Shown here: one piece after another, positions 1 to 64,000 of the stretch | Position numbering within the stretch: the first letter of the stretch is position 1 | Layout of the letters: each line of letters starts with the position of its first letter | Origin: Sulfurisphaera javensis | Lineage (GTDB): Archaea > Thermoproteota > Thermoprotei_A > Sulfolobales > Sulfolobaceae | Assembly: GCF_041154675.1 (NCBI RefSeq) | Contig: NZ_AP031322.1 | Location: 186,001 to 250,000, forward strand | Direction of reading: 5' to 3' | Length of the DNA: 64,000 bases | The notes under the pieces: generated by a model | Databases searched by the model: none | The model's input: only the letters and a program-made list of their open reading frames with translations | What the model was told of the DNA's origin: nothing | Position numbers and translations under genes: made by a program

Positions 1-469
1 TCCAAGATTCAATTGCTGGTCCTATTACTAAACTCGCACTTAAAGCTAAAGTATATATAGACAAAACTCTTTCCCTTTGCTTTCTATCTTTTAATAACCC
101 AGCATAAGTTATTATATTAGGCATTAGAATTCCTAAGACTACCCCAGCAATTCCAGACAAAATCCAAACTGTAATTGGAGAAACTAAATAAAAAAGAGGC
201 AAGAGAAATGCATAAATTAAAGCAGAAATTCTGAAAACAATTTTTCTAATATCTCCTCTTAACCTAGAATTTATTATCCCACTACCTATAAATGTTGATA
301 ACGAAGTTAACGCAGAAATTATTCCTACCTCTTCTTCATTAAAATTAAATAAATACTTTACAACAAGGGGTAATGTTGTCATTAACATATTGTTTGAGGC
401 TCTTACAGCTATAGTCAATGGAATAATAACAAGTAATGCTTCAATAAATGTTATTTCTTTTCTTTGCAT
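1..469 (-). CDS. MFS transporter, N-terminal part (runs off the window)
   Basis: An open minus-strand frame starts at the ATG ending at 469 (MQRKEITFIEALLV...) and stays open to the window edge, giving about 156 residues. It shows four to five hydrophobic helices, and a basic loop (KDRKQRERV) follows the predicted fourth helix, as in major facilitator permeases. The C-terminal half is missing because the window begins inside it. The substrate cannot be told. It is transcribed away from the DUF3834-like gene at 551, leaving an 81-bp divergent promoter region. Membrane localisation is inferred from the helices; the family call rests on overall pattern only. Confidence 0.75.
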   Translation of the reverse strand, partial: MQRKEITFIEALLVIIPLTIAVRASNNMLMTTLPLVVKYLFNFNEEEVGIISALTSLSTFIGSGIINSRLRGDIRKIVFRISALIYAFLLPLFYLVSPITVWILSGIAGVVLGILMPNIITYAGLLKDRKQRERVLSIYTLALSASLVIGPAIESW

Positions 470-550
470 AAAAATGTGATTTTCTTATTGCTATTTAAGT
501 TTATTTGACGTAAAATTTTCTAATAAAAACATTTAAGGAATTGAGTTTCT

Positions 551-1237
551 ATGAAACTCATGAGTTCCCAAAATAAAATTAGAATATTAGCCGCTCCAGG
601 CCCAGTATCTTATCCATTAATAGCATATCAAATTAAAAATAAAGACATAGAAATAACATTCGGAAAAGAAGGAACTTCAGCAGACGCAATAGTTGATTCA
701 ACAGTATCATTAGTAAAAAGGGGATTAAGGTTAGACTATATTACCGTAAAGAGGTTAATGGTTATATCTCCCGGTGTTAGAGAAGGAAAAATAGGTATTT
801 GGAGAAAAGGAAGTGCTGCTGATGTCCTAACAAGAGCTGTTATAGATAAAAGAAAATTAAACGCTGAAATTATATATAGTGAAGACTTTTTACAACTACT
901 TAACATGCTAAAAAGTAATCAAGTTTCATCAGCTACTCTTAGTTCAGCTATTGCAAAAGGAGAAGCTTTTGAGGATTTATTAGAAGTTCCGGGCAGTTGC
1001 GGTATTCATATTAATAATTCTTCAGCTGAGGAAAGTATCATAAATGCTTATAAAGAGGGTATTGAAATAGCAAAGCAAGATTTAGATAGAGTAGCAGATT
1101 ATATTGTTAAAAACTTGCCAATTAAAGTAAATAAAGAATTTGTTGTAGGAGTATTTAAGAACGCTGAATTTGATATATGGAAAGGAGGAGAATTTAAAGA
1201 ATTTTATGAACTAGTAAAGAAGTATTCTTCGCAGTAA
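551..1237 (+). CDS. DUF3834-like protein, possibly a solute-binding-protein fold
   Basis: This 228-residue soluble protein has no signal peptide or membrane segment. The N-terminus (KIRILAAPGPVSYPLIAYQI) and later blocks such as GREGKIGIWRKG-type turns followed by an alternating beta/alpha pattern resemble archaeal DUF3834 proteins, which look like periplasmic-binding-protein (NMT1-like) folds without an export signal. I do not know the function. A Met at residue 4 (position 560) is an alternative start. It stands alone between a divergent permease and a DUF457-like gene 33 bp downstream. The fold assignment is inference from memory of the family. Confidence 0.6.
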   Translation: MKLMSSQNKIRILAAPGPVSYPLIAYQIKNKDIEITFGKEGTSADAIVDSTVSLVKRGLRLDYITVKRLMVISPGVREGKIGIWRKGSAADVLTRAVIDKRKLNAEIIYSEDFLQLLNMLKSNQVSSATLSSAIAKGEAFEDLLEVPGSCGIHINNSSAEESIINAYKEGIEIAKQDLDRVADYIVKNLPIKVNKEFVVGVFKNAEFDIWKGGEFKEFYELVKKYSSQ

Positions 1238-1270
1238 AATTAAATACTCTTCCTTTTGCCTTTTTAATAT

Positions 1271-1801
1271 ATGAAGTTAAAGACCCATTATGTTTTTTCT
1301 ACTGGCTTAATATCTTTACTATTAAGTCTCTTATTTAGTCTTAATTTTTATTATAATTTGTTTATTGCTTTCTATTCATCTTTTCTTGGTAATACTCTCA
1401 TAGATAGGATTGGACATAAGGAAATGTTAACTAGAAGAGGATATATTCCCGTTAGGACACCATTAACGCATACATTGCCAAGGAGTATTGGTTGGGGGTT
1501 AGTTGTGATCTTACCCTTACTATATTTAATTTATGAGACTCATTATGGTTATTCTTACTATTATGACGATGGTTATTATTATTCCTTTCTTCCAGTTATA
1601 ATATCTGGAATATTAGTTGGACCATCCCATATGCTTCTAGATGTTTTTACTGAGAATGGGATTTACATAAAGAAGAATGGAAAATGGAGAAGATATGCTT
1701 TAGCACACTTCAAATACGATAATATAGGAATAAATGGATTAGCAATTTTCTTAGGTTTTCTTATGTTATTAGCATCTTATTATTTTTCTTATCATTACTA
1801 G
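1271..1801 (+). CDS. DUF1286/DUF457-like membrane-bound metal-dependent hydrolase homologue
   Basis: 176 residues with about four hydrophobic segments. The histidine pattern fits the YdjM/DUF457 family of membrane hydrolase-like proteins: an early His in MKLKTHY, IGHKE near residue 48, LTHTLPRS near residue 66 and GPSHMLLDVFT near residue 116, where HxxxD is the family hallmark. Sulfolobales versions are filed as DUF1286. The substrate is unknown; a membrane phosphoesterase-like role is the usual guess and remains inference. It starts 33 bp after the DUF3834-like gene on the same strand, so the two may be co-transcribed. Confidence 0.65.
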   Translation: MKLKTHYVFSTGLISLLLSLLFSLNFYYNLFIAFYSSFLGNTLIDRIGHKEMLTRRGYIPVRTPLTHTLPRSIGWGLVVILPLLYLIYETHYGYSYYYDDGYYYSFLPVIISGILVGPSHMLLDVFTENGIYIKKNGKWRRYALAHFKYDNIGINGLAIFLGFLMLLASYYFSYHY

Positions 1802-1901
1802 CTAGAATGAGTTTTATTATATCTCGTACGGTTTGTATTCAAATTTTAACCATTATATAATTGGGTTATAGGAGAAATTAACAAATAAGAAGTATTATTT
1901 T

Positions 1902-1912
1902 AAAAAAAAAAA
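1902..1912 (-). terminator. Oligo-T terminator of the pilin operon
   Basis: A run of 11 A on the plus strand reads as T11 on the minus strand, 24 nt past the stop of the large pilin gene. Archaeal RNA polymerase terminates at such U-tracts without needing a hairpin. The plus-strand DUF457-like gene ends about 100 nt away on the other side. Confidence 0.6.
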
Positions 1913-1935
1913 TAAAACTTGACTAAAATAAAAAA

Positions 1936-4083
1936 TTAACTAGCTTGACCTTGTACTGGTATACTATATGGTGGAATTATTGTTGTTATAGTTATCCCGT
2001 ATCCATTAGGCTCTAGCAATGTTAGATATAGCTCAATATAATCTACACTATTGCTTTCTAATGCTTGATATTGATTTTGAATACTCGTTGAGGGAGGGAA
2101 TAGATTTGGAGCAAAAATAGAGTTTACTGGTATAGTGAGAGTCAATGTAAAATTACTTACGTTTAAAGGAGTAACTATTATTGGCTTTGAAAAATTATCT
2201 AATGCACTACCATATAAAGTTGCTGAGAATGGTTGCACTCCGGAAGAGCCAAGAAATTGAATTATCTCATCCGTTTTCATTGTAATTTGTGCAGAAGTAA
2301 ATACTAAAGTTTCATTGCTAGGATTACCTATAGCAACACTTATCCTTACTACTAAGGGTGTGACTATCCAATAGTAGTTACTAAGAAGTCCTGAATATGC
2401 TGCTTCAACTACAGCATTCTTAGTACCTGGAAGAACTGTTAATGTAACTGGTGGAACCCAAGCTCCTAATAAATAACGATAATCATTTTCAAATTCTCCG
2501 TTTATTTTTCCACTAAAATCAGAAATTCCTACTTGATATATTTCTAATGAACCAATAGGTGGGAAAGTAATTAGCCCATTAAATGTCCCTGAGCCGTGAT
2601 TATTTGATAGTACTAAGATTCCACTAAATTCATTTATAGTAACATTAAAGGGTAATGGAAAAGCGAGTACATTAGGTAATACTGAGTTTGCTATGACATT
2701 ATTGAATTCTGCGTTATTAAGTTTAGCAGATATAATTGGTGCAGCTATTAAATAACCTAGTAAATCATAAACGCCATTGGCTGTAATTTTTACTTTGTTA
2801 AGAATACCATTTATATAACCGTCTAGGTAACCTTGAGTATTATATGATGGAGTTAGAGTAGCTGATAAAATAGTTCCTTCTATTATTCCCGTTATATTAT
2901 TCCCAGTTATAGTTATTTGATTTCCATTTTCACTCTTTTTAATCTCTTTTATTCCGTTTACATATCCGTTGAAAGATCCGTTTATGGTAATACTACCACT
3001 AACATTATAGACTTGTATGGTCCCTGAGCCAGAGATAGTAATATTTAAATAGTCTGGATTAACGAAGTAGTTATTTAATATTGAGCCTGGTAATAGAATT
3101 TCACCACTGAAACTTTCACCACTTACACTACCTAATAAGAAGGAATAGGTAAATGTTATTGACTCTGCATTTCCACTAACGAAATATATAGGATACCCAG
3201 AATTACTTCCTAAACTACCGCTAAATGTACCTTCTAACGTCATATTTGCTCCTACGAACACTCCACTTAAAGTTCCTTTAAATTGTGGTGGTGGTGGTGA
3301 CGATAATGATAATGAAGAAGATGAATTATATTCGTAAGCTATCGGTCCATTCCAGTATCCGTTAAAGGTAAAAATACCGTTAGATTGCTTACTTAGTAAA
3401 TAAGCCCATACAAATGTCATAGTATTTGAATTAGGTCCATTCACGTCATGGATAAACTGTTGTATAGGAATGCCATTTTGAGAAATTTTTAATATTTCAA
3501 ATTGTGGTTGCTCTAGTACAGTAAAGTTATAAGGATCTACTGCTGGAATTCCAATGCTTTTCTTTAAAGAGGGCATAGGCAGGACGTATGGTGGAGAGGC
3601 ATAAATTATGTTACCATATTGTGTTACTGCTGCTACGTAAGAGGCTTGATTCTTATAAGGTTGCTTAGATAGTGGTATTTGAATAGCTGGGTAGCCAGCT
3701 AATTTTGTATTTGCGTATTTAATTTCTACGTTTATATTTACTGATTTTGTTACCCATGTTGTTCCATTGAATACTTCTATTGAAGTTATTGTAAGCGGTT
3801 CTGGTGGATTTTGGTTTTCTACGAATACAAAATATGCGCTACCATCTTGGTAAATAAAGTACACTGGAGCTACTGAAAATCCCCCAGAATTAAAATCGAT
3901 TGGTTGAAAATCTCTATACTGTTCTAATGCAAGGTTTTTATAAGCTTGTGCATTTTGGATTTGTTGTGCTTGGACTGTTGGTTGAGAGAATAAGTATATT
4001 CCTAATGGGATTAGAACTGCTAGTAGTATAATTAAGATTATGAAGAATCCGACTACTTCAGATAAACCTTTTTTCTTTCTCAT
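1936..4083 (-). CDS. Very large archaeal type IV pilin-like protein with class III signal peptide
   Basis: I prefer the ATG at 4083, which overlaps the upstream stop as ATGA and gives 715 residues; an ATG two codons earlier (4089) also exists. The N-terminus MRKKKGLSEVVGFF is a class III signal: PibD-type peptidase would cut after KKKG, leaving a hydrophobic helix of about 20 residues that builds the filament core. An outer domain follows. A Ser/Pro linker near residues 253-266 leads into some 300 residues of short Gly/Ser-rich beta-strand repeats (patterns such as GTFSG, GSFNG and GYING), many with N-glycosylation sequons. Typical archaeal pilins have 100-200 residues, so this is a giant pilin or surface adhesin. 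No assembly ATPase lies nearby. Confidence 0.75.
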   Translation of the reverse strand: MRKKKGLSEVVGFFIILIILLAVLIPLGIYLFSQPTVQAQQIQNAQAYKNLALEQYRDFQPIDFNSGGFSVAPVYFIYQDGSAYFVFVENQNPPEPLTITSIEVFNGTTWVTKSVNINVEIKYANTKLAGYPAIQIPLSKQPYKNQASYVAAVTQYGNIIYASPPYVLPMPSLKKSIGIPAVDPYNFTVLEQPQFEILKISQNGIPIQQFIHDVNGPNSNTMTFVWAYLLSKQSNGIFTFNGYWNGPIAYEYNSSSSLSLSSPPPPQFKGTLSGVFVGANMTLEGTFSGSLGSNSGYPIYFVSGNAESITFTYSFLLGSVSGESFSGEILLPGSILNNYFVNPDYLNITISGSGTIQVYNVSGSITINGSFNGYVNGIKEIKKSENGNQITITGNNITGIIEGTILSATLTPSYNTQGYLDGYINGILNKVKITANGVYDLLGYLIAAPIISAKLNNAEFNNVIANSVLPNVLAFPLPFNVTINEFSGILVLSNNHGSGTFNGLITFPPIGSLEIYQVGISDFSGKINGEFENDYRYLLGAWVPPVTLTVLPGTKNAVVEAAYSGLLSNYYWIVTPLVVRISVAIGNPSNETLVFTSAQITMKTDEIIQFLGSSGVQPFSATLYGSALDNFSKPIIVTPLNVSNFTLTLTIPVNSIFAPNLFPPSTSIQNQYQALESNSVDYIELYLTLLEPNGYGITITTIIPPYSIPVQGQAS

Positions 4084-4634
4084 AACCATTCATAACCCAC
4101 CTCCACAAACTTGCCCTGGATTTGAACAAAAAACATAACTATAGGAGTATACCCATTTGGGGGTGAAAGGGTAAGAACTTGGGGTGCTCCAGTAACTGTT
4201 TTCCAAAGCGTGATTTCTCCTTCATACATTTCCTTCAAGCTTGTGGAGTATAGTATGGTATTGTATGTTTTACCAGTTGTTGTGCCATTTACTAAACCAT
4301 AAAGTATTTTCCCAGAAGAAGTGTAGGCTAACTGTGGTGTTATCTCATCAGAACTTTGTTTAAAATAACTAGGAACGTAAAAAACTGTTAGGTAAATTAT
4401 ACCATGATAATTGAAATCTTGTGGTACAATAAATAATGTTATATTATTTGAATTTGAAATAGATTCATTATTAGATATTGTAACGTAAAGTCCGTTTGCA
4501 ATGTTTTCGGCTTGAGTTTGTATTGATATTGTATTATATTGATAGCTCGCAAAAACACTTGATAAGCTAAATACTACTAAGCCTATAAGAATGGTAGCAA
4601 TAATAAGTATAAATGCAACAACAGAACTTTCCAT
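4080..4634 (-). CDS. Single-helix pilin-like or ArlF/G-like surface protein
   Basis: 184 residues. The N-terminus (MESSVVAFILIIATILIGLVVFSLSS) is one hydrophobic helix with no basic residues or Gly before it, so no class III cleavage site is visible. This resembles ArlF/ArlG-type proteins or minor pilins that keep their N-terminus. The remainder is a beta-rich extracellular domain with several N-x-S/T sequons around residues 55-70. It is the first gene of the operon with the giant pilin (4-nt ATGA overlap), so the two probably act together, for example as tip or anchor and fibre. The exact family is not recognised. Confidence 0.65.
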   Translation of the reverse strand: MESSVVAFILIIATILIGLVVFSLSSVFASYQYNTISIQTQAENIANGLYVTISNNESISNSNNITLFIVPQDFNYHGIIYLTVFYVPSYFKQSSDEITPQLAYTSSGKILYGLVNGTTTGKTYNTILYSTSLKEMYEGEITLWKTVTGAPQVLTLSPPNGYTPIVMFFVQIQGKFVEVGYEWL

Positions 4635-5081
4635 ATTTATTATCCCTATAGATTATTTAATATAATTACCTCTATTTAAATTTTAAGTTATGACTCTGTG
4701 TTTAACTATGTTTATATAGTCTTTTTCATTTAATTCTACTATTCAAAGATTTATTATAATCTTTAAATAACCTCGAATTATACTTACTAATAATTACTTA
4801 AAGATAATAAGGAATTGTATTATAAATCCTTAAAAATTTATAATATAAGGGTATTTAACTATATGTATATAAAGATATATATATATTTATATAAATTAGT
4901 ATTTTATATTATCTATTATAATTATTCTTATAGGAAATATATGAATATATTAATTTATAATATTAATTATTAATTTATTAAAATATAAACTAGATACTGA
5001 GACAATATATGAATACTCAATCGGTTATGTAAGAATTGAGTTTTCAATAAACTTATTATAAAGTGATTTAACAGAATTTTA
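4635..5081. other. 447-bp intergenic region with extreme A+T block
   Basis: Divergent region between the pilin operon (minus) and a small membrane-protein gene (plus). Positions about 4740-5010 are almost entirely A and T with TATATA-type tracts. No ORF, tRNA or clear repeat family is visible. At the right end the sequence TTATTATAAAG (5052-5062) sits about 26 nt ahead of the ATG at 5082 and looks like a TATA box. The remainder may hold the pilin promoter, but no operator can be singled out. Confidence 0.5.
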
Positions 5082-5324
5082 ATGATAAGAAAAGTAAACA
5101 GAGCTACATCAACTGCATTACTTTTTATAATTTTTATCTCAATGAGACTTTTATCAATGGAAAAGCTAATGATTATTTTCTTACCTTTTTTGTTAGTTTC
5201 AGATTCTACGTTATTTCTATTTACATTAGCCTTATTTCCTTTAGCTATATTTCTATTAATTGTTTCGGCTATAGTGAGGTTTTATCAGATAGTAAAAAGC
5301 TCTATGCTTAGTCGGTCAGAATAA
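5082..5324 (+). CDS. Small membrane protein, unknown function
   Basis: 80 residues with two to three hydrophobic stretches (about residues 10-35 and 40-68) and a basic N-terminus. It lacks recognisable motifs. Support for its being real is a TATA-like sequence centred near 5057, about 26 nt upstream of the ATG, which fits a leaderless transcript. It ends 13 nt before the convergent PaREP1 gene. It could be a chance ORF in A+T-rich DNA. Confidence 0.4.
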   Translation: MIRKVNRATSTALLFIIFISMRLLSMEKLMIIFLPFLLVSDSTLFLFTLALFPLAIFLLIVSAIVRFYQIVKSSMLSRSE

Positions 5325-5337
5325 ATTTAACGATTAT

Positions 5338-5817
5338 TCAATTTTTCTGTGTTAATTTTCTAGTGTTTTCTAACATTATTTCAATATCCCTTATTACCTC
5401 CTTTATATAATCTATGCTCAATTTTCCTTCATGAAAACCCCAAACGTCTAGGATATACCCAGTATCCCAACCTCTTCTTACCCAATCTCCTAGCTTTTTA
5501 GAAAGAAATAGAGAGGTAGACTGAAGCTTGTAAGTATACCATCTTCCTTCTTTCTTAAATTCTTCATACTCCGGTGTATCATACAATTCTGCCAAAAGTT
5601 TGATTAATTCTTCTGCAACTTTATATAGTTTCTCTGAAGCTTGAATAGGATCTCCTTTATCAATAAACTCTCTAGCTTCTTTAAAGTATTTTTCAGCTAA
5701 ATTTAATCTAAGTCTAATGCTTTCTTCTGGATCAATTTTGTCTAACTCTTTAAGAATGACATCTATTACATTAATCCCTTTTTCTTCAGCTTTCTTAAGT
5801 ATCTCTTCCACAAACAT
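5338..5817 (-). CDS. PaREP1 family protein
   Basis: 159 residues, all-helical. The central block (YFKEAREFIDKGDPIQASEKLYKVAEELIK, split here only as a description) is the signature of the PaREP1/PaREP8 family, which is expanded in hyperthermophilic archaea and has been related to HEPN-like helical folds. The Trp-rich segment GDWVRRGWDTGYILDVWGFHEG is also typical. Function is unknown in the family. Two paralogues lie in tandem at 48267-48963. No partner gene is adjacent, so a toxin-antitoxin role cannot be argued from context. Confidence 0.75.
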   Translation of the reverse strand: MFVEEILKKAEEKGINVIDVILKELDKIDPEESIRLRLNLAEKYFKEAREFIDKGDPIQASEKLYKVAEELIKLLAELYDTPEYEEFKKEGRWYTYKLQSTSLFLSKKLGDWVRRGWDTGYILDVWGFHEGKLSIDYIKEVIRDIEIMLENTRKLTQKN

Positions 5818-5868
5818 ACATTTGCAAGAAATAATTTAAGTCAGACGGGTAAGTTGTCTTCATCTATC

Positions 5869-6960
5869 TTAGAGGTCCCTACTCATCATACTACTAATAA
5901 TTGCTAATATACTGCAGATTATAAGCATTACACTCATATTCATTCCTAGGGTAAAAGGAAGTAAAGTAACTAATGTTACTCCGAATCCTCCACCAATAAT
6001 CCTTCCAACAAGGAAAGATAAATTTGTTCCAGTTCCTCTCATTTTTGGTGGGTAAAGTTCACTTATCCAGACTCCTAAGTAAGAGAAGAATGATGAACCT
6101 AAAAATACTGTAAATGTACTCACTACAAGAAGATTTTTATCGTAAAGAGAAAACAAAAATATCAATGAGGCTATTAATGCCACTACAGAAAGTATTATTG
6201 AAGTCCTTTTCCTTCCTATAATATCAGATATATAACCAGAAAGTGCGTAAAAGAATATTCCTAAGGCAGAGGCTATGAGTAGTAAATCATAGTTTATTTT
6301 GTCAATTTCAAAAAGCGTAGGAATTAATGAAACAAAGGGAACTGTATACAAAAATGCTGAGATAGCTAAGATAGAAGTAATTATCGCAATTTTTATGTCT
6401 AATTCTGAGAAATTAGAAAACGGCGAAACTCCTCTCCTACCTCTTGTTTCTTGTATTGTAAAAGAAAGTGGGGATAGAACAAGAGAGAGTAATCCTATTA
6501 ATAAGAGAGAATAATGTGTTAAAGCAAATAAAAGGGATAAAAGATAACCAGCAAAATATAATCCTTGCATGAAACCTCCTATACTTCCCCTCCCAGATTT
6601 TAAAGATTCAGCAACTATAGCATAACTAATTCCGTTTTCACCATTAACTCCAAAACCAACAATAAACCAGGTTACAAATAAGAAATAAACGTTAGAAATA
6701 AAATAGGAGATCAAAGTTCCAATTCCAAATAAAAGTACAGAAACGAAAAGTGATATTCTCCTTCCGTAAGAATCTGATAAGGCACCCATTATTAATCCTC
6801 CAATTGCTCCTCCAATCCATCCTAATGAAACAACTAAGGCTAAAGTTGTAATTGATGTATGAAGTTCTTTACTTAATGACGGTATTAAAGGGACTATGGA
6901 GTAAACTGCAATAGCTGAAATTAAGAAAAGTAATAAAGTTGAAAAAATTGATAATCTCAT
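5869..6960 (-). CDS. MFS transporter
   Basis: 363 residues with about 11-12 hydrophobic helices. Motif A of the major facilitator superfamily is visible in the loop after helix 2 (GALSDSYGRRISLF) and repeated in the second half (GYISDIIGRKRTSII). It is somewhat shorter than the usual 400 residues. The substrate is unknown. A monocistronic gene; the promoter should lie in the 263-bp gap upstream (6961-7223), where I see no gene. Confidence 0.85.
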   Translation of the reverse strand: MRLSIFSTLLLFLISAIAVYSIVPLIPSLSKELHTSITTLALVVSLGWIGGAIGGLIMGALSDSYGRRISLFVSVLLFGIGTLISYFISNVYFLFVTWFIVGFGVNGENGISYAIVAESLKSGRGSIGGFMQGLYFAGYLLSLLFALTHYSLLLIGLLSLVLSPLSFTIQETRGRRGVSPFSNFSELDIKIAIITSILAISAFLYTVPFVSLIPTLFEIDKINYDLLLIASALGIFFYALSGYISDIIGRKRTSIILSVVALIASLIFLFSLYDKNLLVVSTFTVFLGSSFFSYLGVWISELYPPKMRGTGTNLSFLVGRIIGGGFGVTLVTLLPFTLGMNMSVMLIICSILAIISSMMSRDL

Positions 6961-7223
6961 AAGGAATTGTTTTACTCCGAACTTTTAAGTTTTATCAGTT
7001 CTCTAAATAGAATTGAGAATAAGTTACGTGAGACTCAAAGATTTATTCTATTAGTTTAACACTAGTTATTTTTAACGTAAAGAAAAGTGTTTCTTAAGAC
7101 TTAAGCATTACACTCATATCATTATTTGTAACTCTCATTTGGTGTTTATCCTAAAATTCTTTTTGAAGGATTACGATGCTATTGTACTAATGAGACAAAT
7201 TTATGACGGTTCTGAACAAATTA

Positions 7224-7574
7224 TTAGATCTCTTTATATACATCGATAAATCTCTTGTACCACTCTTCATATATCTTTCTTGAAACTACGTGAATTTCGA
7301 AAATTCCAAATACATTTAATTTCATCAAAATGTGAGCATTCATCTTAGCTTGCAAATCAGCATTTTCACCATATTTATCAGATATGACTAAAACGTCGAT
7401 ATCACTATCTGGTCTAAAATTTCCTCTAACATAACTTCCGAATAGCAGTATCTTAGCATCTGGATCAAGTTCTTTAACAGCTTGTTTTATGATAGATAAA
7501 TACTTATCTAGATGAGAAAGTACTTCCTCTCTTTCCTTCATATCCTGGAGAAGTAAGTCTATGAAGTCAGGCAT
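7224..7574 (-). CDS. Minimal nucleotidyltransferase (MNT) of a HEPN/MNT pair
   Basis: 116 residues. The pol-beta superfamily signature is clear: ILLFGSYVRGNFRPDSDIDVLVIS, with GS at residues 46-47 and metal-binding Asp58 and Asp60. In described HEPN/MNT toxin-antitoxin systems the MNT protein is the antitoxin and can AMPylate the HEPN RNase. Its start overlaps the end of the upstream HEPN gene by 16 nt, as expected for co-translation. Cytoplasmic. The acidic residues are intact, so the enzyme should be active. Confidence 0.85.
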   Translation of the reverse strand: MPDFIDLLLQDMKEREEVLSHLDKYLSIIKQAVKELDPDAKILLFGSYVRGNFRPDSDIDVLVISDKYGENADLQAKMNAHILMKLNVFGIFEIHVVSRKIYEEWYKRFIDVYKEI

Positions 7575-7975
7575 TGTTGAACCATCTCTTTAAACTCTTC
7601 GACTAACCTTAAAACTTTTTCAGCTTGATCCCTTGTGTACTCAATTGGCATATAACAAGATGAGATATATGCTTGCTGAAGAACAGAAAGCAAGTCTATG
7701 TTCTCTTTAATGAAATCATCTACACATTTCTTCTCGTAAATTGTTTTTAAGTAATTGAAGAGTTTAATTAAATCATGAGATTTAGGATAGTCTCCGCTTT
7801 TCAAATAAATGAAATACTTTACATAAAGCTGAATGTATTGTTCAACGTTAAAAAGAACCATATCATAAAATCCTTTATCAAAGCTAACTTGTGCAATTAC
7901 GAGGAATTTTTCAGCTCTTTCCTTAAGAAAGCTCACATAAGATAGTTTAATTTTAAGTTTATAGGATTTTACCAC
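7559..7975 (-). CDS. HEPN domain protein, partner of the MNT
   Basis: 138 residues, helical. The pattern RAEKFLVIAQVSFDKGFYDMVLFNVEQYIQLYVKY, then GDYPKSHDLIKLF and a C-terminal YTRDQAEKVLRLVEEF helix, matches COG2250-type HEPN proteins that pair with MNTs. In many relatives the segment before the last helix reads roughly ARYPD; here it is SCYMPI, so the conserved Arg appears to be Cys. That might lower or abolish RNase activity. It is the first gene of the pair. An internal Met is not available near the start, so the annotated start is kept. Confidence 0.75.
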   Translation of the reverse strand: MVKSYKLKIKLSYVSFLKERAEKFLVIAQVSFDKGFYDMVLFNVEQYIQLYVKYFIYLKSGDYPKSHDLIKLFNYLKTIYEKKCVDDFIKENIDLLSVLQQAYISSCYMPIEYTRDQAEKVLRLVEEFKEMVQQCLTS

Positions 7976-8071
7976 TAGTGATGATGATCTCTAACTTCAT
8001 AGACTCTTAAAACAGCTAAAGAGAACATGTGAGGAAATAAAGCTTTTTAGACTAAAAGAAAATATTGAGAT

Positions 8072-8314
8072 ATGATAAATGAATTATATGGACTTTACAC
8101 TTCTGATAACTCTAATATTTCTTGTCAATCATTCAATTGCCCCGTAAAAATAGTAGAAGATAATGAATATGGAATAATAGTAAAACTCTCAAACAATCCA
8201 CCGTATAAAGTTGATTCGCATGAAGCTTTTGTCATGATTTTCCGTGATATAGAGGGAAATATTGTAAGTATTGATATTGAATACAAGGGTATGAATGATG
8301 ATTCAGATAATTAG
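8072..8314 (+). CDS. Small protein of unknown function, first of an ORF string
   Basis: 80 residues, predicted mostly beta (alternating hydrophobics in VKIVEDNEYGIIVKLS and AFVMIFRDIEGNIVSIDIEYKG). No family recognised. It overlaps the next frame at 8295 by 20 nt, which suggests a small operon of related beta-rich proteins, since the downstream frames at 8295 and 8923 show similar strand patterns. Codon use is like the rest of the window. Confidence 0.45.
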   Translation: MINELYGLYTSDNSNISCQSFNCPVKIVEDNEYGIIVKLSNNPPYKVDSHEAFVMIFRDIEGNIVSIDIEYKGMNDDSDN

Positions 8315-8709
8315 AGCAAAATATGAGGTTAAAAAGATAAATCCCACTAAAATTTTAATAAGAACTAAAGAAGAAAATTTAATTATTCAAATTTTTTATT
8401 CCTATTGCTATTTTTGCGACTTCTGATTACAAGAGTATCTCTCCCATAGTTAATGCAGTTATTGCAATAGATACTGACAATCCGAAATATGGTGAATTAT
8501 GTAATCCTCTTAAGTACTCTTCTCACATTCCAGAAAAAATAGTAGAACAGAAAACTTTAGATGAAGGAGAGACCATAATATATCTCAATGAGAAGGAGTA
8601 TGTAATTAAAGGTAAAATCACTAACCTTAATGTATATACAGATTTAAGGGATCAACTAGGTAACCCGTGTGTGAACATTTCATGGACAGTCTTAACGATT
8701 ACAAAATAG
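8295..8709 (+). pseudogene. Frameshifted small gene (T-run slip at 8392-8397)
   Basis: Translation from ATG 8295 gives MMIQIIRAKYEVKKINPTK... and stops soon after a run of six T at 8392-8397. Removing one T joins it to a second open frame (IFIPIAIFATSDYKSISPIV... to ...VNISWTVLTITK, stop at 8709), giving one protein of about 137 residues. Both halves have the same beta-rich character. This is a broken gene, a sequencing error in a homopolymer, or programmed frameshifting; the sequence alone does not decide. It overlaps the neighbours on both sides. Confidence 0.55.
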
Positions 8710-8957
8710 ATTGTAGATTCGTATTTAGTGAAAAGAAGAGAAGACTTTTAGAGAAAAGACTTATTCAAGAAATAATACCTCTTTTAGAATATAGGAACAT
8801 TTCCTTTATAAAATTCTGTGATATTTTAAATTATGTTTGTCGTAATCCAGACAAATATTCATGCTTACAATGTTATGATAGTAATTTAATGGAATATATT
8901 ACTAACGTTTGTGCAACAAACTGTGAAAATAAAAGTAGGAAGAGTTTTTTGTTTTAA
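8682..8957 (+). CDS. Small Cys-rich protein of unknown function
   Basis: From ATG 8682 (MDSLNDYKIDC...) 91 residues; an alternative GTG/ATG-region start at 8667 adds five. Seven to eight Cys residues, including CRNPDKYSCLQC and CATNC, suggest a metal site or disulfides. The middle (EKKRRLLEKRLIQEIIPLLEY) is a basic amphipathic helix. No family recognised. It overlaps the broken gene before it and the short frame after it, so it is part of the same string. Confidence 0.45.
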   Translation: MDSLNDYKIDCRFVFSEKKRRLLEKRLIQEIIPLLEYRNISFIKFCDILNYVCRNPDKYSCLQCYDSNLMEYITNVCATNCENKSRKSFLF

Positions 8958-9075
8958 AATTCAAGATATTCATTTTAATATAATAGCGGAAAGTGATAGA
9001 GAACCAATTATAGTTACTTTTTATATAATTTCTGATCCAAAAGATTTTAGAAATAAGTGCAACATAGAATTCTAA
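8923..9075 (+). CDS. Possible 50-residue beta-rich protein or gene fragment
   Basis: GTG start at 8923 inside the preceding frame; ends with TAA at 9073-9075. The product (VKIKVGRVFCFKIQDIHFNII... to ...ISDPKDFRNKCNIEF) alternates hydrophobic and polar residues like the proteins at 8072 and 8295, and may be a remnant of a paralogue. It is too short for firm support. Confidence 0.3.
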   Translation: MKIKVGRVFCFKIQDIHFNIIAESDREPIIVTFYIISDPKDFRNKCNIEF

Positions 9076-9131
9076 CTTCTATCTGAAAAAAGAAAACGTG
9101 CGTTTAGAGCTAGAATTAACACAAATTGTTC

Positions 9132-9833
9132 TCATAGCAGTTCACTTATTTCTCCAAATTCTACTTCATTTCCCTTTTCGCAACCAGAATATGCTAATGA
9201 GGAAGAGAAAACATAATCCTCGCCCTTGTAAAGTTTATAATATTCTTCCGGTATATTCTTAGCCTTTATGTACTCCACGTTATAGTAATTAAAATAGTAA
9301 AGAGAGGATTTCCTACTTTCTCTATCTATGTAAAGAATGAAAAGGTTTAAGGCTGACCTTGTGAATTTTTTAAGATCTTTTACACCCTCTATTCCTTTTG
9401 CAGATATATATTTGGCAACAAGCTCAGAATCCACCATCATTTTGGGATTTATGTTAAGATATTTGCCTAATTCTTGCTTATCAACACTACCATTATGGGC
9501 TAAAAAGAAAATTTCTTTTTCATTACTCTCTAAATAAGGGTGAGAAAGAAATGAAGCAACTAACGATTTATCACTTGCCAATCTTGCGTGAATTATAACT
9601 TTAAATTCTCCATAAAGGGGATCTAACAAGTTGAATAAAATTTCACTTTCATTAAATATTGGATTTCCACTACGATAATGAATTAGCTTTTCCCCATTAT
9701 AAGCTACTAATCCCCATCCATCTTTATGAACGTCATGAGTTATTGGATCATCTTTTGCAGAGTTTATTAAACAAGAAGCTAGTTTTTTCAGTTTTTCTTT
9801 ATCCTTCCCAACGTAAGCTAACATTCTGCACAT
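9132..9833 (-). CDS. Class II glutamine amidotransferase (YafJ/DUF3-like)
   Basis: 233 residues. Cys2 directly after the initiator Met (MCRMLAYVG) is the Ntn nucleophile once Met is removed. The conserved HKDGWGLVAYNG block, HARLASD near residue 84 and LAHNGS near residue 111 match stand-alone GATase II proteins of the EgtC/YafJ type. It lacks any synthetase domain, so the ammonia acceptor or true substrate is unknown. Possibly an amide or gamma-glutamyl hydrolase. Monocistronic; it diverges from the small membrane-protein gene at 9866. Confidence 0.85.
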   Translation of the reverse strand: MCRMLAYVGKDKEKLKKLASCLINSAKDDPITHDVHKDGWGLVAYNGEKLIHYRSGNPIFNESEILFNLLDPLYGEFKVIIHARLASDKSLVASFLSHPYLESNEKEIFFLAHNGSVDKQELGKYLNINPKMMVDSELVAKYISAKGIEGVKDLKKFTRSALNLFILYIDRESRKSSLYYFNYYNVEYIKAKNIPEEYYKLYKGEDYVFSSSLAYSGCEKGNEVEFGEISELL

Positions 9834-9865
9834 ATTTTTATATTAGCTTTTTAGATTAAAATAAT

Positions 9866-9985
9866 ATGAGTAACGAAAATGACAAGGAGGATTGGAGTAT
9901 AACAATTCTTTTAGCTGAAATAGGATTATTAATTGGTATAATTCTAGTACTGTTAAAAATATTACCAGCATTAGCCCACACATAA
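9866..9985 (+). CDS. 39-residue single-helix membrane protein
   Basis: ATG at 9866, TAA at 9983-9985. The product begins MSNENDKEDWSIT and then has one hydrophobic helix (ILLAEIGLLIGIILVLLKIL) with a short tail. It ends 2 nt before the start of the LOG-like gene, so the two are probably co-transcribed. Function unknown. Evidence is the strong topology of the peptide and the tight spacing. Confidence 0.5.
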   Translation: MSNENDKEDWSITILLAEIGLLIGIILVLLKILPALAHT

Positions 9986-9987
9986 TT

Positions 9988-10515
9988 ATGCAAATCGGAA
10001 TAGCTGCACATAGCGGGAATGTTTCTCAAGATCTTGTTAAGAAAGCAGAAAGGTTTATTGAAAAAATTTCTGAATGTAAAGATGTAAGACTTCTTTTAGG
10101 AGGATATTGGGGCTTAATGAAAGTTATTGTAGATAAAGCGCTTGAATTAAATTTGCCAGTTATTCTTTTACTTCCAATAGAAAGGGAGGAGGTTGAAATC
10201 CCTGAAAAAGTAGTAAAAGTTTACACGGGTTGTGAATTTAGATGTAGATCGGTAATGTTGGTAAGATCTTCAGATGTTTTAGTTAGTTTAGGTGGTGGGG
10301 TTGGTACAGAAATTGAAATGTTTATGGCTTACGCAATGGGTAGGCCTGTTTATTCTCTAATAAATACTGGGTTATCAACTGATTTATTAAGGTCTTCATT
10401 CCCAGAATATTTTGATGATAGGAAAGTTATTAAGATAAAATATTTTGATGACCCAGAAAAATTAGCTATTGCAGTCTGTGAGGAAAGAGAAAAAATAAAA
10501 ACTGAATTTGGATGA
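9988..10515 (+). CDS. LOG/TIGR00725-like Rossmann protein
   Basis: 175 residues. Features are MQIGIAAHSGNVS at the N-terminus, LLLGGYWGLMKVIVDKAL (residues ~35-52) and SLGGGVGTEIEMFMAYAMGRPV (~95-116), matching the nucleotide-binding LOG/lysine-decarboxylase-like superfamily (SLOG). True LOG cytokinin-activating enzymes carry PGGxGTxxE; here the motif is LGGGVGTEIE with the catalytic-type Glu kept. Likely binds or hydrolyses a nucleotide; the precise substrate is unknown. Overlaps nothing; follows the 39-residue membrane protein by 2 nt. Confidence 0.75.
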   Translation: MQIGIAAHSGNVSQDLVKKAERFIEKISECKDVRLLLGGYWGLMKVIVDKALELNLPVILLLPIEREEVEIPEKVVKVYTGCEFRCRSVMLVRSSDVLVSLGGGVGTEIEMFMAYAMGRPVYSLINTGLSTDLLRSSFPEYFDDRKVIKIKYFDDPEKLAIAVCEEREKIKTEFG

Positions 10516-10528
10516 ACTTTCAAAGAAG

Positions 10529-11344
10529 TTAAAATTCACAGTAATACGTTTCAACACCTTTAACATCTACTCTTTCGGAGTAAACATAACCGCCATCTTT
10601 TTCTTCATTTGCAGTAGTAATGTATAAAGTCTTTAAATCTGAATCTCCAAAAGTAACTGAAGTCACATGTGATGCTGGTAATCTTATTTCTTGTAGTATT
10701 TTTCCTTCAGTAACTCTTAATACTCTTCCTCCACCATATAATGCTACCCATAGCATTCCTTCAGAATCAATTGTCATTCCATCTGGTACTCCAGGATAGG
10801 ATGAAAGATCTATTACTGTTCTTCTATTACTTATCTCTCCTTTCTCTAAATCAAAATCAAAAACGAAAATTTTCTTTGTTGGTGAATCGATATAGTAAAA
10901 CTTCTTATTATCTAAACTCCAGGCTAATCCGTTAGAGATTGTAACGTTATCTAAGACTTTTCTGAACTTTAAGTTTAAATCAAGGACGAAAAGACCACCA
11001 GTGGGATATTTTTCTTCTAAATTCATTGTTCCTACCCAATATCTTCCTAAGGCGTCACATTTTCCGTCATTAAATCTATTTCTATCATCCCATTCTTTCA
11101 CTTCATAGAGAAGTTCTACCTTTCCTTCATTTACTATATAAAATCCTTTTCCTGCAGTTGCAATTAGTCCTCCTTTCTTTCTCGGTTGTATTGAGCTTAC
11201 ATAAGTATCAAATTTTATCACATTATGTTCATTTTCCTTAAGACTATGTATTTCTCCATTTAAAATGTCAACAAAATAAAGAGTATCTTTTACCCAAATA
11301 GGCCCTTCAAAAAGTCTACCCTTAAATTCTGTAACTCTTTTCAT
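10529..11344 (-). CDS. SMP-30/gluconolactonase family lactonase
   Basis: 271 residues forming a predicted six-bladed beta-propeller. Metal-site motifs are present: FEGPIW (Glu), [17 protein letters not shown] (Asn, Asp), ISNGLAW (Asn) and VPDGMTID (Asp). Members hydrolyse sugar lactones such as gluconolactone; in Sulfolobales this would fit the step after glucose dehydrogenase in the branched Entner-Doudoroff pathway, which is inference. Translationally coupled to the small upstream gene (4-nt overlap). Confidence 0.85.
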
Positions 11345-11631
11345 GTGTTAATATCTCCAATCTCAATTATATTTCCTTCTTCATCTTCAAAAACAATCTT
11401 TCCTTCCTCAGTGATTACGATATAACCTATTTTATTATTGCATTTGTAAGGAAGTGCGAGTAAAGCCTTACTCTTAACTTGATTAGTAGCAAAAACGGGT
11501 GTAAGAGAATCGTTGAATTCTAAAGCTAAGCAATTTGGTGCTTTTTGAAATATTAGGTTTAATAATTCATCAAGGAGTTTCTCGTATTCCTCTCCTATCT
11601 GTCTCATTCTTCTTAGATCCTCAAGGTTCAT
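11341..11631 (-). CDS. Small conserved-type protein upstream of the lactonase
   Basis: 96 residues: a helical N-terminal half ([23 protein letters not shown]) and a beta-rich C-terminal half ([21 protein letters not shown]). It shares a 4-nt start/stop overlap with the SMP-30 gene, so it is part of that operon and might be its partner. Not recognised; no catalytic motif visible. Confidence 0.6.
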
Positions 11632-11776
11632 AAGAGTAAGTAAAGGTTTGCCAATAAATTTCTTATTCTAATCTACTGTGAAAATATTTTATTTAATAAA
11701 TTATCAATAAAATAATTAACTATAAAAATTTTACTCTTTACATATTTTATCTTCTTTAAAATTCCTTTAACAAGGT

Positions 11777-11832
11777 TTAACATATTTATTATGATAGTTT
11801 AAACATCTTGTAAATCAAGTTAAATATGTTAA
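11777..11832. promoter_or_regulatory. Inverted-repeat cluster upstream of the DUF2173 gene
   Basis: A perfect 12-bp inverted repeat, TTAACATATTTA (11777-11788) and TAAATATGTTAA (11821-11832), lies 44 bp centre to centre, about four helical turns. Inside it are the palindrome GTTTAAAC (11797-11804) and CTTG-N5-CAAG (11807-11819). The block ends 22 nt ahead of a TATA box at 11854-11863. The arrangement looks like a multi-site operator for a dimeric or looping regulator; the regulator is not known. Confidence 0.5.
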
Positions 11833-11853
11833 TAAAATGTTTTTCACAAAAAT

Positions 11854-11863
11854 CTTATATATA
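11854..11863 (+). promoter_or_regulatory. TATA box of the DUF2173 gene
   Basis: CTTATATATA, centred about 33 nt ahead of the ATG at 11892. Transcription would start near 11885, giving a leader of only some seven nt. Confidence 0.55.
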
Positions 11864-11891
11864 ACATAGATATAATAATAAGTAGATAAAT

Positions 11892-12236
11892 ATGTCAGTT
11901 TCTGAAAAGCTCGATAGGTTAATGAAACTAAAAGGAGCAATAGCAGCGGGAAGTTTTACTGCAGATGGTAAAGTAGTTGACTATAAAGGTCCATTAAGTA
12001 AAGAAATGGCAGAAATGGTAGCAATGATGTGTGCAGCAAATACACTAATGGCAAAAATGCAAGCAGAAGGTTTTACTAAATTTAGTGGGATGAAATGGAG
12101 TCCATTACATGGATGGGCCGTAGCTGCTGGAGATTATGCTGTCTGTGTTATGGGATATTATGGAGTTTTCGTAAAGCTATCAGAAGCAGACTTTAACGAA
12201 ATATTTAAAGTATTGGGAGAAGTAGCTCAATCTTAA
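11892..12236 (+). CDS. DUF2173 protein (roadblock/LC7-like)
   Basis: 114 residues. The pattern KLDRLMKLKGAIAAGSFTADGKVVDYKG and GYYGVFVKLSEADFNEIFKVLGE fits DUF2173 (COG4831, roadblock/LC7-like small alpha/beta proteins). Such proteins occur next to sulfur-metabolism genes in several thermophiles; the function is unknown. Met- and Ala-rich middle (EMAEMVAMMCAANTLMAKM) carries one Cys; a second Cys is at YAVCVMG. The elaborate promoter and clean TATA box suggest strong or tightly controlled expression. Converges on the winged-helix regulator gene, 16 bp away. Confidence 0.75.
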   Translation: MSVSEKLDRLMKLKGAIAAGSFTADGKVVDYKGPLSKEMAEMVAMMCAANTLMAKMQAEGFTKFSGMKWSPLHGWAVAAGDYAVCVMGYYGVFVKLSEADFNEIFKVLGEVAQS

Positions 12237-12242
12237 AGAAAA

Positions 12243-12256
12243 TTTTTCTTTTTTAT
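12243..12256 (+). terminator. T-rich terminator after the DUF2173 gene
   Basis: Plus-strand stretch TTTTTCTTTTTTA directly after the DUF2173 stop, the usual form of archaeal terminators. It overlaps the last bases of the convergent regulator gene. Confidence 0.5.
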
Positions 12257-12846
12257 TCAATTTTATTTTTAACATATAATTTCTGCAAAATTTCACAATA
12301 ATGATTTAGTTTTATACCTTCAACTTTGCAGTTTACAGCTATTGCATACGGTATTCCTTTATCATTAAAAGAGATGATTCCTCTACAGTATGGGGTTATA
12401 TTTACTGATGGAAATGTTTTTAACAAATAGTGTGCTATCAATCTTTTCGTCTCTTCCGATAACTCATTTATAAATGGATATAAAAAACCAGCTAAAGAAA
12501 CAGGATAATTTAGGCATACGTTTTTAATATCTATTTTGTTATTTTCTATTAAATTACTTACATCTTTTAATAATGAATATACCTCACTAACATCTCCTTC
12601 ATAATTCCATATTTCTTTTAGCCTCTTTGCAATAATTTTCCTTACTCTTTCATCTTTATAATTCTTGAAGAGTACAGCTAAACCTTTTGGTGTTATGCTA
12701 AAATTCTTTTCACCTTTGCTTACATATCCTTCTTTACATAATTTCTTTAAAACTCTCCATGCTGTTGCTGAGGGTATTCCAAGTTCTTGAGAAAGTCTGT
12801 ATGATGATAGTGGACCTATTAGTGTTAATTTTGTTAATATTTTCAT
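12253..12846 (-). CDS. Winged-helix transcriptional regulator with Cys-containing C-terminal domain
   Basis: The longest frame begins at 13011, but I choose the ATG at 12846 (197 residues, MKILTKLTLIGPLSSY...). The first residues then open directly into a winged helix-turn-helix (SSYRLSQELGIPSATAWRVLKKLCKEGYVSKG), and an A/T-rich TATA-like sequence (TTTTTATTTTTA on the minus strand, about 12866-12877) lies some 26 nt upstream, as for a leaderless gene. The C-terminal domain holds four Cys (NVCLNYP, TPYCRG, VNCKVEG, NHYCEIL) that could sense redox or sulfur state; this is inference. It follows the NrfD-like gene on the same strand and is a natural candidate regulator of the sulfur locus. Confidence 0.7.
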   Translation of the reverse strand: MKILTKLTLIGPLSSYRLSQELGIPSATAWRVLKKLCKEGYVSKGEKNFSITPKGLAVLFKNYKDERVRKIIAKRLKEIWNYEGDVSEVYSLLKDVSNLIENNKIDIKNVCLNYPVSLAGFLYPFINELSEETKRLIAHYLLKTFPSVNITPYCRGIISFNDKGIPYAIAVNCKVEGIKLNHYCEILQKLYVKNKIE

Positions 12847-12898
12847 TTCTTTGATAGAACTTTTTGCGGAAAGTAAAAATAAAAAATGTAGTTTAAAA

Positions 12899-12913
12899 CG
12901 AGATATAATCTCG
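12899..12913. promoter_or_regulatory. 15-bp palindrome upstream of the regulator gene
   Basis: CGAGAT-ATA-ATCTCG, perfect 6-bp arms, lies 53 nt ahead of the preferred regulator start and upstream of its TATA-like sequence. It may be an operator, perhaps autoregulatory. If the regulator really started at 13011 this site would be coding. Confidence 0.4.
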
Positions 12914-13115
12914 ATCGCAGAGGGATCTATTTGTCTAACAGAGGAAAGTACGAGACTCTCCTTTATAAAAAATACTATAAAATCTGTGAATATGAAATAA
13001 CCTAATACCATTTATTATCATATTATATTTACTATATAGGTTTAAAAATTTTATTTATAATAACCCTTTCTTAATAATTATTAATATAATAGAAAAAATG
13101 AAAATAACTTAACTT

Positions 13116-14195
13116 TTAGCCTCTCCATCCGAAACTTCCTATTGGGATAGGCTGGTTACTAACAATCTGGAATGGCGTCATAGGGGCTACTTGGTATGCA
13201 TATTGACCAGCAAATAATATGTCTGCTCTAGTTAAATAAGCCGCAATTATTGCGAATATCGCTGCAACTAATACTGCATATTTAACTGCTGTAGGAAGGT
13301 CAGTAGGTTTAATTTCACCAATAGCCTTACTTGCCTCATTAGGAGGCTGTCTAAACATTATCCTTAACATTGGAGAAGCCACTAAGCTTCCTCCTCCAGC
13401 TATTAGAACTGATAAAACAGAGAGCGTTAAATCTAAGTAGAATGTAGTTTGAGATAATAAGTAATCATAAGCTACTTCATCAAATACGTAAATGAAGTTT
13501 ACAGTTGCGAGAAATAAGAACCATGACGCTAGTTCAGCAATTCCGGAATAAGCTATTAATTTTGCCATTAATCTTCTAGCCACGATTCCTTCATCACCCT
13601 TAGTTACAAAAGCTAGTACATATCCAATGCCTGCACCAACAAAAACTCCGCCTGCTAAGAATAGTAGAGGTAGGGCACCATTATTCCAAAAAGGAATTCC
13701 AGTAGTTGCAGCAAACTCGAAACCACTATAAGTTGTTGTAAATATTCCAAAAAGCATTCCTAAAACTGCAAATATTATTCTAGCTTTTCTAGCTATTCCT
13801 TGAGGTAATTTTAAGAATACAGAAAAAGTATAAAGTAAGGAGAATAACAGAAGTCCGGATACAAATATTATACCCCTAGCCATCCACGAATGAGAGAAGT
13901 TTATCAAAGCCTCAATAGGGGACGAAGTTGCAGCTAAAGGTCTTCCTAAATCATAAGCGAAGAAAGCAAATGCTAATATTGTTGCAACAAACACTGTAGG
14001 AGCGCCTTTTTTAGCCATACTTGGGTATTTTCCAGTAAGCTCTAATGCACCTATTATAGCCATTAACATACCTGCAACTTCTGTAAAGTACAATGCTAGT
14101 GCAACTTCTGTACCCCATAATGGATATTCATTAATTTGTTGAATAGGTGCTTGAATACCATACGGAGGTGGCGCTGGTGCTGTAAAGAGTCCCAT
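13116..14195 (-). CDS. NrfD/PsrC-family membrane anchor of a sulfur/polysulfide reductase-like complex
   Basis: 359 residues with about eight to nine hydrophobic helices. NrfD-family marks are FAYDLGRP (~residue 78), [28 protein letters not shown] (~170-198) and a late TRAD segment. Such subunits carry or bind quinone and anchor the exported molybdenum catalytic and iron-sulfur subunits. It lies on the minus strand, separate from the subunit genes at 15285-20447, yet has the same upstream 25-nt element at the same 37-nt distance, so it is very likely their anchor (SreC-like in Acidianus terms). No exported signal is needed. The winged-helix regulator follows 269 bp downstream. Confidence 0.85.
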
Positions 14196-14232
14196 TTCTA
14201 TTCATTTGCACATTAATTAATTATTTAAATAA

Positions 14233-14257
14233 ACATTCACTTCAGTTTTGTAATATG
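14233..14257 (-). promoter_or_regulatory. Conserved sulfur-locus promoter element, anchor-gene copy
   Basis: On the minus strand it reads CATATTAC, one variable base, AAACTGAAGTGAA, one variable base, GT. The same 25-nt block (23 identical) lies ahead of the catalytic subunit gene at 15223-15247. In both cases exactly 37 nt separate it from the ATG, and a TATA-like A/T tract containing AAATAATTAATTAAT follows. This is where an activator or repressor adjacent to the BRE/TATA would bind. Confidence 0.75.
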
Positions 14258-14259
14258 AA

Positions 14260-14273
14260 TAGTTATACATATT
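14260..14273 (+). repeat. TAGTTATACATATT repeat, copy 1
   Basis: Fourteen bases repeated exactly and in the same orientation at 15215-15228. This copy lies between the anchor-gene element and the TPR gene start and could act on the TPR promoter. Confidence 0.5.
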
Positions 14274-14312
14274 TAGCTATCTTTTTAACCTTTCATTAGA
14301 AAAATAAAATAT

Positions 14313-15203
14313 GTGAATATTGACGAATTAATAGATCAAGGAAAATATGAAGAAGCACTAAAACAATTGAAAGGAGATGATGAAGATACTAAGCTCTTTA
14401 GAGGGTATTTGCTCTATAAACTTAATAAATGTGATGAGGCTATAAAAGAAATACAGAACGTAGATAAATTAGAATCTTATTACATTAGGTTTGAATGTTA
14501 TAATTTATTAGGCAAAGAGGATGAAGCAGTAAAGTCATTAGAAGAAGGAATAACCAAGTTTCCCTATAGTCATATTCTTTATTTTATGTTGGCTAAACAT
14601 TATTTTGATAAAAATCAATTAAATAAAGCTTTAGAGTCTATAGATAAAGCTCTTGATATCCTTCCTATAAGTTATGATTACAAATTTCTAAAGGCTAAAA
14701 TACTTTTCCAAATGGGTAATTATGATGATGCTATAACTTATCTTAATGATGTTATTTCATTAAATCCGAAAAACTTGGAGGCAAGGGTAATGAAAGCTAT
14801 GTGTTATTATAATGTTGGTTTAAAAATGGATGCTCTCTCAGAGATAAATAAGGCTTTAGATATAGATAAAAATAATGCAAATCTACATTTTCTTAAGGGT
14901 AAAATTTATTTCGAAACTGGATTTTATAAATTAGCCTTAGCTGAGTTTAAGATAGCTTTAAGATTAAATCCTTCGCCAGATATGTATTACCACGTTGCCT
15001 TATCATATTATATGCTAGGACTTCATAGAGATGCTGATATGTTTATAGATAAGGCTATAGGCATAGAAGAAAGAGGAAGATATTATTCTCTTAAAGCTAG
15101 AATAATTAAGGAATTAGGAGATATAGCAAGAGCAAAAGAGTTTGCCAATAAAGCAATAAGCTTAGATCCAGATACGAGAAAAGAACTAGAAGATTTATTA
15201 TAG
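14313..15203 (+). CDS. TPR-repeat protein
   Basis: 296 residues, GTG start at 14313 (an ATG two bases earlier is out of frame and hits a stop at once). Made of about eight tetratricopeptide repeats; clear units are at YSHILYFMLAKHYFDKNQLNKALESIDKALDILP and NLHFLKGKIYFETGFYKLALAEFKIALRLNP. No signal peptide or catalytic domain. TPR proteins act as scaffolds. It sits between the anchor and catalytic subunit genes, so a role in assembling or regulating that complex is plausible but unproven. It ends 81 bp before the molybdoenzyme gene. Confidence 0.85.
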   Translation: MNIDELIDQGKYEEALKQLKGDDEDTKLFRGYLLYKLNKCDEAIKEIQNVDKLESYYIRFECYNLLGKEDEAVKSLEEGITKFPYSHILYFMLAKHYFDKNQLNKALESIDKALDILPISYDYKFLKAKILFQMGNYDDAITYLNDVISLNPKNLEARVMKAMCYYNVGLKMDALSEINKALDIDKNNANLHFLKGKIYFETGFYKLALAEFKIALRLNPSPDMYYHVALSYYMLGLHRDADMFIDKAIGIEERGRYYSLKARIIKELGDIARAKEFANKAISLDPDTRKELEDLL

Positions 15204-15214
15204 TTTTTTATTTC

Positions 15215-15228
15215 TAGTTATACATATT
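15215..15228 (+). repeat. TAGTTATACATATT repeat, copy 2
   Basis: Exact same-orientation match to 14260-14273. This copy overlaps the first bases of the conserved promoter element of the catalytic subunit gene. Confidence 0.5.
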
Positions 15229-15247
15229 ACTAAACTGAAGTGAAGGT
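15223..15247 (+). promoter_or_regulatory. Conserved sulfur-locus promoter element, catalytic-subunit copy
   Basis: CATATTAC, one variable base, AAACTGAAGTGAA, one variable base, GT, matching the minus-strand copy at 14233-14257. It is followed by the TATA-like GTATAAATAATT (15246-15257) and, 37 nt after its end, by the ATG at 15285. TATA spacing predicts a start of transcription near 15277 and a leader of about eight nt. Confidence 0.75.
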
Positions 15248-15284
15248 ATAAATAATTAATTAATTTAACAACATTTCGATAGGA

Positions 15285-18200
15285 ATGAGTAATTTAAAAC
15301 TAACGAGGAGAGATTTTCTAAAGCTTTCTGGAATAACAGCGTTAACTACTGCTATCTTATTTGAAGGAGGATCTGTCATAGATAAAGTGTTTAAATCCCA
15401 AGAAGATTTCACATATACACTAAATTATACTAATGACGAGATTGTGTATGGTAATTGTTTTCAATGTTTAGGAAGATGTGCATTAGAAATAGTTAGGACT
15501 CCACAAGGATTTCCTAGATTCATAACTGGAACAATAGGATGGCATATAAATGATGGTGGAGTTTGTCCTAGAGGTGCCTCTGATGTTTATTACTACTTTG
15601 CACCAGCTAGGTTAAGGTTTCCTCTATTAAGGGCTGGCGATAGAGGATCAGGGAAATGGATAGCAATTGATTATGATACTGCTTATGATATAATAATAAA
15701 TGGTGCTAATGCTTCTAGTTGGAGCAAACTAGGAATATCACCACAACAATTAGGAGTTTCTAACTTTGCTGGTTTACTCAAGATAAGAGAAGAGAACCCA
15801 CATTCGCTTGCATTCTTCCAAGGACGAGATCAGCTTATTCCGGGTATTACGGCAGGATTCTTTGCTGGTAATTTTGGTACTGCTAATGCTGGAGCTCACG
15901 GTGGATTCTGTTCAATGAACGTTTACACTGCTGGAGTTTATGTAACTGGAGCACCAGTTTGGGAATATGCTGGGCCAGATGAGGAAAGAGCACAATATTT
16001 TATATTAGCTGGATTAGCTGGAGATCACTTCCCTAATTGGATGAGAAGGATAATAGCAAGAATAAGAGAAAATGGAGGGAAAGTTGTAACTATAGCACCA
16101 GAACGTTTTGGATTTTACTCTGTCTCGGATGAACACTTATTCATTAACCCAGCAACTGACGGAGCCTTAGCTATGGGATGGATTAGAGTACTTGTAGACT
16201 TTCATTATTATGTTTATAAAGCGTATCTAGCCTCAACTGGTCAAAGTAGTCAAGTGCTCAATCCACAAACACTACAACCAGTATCGCCAGCTTATGATCC
16301 TTCAACTGGTCAACTAATAATGCAAACAGTTACTCCTTCTGGAGAAGTTATTCAATTACCACAATTTGGTGACGTACCAACTACTGCAGTATTTCCTCAC
16401 ATAGATGAAGAGTTCTTAAGATACTATACTAATTTATCATGGTTAGTAATCGTTAATCCTAATCCACAGAATGGTGATTGTTTAGATCCAACTGATCCGA
16501 CTGCTGGAAATAATGTTGGTCTTCATTTAAGAATGCCAGTTAATAACCCAGAATATTCATCTTCTCATCCATGGTTAGAAGCAATAATGGGAAGTGATGG
16601 AAATATATATTCTTATGTTGACACACCATGGCAAAAAGGAGTGTTTCCTATTCTCACTCTAGATGAATTACCATCTTCGACGCAGAGTCAGATAGTTCAA
16701 GTTCCATATAAATTAAAGAATGGACAAACTGTGAAAGTTCCAGCAATACAAGTTACAGTACCTAAAGCTTTAGGAAGTAATGAAACAATAACTTTAACCG
16801 TAACAACAGCTTTTGAATTATTTAGAGCTGAATTACTAAATTATGATCCTTATACACCTTATACACAATCTCCTCAGTATGGTGCACTTAATGTAGCTTA
16901 TGTAGCTGGAATACCACATGATACTATAGTAAGGATTGCAAATGAAATTGCTACTACGGCTTTCCAGAAGTCAATTTACGAACCTGCAAAGTGGGTTGAT
17001 TATTTAGGCAGATACCATGATCATGTAGTTGGAAGACCAGTATCAATTTACTTTATGAGAGGATTAGCTGCTCATGCAAATGGTTTCCATAGTGCTGCTG
17101 CATATTATTATCTAGTCCTTGTTATTGGAGCTTGGGATAATCCAGGAGCTGATTTGTACAAGTATCCATATCCTCACTATTTCCCTGGTCATGCTGTCCC
17201 ACCACATCCATTAGCAAATACACCAACATTAGATCAAGATATTGCTAATGCCATACAAGGGCAAAACTTAACATTCCCTAAGACAAGATCTGGTTTCCTA
17301 AAGACAGAGTATATTTATAATGATGGTACAGTTGATATTAAGAATGTAGCTATAGTTGGTGCCGGTCCTTATGGTTTTCCAGATGGGCCAGATGACCTAG
17401 TAATTTACAAGAATGGAAGACCATTATTAGTTGATAGAGGATATAGCTGGGAAATACCATTAACAACACAAAGGTCAATTAGTGCTGTTGCCTATACAGC
17501 ATATTATATGAATAAGTATCCTAACCAAGTAGTGCCTTATACAGTTCAAGCTATGATGTGGTACATTACTGCCCCATATTGGAATAACGCTTATACATTG
17601 ACTGATCTGTTACAAAAGGTAACAGAGAAAGATAATAGTGGAAATTATATAATACCATTCACAATAAGTATAGATTTATTTATGCAAGAGACAAATAATG
17701 TGGTAGATTTAATAATTCCGGACTTGTCATTCCTAGAAATTTATGGTTTTCATTCTACTTTCGATAGACCTACCAGTTTGCCACAAGGTCCCTCAGATTC
17801 TCTAAATTGGCCAGTACTACCAGCTATGTATCCAGTGTTAGCTGCTGGTGATTTCTTATTAACTTTAGCTTGGTTATTGAGAATATATCCTAATCAAGGT
17901 AATAATATAGATCCAACTAAGAATCCTCATTATACAACTCAAGATCCGGTAACTGGTTTGCCTTTAATAAGTCCAGTTACTGTTCATGATCCTCTAACTG
18001 GGACTGTAATATTACAACAAGGTCAGCCTGGCTTAATATCTACTGGCATGTTTATATTAAAGAGCGGAACATTATTAGCTGGATATGGCAATGAATTCCA
18101 GTATATATTGACTGATGAAAATGGACATCAAACTCCTAATCCTCAACAGCTAAAACTTTATGCATCATTTGTTCCCAATGGTTCTAGCCAACAAGACGTT

Positions 18201-19595
18201 ATAAACCAAATATTAAGTAGTGTGCCTCAAGGACAAACATTCTCTACTGCTACAACTTATAAGATAGCTGCTAATCAAAGATCTAGTGGAATAGAGCATT
18301 ACTTTAGAATTCCGGTACAATTCCAGCCTAAGCTACAACAAATGCTAGAAAGTATAATTAGCAAATACGCCTCTGGCCAAATGAGCATAGATGACATTAA
18401 TCCAGGTTATGTAAAAGTAGGAAAAGGCGGAGCCGTATATGTATTACCACCTTCAATTAGATACATGAGAAACGTTAACATGTTCTACTTCAAAGGATGG
18501 GGTGCTTATATGCCGGGTGCTTATGGGCCTATTGGATTGCCTTATATACACAGAATATATTTAGAATATCTACAAAAGTTTAGACTAGCAGCCGCTGGTA
18601 AATGGCAAGGCTATAACGCTGCCTATTATTACTTCTATCTAAAGACTGGTAATACACAATTCTTAGTCAGAAGTATAGTTCCAAATGATTCTTATGGGAA
18701 AGCTCTAGCAAAGAACATATTAGATTATCATAAACCATTTGGTGGATATTATCCACCACCAGCGTGGAATTCTGAGTTAACTTCTGACGGAATAGATTTA
18801 AATGAATATCCATTAACGTTCTTCGTGAGAAGGCATGATAGAACATATCATTCTTGGAGTTTTAATGTTCCATGGTTAACTGCTATAATGCCATATAGCG
18901 CTGTTATGTTAAGTGCATCAGATCCCTATGTACAAAGTATGGGCATTCAAAGTGGTGACTTTGTTCAATTCGAGGCAGTCAATGAACCTTGGTCTGGAGG
19001 ATTAAGAACTACATTAACAGCTATAGCATTTCTAGATAATGCAACTAGACCAGGTGCAGCGTGGGTAGTCGTTTCAGCACAAGCTCTACCAAACTTTAGA
19101 GGTATGACACCAGATTCTCCACAAGTAAAGTACAGTGTACTAAATAATTGGGCTAATATACTCTATATGCCACCATCAAGAGGAGGTCAATTATCTCCTC
19201 AAACAGATAATGCGTTCCCAATAATGTATTTAGATCCTATAACTGGTCAAACATCGTGGCATGATAGTAGGATAAAAATAATTGGTAAAGTATCAGCTTC
19301 ACACACCTCAGTAACAGCTAATAGATTTGTTTATATGGGTCAAGACTTCTCTGGCCAAGATATAATGTCAGTTATAGTGAATCAAATGGGAGGCTCAATA
19401 AGTGTAAGTGGGGTTAGTAACGGAGCACCTTTTGCTCAAGCAGTAAATATACCTCACTTAAGGTTCAATGCAAACAATATGCAATCAACCTCGTTATGGA
19501 GTTATGTGGCTCCATATTCATTAGCAGCTAACAATTATCAACTAGGTAATTATAAGATAAGATATGGTTTTGCGGGTGAGTCAACATCAAGTTAA
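15285..19595 (+). CDS. Tat-exported molybdopterin oxidoreductase catalytic subunit, sulfur/polysulfide reductase-like
   Basis: 1436 residues. The N-terminus [11 protein letters not shown] is a twin-arginine signal, so it is exported folded. A [4Fe-4S] site follows: CFQCLGRC (Cys58, 61, 65) and Cys94 in GGVCPRGA. The expected molybdenum ligand is Cys209 in [10 protein letters not shown], as in PsrA-like members of the DMSO reductase family; GRDQ precedes it. The C-terminal cofactor-binding domain appears after residue ~1180. Length is well above the family's usual 750-1000 residues: insertions near residues 318-365 and 880-920 are rich in Gln, Pro and Thr, and DPxTG occurs four times. First gene of a run with iron-sulfur subunit, chaperone and polyferredoxin. 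Sulfur or polysulfide is the likeliest substrate; tetrathionate or another oxyanion is possible. Confidence 0.85.
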
Positions 19596-19613
19596 GTTTT
19601 TTCTCTTTATAAA

Positions 19614-19620
19614 GGAGGTG
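19614..19620 (+). promoter_or_regulatory. Strong Shine-Dalgarno site of the iron-sulfur subunit
   Basis: GGAGGTG with eight nt to the ATG at 19629, in the 33-bp gap after the catalytic subunit gene. A T6 run at 19597-19602 just before it might cause partial termination and so set subunit ratios; that is speculative. Confidence 0.6.
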
Positions 19621-19628
19621 TTAGGTAA

Positions 19629-20447
19629 ATGTCCTCCATAACCCTAAATCCTAAAGAAGGTGGAATTCAAAAGTCTCTTCCCTTTACTCCAAAGAAAAAC
19701 TATGCAATAATAACCGATTTAAACAAGTGCTTCGGCTGTGCTGGGTGTCAAATGTCATGCAAAGAATGGAATACCTCAGGAATGTTTGGACCACTACCAG
19801 ATCTAAATCCTTACGGAGAACTTGATGTTATGTTCTGGCTAAGGGTTCTATATGTAGAGGTCGGTAATTATCCCCAAACGAAAGTTTACAATATTCCTAT
19901 AAACTGTTTCCACTGTATGAATGCTCCATGCGTCCCTGTATGTCCAGTAGGTGCGACGTTTAAGAGAGAAGAGGATGGGATAGTTTTAGTGGACTATAAT
20001 GAATGCATAGGAACTAAATATTGTATCTATGCATGTCCTTATGGTAATAGGTTCTTCGATTATGTTGAAGGTGTTACCAAAAAGTGTACTCACTGTTTCG
20101 ATAGAATATACGATCCAACATTGCCTCCTGAAGAAAGAATTCCTGCATGTATTCATGGATGTATGGTTCAAGCTAGGATATGGGCTGACAGATTAGATCC
20201 TACTGATCCGGGTAACATATTATTTATAGATAAAGGAGGTTTTGTATTAGGACCAGAAACTGGTGCTAATCCAGCTAGTGGATATTTACCATGGCACAGT
20301 GATTATGCTGCAGATAATGATGTTGAGTTACTAAGTCAAGCTGAGTATTATAATGTTTGGACATCAAACGGAGTTGTTATACTAGGTAGCCAAGGTAATA
20401 ATTCTACTTATACTGAGCAAAATCAAGGTGGATCTTCTTCAAGTTAA
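19629..20447 (+). CDS. DmsB/PsrB-type iron-sulfur subunit with a Cys-to-Thr change in one cluster site
   Basis: 272 residues, no signal peptide; it would be exported bound to the Tat subunit. Cys groups: [11 protein letters not shown] (34, 37, 40, 44), [13 protein letters not shown] (93, 96, 101, 105), [11 protein letters not shown] (126, 132, 136) and CTHC...CIHGC (153, 156, 174, 178). In the third group position 129 should be Cys (CxxCxxC) but is Thr. In NarH the same position is Trp and the cluster is [3Fe-4S], so a [3Fe-4S] cluster is predicted here. It passes electrons between the membrane anchor and the molybdenum subunit. The Ser/Gly/Asn-rich tail after residue ~245 looks unstructured. 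Confidence 0.9.
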
Positions 20448-20457
20448 GGTGTTTTTT

Positions 20458-21108
20458 ATGTCTTCTCTTCTTGAAATTGCATCTATGAGATTTTTAGTTT
20501 ATGATTCTTTTAGTCAATTATTCCTTTATAATTATTATGATGAGGATTACAGTCAATTAATCAAAAAGCTAGGGAAATTGAAGGATATAGGCGAAATAAA
20601 CTCAATAGTAGATTTTCAATCAATATGGGAAAAATTAACCTCATCTAAAAAATCTGATTACTTAATTGAATATTCTACTCTTTTCCTAACTGGTCTTGGA
20701 GTTAAACCTTTAACACCAGTTGAAAGTAAGCGTTTCTTCTCTTTAATGGGAGAGAAGGTGGCAAAGTTCAGAAAAGATGACATTTTGCGTTTTTACCGTT
20801 CTAGAGGGCTTAAGCTAAATTATTTAGGACAATTTATATTCGAAGAGGATCATATTTCAACTATTTTTGCCTTTATGGCTTATCTTATAAATGAGGAATT
20901 AAAGTTAAGACAAGAAAGAAAAGACGTTTACAAGAATTTAATGGATCAAAAGAATTTCTTTTTAACTCATATATATGGCTGGATACCAGATTGGATAAAC
21001 GATGTAATTAGTGATAAGAGATCGGATATTTTCAAAGTAGTTTGTAAGGAGTTAAGAAAATGGATTGACTTCGAGAACAATTACTTATTGAGGGGGAGTA
21101 AAAATTGA
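20458..21108 (+). CDS. TorD/DmsD-like chaperone for the molybdoenzyme
   Basis: The longest frame starts at 20428 inside the previous gene; I choose ATG 20458 (216 residues, MSSLLEIASMRFLVYDSFSQLF), preceded by AAGGTG. The protein is helical with the TorD-family layout (IEYSTLFLTG near residue 78 and EEDHISTIFAFMAYLINEE near residue 132, where an E-x-D-H motif is typical). Such chaperones bind the Tat signal and help cofactor loading. In the Acidianus sulfur reductase cluster a similar system-specific chaperone is called SreE. Its stop overlaps the TTG start of the next gene. Confidence 0.75.
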   Translation: MSSLLEIASMRFLVYDSFSQLFLYNYYDEDYSQLIKKLGKLKDIGEINSIVDFQSIWEKLTSSKKSDYLIEYSTLFLTGLGVKPLTPVESKRFFSLMGEKVAKFRKDDILRFYRSRGLKLNYLGQFIFEEDHISTIFAFMAYLINEELKLRQERKDVYKNLMDQKNFFLTHIYGWIPDWINDVISDKRSDIFKVVCKELRKWIDFENNYLLRGSKN

Positions 21109-22571
21109 ATATAGGACTTGTGGTAACTAGAAAAGTAAGAGAAGAATTAACGGATGATTTTCTGGTTAAAATATATAAAGAAAGCGGTATTCCTTATGTC
21201 GCTGAATTTGGTGATTATTTGACTACTGATGTAAGAGATAATGAACTTCAAGGACTTTTAATAATCTCTGAAAATGACATGTCAAAATTTGTATCTGAGG
21301 CTGACGAGAAATTAGGAATAAATCCATTAGCTATCGAAGTATTACCACTTCAATGGTTTATTAAAAAGTCTGAAAATTACAAATTTACTTTGCTTATGGC
21401 ATATATAAGAAAATTAATGAAACAAGATTTAGTATATAGACTTCAGCCAATAAAGAATGTTACAATAACAAGAAGATCTTTAATAAGATTTAAGCTCTAT
21501 GATTATAAACCTTATCCAGTACTCTTTGACTCGATATTTGCTGAAAGGGAAATAAATACACTGATTTCATCTTGCCCTAAAAACTTAATAGCAAAAAGCA
21601 TTGAGGGAGTTGCTGTAACTTCTCCAGAAAATTGTTCTTATTGTGGTTATTGTACTGCGAAAGGCTATTTAGGATATTTAGAAATGCCTAATTTTACGAC
21701 TGATCAGTTAGTTTATTTTCTTAATGCAATAAATTATTATGACGAGAAAGCTAGAGCTTTATTATTCACAAAATCTCAAGATTTAAGCATAAGTGAAGGT
21801 CAGTATCCTCTTTTAGTTCCATCTATTGCTTCAATTCCAGATGTATTCGTTTATGTTGTATACGCTTCTGGTCTTATTCCAGTAATCGTGACAGGAGAGG
21901 ACTTAACAGAGTTAGAAAAGAAAAGATTGGAAGAAATTCCAGATTATTTTCCAGCTTCTAAATTACCTATATATAAGATTAATAAGAAAGAAATAGATAA
22001 ACTGAATTTTCAGATCAGTCTTAAGAAGTCTCTAATTCCAGAGGATTTACCATTAAAGAAATATAGAAGGAGAACTCTTTATTTATGGGCTATAGAGGAA
22101 ATGAAAAATAAGGTTAAACTTGATGAAGAGGCTGTAATTCCTGATGTTTATTTCGTAGATGTTGATCCTAATAAATGTGTTTTATGTGGTGTCTGTGTAA
22201 GAGCATGTCAAATGATAGTCCCAGATATGAAAAACTTGAATGGATCCCTCTCATTAGAGTATAATATACCGATGTGTATTGGTTCGCAAAGATGTGTAAA
22301 GAATTGCCCAGAAAACGCTATAAAAGTTGAGAGGTTTGCAAAGTTGAAAGAGTTAAAGAAGGTTACTGTTAATCAAGCCGAAATTGCTAAGTGTAGGTAT
22401 TGTGGTAAGCCAATAGGTTCAGTTAAGGTAAAATCAAGAGTTGATACTCTTTTAATAAATATGGGCTTCAGTGGAACGGCACAGTATACTGATGTTTGTA
22501 ATGAGTGTAAGCAAAAGATGTTAACTAAAATGTGGCTAGAAAACTATTTAAAAATAAAAGGAGGAAAATAA
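21105..22571 (+). CDS. Polyferredoxin-like protein of the sulfur-reductase locus (SreD-like)
   Basis: 488 residues, TTG start at 21105 after GGGGGAG, overlapping the chaperone stop. Cys sites: CPKN...NCSYCGYC around residues 155-186; a ferredoxin-type pair CVLCGVCVRAC (~353-363) and CIGSQRCVKNCP (~383-394); and a zinc-ribbon-like CRYCGKP...CNECKQK near the C-terminus. The second ferredoxin motif has Ser where the second Cys is expected, the same deviation as in the iron-sulfur subunit. No export signal or membrane helix, so probably cytoplasmic. It may feed electrons or serve maturation of the complex. The first 150 residues are not recognised. Confidence 0.7.
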   Translation: MNIGLVVTRKVREELTDDFLVKIYKESGIPYVAEFGDYLTTDVRDNELQGLLIISENDMSKFVSEADEKLGINPLAIEVLPLQWFIKKSENYKFTLLMAYIRKLMKQDLVYRLQPIKNVTITRRSLIRFKLYDYKPYPVLFDSIFAEREINTLISSCPKNLIAKSIEGVAVTSPENCSYCGYCTAKGYLGYLEMPNFTTDQLVYFLNAINYYDEKARALLFTKSQDLSISEGQYPLLVPSIASIPDVFVYVVYASGLIPVIVTGEDLTELEKKRLEEIPDYFPASKLPIYKINKKEIDKLNFQISLKKSLIPEDLPLKKYRRRTLYLWAIEEMKNKVKLDEEAVIPDVYFVDVDPNKCVLCGVCVRACQMIVPDMKNLNGSLSLEYNIPMCIGSQRCVKNCPENAIKVERFAKLKELKKVTVNQAEIAKCRYCGKPIGSVKVKSRVDTLLINMGFSGTAQYTDVCNECKQKMLTKMWLENYLKIKGGK

Positions 22572-22572
22572 A

Positions 22573-23172
22573 ATGTATATATTCGCTTTTAATTTCTTAA
22601 ATACAATAGCTAAAGTAAAAGAAGATATTATAAAACAAATATATGATTTACAGTGCGTTCTCAACACTTATACTTTAGCTAGAGTCTATATTCCTTTTAC
22701 AGCTTTATTACAATCAAAGGGAATAAAGCTTGACCTTGAGTTATTTCAAGATGCACTTATGTTAGAAGAGTTAAGCTATAGGGCACGGATATTTATCATA
22801 ACGAACTTAGAAAAAATGTTTGTCAAACAATTTTTAATAAAGCACAATATTGATGTTTTTATTCAAGATGTTATATCAGCTGAGGAGATTAAAAGATATA
22901 AGCCCTCTACGGAATTTTTTGAATATGTCACTAAGAGAACAAATACTGTAAAAGGTGCAATAACTGTAGTTTCCTCAAATCCGCAAGATATAATTGTAGC
23001 AAAATCATTAGGCTTTAAAGCATATTGGTTAAATCGTTCATCTATACAATTTCCGTTTCCAGTTAATTTACAACCTGATAATGTGATAAAGACGATAACT
23101 TATTTAGCAGAGTCAACTGCTCGACATAAAGTAGACTCAACTATGGGTGATTCAGCTCTGAGGTGTAGTTAA
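22573..23172 (+). CDS. HAD-superfamily protein lacking the nucleophile Asp (pseudoenzyme)
   Basis: 199 residues similar to L-2-haloacid dehalogenase-type HADs. Motif II (FIITN), motif III (KRYKPSTEFFEYV) and motif IV/C-terminal block (VVSSNPQDIIVAKSLGFKAYWLNR) are all recognisable. Motif I, normally FDxxGT, reads FNFLNT: the nucleophile Asp is Asn7 and the Gly is Asn10. It should not hydrolyse substrates by the usual aspartyl-enzyme route. Starting 1 nt after the polyferredoxin stop, it belongs to the sulfur operon; a binding or regulatory job is possible. The stop overlaps the next start. Confidence 0.75.
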   Translation: MYIFAFNFLNTIAKVKEDIIKQIYDLQCVLNTYTLARVYIPFTALLQSKGIKLDLELFQDALMLEELSYRARIFIITNLEKMFVKQFLIKHNIDVFIQDVISAEEIKRYKPSTEFFEYVTKRTNTVKGAITVVSSNPQDIIVAKSLGFKAYWLNRSSIQFPFPVNLQPDNVIKTITYLAESTARHKVDSTMGDSALRCS

Positions 23173-23585
23173 TGGCCACAGATACAGAAATATATAATTG
23201 GTTTGTAGAGTTAGGAATGAAAGTTGAAAAGGTCACTTCTGGTAATGCTTATTTTCATATAACTGTTTCTCCACCTATAGAAAACAGTGTTAAAGTTTCA
23301 ATACTTAGGTCGCATCCTAACGCAACATACTATATAATTACTGTTATAGTTGATCTTGATCATGAAAAGATAAAAAGAAATCCTTCTATACTAAAGAACA
23401 TAAAATTAGAACTAATTAGGATGAACTTAGAATTTTTCTTTATGCCTCCAGATGCTGAAATACCAAAGAGTGTCCAAATAGGCAAAATTGTGTTTGCTGA
23501 AGGGTTAACAAAAAATGAAATATTAAATACTGTAACTTTAGTCAAAAATGGGGCTTATATGATTTTAACTCTTTTAGAAGGTTAG
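23172..23585 (+). CDS. DUF2299-like protein
   Basis: 137 residues, alpha/beta: an N-terminal helix (TEIYNWFVELGMKVEK), strands (AYFHITVSPP) and IGKIVFAEGLTKNEILNTVTLVKNGAYMILTLL at the end. The latter resembles archaeal DUF2299 proteins, small proteins with a chaperone-like fold and no known activity. It is the last gene of the plus-strand operon (1-nt overlap with the HAD gene) and overlaps the convergent DsrE gene by 12 bp. The family call is from memory of the pattern. Confidence 0.6.
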   Translation: MATDTEIYNWFVELGMKVEKVTSGNAYFHITVSPPIENSVKVSILRSHPNATYYIITVIVDLDHEKIKRNPSILKNIKLELIRMNLEFFFMPPDAEIPKSVQIGKIVFAEGLTKNEILNTVTLVKNGAYMILTLLEG

Positions 23586-23915
23586 TATTTGGTATCCCTC
23601 GTTTGCAAATTTAACTATCACGTCTGCTCCTTTAGATATCTCGTTAAAGTATATCAAATCTTCTTTGTTCACATTATAGTTCTTCATTGCCATTTCACAT
23701 GCATAAACAGTGATATTCATTTTCTTTAAGTTTTCTTGAGCTTTATTAACTATTTGTGACACGTCATTTTTCTTATTTAGTGCTGTTATCCCGGGTCCTA
23801 GGAAAACCATTTTAACGTCATCTGCCCCCATCATTTTTAATCCTTGAGCTACATTAACTGCTGTATTTACATTTAGTTGATCTTGGGATTTTACAACAAG
23901 AAGGAACTTTGCCAT
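23574..23915 (-). CDS. DsrE family protein
   Basis: 113 residues, small alpha/beta: MAKFLLVVKSQDQLNVNTAVNVAQGLKMMGADDVKMVFLGPG then YACEMAMKNYNVNKEDL, where the single Cys is at the position that carries persulfide in active DsrE-like proteins. DsrE/TusD relatives pass sulfane sulfur in the cytoplasm. Converging on, and overlapping, the end of the sulfur-reductase operon, it probably handles sulfur made or consumed there. Confidence 0.85.
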   Translation of the reverse strand: MAKFLLVVKSQDQLNVNTAVNVAQGLKMMGADDVKMVFLGPGITALNKKNDVSQIVNKAQENLKKMNITVYACEMAMKNYNVNKEDLIYFNEISKGADVIVKFANEGYQILTF

Positions 23916-24006
23916 TTTTTATCATTTTAAAACCTACTTTATTTGATTTAAGTTTAACTGATAAAAATTATTTTTAGTTTTTTAATAGGTTTGACGGTAG
24001 AGAGTA

Positions 24007-24567
24007 ATGCTTAAAAAGAATCATAGCGTAAGTAGTAGAGTGAAACTCAAATATCTAATACCTTTGGCTTTAGCCATATGGTGGCTTCCCATACTAAGTG
24101 GATTAATATTAGGTTTTGTTACCTCCTTTTTAGAAAGAGAACATAAGAAAGGTGTCTTAACAATAATTTTATCTTCATTAATAGCCTCAGCATTTTACAT
24201 TTCTCTAGCAATTTATGTACTTAAAGTTCCATTTCTAGGAAATCTCTTGCCGACTTTTTCAGTCATTTTTTCAATTATTGATACTGTAATAGCTACACTT
24301 ACGTTTAATTTTATTTTTTATAAGTCTTCATATTCTACAATAACTACCGATGGAATGTATACTGAATTTTACGTCTCATCAAGAGAGGAAATAGAAGATA
24401 GATTAAAGGATTTATTAGTTAATTGTAGGGATCCACAATTAACACTTTCAGAAGATAAAATTTCAGTTCATAGAGAATGTTCTGGGTATATCGTAGATTA
24501 TGAAATGATAGAAGCTGGCAAAAATAAATATAAAGTAAGATTACAAGTAAAGAAAAAAGAGGATTAA
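24007..24567 (+). CDS. Membrane protein with cytoplasmic C-terminal domain, unknown function
   Basis: 186 residues: three hydrophobic segments (about 16-40, 48-72 and 76-104) and then a soluble domain of some 75 residues with alternating strands (SEDKISVHRECSGYIVDYEMI). No known family recognised. It is 42 bp ahead of the APC permease on the same strand. Confidence 0.6.
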   Translation: MLKKNHSVSSRVKLKYLIPLALAIWWLPILSGLILGFVTSFLEREHKKGVLTIILSSLIASAFYISLAIYVLKVPFLGNLLPTFSVIFSIIDTVIATLTFNFIFYKSSYSTITTDGMYTEFYVSSREEIEDRLKDLLVNCRDPQLTLSEDKISVHRECSGYIVDYEMIEAGKNKYKVRLQVKKKED

Positions 24568-24609
24568 ATAAACAAATTTTAAAAATGTCAAATCATAAGC
24601 ATATAATGG

Positions 24610-25947
24610 ATGTCAAGATCATCTGAAAAGGAGGAACAACAAGAACCTAAAAGAGAAATAGGTCTTAGGGATCTTGTTTTTCTTTCACTAGGTGGTCAAT
24701 CACCTTTTCTTAGTGTTTTAATATATGGGGTTGAGGCTTTCATTATAGCTGGAGAATTTGCCCCTTTAGCAATTATCTTAGGTACTTTACTAGTTTTAGG
24801 CAATGGATTAGTAGTTTATAAACTCTCAACAAAATTTACAAAAGAAGGAGGCTACTACACATATGCATATTACTCATTAACAAAGAGGCTTGGCTTTGAA
24901 ACTGGATGGACTTATTTATTATATTCCTCGTTTTATGGAGTAGCATATGCTCTAGGTTCTGCTTACGTTTTAAGTACAGTTTTCAACGTAAATCCTCTCA
25001 TAATTATGGGAATTATTCTAGGAATATCTTCAATTCTAGCTATATCTGGGAAAAAACCCTCATTTAAGTATGCTATTTTTGCCAGTATATTAGAAATAGT
25101 AATGTTGACAGCTGTCGCTGGATCTTTTTTATATTCTACTCATTTTACGTTTTATAACCCTATAGCTAAACTTCCACCAATAAGTCAGATCGCATTAGCA
25201 GTTATATTTGGTTCAAGCATTCCAACTGGTTATGGTTCAATTACACCTTTATCCGGTGAGGTTAAAGATCCTAAGAAGACTGTACCTAGAGCAATAATAA
25301 CAGTTATATTACTGGGGGGTTTACTTGCTGCATTAGATATCTATGCAATAACCGATCATATTGTTTTCTTTCATTTACCTACATCAAATTTAGATGTTCT
25401 GCATTTAATTGAGGATAGGTTTGGGATAATTACTCTAGCTTTTGTGCTCTTAGCAGCTGTTAATGACGGTATATTAGCTACTTTAACTTTTATGTTTGCT
25501 ACTTCTAGAACTATATATGCAATGGCTTATCATGATTTTTTCCCTAAAATATTATCTAAATTAATTAATGGTAGTGAGCCGATTTATGCTGTAGCTCTTG
25601 CTGTAGGAGCTTATTGGCTTATATCATTCGTATCAACTTTTCTTATGGGATTTAATGTTGAAAATGCATTTGTTGCTGTAGGTTTAATATCGTTATTTGC
25701 CAACATCTACGTTCACCTAGCTTCAGATTTTTCCTTATTTAGAATATCTTTAAAGAGAATAAGAAAAAGAATAATGGAAGTTACATTATCTATAATGTCT
25801 ATAATCTTCACATCATATATTATGATAACCTCTGTAGAATCTTCCCCTGCTATAGCTTTAGATATTTTCCTATTGTGGTTAATAATAGGTTTCTTTATCG
25901 CTGAAATAATAGATATGAGCAAAGAAAAAGAAGAAGAGGAAGAATAG
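24610..25947 (+). CDS. APC superfamily amino acid permease
   Basis: 445 residues with about 12 hydrophobic helices. The start of helix 1 (GLRDLVFLSLGGQSPFLSVLIYG) and the GSITPLSGEVKDPKKTVPRAII segment are typical of amino acid-polyamine-organocation permeases. The substrate is not predictable. Both termini are charged; the C-terminus is a run of Glu encoded by one arm of the inverted repeat at 25936-25969. It converges on the KaiC-like gene with only seven bp between stops. Confidence 0.85.
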   Translation: MSRSSEKEEQQEPKREIGLRDLVFLSLGGQSPFLSVLIYGVEAFIIAGEFAPLAIILGTLLVLGNGLVVYKLSTKFTKEGGYYTYAYYSLTKRLGFETGWTYLLYSSFYGVAYALGSAYVLSTVFNVNPLIIMGIILGISSILAISGKKPSFKYAIFASILEIVMLTAVAGSFLYSTHFTFYNPIAKLPPISQIALAVIFGSSIPTGYGSITPLSGEVKDPKKTVPRAIITVILLGGLLAALDIYAITDHIVFFHLPTSNLDVLHLIEDRFGIITLAFVLLAAVNDGILATLTFMFATSRTIYAMAYHDFFPKILSKLINGSEPIYAVALAVGAYWLISFVSTFLMGFNVENAFVAVGLISLFANIYVHLASDFSLFRISLKRIRKRIMEVTLSIMSIIFTSYIMITSVESSPAIALDIFLLWLIIGFFIAEIIDMSKEKEEEEE

Positions 25948-25969
25948 GAATATCTTATTCCTCTTCCTC
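25936..25969. terminator. Stem-loop spanning two convergent stop codons
   Basis: AGGAATA (25946-25952) and TATTCCT (25956-25962) form a 7-bp stem with a 3-nt loop; outside it GAGGAAG (25936-25942) pairs with CTTCCTC (25963-25969) after a 3-nt bulge. Both stops lie inside the structure, and each outer arm encodes Glu codons of one protein's tail. It probably serves as a shared 3' processing or termination element. Confidence 0.5.
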
Positions 25970-26821
25970 AATCTCTTTCACTTTGATTTCCTTTCCAGAT
26001 TCTTCCTCAATTTTTTCAGTCTCCTCTATAGCTTTCTTCATTTCCTCAATTTCCTCTTTAGGTAATGGCTCAGCTTCAGCTTTAAGGTTAGTTATTCTTA
26101 AATATTTATCCCATTGAACTATGATACCTTCATCAGTTATATCCATTGGATGTCTAACCATTGAGATCTTACTATCCCTCATTTTCCAAACTATAATAGA
26201 TCGGTAAAGTTGACCTTCAAACTCATCTAAGTCAAGCCTAATTATACCATCAACTGCATGTTCTACTCCGGGTCCACCAAAACCTCTTTCTCCAGCTGAA
26301 ACCTGACTTACGAAAATCGCTGTACATCCTAATCCAGCGATTATTCTTTTTAATTGCATCACAATCGATCTAGCCATTGCAGGTTTATTAAGATACAGCG
26401 TACTAACGGAATCAACTGCTATCCTTTTAGCTCCAGTATTTTTTATTGCCTCCCTTAAAACACTGCTTAATTCACCTACATTATCAGGATCTTTTACCAA
26501 GTACTTTTCTTTCTGTGCTGTTGAACCAATTCCAGCAGTAAAAGCGTCTACAATTGCAAACTTTCCTTCTTTTTCATATTTTGTTATATCCCAGCCAAAG
26601 TGCTTAAAGCTTCTAACTACCGAAACGGGATGTTCCTCGAGTGCAACAAATACTCCGGGTTCATCTTTCTTAACTATACCGTTATATAAGAACTGTTTAG
26701 CCATTATTGATTTTCCAGTACCAGGTCCACCAGAAACTAATACAATATTTCTTTCTGGTATTCCTCCGTAAAGGATTTCATCCAAACCGGGAACATATGT
26801 TCTAACTCTCGGAACTTTCAT
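25955..26821 (-). CDS. KaiC/RadA-like RecA-superfamily ATPase
   Basis: 288 residues. Walker A is GGPGTGKS (31-38), the beta-strand IAVDSVSTL near 138-146 is Walker B, and the N-terminal [20 protein letters not shown] is the usual RadA/KaiC start. A single ATPase domain, without the HhH region of RadA recombinase, places it with archaeal KaiC-like (aRadC-type) proteins, whose roles in repair or signalling are not settled. The last 45 residues are a highly acidic helical tail. Transcribed divergently from the glycosyltransferase gene with a 37-bp gap. Confidence 0.8.
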
Positions 26822-26858
26822 CGATAATGTTATTATATCTTAAATAATAAAACTAGTT

Positions 26859-28091
26859 GTGATTAAGTTAGGCATTGTTTATGATAATCTTCTATCTCCT
26901 ACATTTGCCGGTGGTGGTTTTGTTCACTCTTTTGAAGTTGTTACTAGATTAAAGAAAGATTTTGATATAATTTATTTCCCTTCAAGCAAGGTTTTAAGAT
27001 GGGATAAAGATAAAGTAAAAGAAAAAGTAAAAGAACTTGAAAGGCAAGGTATAAAAGTTAGCCAAGATTTTTACTCGCTCTTGGATAAAGTAAAAGAAAA
27101 GCCTAGTTTATTTAATTCTGAAAAGTTATCTAAGACTTTTGCTTCTGCTTACGATGTTTCAAATATTGATTTCCTTTATGAACCAGACCATACTTCATTT
27201 GACATATTTTATTTAGGTGGTAAACTAAAAAAGTTTGGATTAGCAATTCATGAGCCTCTCTTTTACAATAACTCTTTTGAGTATTTAAAGAGGCTTATGA
27301 AGTTTTATGGAATTAACCCTTACACTGGTAAAGGATTTTATACTAGATTTCTTTATAACTTACTCTTTTCAAAAAGGATCCATTTACGTCTTTTAAAGAA
27401 ATATAAGCCTACTTTTATTGCTTCAGTGAGTAAAGGTAGTTTGGAGATATCTGGTATAAATGGTGAAGTAATATATCCGGGTAATGCATTTGATCCAGAG
27501 CTTTTAAAATACAGAGGTAAAGGTAAGGAGGATTATGTTGTATTTTGGAGTAGGTTAAATCAAGATAAAGGAATAAGAGAATTACCAGATATTTTAAAAA
27601 TTATAAACTCTACTAAAAGAACAAAATTAGTATTAATGGGAAAATTTTTTGATAAATATAATGAAAAAAAATTTTGGAAAAAAGTTAAAAAATATAATTT
27701 AGACGTAGAATATTTAGGTTTTGTGGAAAGAAAAAAGCTTTATGAAATAGTCTCAAAAGCTAAGCTCTTTATTTATCCTACACATGTAGACGGATTTTCA
27801 TTAGTAGTACTTGAGGCTTTAGCTTTAGGAACTCCGGTCGTCGCTTATGATATTCCTGCAATTAGAACAGTTTATTCTGATTTAAGCGCAGTAAAAATTG
27901 TGAAAGAGTTTGATATAGAAGGAATAGCAAAAGAGTCACTAAAAATTCTTGGAATGAAAGAGTCAGAAATAATAGATTTAATGAATGAGGAAAAACTTCT
28001 TTATTTTTTAAAAATTCATTCTAGTTGGAATAATGTTGCTGAGAGTGTAAAAAAGATATTGTTAAAATATATTCAACAAACTAACTATTAG
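26859..28091 (+). CDS. GT4-type glycosyltransferase
   Basis: 410 residues, GTG start at 26859. The C-terminal Rossmann half shows VVFWSRLNQDKGIRELPDIL and, near residues 310-335, HVDGFSLVVLEALALGTPVVAYD, with the E-x7-G/P pattern of family 4 retaining glycosyltransferases. Probably builds N-glycan, lipid-linked or surface sugar chains; S-layer and pili are heavily glycosylated in these archaea. Donor and acceptor unknown. Its end overlaps the convergent membrane-protein gene by 4 bp. Confidence 0.8.
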   Translation: MIKLGIVYDNLLSPTFAGGGFVHSFEVVTRLKKDFDIIYFPSSKVLRWDKDKVKEKVKELERQGIKVSQDFYSLLDKVKEKPSLFNSEKLSKTFASAYDVSNIDFLYEPDHTSFDIFYLGGKLKKFGLAIHEPLFYNNSFEYLKRLMKFYGINPYTGKGFYTRFLYNLLFSKRIHLRLLKKYKPTFIASVSKGSLEISGINGEVIYPGNAFDPELLKYRGKGKEDYVVFWSRLNQDKGIRELPDILKIINSTKRTKLVLMGKFFDKYNEKKFWKKVKKYNLDVEYLGFVERKKLYEIVSKAKLFIYPTHVDGFSLVVLEALALGTPVVAYDIPAIRTVYSDLSAVKIVKEFDIEGIAKESLKILGMKESEIIDLMNEEKLLYFLKIHSSWNNVAESVKKILLKYIQQTNY

Positions 28092-28651
28092 TAATATCTT
28101 CTATAATTGATTACTCTCTCACTTTTCACACCTTCTTTAAAAGCAACATATGTTATTACAAATCCTATTCCAATAGCTAAAGCTATGACAGCAATAACAT
28201 CTAGTATCGAGAAGTCACTCGAGTCAATTGCTCTTCTTATTGATTTCCATGCAGATAAAAAGCCAGTGATATAATCGTAAGCATCCCAAATTGTTGCGAA
28301 AGCATTCCAGACAGTAATTAATCCAGCCTTCCAATCTCTACCTTTTACTGTTGCTATTGCTGAGAATGTAGTTGCTATTACACCCCACATAACTATTGCT
28401 AATCCAAAGAAGAGAAAACTAAAGCTTAATAGAAATACAGTATCTGAAAAAGATAGATAACCAAGTTCAGCAAGAATGATAGTCAGTATTAAAGCTATAA
28501 TGTAAGACATTGGTAGAAAACCACCAAGCACATAAGTCAGTTCTCCTATTCCTTTTCTATATGCAAAAATTTTGCCAGAATTATAGCTGTTCCATATTGA
28601 AATTACCACGTCTATTACAATAAATAGAATTGCTAATATTAGTCCAAGCAT
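28088..28651 (-). CDS. Four-helix membrane protein, unknown function
   Basis: 187 residues with about four to five hydrophobic helices and a central segment rich in Trp (DWKAGLITVWNAFATIWDAYDYITGFLSAWKSIRR). The family is not recognised. Converges on the glycosyltransferase gene (4-bp overlap). Confidence 0.6.
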   Translation of the reverse strand: MLGLILAILFIVIDVVISIWNSYNSGKIFAYRKGIGELTYVLGGFLPMSYIIALILTIILAELGYLSFSDTVFLLSFSFLFFGLAIVMWGVIATTFSAIATVKGRDWKAGLITVWNAFATIWDAYDYITGFLSAWKSIRRAIDSSDFSILDVIAVIALAIGIGFVITYVAFKEGVKSERVINYRRYY

Positions 28652-28735
28652 GAATTATACTTCTACTGAAAATATATAAAACTAATTCAAGACTGTAAAA
28701 TCAACTTTTTTAAATTTTAAATTAGTTTGAATCTT

Positions 28736-29938
28736 ATGAACTGGAAAATAAACTATTTCGGTGCATTTCTCTCATGGGTTATGGATTCATATGACCTAGG
28801 AGCAGTAGTAATAACAGCAACAATACTAGGAAAATTATTTTATCCAACTTTAGGTCTTTTAGGTGCAGTACTTCCTATAGTATTTACAGTAGTTTTTAGA
28901 CCGTTAGGATCATTCATTTTCGGAGTTATAGCAGATTGGAGAGGAAGAAAATCTTCACTTATGTTAACAGTTTTAGGTTATTCACTATCAATTGGCCTCA
29001 CTGGATTTTTACCAACATATTACCAAATTGGCTTGCTAGCCCCAGTTTTTCTCTCTTTGTTAAGGGCGTTTCAAGGCTTCTTTATTGGCGGTGATGTATC
29101 ATCAAGCTTTACATTAGCAATGGAGAGTGTTTATTCTCACAGAGGTTTATTTTCCGGCACTTTACAATCTGGTACTCTTGTTGGATTTGTTATAGTTGAT
29201 GCTCTCTTCACATATTTAGCATCTCAACCAGGTTTTATTACAACAGGTTGGAGATATATTTTCATAATAGGCATTATCCCAGCTATTCTTGCATTGCTTA
29301 TCAGATACAAAATTACTGAGCCAGAAATTTACTTAAAGTCTGAGAAAAAACCTATAAGAACTGGATTAAAACCAATTTTCCAGACAATAATTGTCATGAT
29401 TGGATTTTGGTTAATGATTTATTCTGGTCCACAATTTGTACCAGTATTTCTTGGGGAAATACTTAAACTTGCTCAGCAAGAAGTTGGTTTTCTTGCTCTA
29501 CTAATGAATCTAATAGGAATACCTTCAATGATTATCTCTGGCTTTGTCTCTGATTATATAGGGAGAAAAGGTATGGCTATTATTGGGTCAGTATTATCAA
29601 TTTTAGCTGGTTCACTCCTTTATTTATTTTCTACTACTGGCAACATTTTAGACATTATTTTAGCTTTCGGATTTTTAATAAATTTGCCATCTGCAATAAC
29701 TCCAGCTTATTTGTCTGAAAGATTTAAGACCTTTAGCAGAGCTACTGGAGTTGGATTTTCATATAATGGAGCATTTATTATTGCTGGTTTATCTCAAATA
29801 TATATATCCTTACTTAGTAACATAATGCCAGTAAAAGTGGCATCATTAACTGTTCTAACAATAGGTGGGATATTAGCAATAATAGGATTATTACTAGGCC
29901 CGGAGACACTTAAGGTAAATGAGTTAAAAATTAGTTAA
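28736..29938 (+). CDS. MFS transporter (metabolite:H+ symporter type)
   Basis: ATG 28736 chosen over the TTG nine bases upstream; 400 residues, 12 predicted helices. [21 protein letters not shown] at the start and [21 protein letters not shown] after helix 2 (motif A), plus [16 protein letters not shown], place it with the metabolite:proton symporter group that includes sugar-acid and dicarboxylate carriers of Sulfolobales. A T-rich stretch after the stop (29939-29966) probably ends the transcript. Confidence 0.85.
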
Positions 29939-29968
29939 TTCTTTTTTCTTTTCTTCTCCTTTTATTAT

Positions 29969-30787
29969 GTGAAGTATACTCCACCTATACTTCTTATTCA
30001 CGGAGGAGCTGGAGATTGGAGTAAAAGAGACAGTGAAAAAGGATTAAGGGAAATAAAAAATGCGTTAAACAGAGGTTATGAGGAGTTTAAAAGAGGAAGT
30101 GCAATTGAAGCAGTAGTTGAGGCAATAGCTTATATGGAGGATTCTGGAGCCTTTGATGCTGGAATTGGAAGTGTGAAAAATGCTAAAGGCGAAATAGAGA
30201 TGGACGCTGGAATAATGCACGGCAATACTTGGAGAGTTGGTGCTGTAGCATCAGTGAGGGTTAAAAATCCTATTAAAGAAGCTTTGAGGGTTATGCTAGA
30301 CGGTAAGCATGTTCTTCTAGTAGGAAATAGAGGTGAAGAATCTCTTAAAGAATTTCTCGGAAATTCTCAAGGAGGAGACACAGTTGGTGCTGTTGCTTTA
30401 GATGAGCAAGGAAACTTGGTTGCTGGCACAAGCACTGGAGGAATTTCTGGTAAATATCCTGGAAGAGTTGGTGACTCTCCAATCCCTGGTGCTGGTTATT
30501 ACGCAACACCTAGAGTTGCTGTTTCCTCAACTGGCATTGGAGAAATAATTCTTAGAGTTTTGCCTGCAAAAGAAGTTGATATTTTAGTTTCTATGGGTTT
30601 TTCGATAGAAGATTCTATTAGAAGTGTGATAAATAAAGTTACTGAAATGTTTGGAAAAGGAAATATTGGAATGATAGGAATTGACTCAAAAGGTTATGCT
30701 TATGCTTATTACAATACTGTGGGAATGGCAAGAGGTGTAAAAGACAAAAATAATGAAAAATCATTTGTTTTTGAAGGAGAAATATGA
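29969..30787 (+). CDS. Plant-type L-asparaginase / isoaspartyl peptidase
   Basis: 272 residues, GTG start at 29969. The Ntn-hydrolase pattern is clear: LIHGGAG at 9-15, the N-terminal-type nucleophile Thr138 in [11 protein letters not shown], followed by [27 protein letters not shown]. Autocleavage before Thr138 creates alpha and beta subunits. It hydrolyses L-asparagine or beta-aspartyl peptides and so can repair isoaspartyl damage at high temperature. Shorter than the ~300 residues of many homologues but complete. Confidence 0.9.
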
Positions 30788-30833
30788 GTTTATAAAATAA
30801 AGTTAAATAGGAGGTTAGTTTTTCTTAATATCT

Positions 30834-31793
30834 ATGTATTGGAGAGGGATTGCAATTATATATGCCTCTAAATCAGAAATTGCGGAAAAAATACGCGATA
30901 TCCTAAAAGGTAATTACCCTGTAAGTTTATATAAATATTCTGAGGCAGACTTTGAAAAAATTTGGAAATGTTATGACGCAATTATTTTCACTATGGCATT
31001 GAGTGGTGCTGTTAGAACTATATGTAATTATGCAAAAAGTAAGGATATTGATCCAGCAGTAATAGTAATTGATGATACTGGTAAATACGTAATTCCAATT
31101 TTAGGTGCACATTGGGGGGCAAATGACTTAGCTAAAGAAATAGCTGGATTAATAAATGGAGAGGCTGTAATTACTACAGCAAGTGAAAATTTAGGAGTAA
31201 CTAGCGTGGAGGAATTAGCTAGATTATTATTTTGTAAAATACAAAACGTTAAAGCAATAGTTAAGGTAACTTCAGCCTTGGTCAGAGGTGAAAAAGTATG
31301 TGTTAAAGGAGTTTCATCATTACCTCGTGGAGTAAATGGTTATGTTATAGGAGAAGATTGCCAGTATAAAGTAGTCATAGGTGATAATATAGACAAGGAT
31401 GAAAACACAGTGTATCTAAAACCTTATAAACTTGCAATAGGAATAGGAAGTAAATTAGAGACTTCTCCATTGACAATAAAAGAAGCAATACTTACAACAC
31501 TTAACAAATTAAACATTAACTTAGATAGAGTTAAAGTTATTGCATCTCTAAGAGAAAGTGTTAAAAGCGTTGCCGAAGAGCTTGGGATTCCTTTTAGGCT
31601 TATCACTAAAGAGGAAATTAATTCCTTTGAGGATGAATGTTTATCACCCCAATCTGAAAAACTTAAAGAAGTTGGTTTAAAAGGTGTAGCTGAAGTTTCA
31701 GCTTTAATATCTGCTGGTAAAAATTCAAAATTACTTTTAAGAAAAATGGTTTATAATGGAGAAGTTACGATAGCTATAGCGGGATTTGAATAA
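30834..31793 (+). CDS. cbiG: CbiG, cobalt-precorrin-5A hydrolase
   Basis: 319 residues with all three CbiG regions: N-terminal alpha/beta part (GIAIIYASKSEIAEKI), middle (VLGAHWGANDLAKEIA near residue 90, a family hallmark) and C-terminal domain (LAIGIGSKLETSPLTIKEAI). It opens the delta-lactone ring of cobalt-precorrin-5A in the anaerobic B12 pathway and releases acetaldehyde. First gene of the cbi operon; a TATA-like TTTATAAAATAAA lies near 30787-30799. Its stop overlaps the cbiE start by 1 nt. Confidence 0.9.
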   Translation: MYWRGIAIIYASKSEIAEKIRDILKGNYPVSLYKYSEADFEKIWKCYDAIIFTMALSGAVRTICNYAKSKDIDPAVIVIDDTGKYVIPILGAHWGANDLAKEIAGLINGEAVITTASENLGVTSVEELARLLFCKIQNVKAIVKVTSALVRGEKVCVKGVSSLPRGVNGYVIGEDCQYKVVIGDNIDKDENTVYLKPYKLAIGIGSKLETSPLTIKEAILTTLNKLNINLDRVKVIASLRESVKSVAEELGIPFRLITKEEINSFEDECLSPQSEKLKEVGLKGVAEVSALISAGKNSKLLLRKMVYNGEVTIAIAGFE

Positions 31794-32455
31794 TGCTTTA
31801 CATTATCGGAGTTGGTCCAGGGGATCCGGATTTGATTACAGTTAAGGGGCTTGAGATAATTAAAAAATGTGACATTATTTCTGGTTGGGGAAGTGTTATA
31901 GAACGTTTTTCAACTTATCTTGAAGGGAAAAAAGTAATTAAGTTAAATTATAGAGAAGAAAGCAAACAATTAGAAGAAATTATGAGATTAGCTAAGGAAA
32001 CTAACGTGGCTTTTCTTAATCACGGAGACCCTTCTGTCTCAGATTTTCAATTGATTGAAAAGATTAAGAAACTGGCTGAAAAAGAGGGAGTTAATCTAGT
32101 TCTCATACCTGGAGTCTCATCGATAATTAGAGCTTTACATATTATTGATAAGGATCTGTCACAAGTTGTATTTATTACATTTCATGTAAGAGGACCAATT
32201 GATTATGATGAAATAAAGAGGTTTTTATTAGCTGGAAGAGGTATTTTAGTTAACCCAGAACCCTATCCTGATGGTGTTAAAAAGATTGCTTTGAAACTTA
32301 AGGAAATCAACTATAATTGTAAAATAACTGTAATGGAAAAGTTAACATATCCAGACGAGAAAGTGTATAATCTTTTCCCAGAGGATATAATATTAAAGGA
32401 CATGAAGTTTAGTGATTTAACAATTGTTTATATTCCTCAATGCTCCTTTTCTTAA
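31793..32455 (+). CDS. cbiE: CbiE, cobalt-precorrin-7 C5-methyltransferase
   Basis: 220 residues. The SAM-dependent tetrapyrrole methylase fold is shown by LYIIGVGPGDPDLITVKGLEII at the N-terminus, FLNHGDPSVSDF near residue 76 and VLIPGVSSIIRAL near residue 102. Together with CbiT it performs the C5 and C15 methylations and C12 decarboxylation; here the two are separate genes of one operon. Overlaps its neighbours on both sides. Confidence 0.85.
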   Translation: MLYIIGVGPGDPDLITVKGLEIIKKCDIISGWGSVIERFSTYLEGKKVIKLNYREESKQLEEIMRLAKETNVAFLNHGDPSVSDFQLIEKIKKLAEKEGVNLVLIPGVSSIIRALHIIDKDLSQVVFITFHVRGPIDYDEIKRFLLAGRGILVNPEPYPDGVKKIALKLKEINYNCKITVMEKLTYPDEKVYNLFPEDIILKDMKFSDLTIVYIPQCSFS

Positions 32456-33492
32456 AAAGGTTTTTATATTTGGATAAGCTATCCACAAGTGTGCCGGATA
32501 AAGCTGTTATAATCATAACGCATGGATCAAGAAGGAATACCTTTGTAGAAGATATGATTAACGTTGCAAGGTACTTGGAGGAAAAATTAGAAGTTCCAGT
32601 GTTTCTTTCTCATAATGAGTATACAGAGCCTAATTGGAGAAATATAGTTACAGATCTTTTAAATCAAGGAATTAATAAAATAATTTTCGCTTTAGCATTT
32701 TTAGGGAGAGGAAATCATGTTGCAAGAGACATTATGGGAAGCTTTAACGTAACTGAATTTCAAACTTGGACTAAAAGTACATATAATGGAAAAGAGATAG
32801 AAGTTTATTTTACAAAACCATTGGCCGATTCTGAATTAGTAAAGTTGGCTTTATTTTACAGAATTTTTAAGGCATTCTCTTATGGGACATTTAATTATGT
32901 GGAAGATCCCGAAGAAATTGAAGAAAAAACAATGAATTATATTAGAGATAAAGTTTCTGAAAAACTTCCCAATTTAAGTTACGCAGAAAGAGAGGTAATA
33001 GCTAGAGGAGTATATGCTTCTGGTAACCTTGATCTAATTGATAAAATTTACATTTCTCCAGATGCAATTAATGTAGGTTTAGAGAGTCTAAAAGTAAGTT
33101 TACCTATTTTAACTGATGTAAAGATGGTTATGGCTGGGATAAGATGGAACAAAGTAGAAAATTATCTTGATCAAGCCGGAGAATTAGCTAAAAAACTAGG
33201 AATAACTAGAACTGCTGCCTCAATAAGAATAGGTTTAAAATCACCTAAAATTGTAGTTATTGGAAACTCTCCAACAGCTTTGGCTGAGGTAATTAAAATA
33301 AATAAAGAAGGAGTCGAAGTACCTCTAGTAATTGCAACTCCTCCCGGCTTTACTAATGCAATAGAAGCTAAGGAGGAATTAATTAAGTCTGGTATCCCTT
33401 CTATAGTGCTCAGGGGAACATATGGTGGGAGTAGCATAGCAGTTTCAATAATTAATGAATTAATAAGGATGGTGAGTAAAAATGGCTGGTAA
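32440..33492 (+). CDS. cbiC: CbiX-CbiC fusion: cobalt chelatase-like domain plus precorrin-8X methylmutase
   Basis: 350 residues if started at ATG 32440, inside the cbiE end; a TTG at 32470 is an alternative. Residues ~20-125 match the short CbiX chelatase, with metal-site His28 in THGSR and His93 in GRGNHVARDI. Residues ~150-350 match CbiC (IYISPDAINVGLESLKVSLPILTDVKMVMAGI). In CbiC/CobH the catalytic His lies in a R-x-x-H-x-x-G context; here it reads RGVYASGNLD, so Tyr192 stands in its place. It would couple cobalt insertion early in the pathway with the final methyl rearrangement. Confidence 0.85.
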   Translation: MLLFLKRFLYLDKLSTSVPDKAVIIITHGSRRNTFVEDMINVARYLEEKLEVPVFLSHNEYTEPNWRNIVTDLLNQGINKIIFALAFLGRGNHVARDIMGSFNVTEFQTWTKSTYNGKEIEVYFTKPLADSELVKLALFYRIFKAFSYGTFNYVEDPEEIEEKTMNYIRDKVSEKLPNLSYAEREVIARGVYASGNLDLIDKIYISPDAINVGLESLKVSLPILTDVKMVMAGIRWNKVENYLDQAGELAKKLGITRTAASIRIGLKSPKIVVIGNSPTALAEVIKINKEGVEVPLVIATPPGFTNAIEAKEELIKSGIPSIVLRGTYGGSSIAVSIINELIRMVSKNGW

Positions 33493-34243
33493 AATTTACA
33501 TAATTGGTGCTGGTCCCGGAGATCCTAAAAATAGGACATTAAGAATGTTAGAGGCAATGAAGGAAAGTGATGTAGTTGTAGCTTATACTACTTATGCCGA
33601 ACTGGTTAAGGATTTACTTGACGGTAAAGAAGTTATAACCGCAAGGATGAAGGAAGAGTTATTAAGGGCTAAAGTAGCTATAAAGAAAGCGTTAGAAGGC
33701 CATACAGTAGCTGTGATTTCTAGTGGAGATCCTCAGGTTTACGGAATGGCAAGTCCTACTTTAGAGATGATGTGTGCAAATAATATAAACGTTGACGTTG
33801 AAATAATACCGGGTGTAACTGCTGCTTTAGCTGCAGCTGCAAAACTTGGGTCACCATTATCAATGGATTTTGCAGTTATAAGCCTAAGCGATCTATTAGT
33901 TCCAGCGGACGAAATACTTTATAGAGTAAGAAAGGCTGCAGAAGGGGATTTTGTTATTGCATTATACAACCCTATAAATAAGCCTTTGTTAATTAAGGCT
34001 ATGGAAATTATTAGTGAATACAGAAAAGCTGAAACTCCAGTTGGTATTATTAAAAGTGCTTATAGAGATAATGAAGAGGTTATAGTAACTAACTTAAAGG
34101 AATGGAATAACTTCATGGATAAAATAAATATGATTACTATAATGATTGTCGGAAATTCCAAAACTTACGTTTGCAATGGCAAAATGATAACCCCTAGAGG
34201 TTATACGTCGAGGTATGATTATGTCAATGCTTTTAACTCTTAA
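33482..34243 (+). CDS. cbiH: CbiH, cobalt-precorrin-3 C17-methyltransferase
   Basis: 253 residues. GKIYIIGAGPGDPKNRTLRMLEAMKESDVVVAYTTY at the N-terminus, then VAVISSGDPQVYGMASPTLE (~residue 79) and EIIPGVTAALAAAAKLGSPLSMDF (~105-128), which are typical of CbiH/CobJ ring-contraction methylases. In the anaerobic pathway it methylates C17 and contracts the ring. Overlaps cbiC by 11 nt and cbiD by up to 29 nt. Confidence 0.9.
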   Translation: MAGKIYIIGAGPGDPKNRTLRMLEAMKESDVVVAYTTYAELVKDLLDGKEVITARMKEELLRAKVAIKKALEGHTVAVISSGDPQVYGMASPTLEMMCANNINVDVEIIPGVTAALAAAAKLGSPLSMDFAVISLSDLLVPADEILYRVRKAAEGDFVIALYNPINKPLLIKAMEIISEYRKAETPVGIIKSAYRDNEEVIVTNLKEWNNFMDKINMITIMIVGNSKTYVCNGKMITPRGYTSRYDYVNAFNS

Positions 34244-35276
34244 AAGGTTTGGAATCACTACTGGATCTACAGCAGCCGCCGCAGCTAAAGCCTCAGTTAT
34301 TTATCTTATTAAAAAACAAAAACCTCAAAGTGTTACTATTCCAACACCTATAGGTTTACGTTTAGAAATATTTGTAGATAAGTATTTCGAGAAAGACAAT
34401 GAATATTGCGCTACAGTATCAAAATTCTCTGGAGATAACCCAGATGTTTTGGATGGAATTAAAATTAGTGCTTGTTCTAGTAAGCTAGATAATGGAATAG
34501 TCTTAGAAGGAGGAAAAGGTATAGGTATTGTTACTAAACCTGGTCTAAAAGTAGAAATTGGGAGTAAGGCAATAAGTCCTATTGCTAGAGAAATGATATT
34601 GAGTGCTATAAAAGAGGTTATTGAAGATGGAGTTAAAGTAAGAGTCGAGGTTCCAGATGGAGAGAAAGTTTCTGAATTAACAATGAACAAAGATGTAGGC
34701 ATTATAAACGGTATTTCAATTTTAGGTACTACTGGAATTGAGTATCCGGTAAGTGATGAGGATTATTTAGATCATATAAAGACTGAAATGTGTGTAATAA
34801 AAACCCTTGGAAATTCTAAATTGGTTTTAGCCCCAGGAAATACTAGCTTTGAGTATGCAAAGAAAATGTACGGTGACTTTGTTGTAAAGATAGGGGATAG
34901 AGTAGGAGATTCTTTAAAGCTAGCTGTTGAACAAGGATTTACTCACATAATTTTGGTAAGTTTACCGGGTAAGATAACTAAAGTAGCCTCTGGTCTTTTG
35001 AATACTCATAGTAAGTATGGTGATGCAAGAATAGAGACTTTAACTCACGCTTCAGTTTTAGCTAAGTTACCAATTGATAAGATCGAGAAAATTGCTAATT
35101 CTTTAACCATCTCAGAAGCTTTGACTTATTTGTCAGAAGAAGAAAAAAGAAAAGTCTTTGAGGTTATTGCTAAAAGAGTGTTAGAAAGGTTAAGGAAGAT
35201 TTCGAAAAACGCAAAGTTAGGTGTTATAATTCTATCTGATGAAGGAAAGGTTTTAGCTAAGGAGGGAGAAACATGA
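34215..35276 (+). CDS. cbiD: CbiD, cobalt-precorrin-5B C1-methyltransferase
   Basis: 353 residues from ATG 34215; ATGs at 34221 and 34227 are possible later starts, since the family core begins at KRFGITTGSTAAAAAKAS. Further family blocks are GKGIGIVTKPGLKVEIGSKAISPIAREM and GNTSFEYAKKMYGDFVVKIGDRVGDSLKLAVEQG. CbiD methylates C1 after ring-opening by CbiG. Overlaps cbiT by 4 nt. Confidence 0.9.
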   Translation: MIMSMLLTLKRFGITTGSTAAAAAKASVIYLIKKQKPQSVTIPTPIGLRLEIFVDKYFEKDNEYCATVSKFSGDNPDVLDGIKISACSSKLDNGIVLEGGKGIGIVTKPGLKVEIGSKAISPIAREMILSAIKEVIEDGVKVRVEVPDGEKVSELTMNKDVGIINGISILGTTGIEYPVSDEDYLDHIKTEMCVIKTLGNSKLVLAPGNTSFEYAKKMYGDFVVKIGDRVGDSLKLAVEQGFTHIILVSLPGKITKVASGLLNTHSKYGDARIETLTHASVLAKLPIDKIEKIANSLTISEALTYLSEEEKRKVFEVIAKRVLERLRKISKNAKLGVIILSDEGKVLAKEGET

Positions 35277-35851
35277 GAATGCCAGGTATTCCAGATGAGG
35301 AATTTATTAGAGAAGAGAAAATTCCAATGACCAAGGAAGAAATAAGAGTTTTGGCATTATCTAAAGCTAAATTATTTGAAGGGGCGAAATTTATTGATGT
35401 TGGAAGTGGTACTGGAAGCGTTACAGTTGAGGCTAGTTTATTCGTGGGTGAAAAAGGCAAGGTTTGGGCTATTGAAAAGGAGAAAGAGGCAGTACAGCTT
35501 ACAAGGAAAAACGTTGAAAAATTTGGTTTAAAGAATGTTATAATTATTGAAGGAGAAGCCCCAGAAGCATTAGATCATATTAATGAAACTGTAGATGCAA
35601 TATTTATAGGTGGGACTGAAAGGCTTGAAGAAATAATTGTAACAGCTGATAAGAAATTGAAAAAAGGAGGAAGAATTGTAATTGATGCTATTCTTTTAGA
35701 AACGGTAACGAAAGCATTATCCGTATTAAATCAACTTAACTATAAAACTGAGGTCGTTGAAGTAATAGTTGCAAAAGGAATGAAAACTAGCAAAGGGTAT
35801 GCTATGATTTCACGCAATCCAATATTTATTGTATATGGTGAAAAACAATGA
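35273..35851 (+). CDS. cbiT: CbiT, cobalt-precorrin-6B C15-methyltransferase (decarboxylating)
   Basis: 192 residues. A class I SAM methyltransferase: motif I is FIDVGSGTGSVTVEAS (~41-56), with WAIEKEKEAVQLTRKN next. IPDEEFIREEKIPMTKEEIRVLAL at the N-terminus is the typical CbiT lead-in. It acts with CbiE. Start and stop overlap the neighbouring genes by 4 nt each. Confidence 0.9.
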   Translation: MRMPGIPDEEFIREEKIPMTKEEIRVLALSKAKLFEGAKFIDVGSGTGSVTVEASLFVGEKGKVWAIEKEKEAVQLTRKNVEKFGLKNVIIIEGEAPEALDHINETVDAIFIGGTERLEEIIVTADKKLKKGGRIVIDAILLETVTKALSVLNQLNYKTEVVEVIVAKGMKTSKGYAMISRNPIFIVYGEKQ

Positions 35852-36519
35852 AAGAACTTTATGTCGTTGGATTAGGCCCAGGCGATCCAGAATTAATAAC
35901 TGTAAAAGGAATGAGAATTATTTCAATTGCTGACGTGATTTTTGTTCCTTATTCCACTGGCACTAATAGAAGTTTATCGTACTCTATTATTGGAAAATAT
36001 GCTAAAAAAAAGGCTAAAGTAATTACTTTAGGATTTCCAATGGCTAAAAAAGTTAATGAGAAAGAATTAGAGAAATTAGGTAAAGAAATGTGTGAGAAAA
36101 GTGAAAAAGTGTCAGTTTTTGTAACTCTTGGTGACCCAACACTTTATAGTACTTACTTTAGGATAGACAAATATGTCTCTAAATGCTTTGATAAGATTGA
36201 ACTTGTACCAGGTGTTAGTTCTGTTACCGCATGTGCATCAAGAATTAAACTACCTTTAGCTTTAGGTGAAGACTCAATTCTAATAGTTCCTTCCAGTAGA
36301 ATCTCACTTATTGAAGAGGTTAAAGATAAGGTTGAAAGCATTATAGTTATGAAAGGTAATGAGAACTTAGATAAAATATCGGAATTACTAAGAAAAGAAT
36401 ACACTCTTTTTTATGCTAAGAGATGTTATTTAGAGGGAGAAAAAGTAATTCCATGGGATGGTACTTTTGATAAAGATTATTTTTCCATGCTCATAGGGGT
36501 GAAGAAAATTGAAAGGTAA
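35848..36519 (+). CDS. cbiL: CbiL, cobalt-precorrin-2 C20-methyltransferase
   Basis: 223 residues: LYVVGLGPGDPELITVKGMRIISIADVIFVPYSTGTNRSLSY, then FVTLGDPTLYSTYFRI (~90-105) and LVPGVSSVTACASRIKLPLALGED, matching CobI/CbiL. It adds the C20 methyl that is later lost with acetaldehyde. Overlaps cbiT by 4 nt and the TTG start of cbiF by 11 nt. Confidence 0.9.
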   Translation: MKELYVVGLGPGDPELITVKGMRIISIADVIFVPYSTGTNRSLSYSIIGKYAKKKAKVITLGFPMAKKVNEKELEKLGKEMCEKSEKVSVFVTLGDPTLYSTYFRIDKYVSKCFDKIELVPGVSSVTACASRIKLPLALGEDSILIVPSSRISLIEEVKDKVESIIVMKGNENLDKISELLRKEYTLFYAKRCYLEGEKVIPWDGTFDKDYFSMLIGVKKIER

Positions 36520-37486
36520 GGTAGTTTTCATTGGAGCAGGCCCAGGAGATCCAGAATTAATAACGGTTAAGGCAAAGAATTACATTGAAGACGCTGATGT
36601 AGTTCTTTATGCTGGTTCGTTAATAAATCCAGAAATATTAAAGTGGGCAAGAAAAGATGCTGAAATAGTAAATACTGCTGAACTTACCCTAGAACAAATA
36701 GTAGATATTATGATAAAAAGAGTAAAAGAAGGAAAGCTTGTGGTTAGATTAAAGTCTGGAGACTTTTCAATTTATGGTGCATTAATGGAAGAATTATGGG
36801 CTTTACAAGATGCTGGAGTAAATTATGAACTTATACCCGGAATAACGGCTGCAATAGCGGCTGCATCAGTTTTAGGAATAGAACTAACCTTGCCAAAAGT
36901 TTCACAGACAGTTATAATAACTAGGGCATCAGCTTCTGTGCCAATGGAAGGTTCTATAAAAGACTTTGCACCACTCCTAAATAAGGGCGCGTCTTTAGTT
37001 ATTTATACTGGTGTTCATGTGATTAACAAAGTAGTTGAGGAAATAAAGGAATCTGGAATATCAGATGATATGCCAGTAGCTGTTGTTTATAAAGCGACTT
37101 GGTGGAATGAACAAAAGGTGATTTTAGGAGAATTAAAAGATATAGCTGAAAAAGTTAAGAAAGAGAAGATCACTAGGGATGCTGTTATAATAGTAGGTAA
37201 GATAGTTAGGCCAGAGAAATACAAGGGTTTAGTTAGATCTAGCACTTATGATCCGAACCATTATACTAGCTTTAGGACTGCTGAAGGTATTGATAAATTA
37301 AAGTATTTTGAGCTTAGATACATGACTGATAAGATTTTCGGAGAGGAGTACCTTAAAGCGTTAATTGAGGCATACAAAGAGGCAAATGAAGAGGATAAGA
37401 AAGTGTTGGCTGAAAAAATAAGAAAAGTATTAAATGAAGCTAGGGTTAATCCTAAATTAAGAGAAGAAGCTATGAAGATCCTTTAG
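36509..37486 (+). CDS. cbiF: CbiF, cobalt-precorrin-4 C11-methyltransferase with C-terminal extension
   Basis: 325 residues, TTG start at 36509. VVFIGAGPGDPELITVKAKNYIEDADVVLYAGSLI, RLKSGDFSIYGALMEE (~78) and LIPGITAAIAAASVLGIELTLP are diagnostic of CobM/CbiF. The family usually ends near residue 250; the last ~65 residues here form a charged helical tail (EEYLKALIEAYKEANEEDKK...). Last gene of the cbi operon. No cbiJ (precorrin-6A reductase) or cbiA is present in the window. Confidence 0.9.
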   Translation: MKGKVVFIGAGPGDPELITVKAKNYIEDADVVLYAGSLINPEILKWARKDAEIVNTAELTLEQIVDIMIKRVKEGKLVVRLKSGDFSIYGALMEELWALQDAGVNYELIPGITAAIAAASVLGIELTLPKVSQTVIITRASASVPMEGSIKDFAPLLNKGASLVIYTGVHVINKVVEEIKESGISDDMPVAVVYKATWWNEQKVILGELKDIAEKVKKEKITRDAVIIVGKIVRPEKYKGLVRSSTYDPNHYTSFRTAEGIDKLKYFELRYMTDKIFGEEYLKALIEAYKEANEEDKKVLAEKIRKVLNEARVNPKLREEAMKIL

Positions 37487-37628
37487 TATACAACATTGCA
37501 ATAATAATCATCAGTAAAAGCCCCCCAATACCTAAAGCTATTGAGATTCCTCCTTGTGTTTTAAACCCTAAATATACCATTCCAATTCCTAAAATTTCAA
37601 GCAAAATAAAAACTATTTTACTTAACAT
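37470..37628 (-). CDS. 52-residue membrane protein, unknown function
   Basis: Minus-strand frame from ATG ending at 37628 to the stop at 37470-37472. MLSKIVFILLEILGIGMVYLGF followed by a second hydrophobic stretch (ISIALGIGGLLLMIIIAMLY) gives a two-helix hairpin. It overlaps the cbiF end by 17 bp in convergent orientation and fills what would otherwise be a gene-free gap. Confidence 0.5.
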   Translation of the reverse strand: MLSKIVFILLEILGIGMVYLGFKTQGGISIALGIGGLLLMIIIAMLYTKGSS

Positions 37629-37713
37629 AAAATAGTGTTGAAATTCATCGTATTTATTTTTCTTCCTAAGAGTTGGGTAAAAACTTATTTTTATGTAACC
37701 TCTTTTTTCTCAT

Positions 37714-38091
37714 ATGCAAATTATAAAATGTAAATTTAATTTTGATGAATGTGAACAAAAGATAAAAAATGAAATAAAACGATTAAATGCTATTCTATTT
37801 TTTGAAGTAGATCACAAAAAGAATGCTGAAGAAGTTGGACTTCAGTTAAATAAATGCAAAGTGCTCTATTTTGGAAACCCAAGGGTTGGTACTTTATTAA
37901 TGCAGAAAAAAATAGAAATATCTTTGGATTTGCCGTTAAGGCTCGCCTTATGGGAAAAAGACGGAGAATGTTTTGTTGAATATAAATTACCTAGTGAGAT
38001 TGCAAAGGAGTATGATGTAGAAAGTGATGTTCTAAAGAAAATGGATGAATTTATGTTAACTATACTTAGCCAAATAAGGCGAGAAGGCTAA
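37714..38091 (+). CDS. DUF302 family protein
   Basis: 125 residues. The family pattern is clear: FEVDHKKNAEEVGLQL, VLYFGNPRVGTLLMQKKIEISLDLPLRLALWEKDG and a late VEYKLPSEIAKEYDV. DUF302 proteins are small alpha/beta proteins found widely, often in sulfur- or metal-rich contexts; function unknown. Overlaps the convergent phosphatase gene by 26 bp. Confidence 0.85.
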   Translation: MQIIKCKFNFDECEQKIKNEIKRLNAILFFEVDHKKNAEEVGLQLNKCKVLYFGNPRVGTLLMQKKIEISLDLPLRLALWEKDGECFVEYKLPSEIAKEYDVESDVLKKMDEFMLTILSQIRREG

Positions 38092-38863
38092 TCAATATAG
38101 CTATTCCCCCTAATGTAAAATCAATAATATAAATGTTTCTCTTTTTCGCAAATCTCAAGAGTACATCTATAGTTACTAAACCTATAACTAGCGCTGAAAT
38201 CACTGCTATAGGTATTCCAGTTAATCCAACTAAAGAAATAACGTAAGAGATATTACTCTTGGAGAAGAGAATTGTAGTTCCAACAGCCCCTAAAGCTGCT
38301 GGAATATAAGCTAAGTAAGAATATCTAAATGCATCTTCGGGTTTAACTCCTAAGAACAACATTGTCGAGACGGTCATTCCGGATCTACTTACTCCTGGCA
38401 AAGCTGCTAATCCTTGTGCTATTCCTAATAATATTAGATCTTTTGTTCTTAGATCTCTGAACTCTCTTATTTTAATCCTTGAAAACCTTATATAAATTCC
38501 GTCAAAAATTAATGCTATACCTAGGAAAATCATAGGAATCGCTGGATTGTATGCATTTTGCAATAATTTATCCGAGACTATATAAAGAGGTACTCCTACT
38601 ATTCCAGTAATAATTGTGACGATAACTAGGTAAAATAACAATTTTCTATCTTTAAACACGTTAGCTATATCTTTTCTGAAGTAAATAACTGCTGAACCTA
38701 TTGAGCCCATTTCCATGAATAAGCCAAAAGAATACGCAATAGCAACATCTAATCCTAATAGAAAATGAGAAGTCAGTAATACTTGAGTTTTACTACTAAT
38801 TGGTAACCATTCTGAAATACCTTGTACTATTCCAATGATTATCAGTTTCATTAACAAGTCCAT
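38066..38863 (-). CDS. uppP: UppP/BacA-like polyprenyl-diphosphate phosphatase
   Basis: 265 residues, about eight hydrophobic helices. Both active-site motifs are visible: GIVQGISEWLPISSKTQVLL near residue 12 (family E/Q-G-x-x-E-x-x-P-I-S-S) and GIAQGLAALPGVSRSGMT near residue 148. The first motif has Gln where bacterial UppP has the first Glu of EGxTEFLP. In archaea the likely substrate is dolichyl or other polyprenyl diphosphate released in glycosylation. Five bp separate it from the upstream small membrane-protein gene. Confidence 0.85.
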   Translation of the reverse strand: MDLLMKLIIIGIVQGISEWLPISSKTQVLLTSHFLLGLDVAIAYSFGLFMEMGSIGSAVIYFRKDIANVFKDRKLLFYLVIVTIITGIVGVPLYIVSDKLLQNAYNPAIPMIFLGIALIFDGIYIRFSRIKIREFRDLRTKDLILLGIAQGLAALPGVSRSGMTVSTMLFLGVKPEDAFRYSYLAYIPAALGAVGTTILFSKSNISYVISLVGLTGIPIAVISALVIGLVTIDVLLRFAKKRNIYIIDFTLGGIAILISLLALFG

Positions 38864-38868
38864 TTACA

Positions 38869-39084
38869 TCACCACGAAATTAATGCTATTTCTAATACTG
38901 TACCATAAACTATTGGATTATCTAGAGGGATAGATAAGATTAATAAAGTTGCAGTTATGAAAGATTTTACTTTAATTTCACTTAAGTAGAGTAATAATGG
39001 TATTAAAGGTAAGATTGTGTATTGAGGATATATAAATAAAGATAGCAAGCTAAGGAGGAGGGAAGATGCTAATAAGAACTTCAT
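38869..39084 (-). CDS. Small membrane protein upstream of uppP
   Basis: 71 residues almost entirely hydrophobic, two to three helices with a central EIKVKS turn. Spaced 5 bp before uppP on the same strand, so probably co-transcribed. Not recognised. Confidence 0.5.
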   Translation of the reverse strand: MKFLLASSLLLSLLSLFIYPQYTILPLIPLLLYLSEIKVKSFITATLLILSIPLDNPIVYGTVLEIALISW

Positions 39085-39160
39085 ATGTACTGATAAATTA
39101 TAAAAATTTTAAGACTTATCTAAGTAGACAAAATAGAACTATGTAGATGTATTTAGTTCT

Positions 39161-39670
39161 TTATACACTATAAGGAATTATTTCGTTATCTTTCACTAGA
39201 AAATATTTGACATCTTTGAAATACTTACTAAAATATCTTAAGTTTTCTTCCTTATCATCATACACTTCAATTTCTCCGTCAAAAAGAGAAATTATCTTAG
39301 CTTTCCATTCTTCATCTTTCATTTTCATCTCTTCATCATTTCTACATATTATTCCGCTAACTATTATACCGTGCGATAGAAGAGAAAAATCAGCATATGG
39401 CCTTACGGAGCAATGCCTAGCAGTCAATACAAAAACAATGTCTCCTTCAGAGATTCTTTTCTTTATATAATCAATCATTTTAACGTTTGGCTTAGCTAAA
39501 TGGCTATACTTCGTATAAGCTAAGGAATAGACTGCACTTTTCCCTTCTCTCTTTATTTTTCTTAATTCTTCGCCGTCTATTTCAATTCCCCATAATTCCT
39601 TTGCTGAAGCTTTTACACAATCATTAGTATTAAAAAGCGTATTGTCATAATCAACAAGAAGTATTTTCAC
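39161..39670 (-). CDS. HAD-superfamily phosphatase-like protein
   Basis: 169 residues. Motif I is LLVDYDNTLFNT with nucleophile Asp7 and acid Asp9, motif II VFVLTARH near residue 82, motif IV EVYDDKEENLRYF near residue 136. Unlike the HAD-like protein at 22573 it keeps all catalytic acids. Substrate unknown; the small cap suggests a protein, polynucleotide or sugar phosphate. It is 32 bp downstream of the malate dehydrogenase stop on the same strand. Confidence 0.75.
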   Translation of the reverse strand: MKILLVDYDNTLFNTNDCVKASAKELWGIEIDGEELRKIKREGKSAVYSLAYTKYSHLAKPNVKMIDYIKKRISEGDIVFVLTARHCSVRPYADFSLLSHGIIVSGIICRNDEEMKMKDEEWKAKIISLFDGEIEVYDDKEENLRYFSKYFKDVKYFLVKDNEIIPYSV

Positions 39671-39702
39671 GATAAAAAATAGTAAAAGGGTGGTAAAAGT
39701 TT

Positions 39703-40638
39703 TTACTGTGCTTGTATTGATGCTTCTAACTGCTTTAAGTTCTCCTTATATACGTTGTAAAAGTCTTTCATCGAAGCCATTAAGTTCCATCTATCTTTTT
39801 CATCAAGTAAACTCTCTAAGGTTGGACCAATTGAACTGCCAACAACAGTAGGTACACTTACATGGATTATTTCATCTTCAAATTGTCTTGGTATGGCAAT
39901 TGACATAACTTTGTTTTCATTTAAAGCAATAGCTCTAATTAACTCTGCAATTATAGTACCTGGACCCCACGTAGTTCCACCCATAACTCTTATTATTTCA
40001 CCTGGTATTTTCTTCACGTAATCCTCAACTTCAGCCTTCGTAACTCCCAAATTCTCAGAGAAAGGTTTACCATTTACAGTTACAGTACTCCATAAAACCA
40101 CTGCATCTTCACCATGTTCTCCAGCAACAAAGCCGTTAACTTTGTAAACTGGCAACTTTAACTTTTTTGCAATATAAGCTCTTAATCTCATTGTTTCTAC
40201 TTGATCACCAGTACTTACAACGAACTCTTTAGAGTATTTTGCAAATACAGAAGCCATCATATCTACTGGGTTTGCAACCATTATGTAAGTTGCTCCAGCA
40301 TTCTTTTTAGGTAATTTACTAGCTAGATCGATCATAATCTTTGCGTTATCTACAAATAGATCCCTTCTGCTCATTCCAGGCTTTCTTGGTTTACCAGCAG
40401 TTATAACTACGATATCCGCACCAGATATGTCGTCTAAGTTGTTAGTAGAAAGTATTTCTACTTTAAGCCTTTTTGACGCAAGAGCGTGTCTAAGTTCGTG
40501 TTCAAATTTCTCTGGTAACTCTGGGATAATATCATAAAGCATTACCTCATCAGCGTAACCATCAATTACTGTATTAAAAACTATTGTTTGACCTATTTTC
40601 CCTACTCCTATAAAGGCAATTTTTGTCATGTTTATCAT
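39703..40638 (-). CDS. mdh: Malate dehydrogenase (LDH-like family)
   Basis: 311 residues (a second Met at residue 4, [14 protein letters not shown], is also a plausible start). GxGxxG nucleotide site at the N-terminus with LYD (Asp, NAD preference) after strand 2, substrate-binding [14 protein letters not shown] whose Arg after Pro favours malate over lactate, VANPVD, and the catalytic His in [10 protein letters not shown] near residue 175. Oxidises malate to oxaloacetate in the citric acid cycle. Transcribed divergently from the methylcitrate cluster. Confidence 0.9.
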
Positions 40639-40681
40639 GTTTAAAATTCTCTATTTGATTATTTAAATTTATCTCAAAAAG

Positions 40682-40689
40682 TTTATATT
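40682..40689 (+). promoter_or_regulatory. TATA box of the methylcitrate cluster
   Basis: TTTATATT centred 26 nt ahead of the ATG at 40712, the spacing expected for a leaderless transcript. This is the main reason for choosing that start rather than the TTG at 40688, which overlaps the TATA box. Confidence 0.6.
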
Positions 40690-40711
40690 GCTAGTTTCAA
40701 AAAGAAAGATT

Positions 40712-42007
40712 ATGGAATTAGCTGATAAAATAGCTGAATACGTGGTTTTTTCTGACGATTTTACGGAAGAAATGCTTCATGAAGCTAAAAGAAGACTCTT
40801 AGATAGCCTTGCAGTAGCATTAGCTTCAACATCTTCTCCACCAGCAAAAATATTAAGAGAAATGTCTTCGCTGTTCCTCGGTAATTCTCCACTTTTAGGA
40901 GGAGGAGAAGCAACAATAGACTTTGCTTCTTTTTACAATACTCTCTTAATTCGTTATTTGGACTTTAATGATACATATTTAAGTAAAGAGCCATTGCATC
41001 CAAGCGACATGATAGGCGGGTTATTGACTGTAGGAAGCAGTTTTGATGTAAAGGGTGAAGATTTACTTAAGAGTATAATAGTAGGATATGAGATTGGAGT
41101 TAGGCTATGTGATAGTACAAGTCTAAGGAAAAAAGGATATGATCATGTTAATTTCCTTCAAGTTGCTTCAGCTTCTGCCTTATCAAAACTTTTAGGGTTA
41201 GATAAAGAAAAAACTAAGAATGCTATTTCTTTGACTTTAGTTCCCCATATTGCGCTTAGAGAATCTAGATCTGGAAAGTTATCAATGTGGAAAGCTGGAG
41301 CTACTGCAGAAGCTGTAAGGAATTCCGTTTTTGCAACTTTGTTAGCTAAAAATGGTTTTACTGCACCAGACAAACCGTTTTCTGGGGTTTTTGGTTTTTT
41401 AAATGTTATAGCTAAGGATATGGATCTCTCACAATTTGAGAAGATTAAGAGTGGTTCTATATTAAGGACTTTTATAAAGAAATATCCAGTAGAATATCAT
41501 GCTGAAGCCACTGTAGAAGCTCTATTAAATCTAAGTTATGAAGGAGAAATAAGGAAAGTTATTGTAGAAACTTATGAGGCTGGGAAAACAATTTTAGCTG
41601 ATACTGAAGATAAATGGAATCCTACAAATAAAGAAACAGCGGATCATAGTCTTCCCTTCATTACTGCTGTAACATTACTTACAAAACGTTTCTGGTTAGA
41701 TTCTTACAATTTAATAGGTGATTCAAAGGTTGTTGAATTGATGAAGAAAATTGAGGTTATAGAAAGGGAGGATTATACCTCAATATATCCTAAGGAGTTA
41801 CCTACTAGGGTTATAATAATAACCGATAAAGGCACGTTTGAGAAAGAAGTTAGAGTGCCTAGAGGTCACTCAGCTAATCCTATGAGCGATGAAGAGTTAG
41901 AAGAGAAAGCTAAATTACTAGGCTTGTCTGAAAAACAAATTAAACTAGTTTGGGAAATTGATGAGATGGGGGTGAAGGACTTTGTCAGAAGTTTTACGAA
42001 AAGCTGA
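40712..42007 (+). CDS. prpD: PrpD, 2-methylcitrate dehydratase family
   Basis: 431 residues from ATG 40712 (MELADKIAEYVVF). MmgE/PrpD-family signs: LLDSLAVALAS (RRLLDSLAVAL), YLDFNDTYLSKEPLHPSDMIGGLL near residue 90 and HVNFLQVASASALSKLLGLD. It dehydrates 2-methylcitrate to 2-methyl-cis-aconitate in propionate breakdown. The end overlaps the TTG start of prpB by 26 nt, and methylcitrate synthase is two genes on, so the pathway assignment is firm. Confidence 0.88.
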   Translation: MELADKIAEYVVFSDDFTEEMLHEAKRRLLDSLAVALASTSSPPAKILREMSSLFLGNSPLLGGGEATIDFASFYNTLLIRYLDFNDTYLSKEPLHPSDMIGGLLTVGSSFDVKGEDLLKSIIVGYEIGVRLCDSTSLRKKGYDHVNFLQVASASALSKLLGLDKEKTKNAISLTLVPHIALRESRSGKLSMWKAGATAEAVRNSVFATLLAKNGFTAPDKPFSGVFGFLNVIAKDMDLSQFEKIKSGSILRTFIKKYPVEYHAEATVEALLNLSYEGEIRKVIVETYEAGKTILADTEDKWNPTNKETADHSLPFITAVTLLTKRFWLDSYNLIGDSKVVELMKKIEVIEREDYTSIYPKELPTRVIIITDKGTFEKEVRVPRGHSANPMSDEELEEKAKLLGLSEKQIKLVWEIDEMGVKDFVRSFTKS

Positions 42008-42824
42008 TTTCCTAATTATTCCGGGCGTTTTTAATCCTTTCACAGCGTTGTTAGCTGAGAAAGTAGGGTTTAAAGCTGTTTACTTATCTGGTGGTGCATT
42101 AACTTCATCTTTAGGCTTACCAGATCTTGGAATAATTACTCTTGATGAAGTTGCTGAAATGGTGAGAAGAATAAGGGAAGTTACTGATATACCGATTATA
42201 GTGGATGCAGATACTGGATTTGGAGAGGCAATAAATGTGTATAGGGCTGTAAAGATCCTAGAAAAAGCTGGAGCTAATGCAATACAGATTGAAGATCAAG
42301 TATTACCTAAGAAATGTGGCCATCTTGAAGGTAAGGAAGTTGTAACACCAAAAGATATGGTAGTTAAGATTAAGGCTGCTTTAAAAGCAAGAAAAGATAT
42401 GTTAATTATTGCAAGGACTGATGCTAGGGCAATAAATGGTCTTCAAGATGCAATTGAAAGAGCTAAGATGTATTTAGAAGCTGGAGCTGATATAATATTT
42501 CCAGAAGCACTTGAGAGTAAAGAAGAGTTTGCTACTTTTGCAAAAGAAGTTAAAGCTCCATTATTAGCTAACATGACAGAATTCGGAAAGACTCCTTATA
42601 TAACTGCTAATGAATTTAAGGAAATGGGCTATAAGTACGTTATATTTCCAGTAACAATATTTAGAGTAGCTGCTAAAGCGATGAAGGATGCTTTAGAGGT
42701 TCTATTGAAAGAAGGCACTCAAAAACCTCTTTTAGATAAGATGATGACTAGGAAAGAGCAATATGAAATTATCAATTATTATTATTATGAGAATTTAGAT
42801 AAGCAACTTGCGAAAGATTTATAG
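41982..42824 (+). CDS. prpB: PrpB, 2-methylisocitrate lyase
   Basis: 280 residues, TTG start after a GGGGGTGAAGG Shine-Dalgarno. Isocitrate-lyase superfamily: VDADTGFGEA (Asp75, Asp77 metal ligands) and catalytic KKCGH with Cys112. Cleaves 2-methylisocitrate into pyruvate and succinate. Pyruvate would then enter the POR encoded near the right edge. TTG start overlaps prpD. Confidence 0.92.
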   Translation: MSEVLRKADFLIIPGVFNPFTALLAEKVGFKAVYLSGGALTSSLGLPDLGIITLDEVAEMVRRIREVTDIPIIVDADTGFGEAINVYRAVKILEKAGANAIQIEDQVLPKKCGHLEGKEVVTPKDMVVKIKAALKARKDMLIIARTDARAINGLQDAIERAKMYLEAGADIIFPEALESKEEFATFAKEVKAPLLANMTEFGKTPYITANEFKEMGYKYVIFPVTIFRVAAKAMKDALEVLLKEGTQKPLLDKMMTRKEQYEIINYYYYENLDKQLAKDL

Positions 42825-42847
42825 TTTACGAAAGAGATATAAAAATT

Positions 42848-43279
42848 ATGATGCCGAACAAAATCAAATTACTAATAAATAAACCAATAGTTAAGGTCCA
42901 AAAAGGTACTAGTACTAAGGAAGCTGTTAAAATAATGGCTAAGGAAAATGTTGGTTCTATACTAATTTTCGATGGTGATAAACTTATCGGCATATTTACA
43001 GAAAGAGATTTACTTAAGGCTGTAGCCAAAGATGAAGATCTAAATAAGCCAGTAGAGGAATTAGGGACTACTGAAAATTTAATAACTATTGATGAAGATG
43101 CACCATTAAATGTTGCAGCAGAATTAATGAGTAAACATTGTATTAGGCATTTAATCGTTATTGATAAATCTGGCAAACCTATAGGTGTTATTTCTATTAG
43201 AGATATTGTAGGAGAAAAACATATTTTGTCTATACTTTCCAACGTAGATAAAGTAGAAGAATGGATAGGTGGTGACTAA
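42848..43279 (+). CDS. Tandem CBS-domain protein within the methylcitrate cluster
   Basis: 143 residues made of two CBS domains: VKVQKGTSTKEAVKIMAKENVGSILIFDGDKLIGIFTERDLLKAV and TIDEDAPLNVAAELMSKHCIRHLIVIDKSGKPIGVISIRDI. CBS pairs bind AMP, ATP, SAM or NAD and act as energy sensors. It lies between prpB and citrate/methylcitrate synthase and shares 1 nt with the synthase start, so it probably tunes that pathway; this is inference. No DNA-binding domain is present. Confidence 0.9.
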   Translation: MMPNKIKLLINKPIVKVQKGTSTKEAVKIMAKENVGSILIFDGDKLIGIFTERDLLKAVAKDEDLNKPVEELGTTENLITIDEDAPLNVAAELMSKHCIRHLIVIDKSGKPIGVISIRDIVGEKHILSILSNVDKVEEWIGGD

Positions 43280-44415
43280 TGAGTGTTGAGGTAAGTAGAG
43301 GATTAGAAAATGTAATTATAAAGACTACTGGTTTAACGTTTATTGATGGAATTAATGGCATTTTAAGATATAGAGGTTACGACATAAATGACCTAGTAAA
43401 TTTTGCATCTTATGAAGAGTTAATATATCTAATGTTGTATGGTGAATTACCTAGTAAGCAACAATTAATGCAAGTAAAAGGAAAACTAAATGAAAGCTTT
43501 GAAGTCCCAGAACAAGTTATATCATCAATATTTTCGATGCCAAGAAATTGTGATGCAATAGGTATGATGGAGACAGCATTTAGTATATTGGCTTCAATAT
43601 ATGATCCAAAATGGAATAAGGCAAGTAACAGAGAAGTCGCGATTGACATAATAGCAAAAACAGCAACAATTACAGCTAATATTTATAGGGCTAAAGAAGG
43701 GTTAAAGCCAAGAATACCAGAACCCTCAGATAGTTACGCTGAGAGCTTCTTAACTGCAACATTCGGTAAAAAGCCTTCAACAGAAGAAATTAAGGCAATG
43801 GATTCAGCTTTAATACTTTACACTGATCATGAAGTGCCAGCATCAACAACAGCAGCTTTAGTTGCCTCATCAACACTTTCGGATATGTATTCATGTATAG
43901 TAGCAGCATTAGCAGCATTAAAAGGCCCATTACATGGTGGAGCAGCAGAAGAGGCATTCAAACAGTTTGTAGAAATTGGTTCCGTAGATAATGTGGATAA
44001 ATGGTTTGAAGAAAAGATAATAAAAGGCAAGAATAGGTTAATGGGATTTGGACATCGTGTATATAGGACTTATGATCCTAGGGCTAAAATCTTTAAAAAC
44101 ATAGCTAAATCTTTTGCTGAAAAGAATGAAAAGGTAAGGAAGTATTATGAAATAGCTGAAAGATTAGAGAAGCTTGGAATAGATACTTTTGGCTCTAAGC
44201 ATATTTATCCTAACACAGACTTTTACAGCGGTATAGTATTTTATGCTTTAGGATTCCCAGTGTATATGTTTACTTCACTCTTTGCTCTTTCAAGAGTCCT
44301 AGGTTGGCTGGCTCACATAATTGAATATGTAGAAGAACAGCATAGGCTAATAAGACCAAGAGCCTTATATGTAGGACCAGAAAAAAGAGAGTTTAAACCT
44401 ATTGATTTAAGATAA
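43279..44415 (+). CDS. prpC: Citrate / 2-methylcitrate synthase
   Basis: 378 residues, the archaeal type II-like small citrate synthase length. Catalytic residues: His219 in PLHGGAAEEA, His259 in GFGHRVYRTYDPRA and Asp314 in NTDFYSG. Condenses oxaloacetate with acetyl-CoA or propionyl-CoA; archaeal enzymes often do both. Genome position after prpB points to methylcitrate synthesis, but it may be the only citrate synthase. Overlaps the CBS gene by 1 nt and the convergent amidohydrolase by 9 bp. Confidence 0.9.
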   Translation: MSVEVSRGLENVIIKTTGLTFIDGINGILRYRGYDINDLVNFASYEELIYLMLYGELPSKQQLMQVKGKLNESFEVPEQVISSIFSMPRNCDAIGMMETAFSILASIYDPKWNKASNREVAIDIIAKTATITANIYRAKEGLKPRIPEPSDSYAESFLTATFGKKPSTEEIKAMDSALILYTDHEVPASTTAALVASSTLSDMYSCIVAALAALKGPLHGGAAEEAFKQFVEIGSVDNVDKWFEEKIIKGKNRLMGFGHRVYRTYDPRAKIFKNIAKSFAEKNEKVRKYYEIAERLEKLGIDTFGSKHIYPNTDFYSGIVFYALGFPVYMFTSLFALSRVLGWLAHIIEYVEEQHRLIRPRALYVGPEKREFKPIDLR

Positions 44416-45216
44416 AATTTTTTCTGCGTTTCTTTTCAATATTTTTTCTTTTATTTCTTCCTGTATTTTTATCTCTTTAAACTCTTTAAGCCATCTCTCT
44501 TGTGAAATTAAAGGATAATCACTACCAAAAATGAGTTTATCTTGGAGTCGGACTGCATATTTCCAAATAACGTCTGGTATATATTTAGGTGCCCAACCAG
44601 ATAAATCTAAATAAACGTTTGGTTTATGTAATGCAATAGCAATGGCCTCTTCAGTCCATGGCCATCCGAAGTGAGCTAAAATTATTTTAATGTTTGGGAA
44701 TTTTATTGCTATTTCATCGAAATATATTGGTCTCCCATAATCTAATCTAATATTTGACCTTACACTACTTCCAACCCCCGAGGTACCCGTATGGAAGACT
44801 ACTGGTAAAGAATATGAGTCTATAATAGAATATAACTTTAGAGCTCTTTCATCTAAAGGATGAAACCCTTGAAGTTGAGGATGGAATTTTACACCTTGAG
44901 GTTCACATTCCTTAATAATTTTTTTAAGTTCTTCTTCGGCATTTGGTTTTAGAGGGTCTACTGAAATAAATTTTACAATTCTGTCATCTTTACTATTGCA
45001 AGTAACTTCATTAGGAATTTTTCTACCTAAGAACGTCGTGGAATCTATTGGTAATAATACAACCCTCTTTATTCCTAAACTTTCAGCATAATCTAAACTT
45101 TCCTTTAGACTTTTTATATCAAATTTAGCATTAAAATACCTCATAGTTGATTCTCTATATTCTCCTAAAAAATTAAGGAATTCCTTAACTGGAGCATGGA
45201 AATGAAAATCTATCAC
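44407..45216 (-). CDS. Amidohydrolase 2-family (COG2159) metal-dependent hydrolase
   Basis: 269 residues, TIM barrel. Metal motifs: DFHFHAP (His5, His7), VVFHTGTS near residue 140, ILAHFGWPW near residue 174 and FGSDYPL near residue 232. Members are hydrolases or decarboxylases of aromatic or small carboxylic acids. Translationally coupled to the acyl-CoA synthetase upstream (4-nt overlap), so its product might be the acid to be activated; that is inference. Confidence 0.8.
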   Translation of the reverse strand: MIDFHFHAPVKEFLNFLGEYRESTMRYFNAKFDIKSLKESLDYAESLGIKRVVLLPIDSTTFLGRKIPNEVTCNSKDDRIVKFISVDPLKPNAEEELKKIIKECEPQGVKFHPQLQGFHPLDERALKLYSIIDSYSLPVVFHTGTSGVGSSVRSNIRLDYGRPIYFDEIAIKFPNIKIILAHFGWPWTEEAIAIALHKPNVYLDLSGWAPKYIPDVIWKYAVRLQDKLIFGSDYPLISQERWLKEFKEIKIQEEIKEKILKRNAEKILS

Positions 45217-47081
45217 AATTTATCACTTAATATAATGCTTTTTAGTTCCTCAAGAATTGATGTGTCATCTAACGTTGAAATATCACCCGGATCTTCATTC
45301 CTAACTATTGCCCTTATTAACCTTCTCATTATTTTTCCGCTTTTTGTTTTAGGCAATCTTCTTACTAAGAACACTTTATCAACAATGTACCCACTATTTC
45401 TTAAGTACATCTTAATGTCATTAGCTAACTCTTCACTCATAGGATATCCTTTCTTAACGACTGCTAAAACTAATATACCCTCTCCCTCTTCCTTTGGATA
45501 ACCTATCGCAGCAGCCTCAGCAACTGCAGGATGAGTAACTACAACACTTTCTACTTCTAAAGTTCCAATTCTTTCACCAGCCTTAATTACATCATCAGCC
45601 CTACCTAGAACATATAAATAACCATCCTCATCAATGTAACCATAATCACCAGTATAGAAATATCCGGGAAATCTTGACCAGTAAGTCTTTAAAATTCTTT
45701 CACCACTAATGTCATTGTGCATTTTTGCTAAGGCGGGACTTATTGGTTTAAGAACGATATATCCCTTTTTACCCGGTGACAATTCTTTTCCATCATCATC
45801 AACTACTCTAAAGTCACTGCCCGGAAATCTTATACCAGCAGAACCAGGTTTGTAAGGAATTTCACCTAACCCCATTGGGGTACCAGCTACTGGGAATAAA
45901 TGTTCTGTCATCCAATACGCGTCTGCAATTGTAACATGTGGTAAATTATCTCTTAACCATTTCCATGCTCCAGGATTTAAAGGCTCTCCAGTGTTTAAGA
46001 TTAAACGAAGAGTTGATGTATCCCCAGATTTAACAGATTCTTCTCCTAAACTTTTCAGAGTATATAATATAGTTGTAGAACTCCATACTAAGCTTACTCC
46101 TAGTCTCTCTATTATTCTTGAAAATATGTCTGGTTTATATCCTACATACCCCTCATATAGTACTCCTGTTAATCCCATTACTGGAATTACGTAAAGATTT
46201 GCCATAGGCCAAACAGGCCAACCTAATTCTGAGATTGTCCACCAAATATCATCATCTTTAGGTCCCATTAAAGCCTTAAAGGCATAATTTAAAGCTAAAA
46301 TATAACCACCGGTAGAATGATAAAGTCCTTTTGGTCTTCCCGTAGTTCCTGAAGTATAATATATTGTGCTTGGTTCATTAGCTTCTACTTTTTCTGGCTC
46401 TATGTAAACTCTTCCTCTTGGTCTTACTTCCTCATATATTACATCTCTCTTAGTTACATTAAAGTCATCAAATCCTCTCTTGATTACTAAAACCTTTTCT
46501 ACTGGTGTTTTCCTAGTTTCAAGAAGTTTATCTATAAAATCTTTTATTCTTATTTCATTCCCGTTTCTAAATCCTTTACTGGCTACTACAAAAACTTTCG
46601 AATTACAATCATTTAACCTATATGCAAGTGTATCCTCACTAAGACCTATATAATGGATTACTAAGATCGCTCCTAATCTGTGAACTGCTAAAGACATGTA
46701 TAAGGCTTCAGGAATACTAGGCATCATTAATGAAACAGTGTCACCTTTTTTAACACCTAATTCTTTCAAAACATAAGCAGCTCTATTTACTTCACAGAAT
46801 AAATCACGATAAGTAATGCTTCGTGTTTCTAACTTTTCATTAATCCAATAAAATGCAACTTTTTCAGATTTATTCATGTTTCGATCTACTGCATTATAAG
46901 ATATGTTAGTATAACCATTAACAAACCACTTCTCAAAAGGAGGATCTCCTTCTCTTATTTTTTCTGGTAACTTGTACCAACTTATTAGATGAAGTTTATC
47001 TTTCCAAAAATTCTCAGGGTCTTTTACTGCTTCTTCACTCATTTTTCTTATTTTTTGCAAACTATAAAATTCTGCTTCCAT
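45213..47081 (-). CDS. Acetyl-/propionyl-CoA synthetase-like acyl-CoA ligase
   Basis: 622 residues, ANL superfamily. ATP site TIYYTSGTTGRPKG near residue 237, VTIADAYWMTEH near 380, YTGDYGYIDEDGYLYVLGRADDVIKAGERIG around 475-505 and C-terminal catalytic Lys in PKTKSGKIMRRL near 585. The Trp in DDIWWTISELGW is typical of acetate/propionate ligases. Makes acyl-CoA from acid, ATP and CoA. Next to the methylcitrate cluster, so propionate is a plausible substrate. Divergent from the acyl-CoA dehydrogenase. Confidence 0.87.
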   Translation of the reverse strand: MEAEFYSLQKIRKMSEEAVKDPENFWKDKLHLISWYKLPEKIREGDPPFEKWFVNGYTNISYNAVDRNMNKSEKVAFYWINEKLETRSITYRDLFCEVNRAAYVLKELGVKKGDTVSLMMPSIPEALYMSLAVHRLGAILVIHYIGLSEDTLAYRLNDCNSKVFVVASKGFRNGNEIRIKDFIDKLLETRKTPVEKVLVIKRGFDDFNVTKRDVIYEEVRPRGRVYIEPEKVEANEPSTIYYTSGTTGRPKGLYHSTGGYILALNYAFKALMGPKDDDIWWTISELGWPVWPMANLYVIPVMGLTGVLYEGYVGYKPDIFSRIIERLGVSLVWSSTTILYTLKSLGEESVKSGDTSTLRLILNTGEPLNPGAWKWLRDNLPHVTIADAYWMTEHLFPVAGTPMGLGEIPYKPGSAGIRFPGSDFRVVDDDGKELSPGKKGYIVLKPISPALAKMHNDISGERILKTYWSRFPGYFYTGDYGYIDEDGYLYVLGRADDVIKAGERIGTLEVESVVVTHPAVAEAAAIGYPKEEGEGILVLAVVKKGYPMSEELANDIKMYLRNSGYIVDKVFLVRRLPKTKSGKIMRRLIRAIVRNEDPGDISTLDDTSILEELKSIILSDKL

Positions 47082-47124
47082 AAGATATTATCGCATAGAT
47101 TGTTTTTATACTTTATGATAACTA

Positions 47125-47133
47125 TTTATAATT
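47125..47133 (+). promoter_or_regulatory. TATA box of the acyl-CoA dehydrogenase gene at 47154
   Basis: TTTATAATT centred 25 nt ahead of the ATG, fitting a leaderless transcript in the 72-bp divergent region with the acyl-CoA synthetase gene. Confidence 0.55.
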
Positions 47134-47153
47134 ATTCAGTAATAACTTAACTT

Positions 47154-48278
47154 ATGAGTGAATTAATATTATCTTCAATTAAGGAGTTTGTTAAAAGAGA
47201 AGTAGAGCCTTTAGCAGAAAAGATCGATAGAGAAGATTACTACCCAAGAGAATTAGTTAGAAAAATGGGTAAGTTAGGGTTTTTGTCCCCACTTTATGAA
47301 GGACTTTCACTCTTTGATACTTGTACGATAATTCAAGAGATAGCAAAAGTTAGTGGTTCAGTAGCCTTAATTCAAGATGCTCAGGGAGAGCTTGTAATTG
47401 AACCTATAAGAGTTTTTGGAACAAATAATCAAAAAGAAGAATACCTAGAGAAATTGGCTAGAGGTGAAATAATAGGTGGCTTTGGTCTTAGTGAACCTTG
47501 TTGTGGGAGTGATGCTGGGAGTATTAATACTAAAGCTGAAAAAATTCATGGAAATTGGGTGATAAATGGTAAGAAGATGTGGACAACTCAAGGTCTTTAC
47601 GCTGATTTATACATTGTAATGGCAAGAACTGGTGACCCAAAGTTAAAAGAAAAAACTATTACAGCTTTTATAATAAAGAGAAATAATTGTGTAAAACCCA
47701 GGAAGATCGAAGTTATGGGAAATAGAGGTACTGGAACTGCTGAAGTAGAATTTAATGAATGTGAAGTTAATGAAGATGATATATTAGGAGGGCTAAATGA
47801 AGGTTGGAAAGTGGCTAAATATGCATTACTTATAGGTAGAATAGCAATATCTTCTATAGCGTTAGGGTTATCTATAGGTGCTTTGGAAGAGGCTTTAGAA
47901 TGGAGCAAACAAAGAGAAGTATTTGGTTCCAAACTGATAGAAAAGCAAGGAATACAATGGTACATTTCAAAATCAGTTGCCAAGTTATATGCAATAAAAA
48001 GTATGATAAAAGACGTATGCAATTATCCTTTAGAGAGGTTGGAAGATATAGAAGGAAAAATATCTTCTCTTAAATATTTAGCTTCAAATTTAGCTGAAGA
48101 AGTTATAGATACGTTATTACAAATTATGGGAGGCTTAGGATATGCCAAAGGAAGTAAAACAGAGAGGGCTTATAGGGATGTTAGACTAACAAGAATTGGA
48201 GAAGGAGCTGATGAAGTGCAATTTATGATTATAGATAAGGTAATAAGAAGAAAAGGGATTGATTATTTACTTCAGTAG
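47154..48278 (+). CDS. Acyl-CoA dehydrogenase
   Basis: 374 residues, FAD-dependent. GGFGLSEPCCGSDAGSINTKAEK near residue 110, WTTQGLYADLYIVMART, and C-terminal LQIMGGLGYAKGSKTERAYRDVRLTRIGEGADEVQ, where the usual catalytic Glu region (EGT) reads GEGADE. Introduces the alpha-beta double bond in acyl-CoA. It pairs by divergent transcription with an acyl-CoA ligase. Overlaps the convergent PaREP1 gene by 12 bp. Confidence 0.88.
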   Translation: MSELILSSIKEFVKREVEPLAEKIDREDYYPRELVRKMGKLGFLSPLYEGLSLFDTCTIIQEIAKVSGSVALIQDAQGELVIEPIRVFGTNNQKEEYLEKLARGEIIGGFGLSEPCCGSDAGSINTKAEKIHGNWVINGKKMWTTQGLYADLYIVMARTGDPKLKEKTITAFIIKRNNCVKPRKIEVMGNRGTGTAEVEFNECEVNEDDILGGLNEGWKVAKYALLIGRIAISSIALGLSIGALEEALEWSKQREVFGSKLIEKQGIQWYISKSVAKLYAIKSMIKDVCNYPLERLEDIEGKISSLKYLASNLAEEVIDTLLQIMGGLGYAKGSKTERAYRDVRLTRIGEGADEVQFMIIDKVIRRKGIDYLLQ

Positions 48279-48626
48279 ACTAATTAATTTTTTAACATCC
48301 TCTTTCAATCTTTTTATTTCTTCATAATTTAAAGCAACTTCATGAAAACCATCTACATGTAACTTCCATGCAGATAACCAATATTTCTCAACATCTTTAT
48401 AAATTATTCTTAGCTCATCAACAGCCTTGAAAAGCAATTCGGAACTCCAACGTTTTCTTTCATTAATTTTGTACAATACTTTAAGATTATGCTTAATTGT
48501 TAGTATTTTTATTGCTTCTTCTGCTGCTTTGTAGTACTTTTCGCTTGCTTGTATTAGATCCCCCTTCTCAAGTAACTCATCAGCCTCTTGAATAAATTTT
48601 CGAATTGAATCTAATGTTAGCTTCAT
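48267..48626 (-). CDS. PaREP1 family protein, downstream tandem copy
   Basis: 119 residues, helical. The block EADELLEKGDLIQASEKYYK plus the next AAEEAIKILTI is identical to the upstream copy, while the rest differs (LSAWKLHVDGFHEVALNYEEI is typical of the family). Its start lies inside the end of the upstream copy (47-nt overlap). Family function unknown. Confidence 0.75.
   Translation of the reverse strand: MKLTLDSIRKFIQEADELLEKGDLIQASEKYYKAAEEAIKILTIKHNLKVLYKINERKRWSSELLFKAVDELRIIYKDVEKYWLSAWKLHVDGFHEVALNYEEIKRLKEDVKKLISLLK
48496..48587. repeat. 92-bp perfect direct repeat, copy in downstream PaREP1 gene
   Basis: Identical base for base to 48833-48924, offset 337 bp. The repeat encodes the conserved first helices in both PaREP1 genes; the flanks differ at once on both sides. 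This is the mark of recent gene conversion or a tandem duplication kept homogeneous only in this part. Confidence 0.9.
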
Positions 48627-48963
48627 CTACTAATTTTTTTATCTCCTCTTTATATCTTTTAATTATCTCTTTATCAAGATTCACAGTTATTAAAGCTGTA
48701 GCACTTTTCCAAGCTTCAAGAACGAAATCTCCTAAAATGTTAGTAAGCTCAAATGAAGCCTCGTTTAACACTTCTAAGCTCCATTCTTTTTCATTCTTTA
48801 CTTTTTCTATTATACTTTGAAGTTCTAAAGTTATTGTTAGTATTTTTATTGCTTCTTCTGCTGCTTTGTAGTACTTTTCGCTTGCTTGTATTAGATCCCC
48901 CTTCTCAAGTAACTCATCAGCCTCCTCAAAGTAAATTTCTGCTGGAGACTTTAATAGAAGCAT
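48580..48963 (-). CDS. PaREP1 family protein, upstream tandem copy
   Basis: 127 residues: MLLLKSPAEIYFEEADELLEKG and on, a PaREP1 helical start, then a divergent middle and ALITVNLDKEIIKRYKEEIKKLVDEA. Shares the perfect 92-bp repeat with the copy downstream. The last residues (NIRFNSKIYSRG) are read from the region that also encodes the N-terminus of the next gene in another frame. Confidence 0.75.
   Translation of the reverse strand: MLLLKSPAEIYFEEADELLEKGDLIQASEKYYKAAEEAIKILTITLELQSIIEKVKNEKEWSLEVLNEASFELTNILGDFVLEAWKSATALITVNLDKEIIKRYKEEIKKLVDEANIRFNSKIYSRG
48833..48924. repeat. 92-bp perfect direct repeat, copy in upstream PaREP1 gene
   Basis: Second copy of the repeat described at 48496-48587, same orientation. 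Confidence 0.9.
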
Positions 48964-49111
48964 TAATTATATTATTGCCACCTTAACTAAAAACTTTAAT
49001 CTCAAGAAATAATAAAATGTTTAAATGAAAAATTAAGTTGTTGAAAAAACTTATTCCCTATATATGAGAAAACTTATTATTTATTAAAACTAACATTATT
49101 TGTGGTTTTTT

Positions 49112-50227
49112 ATGCGAATAGGAATTGTTGGAGTAGGATGGTATGGGTTTAAGCCTAATACTAGGGAGGTCTCATTTAGAGAAATGATGTTTGAGGCAGC
49201 TACCAGGGCGTATTATGATGCTGGAAATCTAAATCCAAGGACTGATGTAGATACATTTATCTCTTGTCAAGAGGACTTTTGGGAAGGAATAGCAATAGCT
49301 GATGAATTCGCACCAGATCCTATTGGAGGAGCTATGAGACCAACTATGACAGTTACTGGGGATGGCCTTCAAGGTATTTTACATGGTGTTATGCATATTC
49401 TTTCGGGTCTATCAAATGTAACTGTTGTTGAATCTCATGCAAAGCCTAGTGATATAAAAACTTTACGGGATGTTATTGAGTTTGCATATGATCCGATTTA
49501 TGGAAGAATAGGAGCTAAAAATATTCATTTTCTTGCTGGATTAGAAGCAACTAAATATATGAAAATTCGGAATGCAACAAGAGAAGATTATGCTTCAGTT
49601 GTGGTTAAAAATAAGAGGAATGGTCTAAGAAACACTAGAGCCCCATTTTCATCGAATTTAAACATTGACGATGTAACTAAGCGTGATTTCGTTGTATATC
49701 CGCTTACAGACTTAGATATTTCTAGGTTTGTTGATGGAGCAGTAGTAATGGTTTTAGCTAGTGAAGAAGTTGCGAGGAAGTTTAATGATACGCCTATTTG
49801 GATAGAGGGAATTTACTCAGCTACTGAGACTACGTTAGAACTTTCTAATTTGGGGGAGGCTACTTACATGAAAATAGCATCACGTGAAGCTTATAAGATG
49901 GCTAAAATTGATTCAATAAGGAAAATTAAGTCTGCATTCGTAGATGATACTTATAGCTATAAAGAATTACAACACATCGAAGGATTAGAATTAAGTCAAA
50001 ATGCAGTGGAAGATTTGAGAGAAGGAGAATTTGAGATTGGTGGTAAAGTTGAAGTAAATCCTTTAGGTGGACATTTAGCTGGCGGAAGGGCTTTAGAGGC
50101 TAGTGGGCTTGCATTATTACTTGATGCTATTGATTATCTTAGAGAGGGAAAAGTAGATAATGCTGTAGTAGCTAGTTGGAGGGGTATTCCTACTTTTACT
50201 GGAGCTGTAGGGGTGGTGAGTAGGTAA
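49112..50227 (+). CDS. Thiolase-fold protein lacking the catalytic Cys and His (first of pair)
   Basis: I use ATG 49112 (371 residues; the TTG at 49100 is less likely, and a TATA-like TTATTTATTAAAA lies at 49077-49089). Thiolase-like layout: MRIGIVGVGWYG, EMMFEAATRAYYDAG. The nucleophile block, normally CASG, reads TGDG (Thr82-Gly85), and the GHP motif of the second catalytic loop reads GGHLAGGRALEASG. So it cannot do classical thiolysis. The YSYKELQHIEGLEL segment is kept and pairs with the same segment in the next protein. Together with the DUF35 genes it resembles Ltp2-type aldolase or other thiolase/DUF35 complexes. First gene of a five-gene operon. Confidence 0.8.
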   Translation: MRIGIVGVGWYGFKPNTREVSFREMMFEAATRAYYDAGNLNPRTDVDTFISCQEDFWEGIAIADEFAPDPIGGAMRPTMTVTGDGLQGILHGVMHILSGLSNVTVVESHAKPSDIKTLRDVIEFAYDPIYGRIGAKNIHFLAGLEATKYMKIRNATREDYASVVVKNKRNGLRNTRAPFSSNLNIDDVTKRDFVVYPLTDLDISRFVDGAVVMVLASEEVARKFNDTPIWIEGIYSATETTLELSNLGEATYMKIASREAYKMAKIDSIRKIKSAFVDDTYSYKELQHIEGLELSQNAVEDLREGEFEIGGKVEVNPLGGHLAGGRALEASGLALLLDAIDYLREGKVDNAVVASWRGIPTFTGAVGVVSR

Positions 50228-51402
50228 TGAAGAGTAATCTTTATTTTAGAAGAGTAGCTGTCATTGGTGCTGGTCTCACTCTATTCAGAAGAAGACTATT
50301 AGAGACGCCACAAGAATTAGCATGGGAAGCTTCAAGGAAAGCATTAGATGAGGCTGGTTTAGATCTAAAAGATATTGATTGTGTAGTGATTGGTAGTGCT
50401 CCAGATGCTTTTGATGGAGTTCATATGAAAGGGGAATACTTAGCTCATGGTTCTGGTGGAATAAGAAGGATGGTTACTAGAGTGTTTGTAGGAGGTGCTA
50501 CTGGTGTAATGGTACCTATAACTGCATGGTATCATGTAGCTAGTGGATTATGTCAAAAAGTACTAGCTGTAGCTGAAGAGAAAATGAGCCCTGCTAGACC
50601 TCATCCTCAGTCAGTATTTAGGTATATATGGGATCCGATAACTGAGAAACCGTTAAACCCTAATTTAATTTGGATATTCGCAATGGAGATGCATAGATAT
50701 ATGTATGTAAATAAAATAAGTAAAGAAGAAATTGCATTAGTTTCTGTAAAAAATAAAAGAAATGCATTAAACAATCCATATGCACAAGCTGCTGGTAATA
50801 TTACAGTTGACGATGTATTAAAGAGTGAGATACTAGTATGGCCAGTTCAATTATTAGATACTAGTCCAGTTAGTGATGGAGCCGCAGCCATGGTAATCGT
50901 AAGTGAGGATATAGCGAGACGTTATACTGATACTCCAGTGTGGATTGAAGGAGTAGGATGGGCATTAGATAACACAGAGTGGACTGGGAGAGAGTTAACT
51001 TACCCTAGATATCTCGAATATGCAGCAAGAATGGCTTATAAAATGGCTGCTATAGAAAGGCCAAGTAAGGAAATAGATGTAATTGAGCCTTATGACCCCT
51101 TTGATTATAAAGAGCTTCATCATATAGAAGGTTTAATGATTGCTAAGAGAGGAGAAGCACCAAAATTGCTAAAGGAGGGGGTATTTGACATTGATGGAGA
51201 TATTCCAAGTAGTCCATCTGGTGGTCTTTTGGGTGTAGGTAATCCTATTGCTGCGGCTGGTCTCATGAAAACAATTAGCATTTATTGGCAGCTAAAAGGA
51301 ACTGCTGGGAAAATGCAAGTAAAGAAACCTGTTCATACTGGATTAGCACAAGCCTGGGGGGATTTGATGCAAGCCTCAACTGTTATAGTTATGAGAAATT
51401 AA
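50227..51402 (+). CDS. Thiolase-fold protein lacking the catalytic Cys and His (second of pair)
   Basis: 391 residues. VAVIGAGLTLFRRRLLETPQELAWEASRKALDEAGLDLKDID is a typical thiolase start. The nucleophile block reads FVGGATG (Gly90 at the Cys position) and the late loop SGGLLGVGNPIAAAG has Asn for the His of GHP. KELHHIEGLMIAK matches its partner. It starts one base after a GGTGAG-led overlap with the first thiolase gene, so the two are made together and may form a heteromer. Likely role: C-C bond cleavage or formation on CoA esters without a Cys, as in Ltp2; unproven. Confidence 0.8.
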   Translation: MKSNLYFRRVAVIGAGLTLFRRRLLETPQELAWEASRKALDEAGLDLKDIDCVVIGSAPDAFDGVHMKGEYLAHGSGGIRRMVTRVFVGGATGVMVPITAWYHVASGLCQKVLAVAEEKMSPARPHPQSVFRYIWDPITEKPLNPNLIWIFAMEMHRYMYVNKISKEEIALVSVKNKRNALNNPYAQAAGNITVDDVLKSEILVWPVQLLDTSPVSDGAAAMVIVSEDIARRYTDTPVWIEGVGWALDNTEWTGRELTYPRYLEYAARMAYKMAAIERPSKEIDVIEPYDPFDYKELHHIEGLMIAKRGEAPKLLKEGVFDIDGDIPSSPSGGLLGVGNPIAAAGLMKTISIYWQLKGTAGKMQVKKPVHTGLAQAWGDLMQASTVIVMRN

Positions 51403-51412
51403 GGTGAGAAAA

Positions 51413-51910
51413 ATGGATGGAACTCCTCTTAAGGAAGAAGACTTAAAGAAAGTAAGCACAATAGTTTATAAGCCGAATGCTAAGTATGCCTATTCTGCTG
51501 GACAAGCATATAGTAAATTCCTTCTAGGGTTAAAGGATAAAAAGATAATTGGAAGGAAATGCAATAAATGTGGAAGAGTTTATGTTCCACCTAGAATGTA
51601 TTGTGATGATTGTTTTAGACCAACAGATGAATGGGTTGAAGTAAGGGATGAAGGTATAATAGAGACTGTTGTTGCTAGTTTCATCTCGTGGACAAGAGAG
51701 AGAATAGAAAAACCTGAGATTGTGGGTGTAATTAGATTATTTCCGTCTAATGATAAGGATTGGGTGTTTCCAGGGTTATTTCATAGAATTTGTGCAGAGT
51801 TTGAAGAAGTGAAAAATATGAGTTTATTTGGTAAAAAAGTAAAGGCTGTTTGGAAAGATAATAGAGAAGGAAGTATAAATGATATTGAATGTTTTAAGGT
51901 GATAGAATGA
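51413..51910 (+). CDS. DUF35 OB-fold/zinc-ribbon protein, acyl-CoA-associated (first)
   Basis: 165 residues from ATG 51413. The GTG at 51404 lies inside the Shine-Dalgarno GGTGAG (51403-51408), so it is not the start. Zinc ribbon CNKCGRVYVPPRMYCDDC near residues 49-66, then an OB fold (EVRDEGIIETVVASFISW). DUF35 proteins accompany thiolases and bind acyl-CoA or bridge subunits. Overlaps the next DUF35 gene by 4 nt. Confidence 0.88.
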   Translation: MDGTPLKEEDLKKVSTIVYKPNAKYAYSAGQAYSKFLLGLKDKKIIGRKCNKCGRVYVPPRMYCDDCFRPTDEWVEVRDEGIIETVVASFISWTRERIEKPEIVGVIRLFPSNDKDWVFPGLFHRICAEFEEVKNMSLFGKKVKAVWKDNREGSINDIECFKVIE

Positions 51911-52335
51911 GTTGGGATAAGATTGGTTATGAAGATAAACTTTTGGTATGGAACGAAATAATGGAAGCCGAAGAGTATGTTTATACTGTCGGGGTTGCTG
52001 GAGAAGAGTTCTTTAAAGGGCTTAAAGAGAAAAGAATTGTAGGAAGTAAATGTCCTAAGTGTGGTAAAGTTTACGTTCCAGCAAGATTATACTGTGAGGA
52101 TTGCTTCATAAAAACTGAATTTATAAACATAACTTCTAAGCCTTATATTTACACATATACAATAATCTACGCTGACGAAAACGGAAACAAGTTAGAAAAA
52201 CCACAAGTAGTAGCTCTCGTTAGGTTTGAAAATACTAATGGTGGATTATTAGCTTTTGTAGAGGGTGAAGTTGAAATAGGGAAAGAAGTTGAAATACTTG
52301 AATACAAAATACCACTTATAGTGAGAGTGAAATGA
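51907..52335 (+). CDS. DUF35 OB-fold/zinc-ribbon protein (second)
   Basis: 142 residues. Zinc ribbon CPKCGKVYVPARLYCEDC near residues 48-65 and an OB fold (TSKPYIYTYTIIYADENGNKLEKPQVVALVRFE). Paralogue of the preceding gene but shorter. Two DUF35 genes beside two thiolase-fold genes suggest one partner each. Preceded by AAGGTGA. Overlaps the ligase start by 4 nt. Confidence 0.88.
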   Translation: MSWDKIGYEDKLLVWNEIMEAEEYVYTVGVAGEEFFKGLKEKRIVGSKCPKCGKVYVPARLYCEDCFIKTEFINITSKPYIYTYTIIYADENGNKLEKPQVVALVRFENTNGGLLAFVEGEVEIGKEVEILEYKIPLIVRVK

Positions 52336-54161
52336 GCTGGTTTCCCACTAAGGAATGGGTTGAGGAAAGTAATGTATATTCATTTATGATTGAAAATAAC
52401 TTAGAGAAGTTAAGAGATTTTATTTCTTATACTTATGAAAAACCGGAGGAATTTTGGGACAAATTCGTTAAACTTATTCGTTTAAAATTTTACTCAATGT
52501 ATGATAGAGTACTTGACTTGTCTCAAGGTAAACAATGGCCTAAATGGTTTATAAATGGAAAACTTAACATAGGCGATCAAATACCAGATTCTTCAGAAGT
52601 ATTTATAAAGTGGATGGACGAAAAAGGCAATACAAGGACATTAACTTACAACGAAGTGTATCAAGATGCAAAAGCGGTCTCTTCATGGCTTAAGAAACTT
52701 GGTTTAAAGAAAGGTGATACAGTAGGAATTTATATGCCAATGATACCAGAAATTGTACCTATCTTTTTAGGAATAGCAAGGGCTGGAATGATTGTAGTTC
52801 CATTATTTTCAGGATTTGGAAAAGAACCTATAAAAGTAAGAGCTGAAGACAGTGAAATGAAAGTGATTTTCACAGTAGATATGACTATAAGGAAAGGAAA
52901 GGAGATAAATCCTTTAGAAAACTTAGAAGGAATAAAAGTAACAAAAGTGGTAATTGAAAGAGGTGGAAACAGAGAAAAAGACTCAGTTAGTTTTTCAGAA
53001 GTATTAAGAACTGCTGGAGACGGTCTAGAGATAACAGATTCTGAAGATCCTTTTATGATAATTTACACTAGTGGTACAACTGGAAAACCTAAAGGTTGCG
53101 TACATACTCATGATGGGTTTCCAATTAAAGCTTCTGCTGACGTTTATTTTCAATTTGATATGAAAAAAGGGGAAACGTTAATGTGGGTCACTGATTTAGG
53201 CTGGATGATGGGTCCATGGGCTATTTTATCTTCTCTTTTACTCAAAGGTAAAATTGGTATGATTGAAGGTTATGCTAACTACTCTCTTGTTACAAAGTTT
53301 ATTGAAGATATGAAGGTTGATATTCTTGGCCTCTCTGCAAGTTTAATTAGAGCATTTAAAAGTGAGATAGAAAAAGGTAAACTAGACGTTAGAATTGTTG
53401 GAAATACTGGTGAACCTATTGATTATGAAAGTTGGAAATGGTTATACGAAGCCGTAAAAGGACCTATTATTAATTATTCTGGAGGAACTGAAATATCTGG
53501 AGGTATATTAGGAAACTATGTAATAAATGAGATAAAACCTACTGCCTTCAATGGCTTTTCACCTGGTATTCAAGCTGATATATTTGACGAGAATGGTAGA
53601 CATGCTCCAGCCAATGTAGAAGGAGAATTAGTTATATTGAGCGTTTGGCCAGGGATGACAAGGGGATTCTGGAAGGATAAAGAAAGATATATTAACACCT
53701 ATTGGAGTAAATGGGAGAACGTTTGGGTCCATGGAGACTTAGCATATTATGATGAAATGGGATTCTATTATATCGTAGGAAGGAGCGATGATACTATAAA
53801 AGTTTCTGGAAAGAGAATAGGACCAGCTGAGGTGGAACAAGTTATTAACTCTTATCAAGGAGTAATCGAGAGCGCATGTGTTGGCATACCAGATCCGATG
53901 AAAGGTGAAGTAATAATGTGCTTTGCTGTAACAAATACGAAAGTTGATAAGGCTGAGTTAATGCGTTATGCTGAAAAGATGCTTGGTAAAGCAATAGCAC
54001 CAAAGGATATAGTGTTTGTGAAGGAATTACCAAAAACTAGAAATGCTAAAATAATGAGGAGATTAATTAGGGCTTTAATTTTAGGTAAACCAATAGGAGA
54101 TGTATCAGCATTAGATAATCCTACTTCATTAGAAGAAATTAAAAAAGCAATATCACAATAA
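52332..54161 (+). CDS. Acyl-CoA synthetase (AMP-forming)
   Basis: 609 residues, ANL superfamily. IIYTSGTTGKPKGCVHTHDGFPIK near residue 237, LMWVTDLGWMMGPWAIL, VHGDLAYYDEMGFYYIVGRSDDTIKVSGKRIGPAEVE around 470-503, and C-terminal Lys in PKTRNAKIMRRL. Last gene of the thiolase/DUF35 operon (4-nt overlap); it presumably makes the CoA ester that the preceding proteins act on. Relative to the ligase at 45213 the substrate pocket regions differ, so the acid is probably another one. Confidence 0.87.
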   Translation: MSWFPTKEWVEESNVYSFMIENNLEKLRDFISYTYEKPEEFWDKFVKLIRLKFYSMYDRVLDLSQGKQWPKWFINGKLNIGDQIPDSSEVFIKWMDEKGNTRTLTYNEVYQDAKAVSSWLKKLGLKKGDTVGIYMPMIPEIVPIFLGIARAGMIVVPLFSGFGKEPIKVRAEDSEMKVIFTVDMTIRKGKEINPLENLEGIKVTKVVIERGGNREKDSVSFSEVLRTAGDGLEITDSEDPFMIIYTSGTTGKPKGCVHTHDGFPIKASADVYFQFDMKKGETLMWVTDLGWMMGPWAILSSLLLKGKIGMIEGYANYSLVTKFIEDMKVDILGLSASLIRAFKSEIEKGKLDVRIVGNTGEPIDYESWKWLYEAVKGPIINYSGGTEISGGILGNYVINEIKPTAFNGFSPGIQADIFDENGRHAPANVEGELVILSVWPGMTRGFWKDKERYINTYWSKWENVWVHGDLAYYDEMGFYYIVGRSDDTIKVSGKRIGPAEVEQVINSYQGVIESACVGIPDPMKGEVIMCFAVTNTKVDKAELMRYAEKMLGKAIAPKDIVFVKELPKTRNAKIMRRLIRALILGKPIGDVSALDNPTSLEEIKKAISQ

Positions 54162-54225
54162 TTATTTCGTTACTCAAATTAAGATAAATTAATAAAGTTA
54201 AGAATCTGATCTTCCTTTATGTAGG

Positions 54226-54565
54226 TTAAAGTCTGCTCTGTGAGAATTAAATTACTGAATTCCTTCTTGTCATTAATTGAGATTTGTAAAACATCAAGAG
54301 TCTTAAGTTGTAGCTTAGTAGATAAATCAATAGATTTTCTAATAAGCTCATTATCTAACTCAACAACTTTAACCTTCGTGATTTGGATTGTATATAACGT
54401 AGAAGCTTTAGCTTTTATATTATCCTTGAAAAGAAGGAATTAAGTTCAACTAAAGTAATTTCTTCCGTTATTAAATTACCTAAGCTCTATAATCTTTTTA
54501 GCTTTATCATAATTACTATCTTTTTCAACGAATGAAAGAATAAAATTCGTATCAGCTAAATTCAT
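54226..54565 (-). pseudogene. Broken VapC-like PIN-domain toxin
   Basis: From ATG at 54565 the frame reads MNLADTNFILSFVEKDSNYDKAKKIIEL and stops; after a first frameshift it continues GNLITEEITLVELNSFFSR, and after a second KDNIKAKASTLYTIQITKVKV... to ...TLDVLQISINDKKEFSNLIL. Joined, it is a PIN protein with the expected Asp near the start (ADTNF), Glu (VELNS) and Asp (TLDVLQ). At least two frameshifts make it a pseudogene. It lies 18 nt after the VapB-type gene on the same strand. Confidence 0.75.
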
Positions 54566-54583
54566 GTTCTCTCTTCTCTCAAA

Positions 54584-54823
54584 TCAGAAGTATCTAATTT
54601 CATAGGGAAAACATTCTTTTAACCACTTATTGACTAAATTTCTAACCTCCTCCTCTTCTTTTATTCTTCTCTCAATTTCAGTTCTACCATATTCTATTAA
54701 GAGATTAACAGCCTCATTCTTACTTTTAGCAATATTTAATTCTACAAGCCTATCAATCAGCTTAGCAATTTCCTTCTTTACTTTAATTGTAACTGACATA
54801 GATAATTTATTTAGGTATACCAT
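54584..54823 (-). CDS. VapB-like ribbon-helix-helix antitoxin, now orphaned
   Basis: 79 residues. SVTIKVKKEIAKLIDRLVELNIAKSKNEAVNLLIEYG is a ribbon-helix-helix DNA-binding motif as in CopG/VapB antitoxins; the rest (ERRIKEEEEVRNLVNKWL) is the partner-binding tail. A later Met (MSVTIKV, residue 8) may be the true start. The toxin partner downstream is broken, so it is an antitoxin without an intact partner here. It may still act as a repressor or protect against other PIN toxins. Confidence 0.8.
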   Translation of the reverse strand: MVYLNKLSMSVTIKVKKEIAKLIDRLVELNIAKSKNEAVNLLIEYGRTEIERRIKEEEEVRNLVNKWLKECFPYEIRYF

Positions 54824-55048
54824 AAAAAAAGTTAATTTGATTAACCATGAAACTGATTATTAATCCAATAGTTTTTACGTGATTACTACTATTCTAGGCC
54901 AAATTCTGCAGATATGCTGAAAACTTTTTATTTAAGAAATAAAATCGATGGTTTTCAAATTTTTGTAAACGAACCTTAGTTTAGGAATCCATGAATTTAC
55001 TTCTTTATTCTCGTATGTGTTCTAATTATATTCCAGTGTTTAGCGTAT

Positions 55049-55576
55049 TTAATATGGTTGGATTTCATTTGGAGGTTCTAAATAGCATAAAACAGCTATG
55101 TAATGGTTAGTTTCAAACACTGGTAAAACTAGATTAATCCACTGCTTTCCATCATAAATGCTAACATTAACTTCTTTCAACCCCTGGATTTCATTATATA
55201 ATGTTGTATTTATAATTCCATAAGCTTGAATTCCTATTGATACTGGAGAAGCTGACATTCCAATTGGTCTTATATACGTTTGATTCATTATTTTTATAGA
55301 ATTAACTGTAATGTTCAAAACTATGTAGATAGTACCATCATATAGATAAATACCTTGCTTCATTGAATTATTATAAACCGGAACTATTGGTAGTGGACTA
55401 ATAATAATTGATCTAATATTGCTTTTAGGTGAGGTCGAGTTATATGAGACATTAGATGGACTATTAACTTCAGAGTACTGTTGTGTTTTATTAAACTGTG
55501 AGTGAATTGTGAATGCAACAAAACTAATTACAGAGGCTAAAAGTAGTATAATCGAAATTAGCAACACTGATTTCAT
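55049..55576 (-). CDS. Membrane-anchored extracellular protein, unknown function
   Basis: 175 residues: one N-terminal helix (SVLLISIILLLASVISFVAFTIH) and an extracellular domain rich in Ser, Asn and Ile with several N-x-S/T sequons (for example NVSYNSTS and NITVNS). No catalytic motifs. It may be a secretion-anchored surface protein. The 225-bp gap ahead of the VapB gene (54824-55048) shows no gene. Confidence 0.6.
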   Translation of the reverse strand: MKSVLLISIILLLASVISFVAFTIHSQFNKTQQYSEVNSPSNVSYNSTSPKSNIRSIIISPLPIVPVYNNSMKQGIYLYDGTIYIVLNITVNSIKIMNQTYIRPIGMSASPVSIGIQAYGIINTTLYNEIQGLKEVNVSIYDGKQWINLVLPVFETNHYIAVLCYLEPPNEIQPY

Positions 55577-55668
55577 ATGTTAATTTTATGAAGGCTAATA
55601 TAAAAAGTTTTTAGAAATATCTATTTATTTATAAAAAGGTTTAGAAATATCTTAATACATTATCTTTT

Positions 55669-55938
55669 CTATCCATAATTGTAAGATACTCCACCTTCTG
55701 GGAATCTGAACTTTATAGCATTGAAAGGACAAATAACTAATGCTCCTCCACATTCTAAGCATCTTTCATAGTGTACAGCTATTCTACCATCTGGTAAAGC
55801 CTCATAAGTTCCAGCAGGGCAAGAGACAGTACAAGGTTTATCTTTACATGTTAGACAAATATCAGTATTAACTTCAATATGTGGTTTTTGATCTACTGTG
55901 TATTTATTTAATCCTAATCTTTTCAGTAAGGGGATCAT
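55669..55938 (-). CDS. fixX: FixX, ferredoxin-like subunit
   Basis: 89 residues. CLTCKDKPCTVSCPAG and CLECGGALVICPFNAIKF give two Cys groups as in FixX; the second binds a [4Fe-4S] cluster, the first resembles a motif with CxxCxxxxC. It takes electrons from the ETF-FixC complex toward quinone. Overlaps fixC by 4 nt, last gene of fixABCX. Confidence 0.9.
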   Translation of the reverse strand: MIPLLKRLGLNKYTVDQKPHIEVNTDICLTCKDKPCTVSCPAGTYEALPDGRIAVHYERCLECGGALVICPFNAIKFRFPEGGVSYNYG

Positions 55939-57158
55939 TTTGCAACACTTAAAATATCTCTTAATGCTTGGCTTAAACTTATCCCTTTTTCTTTCAATCT
56001 TAAAAGAGCATCATCAATTAATGTCTTTCTCTCTTCTGTAACTGTAAACATATCAGATAACAAATTGCATAATACTTCTGGGTAAGTATTCAAAACATAG
56101 GCCTTATTTAATAATTCAAATCTACTGTAAGCTAACTCTAAGTGCTTAAGGACAAAGCTTTCTTTCAACATGTCATAATATATGTTAGTTTTAGTAAAAT
56201 CCTTCATTTCAATTATTTTCTTAGCTGCCAAACCAGCTATAATTCCAGAACCAATAGCTAAGTCCATTCCTCTAATTGTAAAACCGTCGTTTATAAGAAA
56301 TCCAGCTGAGTCACCAACAGCAATCAAGTTCTCAGCGTAAAGTTGTTGTAGATTCTTATAACCGAAGTAAGGAATGGCATGAGCTGAGTATTCAAGAATT
56401 TCTCCTTCTATACCTAGTCTTTCCCTAAATCCTTCGACGAGGTCTTTTGCTGGAAATTCAGATTTAGGTAAAGAGTCAAAAGTAACTGCCATGCCAACTG
56501 ATAAAGTATCTTTATTCGTATAAACGAATCCTCCACCTTTAACACCTTTAATTAAACCTACAATAGTTCTAACCTCTCCTTCATCTTCTGGTAAATTAAG
56601 ATCGGTCTTCACAATTTCTTTTACACCTAACATCCATTTATCTGGAGTAAATCTTCTCAAACCTAAACTTCTGAAGACAATTGAAGTAACTCCAGAGGCA
56701 TCAATGACTAGGGGTGTCTTTAATACACCTCTATTAGTCTCTAAAGTTATTCCTCCGTTCTCTCTATAAACATTTAAAACAAGGGTTGAATAAGAAATTA
56801 ATAAACCTAAACTTTCTGCTTCACTAGCTAGCCATCTGTCAAACTTTGCCCTTAAAACTGTGTAACTATTTTTCTTTTCTTTTTCTTCAAAAGAAATCGT
56901 TAACTTCTTTTTATTATCGCAGTAAAATTCAAAAGTTTCTTTAGTTATAGGTCTTTCTAAAGGGGCCCTCTCTAATGCATCTGGTATTAGCTTAAGAAGA
57001 GCGTGTACATACATTCTACCTCCAGATACGTTCTTAGCTCCACTATATTCTCCTCTTTCTAAAAGAATAACGTTAAGTCCTTCTTTTACGGCAGTTATCC
57101 CAGCTGAGAGTCCAGAAAGACCACCACCAACAATAATCAGATCAGCGTCAAAACTCAT
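55935..57158 (-). CDS. fixC: FixC, ETF:quinone oxidoreductase-like flavoprotein
   Basis: 407 residues. FAD site DLIIVGGGLSGLSAGITA at the N-terminus, KNVSGGRMYVHALL near residue 42 and a late ENLIAVGDSAGFLINDG near residue 278 (second FAD motif). With FixX it forms the quinone-reducing arm of the FixABCX complex, which can bifurcate electrons from NADH or acyl-CoA dehydrogenases between quinone and ferredoxin. Overlaps fixB by 4 nt. Confidence 0.9.
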   Translation of the reverse strand: MSFDADLIIVGGGLSGLSAGITAVKEGLNVILLERGEYSGAKNVSGGRMYVHALLKLIPDALERAPLERPITKETFEFYCDNKKKLTISFEEKEKKNSYTVLRAKFDRWLASEAESLGLLISYSTLVLNVYRENGGITLETNRGVLKTPLVIDASGVTSIVFRSLGLRRFTPDKWMLGVKEIVKTDLNLPEDEGEVRTIVGLIKGVKGGGFVYTNKDTLSVGMAVTFDSLPKSEFPAKDLVEGFRERLGIEGEILEYSAHAIPYFGYKNLQQLYAENLIAVGDSAGFLINDGFTIRGMDLAIGSGIIAGLAAKKIIEMKDFTKTNIYYDMLKESFVLKHLELAYSRFELLNKAYVLNTYPEVLCNLLSDMFTVTEERKTLIDDALLRLKEKGISLSQALRDILSVAK

Positions 57159-58000
57159 TTTTTCTTCACCTTATCAGCCATTACCTTGCAAAATTCTATA
57201 GCATCTCCAACAATAATGTAATCAGCGTTATCTACTATAGGAGCAGATTTATCCTTATTTACAGCGACAATTATTTTCGCATCTTTAATTCCAGCTAAAT
57301 GCTGAGGTTGACCAGATATTCCTAGGGCTATATATAACTTCGGTTTCACTTTATTTCCAGACAATCCAATTTGTCTATCTTCTGGCAACCAACCTAACTC
57401 CGCTGTTACTGGTCTGCTTCCTCCTAAAGCTGCACCTAATGCATTAGCTAACTCTTCAGCGTATTTAATATTTTCCTTACTCCCAATTCCTCTTCCTACT
57501 GATACAATTATCTGAGCTGATGTTAAATCTACTCCTCCTCCGCCTTTTTCTTTTATCTCGACTCTCTTCACTCTTAAATCCTTCGTCTGTACTTTCAATA
57601 TTTTACTTTCCTTTTCTTTGACCTCTACACTCTTTTTAGTTACTGTAATTACTACTGGATAAGAAAATTCAATTTCAGCAATTCCCATCCCACTATAAAC
57701 AACTCTTTTTGCTTTATTTCCAGAGATTTCAGTTACATCAGTTATTATAGGATATCTAAGTAGTCCAGCCACAGCACCAGCAATGCTCTTATCTCTCTTT
57801 GAACTACCAGTTATAACTAAATCTGGTTTTAATGATGCAATATAGTTAGCAATGAATTCCTCTTTTATGTCATCTAAAATGTGTAACTCATCAGAAACTT
57901 TCACCTCTTTGTTACTCACAACAATGGTGTAATCGTTAGGGAAATACATTACGCCGGTTTTTATTGAATCGACGTCTTCTGAATATATTACGACTTTCAT
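57155..58000 (-). CDS. fixB: FixB, electron transfer flavoprotein alpha subunit
   Basis: 281 residues. The C-terminal FAD domain carries VSVGRGIGSKENIKYAEELANALGAALGGSRPVTAELGWLPEDRQIGLSG and LYIALGISGQPQHLAGIKDAKIIVAVNKD, diagnostic of ETF alpha. The N-terminal domain is shortened relative to mitochondrial ETF-alpha. Forms a heterodimer with FixA. 4-nt overlap with fixA. Confidence 0.92.
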   Translation of the reverse strand: MKVVIYSEDVDSIKTGVMYFPNDYTIVVSNKEVKVSDELHILDDIKEEFIANYIASLKPDLVITGSSKRDKSIAGAVAGLLRYPIITDVTEISGNKAKRVVYSGMGIAEIEFSYPVVITVTKKSVEVKEKESKILKVQTKDLRVKRVEIKEKGGGGVDLTSAQIIVSVGRGIGSKENIKYAEELANALGAALGGSRPVTAELGWLPEDRQIGLSGNKVKPKLYIALGISGQPQHLAGIKDAKIIVAVNKDKSAPIVDNADYIIVGDAIEFCKVMADKVKKK

Positions 58001-58722
58001 AATACTCCCTCCTGAGATAAATAGTTTAGAAGTTTATCTACAGCCTCTTCCATTTTTCCTTCAATAATTATTTTCTTCCTTGTTATAACGTAAGGAGAGA
58101 CATTTGAAATTTTTATTTTAGGTTCTTTATCAAAATCTACATTTTTAACTGGTTTTTTTGAAGACTCTAATATTTGTTTAACACTTGGGATCCTTGGTGT
58201 GTTTATTTCCCCAACGACTGAAATAACGACTGGTAATTCAGCTTCGACTACTTCTTGGAAAGTAGTCAAATTTCTTTCCACTTTAACTTTGTTTCCTTCA
58301 ATCGAAATAGACTTAGCATATGTTATGAAGGGATAACTTAAGAGAGAAGCTAAATATGATGGAAAAACTGAAGTACTACTATCTGTTGTAGCTTCACCAG
58401 TAAGGATAATGTCTGGCTTTATGCTAGATAGGGTTTCTGCTAGTGCCTCTGCAGTAGTCATTACATCTTGCATTTTCATGTTTATTGCTATTACTTCATC
58501 TAACCCCATAGCTAAGGCTTCTCTAATGCTTTTCCTATCAGTATTTCCAGCAGTTACACCAATTGCTTTTCCTCCAAACTTCTCTTTTATTCTTACAGCT
58601 TCTTCTATTGCATTTTTATCATATGTACTTATCTTTGAAGGTACATTCAAATCTAATTTATCTCCTACTATTTTGATTAAAGTATCATCAGGGACTATTT
58701 TAAAACAAGTTACTATATTCAT
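57997..58722 (-). CDS. fixA: FixA, electron transfer flavoprotein beta subunit
   Basis: 241 residues from ATG 58722 (MNIVTCFKIVPDD); a TTG four codons earlier is possible. ETF-beta marks: STYDKNAIEEAVRIKEKFGGKAIGVTAG and ILTGEATTDSSTSVFPSYLASLLSYPFI. First gene of fixABCX. Transcribed divergently from the acyl-CoA dehydrogenase at 58797, which is a probable electron donor. Confidence 0.92.
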   Translation of the reverse strand: MNIVTCFKIVPDDTLIKIVGDKLDLNVPSKISTYDKNAIEEAVRIKEKFGGKAIGVTAGNTDRKSIREALAMGLDEVIAINMKMQDVMTTAEALAETLSSIKPDIILTGEATTDSSTSVFPSYLASLLSYPFITYAKSISIEGNKVKVERNLTTFQEVVEAELPVVISVVGEINTPRIPSVKQILESSKKPVKNVDFDKEPKIKISNVSPYVITRKKIIIEGKMEEAVDKLLNYLSQEGVL

Positions 58723-58796
58723 CAAAAAATACAAGATTTTAACTCATTAATATTATTTGCTTAACATTTTTTAGTTATTAAACTCATTTATATGTG

Positions 58797-59996
58797 ATGG
58801 TGTTTCCTTTAAAGTCAATAGAGGATTTTACTATAGATTTGACTGATGATCATGAATTATTAAGGAATGCAGTAAGAGAGTTTGCTGAAAATGAGATAAG
58901 CAAATATGTTGAAAAGGGTGAGAGTGAGAGAGACTTTCCTAGAGAATTAAGGGAAAGAGCTAAAGAGTTAGGCCTTTATGGTTTAGATGTTCCTACCGAA
59001 TATAATGGCCAGGGGGGCGATTATCTTTCTCTTCTTGTTACTGCAGAAGAGATAAGTAGAATTTGGACATCTTTTTCAACGTTCTTTCTCATACAATGGA
59101 TGTTTAACCAAGCATTACTTAAATGGGGTAACGAAACGTTAAAGAAGAAGTATCTAAGGGAGACTGTTAAAGGAGAAAAAATTGCGGCTTTTTGTAATAC
59201 GGAGCCAGAAGCTGGCTCAGATGTAGCTAATATGAAATCTACAGCAAAGATAATAAATGGCCACTATGTGTTAAATGCAAGAAAAATATTCATAACTAAT
59301 GGGGACATAGCGGATTATTATCTTATTACGGCAAGAACTTCTCCTCCTGATCAAAAAGCGAGATGGAAAGGAATAACGGTTTTCATTGTTGAAAAGGATT
59401 GGGGAGTAAAAACAGTAAGTAGAATTGAAACAACTGGGTTAAAGGCCTCTCATACTGCTGAAATAATACTTGAGGATGTAAAAGTCCCAGAAGAGAATGT
59501 ATTAGGAGAAGTTGGTAATGGGTTTAAATACGCTGTCGAATCTTTTGATTACGCTAGGACAATAGTTTCATCCCAGGCAATAGGTATAGCACAATCAGCT
59601 TTCGAAAAGATGACTAATTATTCTCTTCAAAGAACAGCTTTTGATAAAAAGTTAGCGGAATTTGAATTAGTACAACAAAAAATTAGTGAATCTTTAGCTG
59701 ACCTAGAAACTGCAAGACTGTTGACTTATTGGGCTGGAACATTATACAAGAGAGGTAGAATGAATGAATACATTATAGCAGCTTCACTTGCAAAGTTTCA
59801 CTCTACAGAAGCTGCAGAGAGAATAGTAACAAGAGCAATGACAATACATGGAGGATACGGTGTTTCAGTTTCAACTGGATTAGAAAGGCTTTTGAGGGAT
59901 TTACAGATTTTAAAGACATATGAAGGAACAAATGATATTCAAAGAATTAGCGCAGCAAGGCAATTTTATTATAGATTTATGGGTGTAAAAGTTTGA
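58797..59996 (+). CDS. Acyl-CoA dehydrogenase
   Basis: 399 residues from ATG 58797; the GTG one codon earlier is an alternative. FCNTEPEAGSDVANMKSTAKI near residue 132, FITNGDIADYYLITARTS, LERLLRDLQILKTYEGTNDIQRISAARQF at the end with the catalytic Glu in YEGT, and WMFNQALLKWG before the active site. FAD-dependent alpha-beta dehydrogenation of acyl-CoA. Divergent from fixABCX and 4-nt overlapping with the thioesterase, so a functional link to the ETF is likely. Confidence 0.9.
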   Translation: MVFPLKSIEDFTIDLTDDHELLRNAVREFAENEISKYVEKGESERDFPRELRERAKELGLYGLDVPTEYNGQGGDYLSLLVTAEEISRIWTSFSTFFLIQWMFNQALLKWGNETLKKKYLRETVKGEKIAAFCNTEPEAGSDVANMKSTAKIINGHYVLNARKIFITNGDIADYYLITARTSPPDQKARWKGITVFIVEKDWGVKTVSRIETTGLKASHTAEIILEDVKVPEENVLGEVGNGFKYAVESFDYARTIVSSQAIGIAQSAFEKMTNYSLQRTAFDKKLAEFELVQQKISESLADLETARLLTYWAGTLYKRGRMNEYIIAASLAKFHSTEAAERIVTRAMTIHGGYGVSVSTGLERLLRDLQILKTYEGTNDIQRISAARQFYYRFMGVKV

Positions 59997-60394
59997 TAAC
60001 TGAAGAAGAGGTAAATAAACTTTTAAGTCAACATGAAGCACTTTTTAGGTTTATAGGTGCTAAATTTGAAAAAATTGACAGAGGAATAGCTAAATTAACT
60101 TTTGAATATAAGGAAGACCTTACTAGAATAGGAGGAATTCTTCATGGTGCAATAATATTTGCCGCTATGGATTATGCAGGCAGTTATGCAGTAAGAACTT
60201 TAGATGTGCAAGAAGCATATACGTTAGAGTTCAACATAATCTTTTTAAAAGCCATGAAAACTCCTCCATTTTCATTTCTTGCTAAAGTTATCAGAGAGAC
60301 TAAGAGATATGCTTATGTGGAAGTCGAAGGTTTTGATGGTGATAATGAGCTATGTGCTAAAGGAAACGGAATCTGGCATTTAATTAGGAATTAA
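59993..60394 (+). CDS. PaaI-type hotdog thioesterase
   Basis: 133 residues, TTG start at 59993 overlapping the dehydrogenase stop by 4 nt. The hotdog helix is RIGGILHGAIIFAAMDYAGSYAVRT with an HG motif followed by an Asp at the position of the catalytic acid of PaaI-like thioesterases. Hydrolyses an acyl-CoA, perhaps to relieve blocked CoA esters. Overlaps the convergent small gene by 15 bp. Confidence 0.85.
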   Translation: MITEEEVNKLLSQHEALFRFIGAKFEKIDRGIAKLTFEYKEDLTRIGGILHGAIIFAAMDYAGSYAVRTLDVQEAYTLEFNIIFLKAMKTPPFSFLAKVIRETKRYAYVEVEGFDGDNELCAKGNGIWHLIRN

Positions 60395-60622
60395 TTTTTG
60401 ACACATATCTTTAATTTTTTGTAATATTTCCATTTTATCTTTTTTCTCGTTTGAAATGAACTCTCTAGTTTCATCAATTAACGTTATTAACTCCTCGTCC
60501 TTTAGTGAACAAACGTCTTCCTTTATTTTGCTAGGGACATTATTTATTTCTTCATCAGTGGGATTATCTTCAATTAAGAAACGAATGAAATTTCTAATTA
60601 ACGCGTAAGAGTAAAAGTCCAT
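60380..60622 (-). CDS. Small helical protein, unknown function
   Basis: 80 residues, predicted all-helical and strongly charged (SKIKEDVCSLKDEELITLIDETREFI). No family recognised. Convergent with the thioesterase gene. Coding potential is moderate. Confidence 0.5.
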   Translation of the reverse strand: MDFYSYALIRNFIRFLIEDNPTDEEINNVPSKIKEDVCSLKDEELITLIDETREFISNEKKDKMEILQKIKDMCQKLIPN

Positions 60623-60732
60623 ATACTTAATTTGTCATAATAATATATAAAGTAATATTTTTGTTTAAACAATTAAGAAAGTTTTAGAATCATAAATGGA
60701 AAGTTTATAAAGTTACAATACGAATTAAACTT

Positions 60733-61917
60733 ATGGAAAGGAGTTTAGGATTCCTATTTGATCCAAATAAATGCATTATCTGTAACGCTTGTGTAAACTC
60801 ATGTAACGAACATTATGGAAATTTGAATTGGAGATCCTTATTAGTTTTTGAAAATGGAGTTAGAATAGGAGTATCTATTGCTTGTAATCACTGTGATAAT
60901 CCGCTCTGTATGAAAGTTTGTCCTGCAAATGCAATTCATAAAGATGATATGGGTATTGTTTATATTGATCCTAATGAATGTATAGGTTGTGGATATTGTC
61001 AATGGGCTTGTCCCTACGAAGAACCAAAATTTAATAAAGAAGGAGTTATGACTAAATGTGATTTATGCAGAAATAGACTATTAAACAGAGAAGGGTTACC
61101 ATACTGTGTAGAATCTTGTCCTACTGGAGCTTTATCATTTGGTTGGCTAGACAAACCTAAATATGAAGCACCTTATTTGGCTCCTTATGAGATAACAAAA
61201 CCTAAATATGAAATAAAGAGTCCTAAAGAAGGGGAAATAAAAGCTTCTCCATTAAAGATAAGAAAAGAAAACAAATACATAGAATTATTACTTTTCACAA
61301 TACTTTCCGAACTATCTTTAGGCTTACTGCTCACTAGGATACCTTTTTATTCTCTTTTATCATTCCTCCTTTTAGCTATTGGTCTTATTCCTTCAATATT
61401 CCATGTAAATAAGAGAAATAGAGCGTTTAGAGTAATAATGAACTTAAAATCATCTTGGTTAAGCCGCGAAGTACTATTTGGTGGTCTAGCATTACTTTCT
61501 CTTTTCATCGAAGATCTTTTACCTATGTTTACTTTAGTGTACTACATCTCAGTAGTTCTTCTCTCTTTGTCAGTAATCTCATCAATCATGATTTATATGT
61601 TAAAAACTACTCCGTCATGGTATAATGCAAACACTCCTTTGTCATTTATAGGTACAATAACCACTATATTCCCACTAGGATTTTACTTTAATCATAATAT
61701 TATGTTTATAATAATACCTTTAATTCTTGCTTTCATAGAATTAGTAATGTTAAGAACACAGAAAATACTTCATATTCCTTACTTGCTTTTATTATTGATT
61801 TCTATCTTTATTCCGTTAACAAGTATTTTGGCATCAGTAACAGGTATTTCATCAGAAATCATAGCTAGGAGGAATTTCTTTGAAAAGATTAAATATTATG
61901 GTCTTCCAACTCCATAA
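60733..61917 (+). CDS. DmsB-DmsC-like fusion: four-cluster ferredoxin plus membrane anchor
   Basis: 394 residues. The first ~150 are a DmsB-type protein with CIICNACVNSC, CNHCDNPLCMKVC, CIGCGYCQWAC and CDLC...CVESC; all four clusters keep their Cys, unlike the subunit at 19629. Then follow about eight hydrophobic helices with DmsC marks: FRVIMNLKSSWLSREVLFGG and the C-terminal EIIARRNFFEKIKYYGLP. No Tat signal is present, so the iron-sulfur part may face the cytoplasm. A catalytic molybdenum subunit is not in the window; it may have another partner, such as the POR cluster downstream. Confidence 0.85.
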   Translation: MERSLGFLFDPNKCIICNACVNSCNEHYGNLNWRSLLVFENGVRIGVSIACNHCDNPLCMKVCPANAIHKDDMGIVYIDPNECIGCGYCQWACPYEEPKFNKEGVMTKCDLCRNRLLNREGLPYCVESCPTGALSFGWLDKPKYEAPYLAPYEITKPKYEIKSPKEGEIKASPLKIRKENKYIELLLFTILSELSLGLLLTRIPFYSLLSFLLLAIGLIPSIFHVNKRNRAFRVIMNLKSSWLSREVLFGGLALLSLFIEDLLPMFTLVYYISVVLLSLSVISSIMIYMLKTTPSWYNANTPLSFIGTITTIFPLGFYFNHNIMFIIIPLILAFIELVMLRTQKILHIPYLLLLLISIFIPLTSILASVTGISSEIIARRNFFEKIKYYGLPTP

Positions 61918-61980
61918 ACTTTTTTAATACTTAACTTTATAAAGTATGGAAAATAAATTACATTTTGAGAGTGGTTTTTA

Positions 61981-62535
61981 TTGCTCGAAATAAGATTTCA
62001 CGGAAGAGGTGGACAAGGTGTTGTTACTGCAGCGAACTTATTAGCTATAGCTGCAGATATTGAAGGTTTTTGGAGTTCTGCATTCCCTTTTTATGGTGCA
62101 GAAAGAAGGGGTGCAGAAATTGAAGCTTATTGTAGAATTGATTCACAACCTATTAGGATAACTTCTCCAATTGAGCAACCAGATTATGTTGTAATTTTAG
62201 ACCCTACATTGTTAAAAATCTCAAATCCCCTTAAAGGTTTAAAAGAAGAAGGATATGTTATAATTAATTCGTCCTCAAATCCTAATTTAAATCATACTAC
62301 ATTTTACGTTAATGCTACTCAAATTGCAAAAGATTTAGGTTTAGTCAAATCTGGTTGGCCCCTAGTTAATATCATTCTTTTAGGTTCATTAATTAAGGCA
62401 TTAGAGCATATCTCCTTGTCCTCTCTTGAGAAGGCTATAGAGGAAGAATTTGATGAAAAGTTAGCTGAACTAAATAAGAAAGCAGTTAGGATAGCTTATG
62501 AAAACACAAAGGTGGTGAGCCCAATTGTCGCTTAA
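61981..62535 (+). CDS. porG: 2-oxoacid:ferredoxin oxidoreductase gamma subunit
   Basis: 184 residues, TTG start at 61981. IRFHGRGGQGVVTAANLLA at the N-terminus and FPFYGAERRGAEIEAYCRI near residue 37 are hallmarks of PorG. It is the CoA-binding catalytic-domain subunit of the four-subunit enzyme that oxidises pyruvate (or a related 2-oxoacid) to acyl-CoA, reducing ferredoxin. First gene of porGDAB. Confidence 0.92.
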   Translation: MLEIRFHGRGGQGVVTAANLLAIAADIEGFWSSAFPFYGAERRGAEIEAYCRIDSQPIRITSPIEQPDYVVILDPTLLKISNPLKGLKEEGYVIINSSSNPNLNHTTFYVNATQIAKDLGLVKSGWPLVNIILLGSLIKALEHISLSSLEKAIEEEFDEKLAELNKKAVRIAYENTKVVSPIVA

Positions 62536-62785
62536 TTATCAATATTTTCCCGTTAGTAGACCATCAGAAGGTGGTGGTGGTAAAACAGGTAATTGGAGAA
62601 TAGTAAGACCATTAGTTGATTTAAATAAATGTATTGGTTGTAAAGCTTGTTATTTATGGTGCCCAGAAAATACCATAATCCCATCTGATGGGAAAGTAAC
62701 AATAAATTATGAATATTGTAAAGGATGTGGAGTTTGCTCTAATGTATGTCCAGTAAAAGCTATTTCTATGGTGAATGAGTTATGA
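62525..62785 (+). CDS. porD: 2-oxoacid:ferredoxin oxidoreductase delta subunit
   Basis: 86 residues, TTG start preceded by GGTGAG (62513-62518 region). Two [4Fe-4S] ferredoxin motifs: CIGCKACYLWCP near residues 37-48 and CKGCGVCSNVCP near 65-76. Passes electrons from the TPP centre to ferredoxin. Overlaps porG by 11 nt and porA by 4 nt. Confidence 0.92.
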   Translation: MSLNYQYFPVSRPSEGGGGKTGNWRIVRPLVDLNKCIGCKACYLWCPENTIIPSDGKVTINYEYCKGCGVCSNVCPVKAISMVNEL

Positions 62786-63972
62786 TGAGTAAGGTAATTT
62801 CTGGGAACGAGGCTGTAGCTTTAGGTGTAAAGTTATCAAGAGTTAAAGTTATTGCAATATATCCAATAACCCCTCAAACTTATATAATTGAAGAACTTGC
62901 TGCAATGAGAGATAAAGGAGAATTAGACGCTGAAGTAATAAGAGTTGAAAGTGAACATTCAGCTATGGCTGCAATTTATGGTGCAGCATCTACAGGGGTA
63001 AGAGTTTACACAGCTACTGCATCTCAAGGATTACTTTACATGCATGAAATGGTCTGGTGGGTTGCAGGGAGCAGAATACCAATTGTTATGACCGTAGGAA
63101 CCAGAGCTGTAGGTGCACCATGGAATATATGGAATGAGCATACTGATTTCATGAGTGAAAGAGATAGTGGATGGATTATGACTTTTGCCTCTACACCTCA
63201 AGAAGCTTTAGATTTAACATTACAAGCATTCAGAATTTCAGAGGACGAGAGGGTCTTCTTACCAATGATGGTAGGAATGGATGGTTTTATATTATCTCAT
63301 ACTAAAACTAGAGTTTATATTCCTAGCCAAGAGGATGTAGATGAATTTTTACCTCCAAGAAAACAACCATACACTCTTGATCCTGAGGATCCAGTAGACA
63401 TTGGAAATATGTTTCAACCAATTGATTACATGAAATTTAGACACTCTATTCATTTAGCAATGCTTCATTCAATTGATGTTATAAAAGAGGTAGGTAAAGA
63501 ATATGAAAAGAAAGTAATTCCTATAGGTTCTTACTCTACACTTAATGATTCATATAAGCTTGATGATGCAGAATACGCTATAGTATCCATGGGAGCATGG
63601 TCGCTGGATGTTATGCAAGTTGTAGATGAATTAAGAAAAGAAGGAATAAAGATTGGTCTTTATAGGATAAGATATGTAAGACCTTGGGATGAAGAAGACA
63701 TTAAAAAGAAACTAGGAGATAAACAAGGAATTTTAGTTCTTGATAGGTCTGTGAGCTTTGGAAGAGGAGGGCATCTTTACTTAGAGTTAAAATCCACATT
63801 ACCAGAAGCTAACATAAAGGGTGTAGTTACTGGCCTAGGAGGGGTTTCAATAGGAAAAGACATGATTCTTCCTCTTACGAGGAAGTTTATTGAAGGTAAT
63901 ACAAACAATGAATGGTTCTATCCATCCGAGGTGGAAAAGGTTGAGCTTAGGAATCCGAGATATATCAAATAA
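62782..63972 (+). CDS. porA: 2-oxoacid:ferredoxin oxidoreductase alpha subunit
   Basis: 396 residues: VISGNEAVALGVKLSRVKVIAIYPITPQT, RVESEHSAMAAIYGAASTGVRVYTATASQGL, and the late GILVLDRSVSFGRGGHLYLEL. These are the standard PorA pattern. The YPITPQT motif contacts the TPP/2-oxoacid site. Overlaps the porB start by 32 nt. Confidence 0.93.
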   Translation: MMSKVISGNEAVALGVKLSRVKVIAIYPITPQTYIIEELAAMRDKGELDAEVIRVESEHSAMAAIYGAASTGVRVYTATASQGLLYMHEMVWWVAGSRIPIVMTVGTRAVGAPWNIWNEHTDFMSERDSGWIMTFASTPQEALDLTLQAFRISEDERVFLPMMVGMDGFILSHTKTRVYIPSQEDVDEFLPPRKQPYTLDPEDPVDIGNMFQPIDYMKFRHSIHLAMLHSIDVIKEVGKEYEKKVIPIGSYSTLNDSYKLDDAEYAIVSMGAWSLDVMQVVDELRKEGIKIGLYRIRYVRPWDEEDIKKKLGDKQGILVLDRSVSFGRGGHLYLELKSTLPEANIKGVVTGLGGVSIGKDMILPLTRKFIEGNTNNEWFYPSEVEKVELRNPRYIK

Positions 63973-64000
63973 ACCTAGATTGTTACCCGGTACATCAGCA
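63941..64000 (+). CDS. porB: 2-oxoacid:ferredoxin oxidoreductase beta subunit, start only
   Basis: TTG at 63941, six nt after a GAGGTGG Shine-Dalgarno inside the porA end. The 20 residues seen, ending NKPRLLPGTSA, match the conserved PorB lead-in to the first cluster-binding Cys. The rest lies beyond the window. Confidence 0.8.
   Translation, partial: MSLGIRDISNKPRLLPGTSA

Follow-up and report, generated by a model that had tools for sequence, protein, structure and literature searches.

The window analysed here is a stretch of 64,000 nucleotides from the thermoacidophilic archaeon Sulfurisphaera javensis (contig NZ_AP031322.1, positions 186,001 to 250,000). A check of its open reading frames combined with domain searches recovered every gene and domain that the first-pass annotation had named, at or close to where it had placed them (Table 1). 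The TorD gene overlaps the gene at 21105 by 4 nt, a gap of 1 nt separates the latter from the gene at 22573, and this in turn overlaps the gene at 23172 by 1 nt. Junctions of the same genes are equally tight in relatives, and we therefore do not regard them as chance. Such overlaps had been taken to tie the last proteins of the locus to the operon, which fits the SreD-like, HAD-like and DUF2299 proteins but not DsrE: its gene lies on the opposite strand, convergent with the DUF2299 gene, and thus cannot be attached to the operon. At the other end, the DUF2173 gene is convergent with the regulator gene.

Table 1. Features of the locus; positions are those of the window.
Feature	Position	Strand	Observations
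DUF2173 protein	11892..12236	+	neighbour only; PF09941 4.8e-42
Winged-helix regulator, 252 aa	12253..13011	-	C166, C209, C228, C239; at 19/19 loci
NrfD/PsrC-like membrane anchor	13116..14195	-	PF03916 4.3e-11; 8 hydrophobic segments (hydropathy)
Promoter element ATATTACAAAACTGAAGTGA	14237..14256	-	upstream of anchor TATA box; inverted upstream of TPR
TPR protein, without signal peptide	14313..15203	+	PF07719 1.2e-27; conserved at all loci
Promoter element ATATTACTAAACTGAAGTGA	15224..15243	+	directly upstream of Mo-operon TATA box
Mo/W-bisPGD catalytic subunit, 1436 aa	15285..19595	+	Tat motif RRDFLK; FS0 Cys 58/61/65/94; predicted Mo ligand Cys209
Fe-S subunit, 15 Cys, without own signal	19629..20447	+	PF13247 2.8e-19 (Fer4_11)
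TorD/NarJ-type chaperone	20428..21108	+	PF02613 1.4e-13; true start may be ATG at 20458
SreD-like Fe-S/Zn-ribbon protein, 488 aa	21105..22571	+	profile match to SreD 99.6%, E 4.1e-24
HAD-fold protein without motif I Asp	22573..23172	+	HAD_2 1.3e-10; C-terminal tail VDSTMGDSALRCS
DUF2299 protein	23172..23585	+	DUF2299 8.1e-37; class I type III secretion-chaperone/YbjN fold
DsrE-like protein	23574..23915	-	DsrE 5.9e-12; neighbour only

Nine of these genes, encoding the winged-helix regulator, the NrfD-type anchor, the TPR protein, the Mo subunit, the Fe-S subunit, TorD and the SreD-like, HAD-like and DUF2299 proteins, form a module present at all 19 Sulfolobaceae loci that we read. The Mo subunit occurs in 22 of the 31 Sulfolobaceae genomes with 74-93% identity and was not found in other families among 229 genomes of the class; the anchor is 52-89% identical in relatives. 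The nine genes stay together even where a rearrangement has turned Mo-FeS-TorD around with respect to TPR-SreD-HAD-DUF2299-anchor. Conservation of the neighbours, on which the first-pass annotation had staked its proposal, is thus borne out, with the exception of DUF2173 and DsrE, which it had counted as parts of the system. We rejected these two as members, since outside the window's genus neither is present at the locus. Among the 31 family genomes, the module is absent from S. solfataricus- and S. islandicus-like genomes and present in aerobic Metallosphaera. It is probably a second, family-specific molybdenum enzyme complex beside the ordinary sulfur-reductase genes, with its own probable assembly helpers kept across the Sulfolobaceae.

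The Mo subunit belongs to the DMSO-reductase superfamily and carries a Tat signal. Its RRxFLK motif (R8, R9, F11, L12 and K13), the FS0 cysteines (C58, C61, C65 and C94) and C209 are invariant in 18 sequences. Cys209 aligns with Cys173 of PsrA, and the alignment of the Mo subunit holds no counterpart of PsrA His145. The protein is predicted to be Cys-ligated and is closest to PsrA/PhsA. With the FS0 motif and a Mo-ligating residue in this subunit, and with the Fe-S subunit and the NrfD-type anchor both scoring over the cut-off (PF13247 and PF03916), the set qualifies as a CISM complex. We consider it probable, at about 60%, that the genes specify a quinone-linked CISM complex that is particular to the Sulfolobaceae and sits on the outside of the membrane, together with a dedicated cytoplasmic assembly set and a private promoter switch. 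Tat would export the Mo subunit, the Fe-S subunit would be carried along, and the NrfD anchor would sit in the membrane, so that the quinone-linked complex would face outward. The PsrABC polysulfide/thiosulfate reductase (2vpw) shares the Cys-ligated Mo, the Fe-S subunit, the NrfD anchor and the outward orientation, but its Mo subunit is about half the size of the module's, it has no accessory set, and its His145 is not conserved in the module. Judged by the enzyme subfamily, an inorganic sulfur compound outside the cell (thiosulfate, tetrathionate, sulfite or polysulfide) is the most likely substrate, although this is a guess, and the complex would be used in aerobic as well as anaerobic life.

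The locus had been described as an extended sulfur-respiration regulon, and a second S0/polysulfide reductase for H2-S0 respiration would agree with a Cys-ligated Mo subunit close to PsrA/PhsA and with a SreD homologue and TorD, both of which sreABCDE has as well. Indeed, the sreABCDE systems of Acidianus ambivalens and Thermoproteus tenax are likewise CISM complexes with Mo, Fe-S and NrfD-type anchor subunits, SreD, the TorD-type SreE and a Tat-exported Mo subunit. Apart from the SreD homologue, the module nevertheless lacks their hallmarks, namely SreA orthology, gene order and co-occurrence with HynSL. The 1436-aa Mo subunit gave no tblastn match at 1e-4 to the locus holding SreA; the anchor gene is divergent on the opposite strand and the chaperone precedes the SreD-like protein, an order not collinear with sreA-B-C-D-E; the TPR, HAD-like, DUF2299 and regulator genes are additions; and the SreD-like protein has lost N-terminal Fe-S ligands and carries Ser394. 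A canonical sreABCDE (L050) and a HynL-type hydrogenase lie elsewhere in the same genome, separate from the module. Over the 31 genomes the module was associated with neither SreA (7/22 genomes with the module and 3/9 without; p = 1) nor HynL (5/22 and 1/9; p = 0.64), and its hosts include Metallosphaera as well as A20, a strain without Sre (PMC5127849). We consider this reading very unlikely; the part of the original proposal that stands is that of a CISM system other than sreABCDE, accompanied by additional conserved genes (TPR, SreD-like, HAD-like and DUF2299) that move with it. The module could instead be the sulfite-oxidizing enzyme termed SoeABC in Metallosphaera genome papers, passing electrons from sulfite to quinone. 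SoeAB is reported by name in all Metallosphaera genomes (PMC7325606), in five of six Metallosphaera genomes searched no full-length CISM Fe-S subunit turned up other than the module's, and the hosts oxidize sulfur aerobically. SoeA, however, is listed as cytoplasmic (table in PMC10100899) and would have no Tat signal, whereas the Tat motif is invariant in the module's Mo subunit, and the absence of the module from the S. solfataricus- and S. islandicus-like genomes also speaks against this identity, which we find improbable. A literature search with the M. sedula locus tags found no paper. CISM genes near SreD/TorD in Sulfolobaceae hence need not mean sulfur respiration, as many aerobes carry the module's enzyme.

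The product of the gene at 21105 had been called an unusual polyferredoxin. It is a homologue of SreD (hhalign over 392 columns) and indeed a ferredoxin-type protein, but not a full polyferredoxin: its invariant cysteines fit three Fe-S sites, in one of which Ser394 replaces a cysteine in all 20 sequences, and a Zn ribbon. No function has been assigned to SreD since the first description of the sre operon (PMC8551704, PMC3189178). Over the class, full-length SreD relatives track TorD (34/42 versus 7/80 good genomes, kinship being ignored), and a SreD gene is followed by TatA-TatA-TatC at one locus (L074) and lies beside TatC-TatA at another (L081). This suggests, from gene content and neighbourhood, a cytoplasmic maturation role for the SreD-like protein. 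SreD also occurs in some families that lack PF02613 matches or in which no CISM lies within about 8 kb of it (L077-L079). Of the sre copies in T. tenax, the one with Tat includes sreD and sreE, whereas the Tat-less one consists of sreABC only (PMC3189178). The SreD-like, HAD-like, DUF2299 and TPR proteins start without an export signal, and no hydrophobic segment was found in TorD or in the HAD-like, DUF2299 and TPR proteins; the accessory proteins should therefore remain in the cytoplasm when the Mo subunit leaves it. There, TorD, which the module shares with the NarJ/TorD redox-enzyme maturation proteins, would bind and proofread the Mo subunit, and the TPR protein may be a further scaffold. 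The SreD-like protein may supply the A/B subunits with Fe-S clusters, or hold such clusters for them, ahead of Tat export, a NapF-like role; NapF gives a weak profile match (E 5.7e-5), and the SreD-like protein differs from it by extra N-terminal and Zn-ribbon domains. With a SreD relative among proteins expected to remain cytoplasmic while the enzyme is exported, a maturation role can be put to a direct test in a host that carries the module and is open to genetics, and several unknown proteins become testable assembly factors.

The protein encoded at 22573 has a HAD fold (structure match to 2w43, TM 0.80, E 8.5e-13), and its description as a pseudoenzyme is upheld for the window, where the motif I Asp nucleophile is replaced by Asn (FNFLNTI). 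The Asp remains in the Metallosphaera and Saccharolobus forms (LIDVES) and not in others. The protein ends in a nearly invariant tail, MGDSALRC(S/T), which is its most conserved end stretch, has low pLDDT and occurs in 21 of the 22 module genomes and in none of the 9 others. The motif is not a general tag, being found once per genome and in this protein only. Nor is its conservation a by-product of the DUF2299 ribosome-binding site, because identity at codon position 3 is only 0.46, far below that at positions 1 and 2 (0.85 and 0.91). DUF2299, for which a literature search found no paper, is predicted to fold like class I type III secretion chaperones (3cxj, Z 15.5; SycT/SpcU/CesT, Z 10-11), covering the whole domain (Z 10-12.5 over 107-126 of 137 residues). 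It shares this whole-domain fold (Z 10-15.5) with YbjN as well, and the fold proves no function. No type III secretion system is present here. DUF2299 gains a fold class and an operon context. It may bind an extended peptide in the manner of a secretion chaperone, possibly the HAD-like tail or an unfolded precursor, and the HAD-like protein could be a scaffold acting through its Cys-bearing tail. In a tentative scheme that we rate as possible but unlikely, DUF2299 would grip the Cys-tipped tail of the dead HAD protein and, with the SreD-like protein, TorD and the TPR protein, load and check the 1436-aa Mo subunit, constituting a new type of export quality control, tied to a Cys-sensing promoter switch of its own that no other part of the genome uses.

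These proteins allow other assignments. Instead of an assembly factor, the SreD-like protein might be a structural subunit for electron transfer, placed at the anchor's cytoplasmic side and linking the quinone pool to a cytoplasmic carrier. It has Fe-S sites similar to those in HycF, NuoI and FwdF as well as a conserved Zn-ribbon end, and T. tenax SreD is annotated as an Fe-S electron transfer protein (PMC3189178). The constant Ser394 ligand, the loss of middle-domain cysteines in the window's genus and the association of SreD with TorD and Tat genes all argue against such a subunit. Furthermore, as NrfD anchors have no redox cofactor of their own, it is not evident how electrons would be wired across the membrane, and we think this assignment unlikely. 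For the HAD-like and DUF2299 proteins, a sulfur-delivery pair is conceivable: comparable to the DsrC arm or to FdhD, the C-terminal Cys would bring sulfane sulfur to either the Mo centre or the substrate site. Of 20 sequences, 19 retain Cys198 in the flexible tail; the remaining one (L043), in which other reading frames reveal no MGDSALRC and thus no frameshift, likewise has a Cys close to the C-terminal end. Yet the whole tail is conserved and not the Cys alone, which fits docking equally well, the module has no sulfurtransferase, and DsrE is not conserved; we give this pair little credence. The original proposal was a variant system with extra maturation or sulfur-delivery factors; for at least a part of these factors, maturation is the role that fits best.

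Upstream of both the anchor and the Mo genes, at a distance of about 50 nt, most of the Sulfolobaceae have a promoter element, ATATY-N7-TGAARTGA; a scan with this fixed-spacing pattern would be expected to yield 0.5 matches in 19 loci. A longer form is found in the genus at these two sites only. The shared element thus marks this locus alone, and the term extended regulon is too broad. It would switch expression of the anchor/regulator unit and of the Mo operon. Its most likely reader is the Cys-rich winged-helix protein, which we propose as its regulator from their co-conservation and which thereby gains a concrete predicted operator. In one genome (G005, L043) the genes are present, the element is not recognizable and the HAD tail is changed. 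This promoter element, the DUF2299 fold, the loss of the HAD nucleophile with the near-invariant tail, and the SreD homology of the 21105 product are new. The closest relative of the module is a 'cluster C' of three Sulfolobaceae genomes (L073-L075), with an anchor of about 361 aa, a Mo subunit of 1230-1260 aa that matches the window-family HMM at 640-700 bits, an Fe-S subunit 51-53% identical to the module's, TorD and SreD. It differs in having no TPR, HAD-like or DUF2299 protein, and the element was not detected there. Cluster C lies near doxDA in L073 and L075 and is followed by tatAAC in L074. A winged-helix paralogue is adjacent in L073 and L075, and C209, C228 and C239 of the regulator are invariant even in the paralogues beside cluster C and doxDA.

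Gene calling and domain searches of the window, which occupies C1:186001-250000 of a closed 2.57-Mb genome (G000), confirmed the ORFs and domains named in the first-pass annotation. The Mo subunit is strongly divergent: its Pfam match is marginal, the best NCBIfam profiles are PhsA and TtrA, and PsrA is the nearest solved structure. Its N-terminus carries the Tat motif RRDFLK. We sampled 19 loci in related genomes, centred on the orthologue of the SreD-like protein and including Sulfolobales archaeon Acd1, Metallosphaera yellowstonensis, M. javensis and Candidatus Aramenus. The proposed conservation of the neighbourhood was borne out, as all nine module genes (regulator, anchor, TPR, Mo, Fe-S, TorD, SreD-like, HAD-like and DUF2299) occur together at 19/19 loci; the L046 stretch includes no more than the beginning of the Mo gene, with Fe-S and TorD placed just past its edge by separate searches. 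At four loci (L044-L047) the Mo-FeS-TorD block is inverted or relocated and the anchor now lies behind DUF2299, with the set still complete; we take L044 to be strain A20 and L047 to be S. acidocaldarius. DUF2173 and DsrE, previously counted as members, are found at the locus only in the window's genus. The Mo subunit is present in 22/31 family genomes and, in a search of 229 class genomes, in no other family; a 40%-identical paralogue occurs in three family genomes. The complex is probably broken in strain G028, because its Mo gene (L036) is interrupted near codon 633.

Features of the module, its neighbours and related loci (L, loci; G, genomes; the window's own genome is G000)
Location	Coordinates	Feature
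Window	12253-23585	Nine-gene module
Window	21105-22571 (+)	SreD-like Fe-S/Zn-ribbon protein, 488 aa
Window	11892-12236	DUF2173
Window	23574-23915	DsrE
Window	10529-11631 (-)	SMP-30/gluconolactonase-like gene and 96-aa gene; adjoin module in genus and L034, not elsewhere
Window	60865-61134 (+); G000 C1:246865-247134	Part of ~400-aa Fe-S protein; most family genomes have relatives, whether or not they carry the module
G000 (L050)	2.313-2.320 Mb	Collinear sreABCDE
G000	2.344 Mb	NiFe hydrogenase large subunit
G000 (L083, 2.35 Mb)	7565-10806	SreD fragment, winged-helix paralogue, doxDA
G000	C1:63874-64284 (-)	Second DUF2299 gene, 33% identical
L035 (Acd1)	3521-3943	Another DUF2299 copy, immediately upstream of module
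L036 (G028)	7717-13200	Mo gene region, split by ~1.2 kb of extra DNA
G009	C1:1695685-1696488	Fe-S subunit gene match with in-frame TAA
L074	11321-14224	SreD-family gene directly before tatA, tatA-like gene, tatC
L081	7852-10652	SreD-family gene adjoining tatC and tatA
L040	4623-5531	~300-aa protein without Pfam match, overlapping or abutting winged-helix gene
L044	11299-12183	Same
L037	3619-4518	Same

The first reading of the module as a sulfur-respiration system is not supported: a separate sreABCDE cluster lies in the same genome, and the module is independent of both SreA and the hydrogenase large subunit HynL. Among the 31 family genomes, SreA occurs in 7/22 with the module and 3/9 without it (p = 1), and close HynL homologues in 5/22 and 1/9, respectively (p = 0.64). 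Strain A20 and S. acidocaldarius carry the module though both are reported to lack Sre (PMC5127849). In Metallosphaera, the module holds the sole full-length CISM Fe-S subunit found in 5/6 genomes searched, so the 'SoeABC' assigned in genome papers (PMC7325606) is probably the module's complex. Enzymes of the Soe type are cytoplasmic (PMC10100899), and the Tat motif of the Mo subunit speaks against the complex belonging to that type.

Three genomes have a related cluster, termed cluster C, with an anchor, a Mo subunit of 1230-1260 aa (~40% identical to that of the window), Fe-S, TorD and SreD, but without TPR, HAD-like and DUF2299 genes, which therefore belong to the window type. Cluster C lies near doxDA in L073 and L075; in L074 the genes after it are tatA, a tatA-like gene and tatC. 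L083, ~5 kb from NiFe hydrogenase genes, is a remnant of such a paralogous CISM cluster, lost from the window's genome.

A TCATATTACAAAACTGAAGTGAA-type sequence is common to the regions upstream of the anchor and Mo genes, where it abuts a TATA-like box. Allowing up to three mismatches, a longer pattern has exactly two matches per genome in four Sulfurisphaera genomes, both at the module, against 0 or 1 for the reversed pattern. In the set of 19 loci, the core, ATAT[TC]-N7-TGAA[GA]N[GT]A, keeps one orientation relative to the starts of the anchor and Mo genes and mostly lies 39-55 nt upstream of them (chance expectation, 0.5 matches over all loci). Module genomes contain 41 matches to a short exact form of the core, of which 32 lie at the module; over 31 whole genomes the total for this form equals that of the reversed control (47 vs 51), so matches outside the locus are background. 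Where the TPR gene stands alone (L044 and L046), it has a similar, inverted copy. Archaeal activators often bind just upstream of TATA; as reader of the element, the obvious candidate is the winged-helix protein encoded at this locus. Three of its Cys are kept even in the paralogues next to cluster C and doxDA, which suggests redox, metal or sulfane sensing. The ~300-aa Pfam-less protein beside the winged-helix gene was seen at Metallosphaera, Saccharolobus and Sulfolobus-type loci, not at the window locus.

Profile comparison matched the SreD-like protein to four canonical SreD at 99.6% over 392 columns. Cys157, 177, 180 and 183 and Cys358, 361, 364, 368, 391, 397 and 401 are invariant, as are Cys430, 433, 465 and 468 of the Zn ribbon; Ser394 replaces a Cys of canonical SreD (CIGC) in 20/20 sequences. 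The protein has no export signal, in contrast to the catalytic subunit with its Tat motif. Full-length SreD relatives, assigned manually from the homology table, occur in 42/122 good class genomes; a TorD-type chaperone accompanies them in 34/42, compared with 7/80 of the others (Fisher 7.5e-16, uncorrected for relatedness). In Thermoproteus tenax, the sre operon with Tat has sreD and sreE and the copy without Tat has neither (PMC3189178). The missing export signal, the co-occurrence with TorD and the T. tenax operons favour a role in maturation before export; electron transfer is a possible alternative. Lone full-length SreD-like genes also occur in other families (L077, L078 and L079), with no recognised CISM genes within ~8 kb.

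The predicted HAD-like structure (pLDDT 88.5) is closest to S. tokodaii L-2-haloacid dehalogenase (TM 0.80). In the window protein Asn stands in place of the nucleophile Asp, which the Sulfolobus group has lost as well, whereas an Asp is retained in the forms from Metallosphaera and Saccharolobus; catalysis is therefore not the conserved property. The last nine residues have a mean pairwise identity of 0.80, against 0.34 for the body (residues 1-175). Codon analysis places this conservation at the protein level, the tail is disordered in the model, and its motif was not found elsewhere in the compared genomes. The DUF2299 model (pLDDT 92.6) best matches 3cxj (Z 15.5). The next matches, which span most of the domain at Z 10-12.5, are to proteins of the YbjN type and to many class I type III secretion chaperones. 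Such chaperones bind extended partner segments. The HAD-like gene always adjoins the DUF2299 gene, and we infer that DUF2299 may pair with the HAD-like tail. L043 (genome G005) keeps the module but lacks both the MGDSALRC tail, reading VDKDLYVSKGCGI, and the promoter element.
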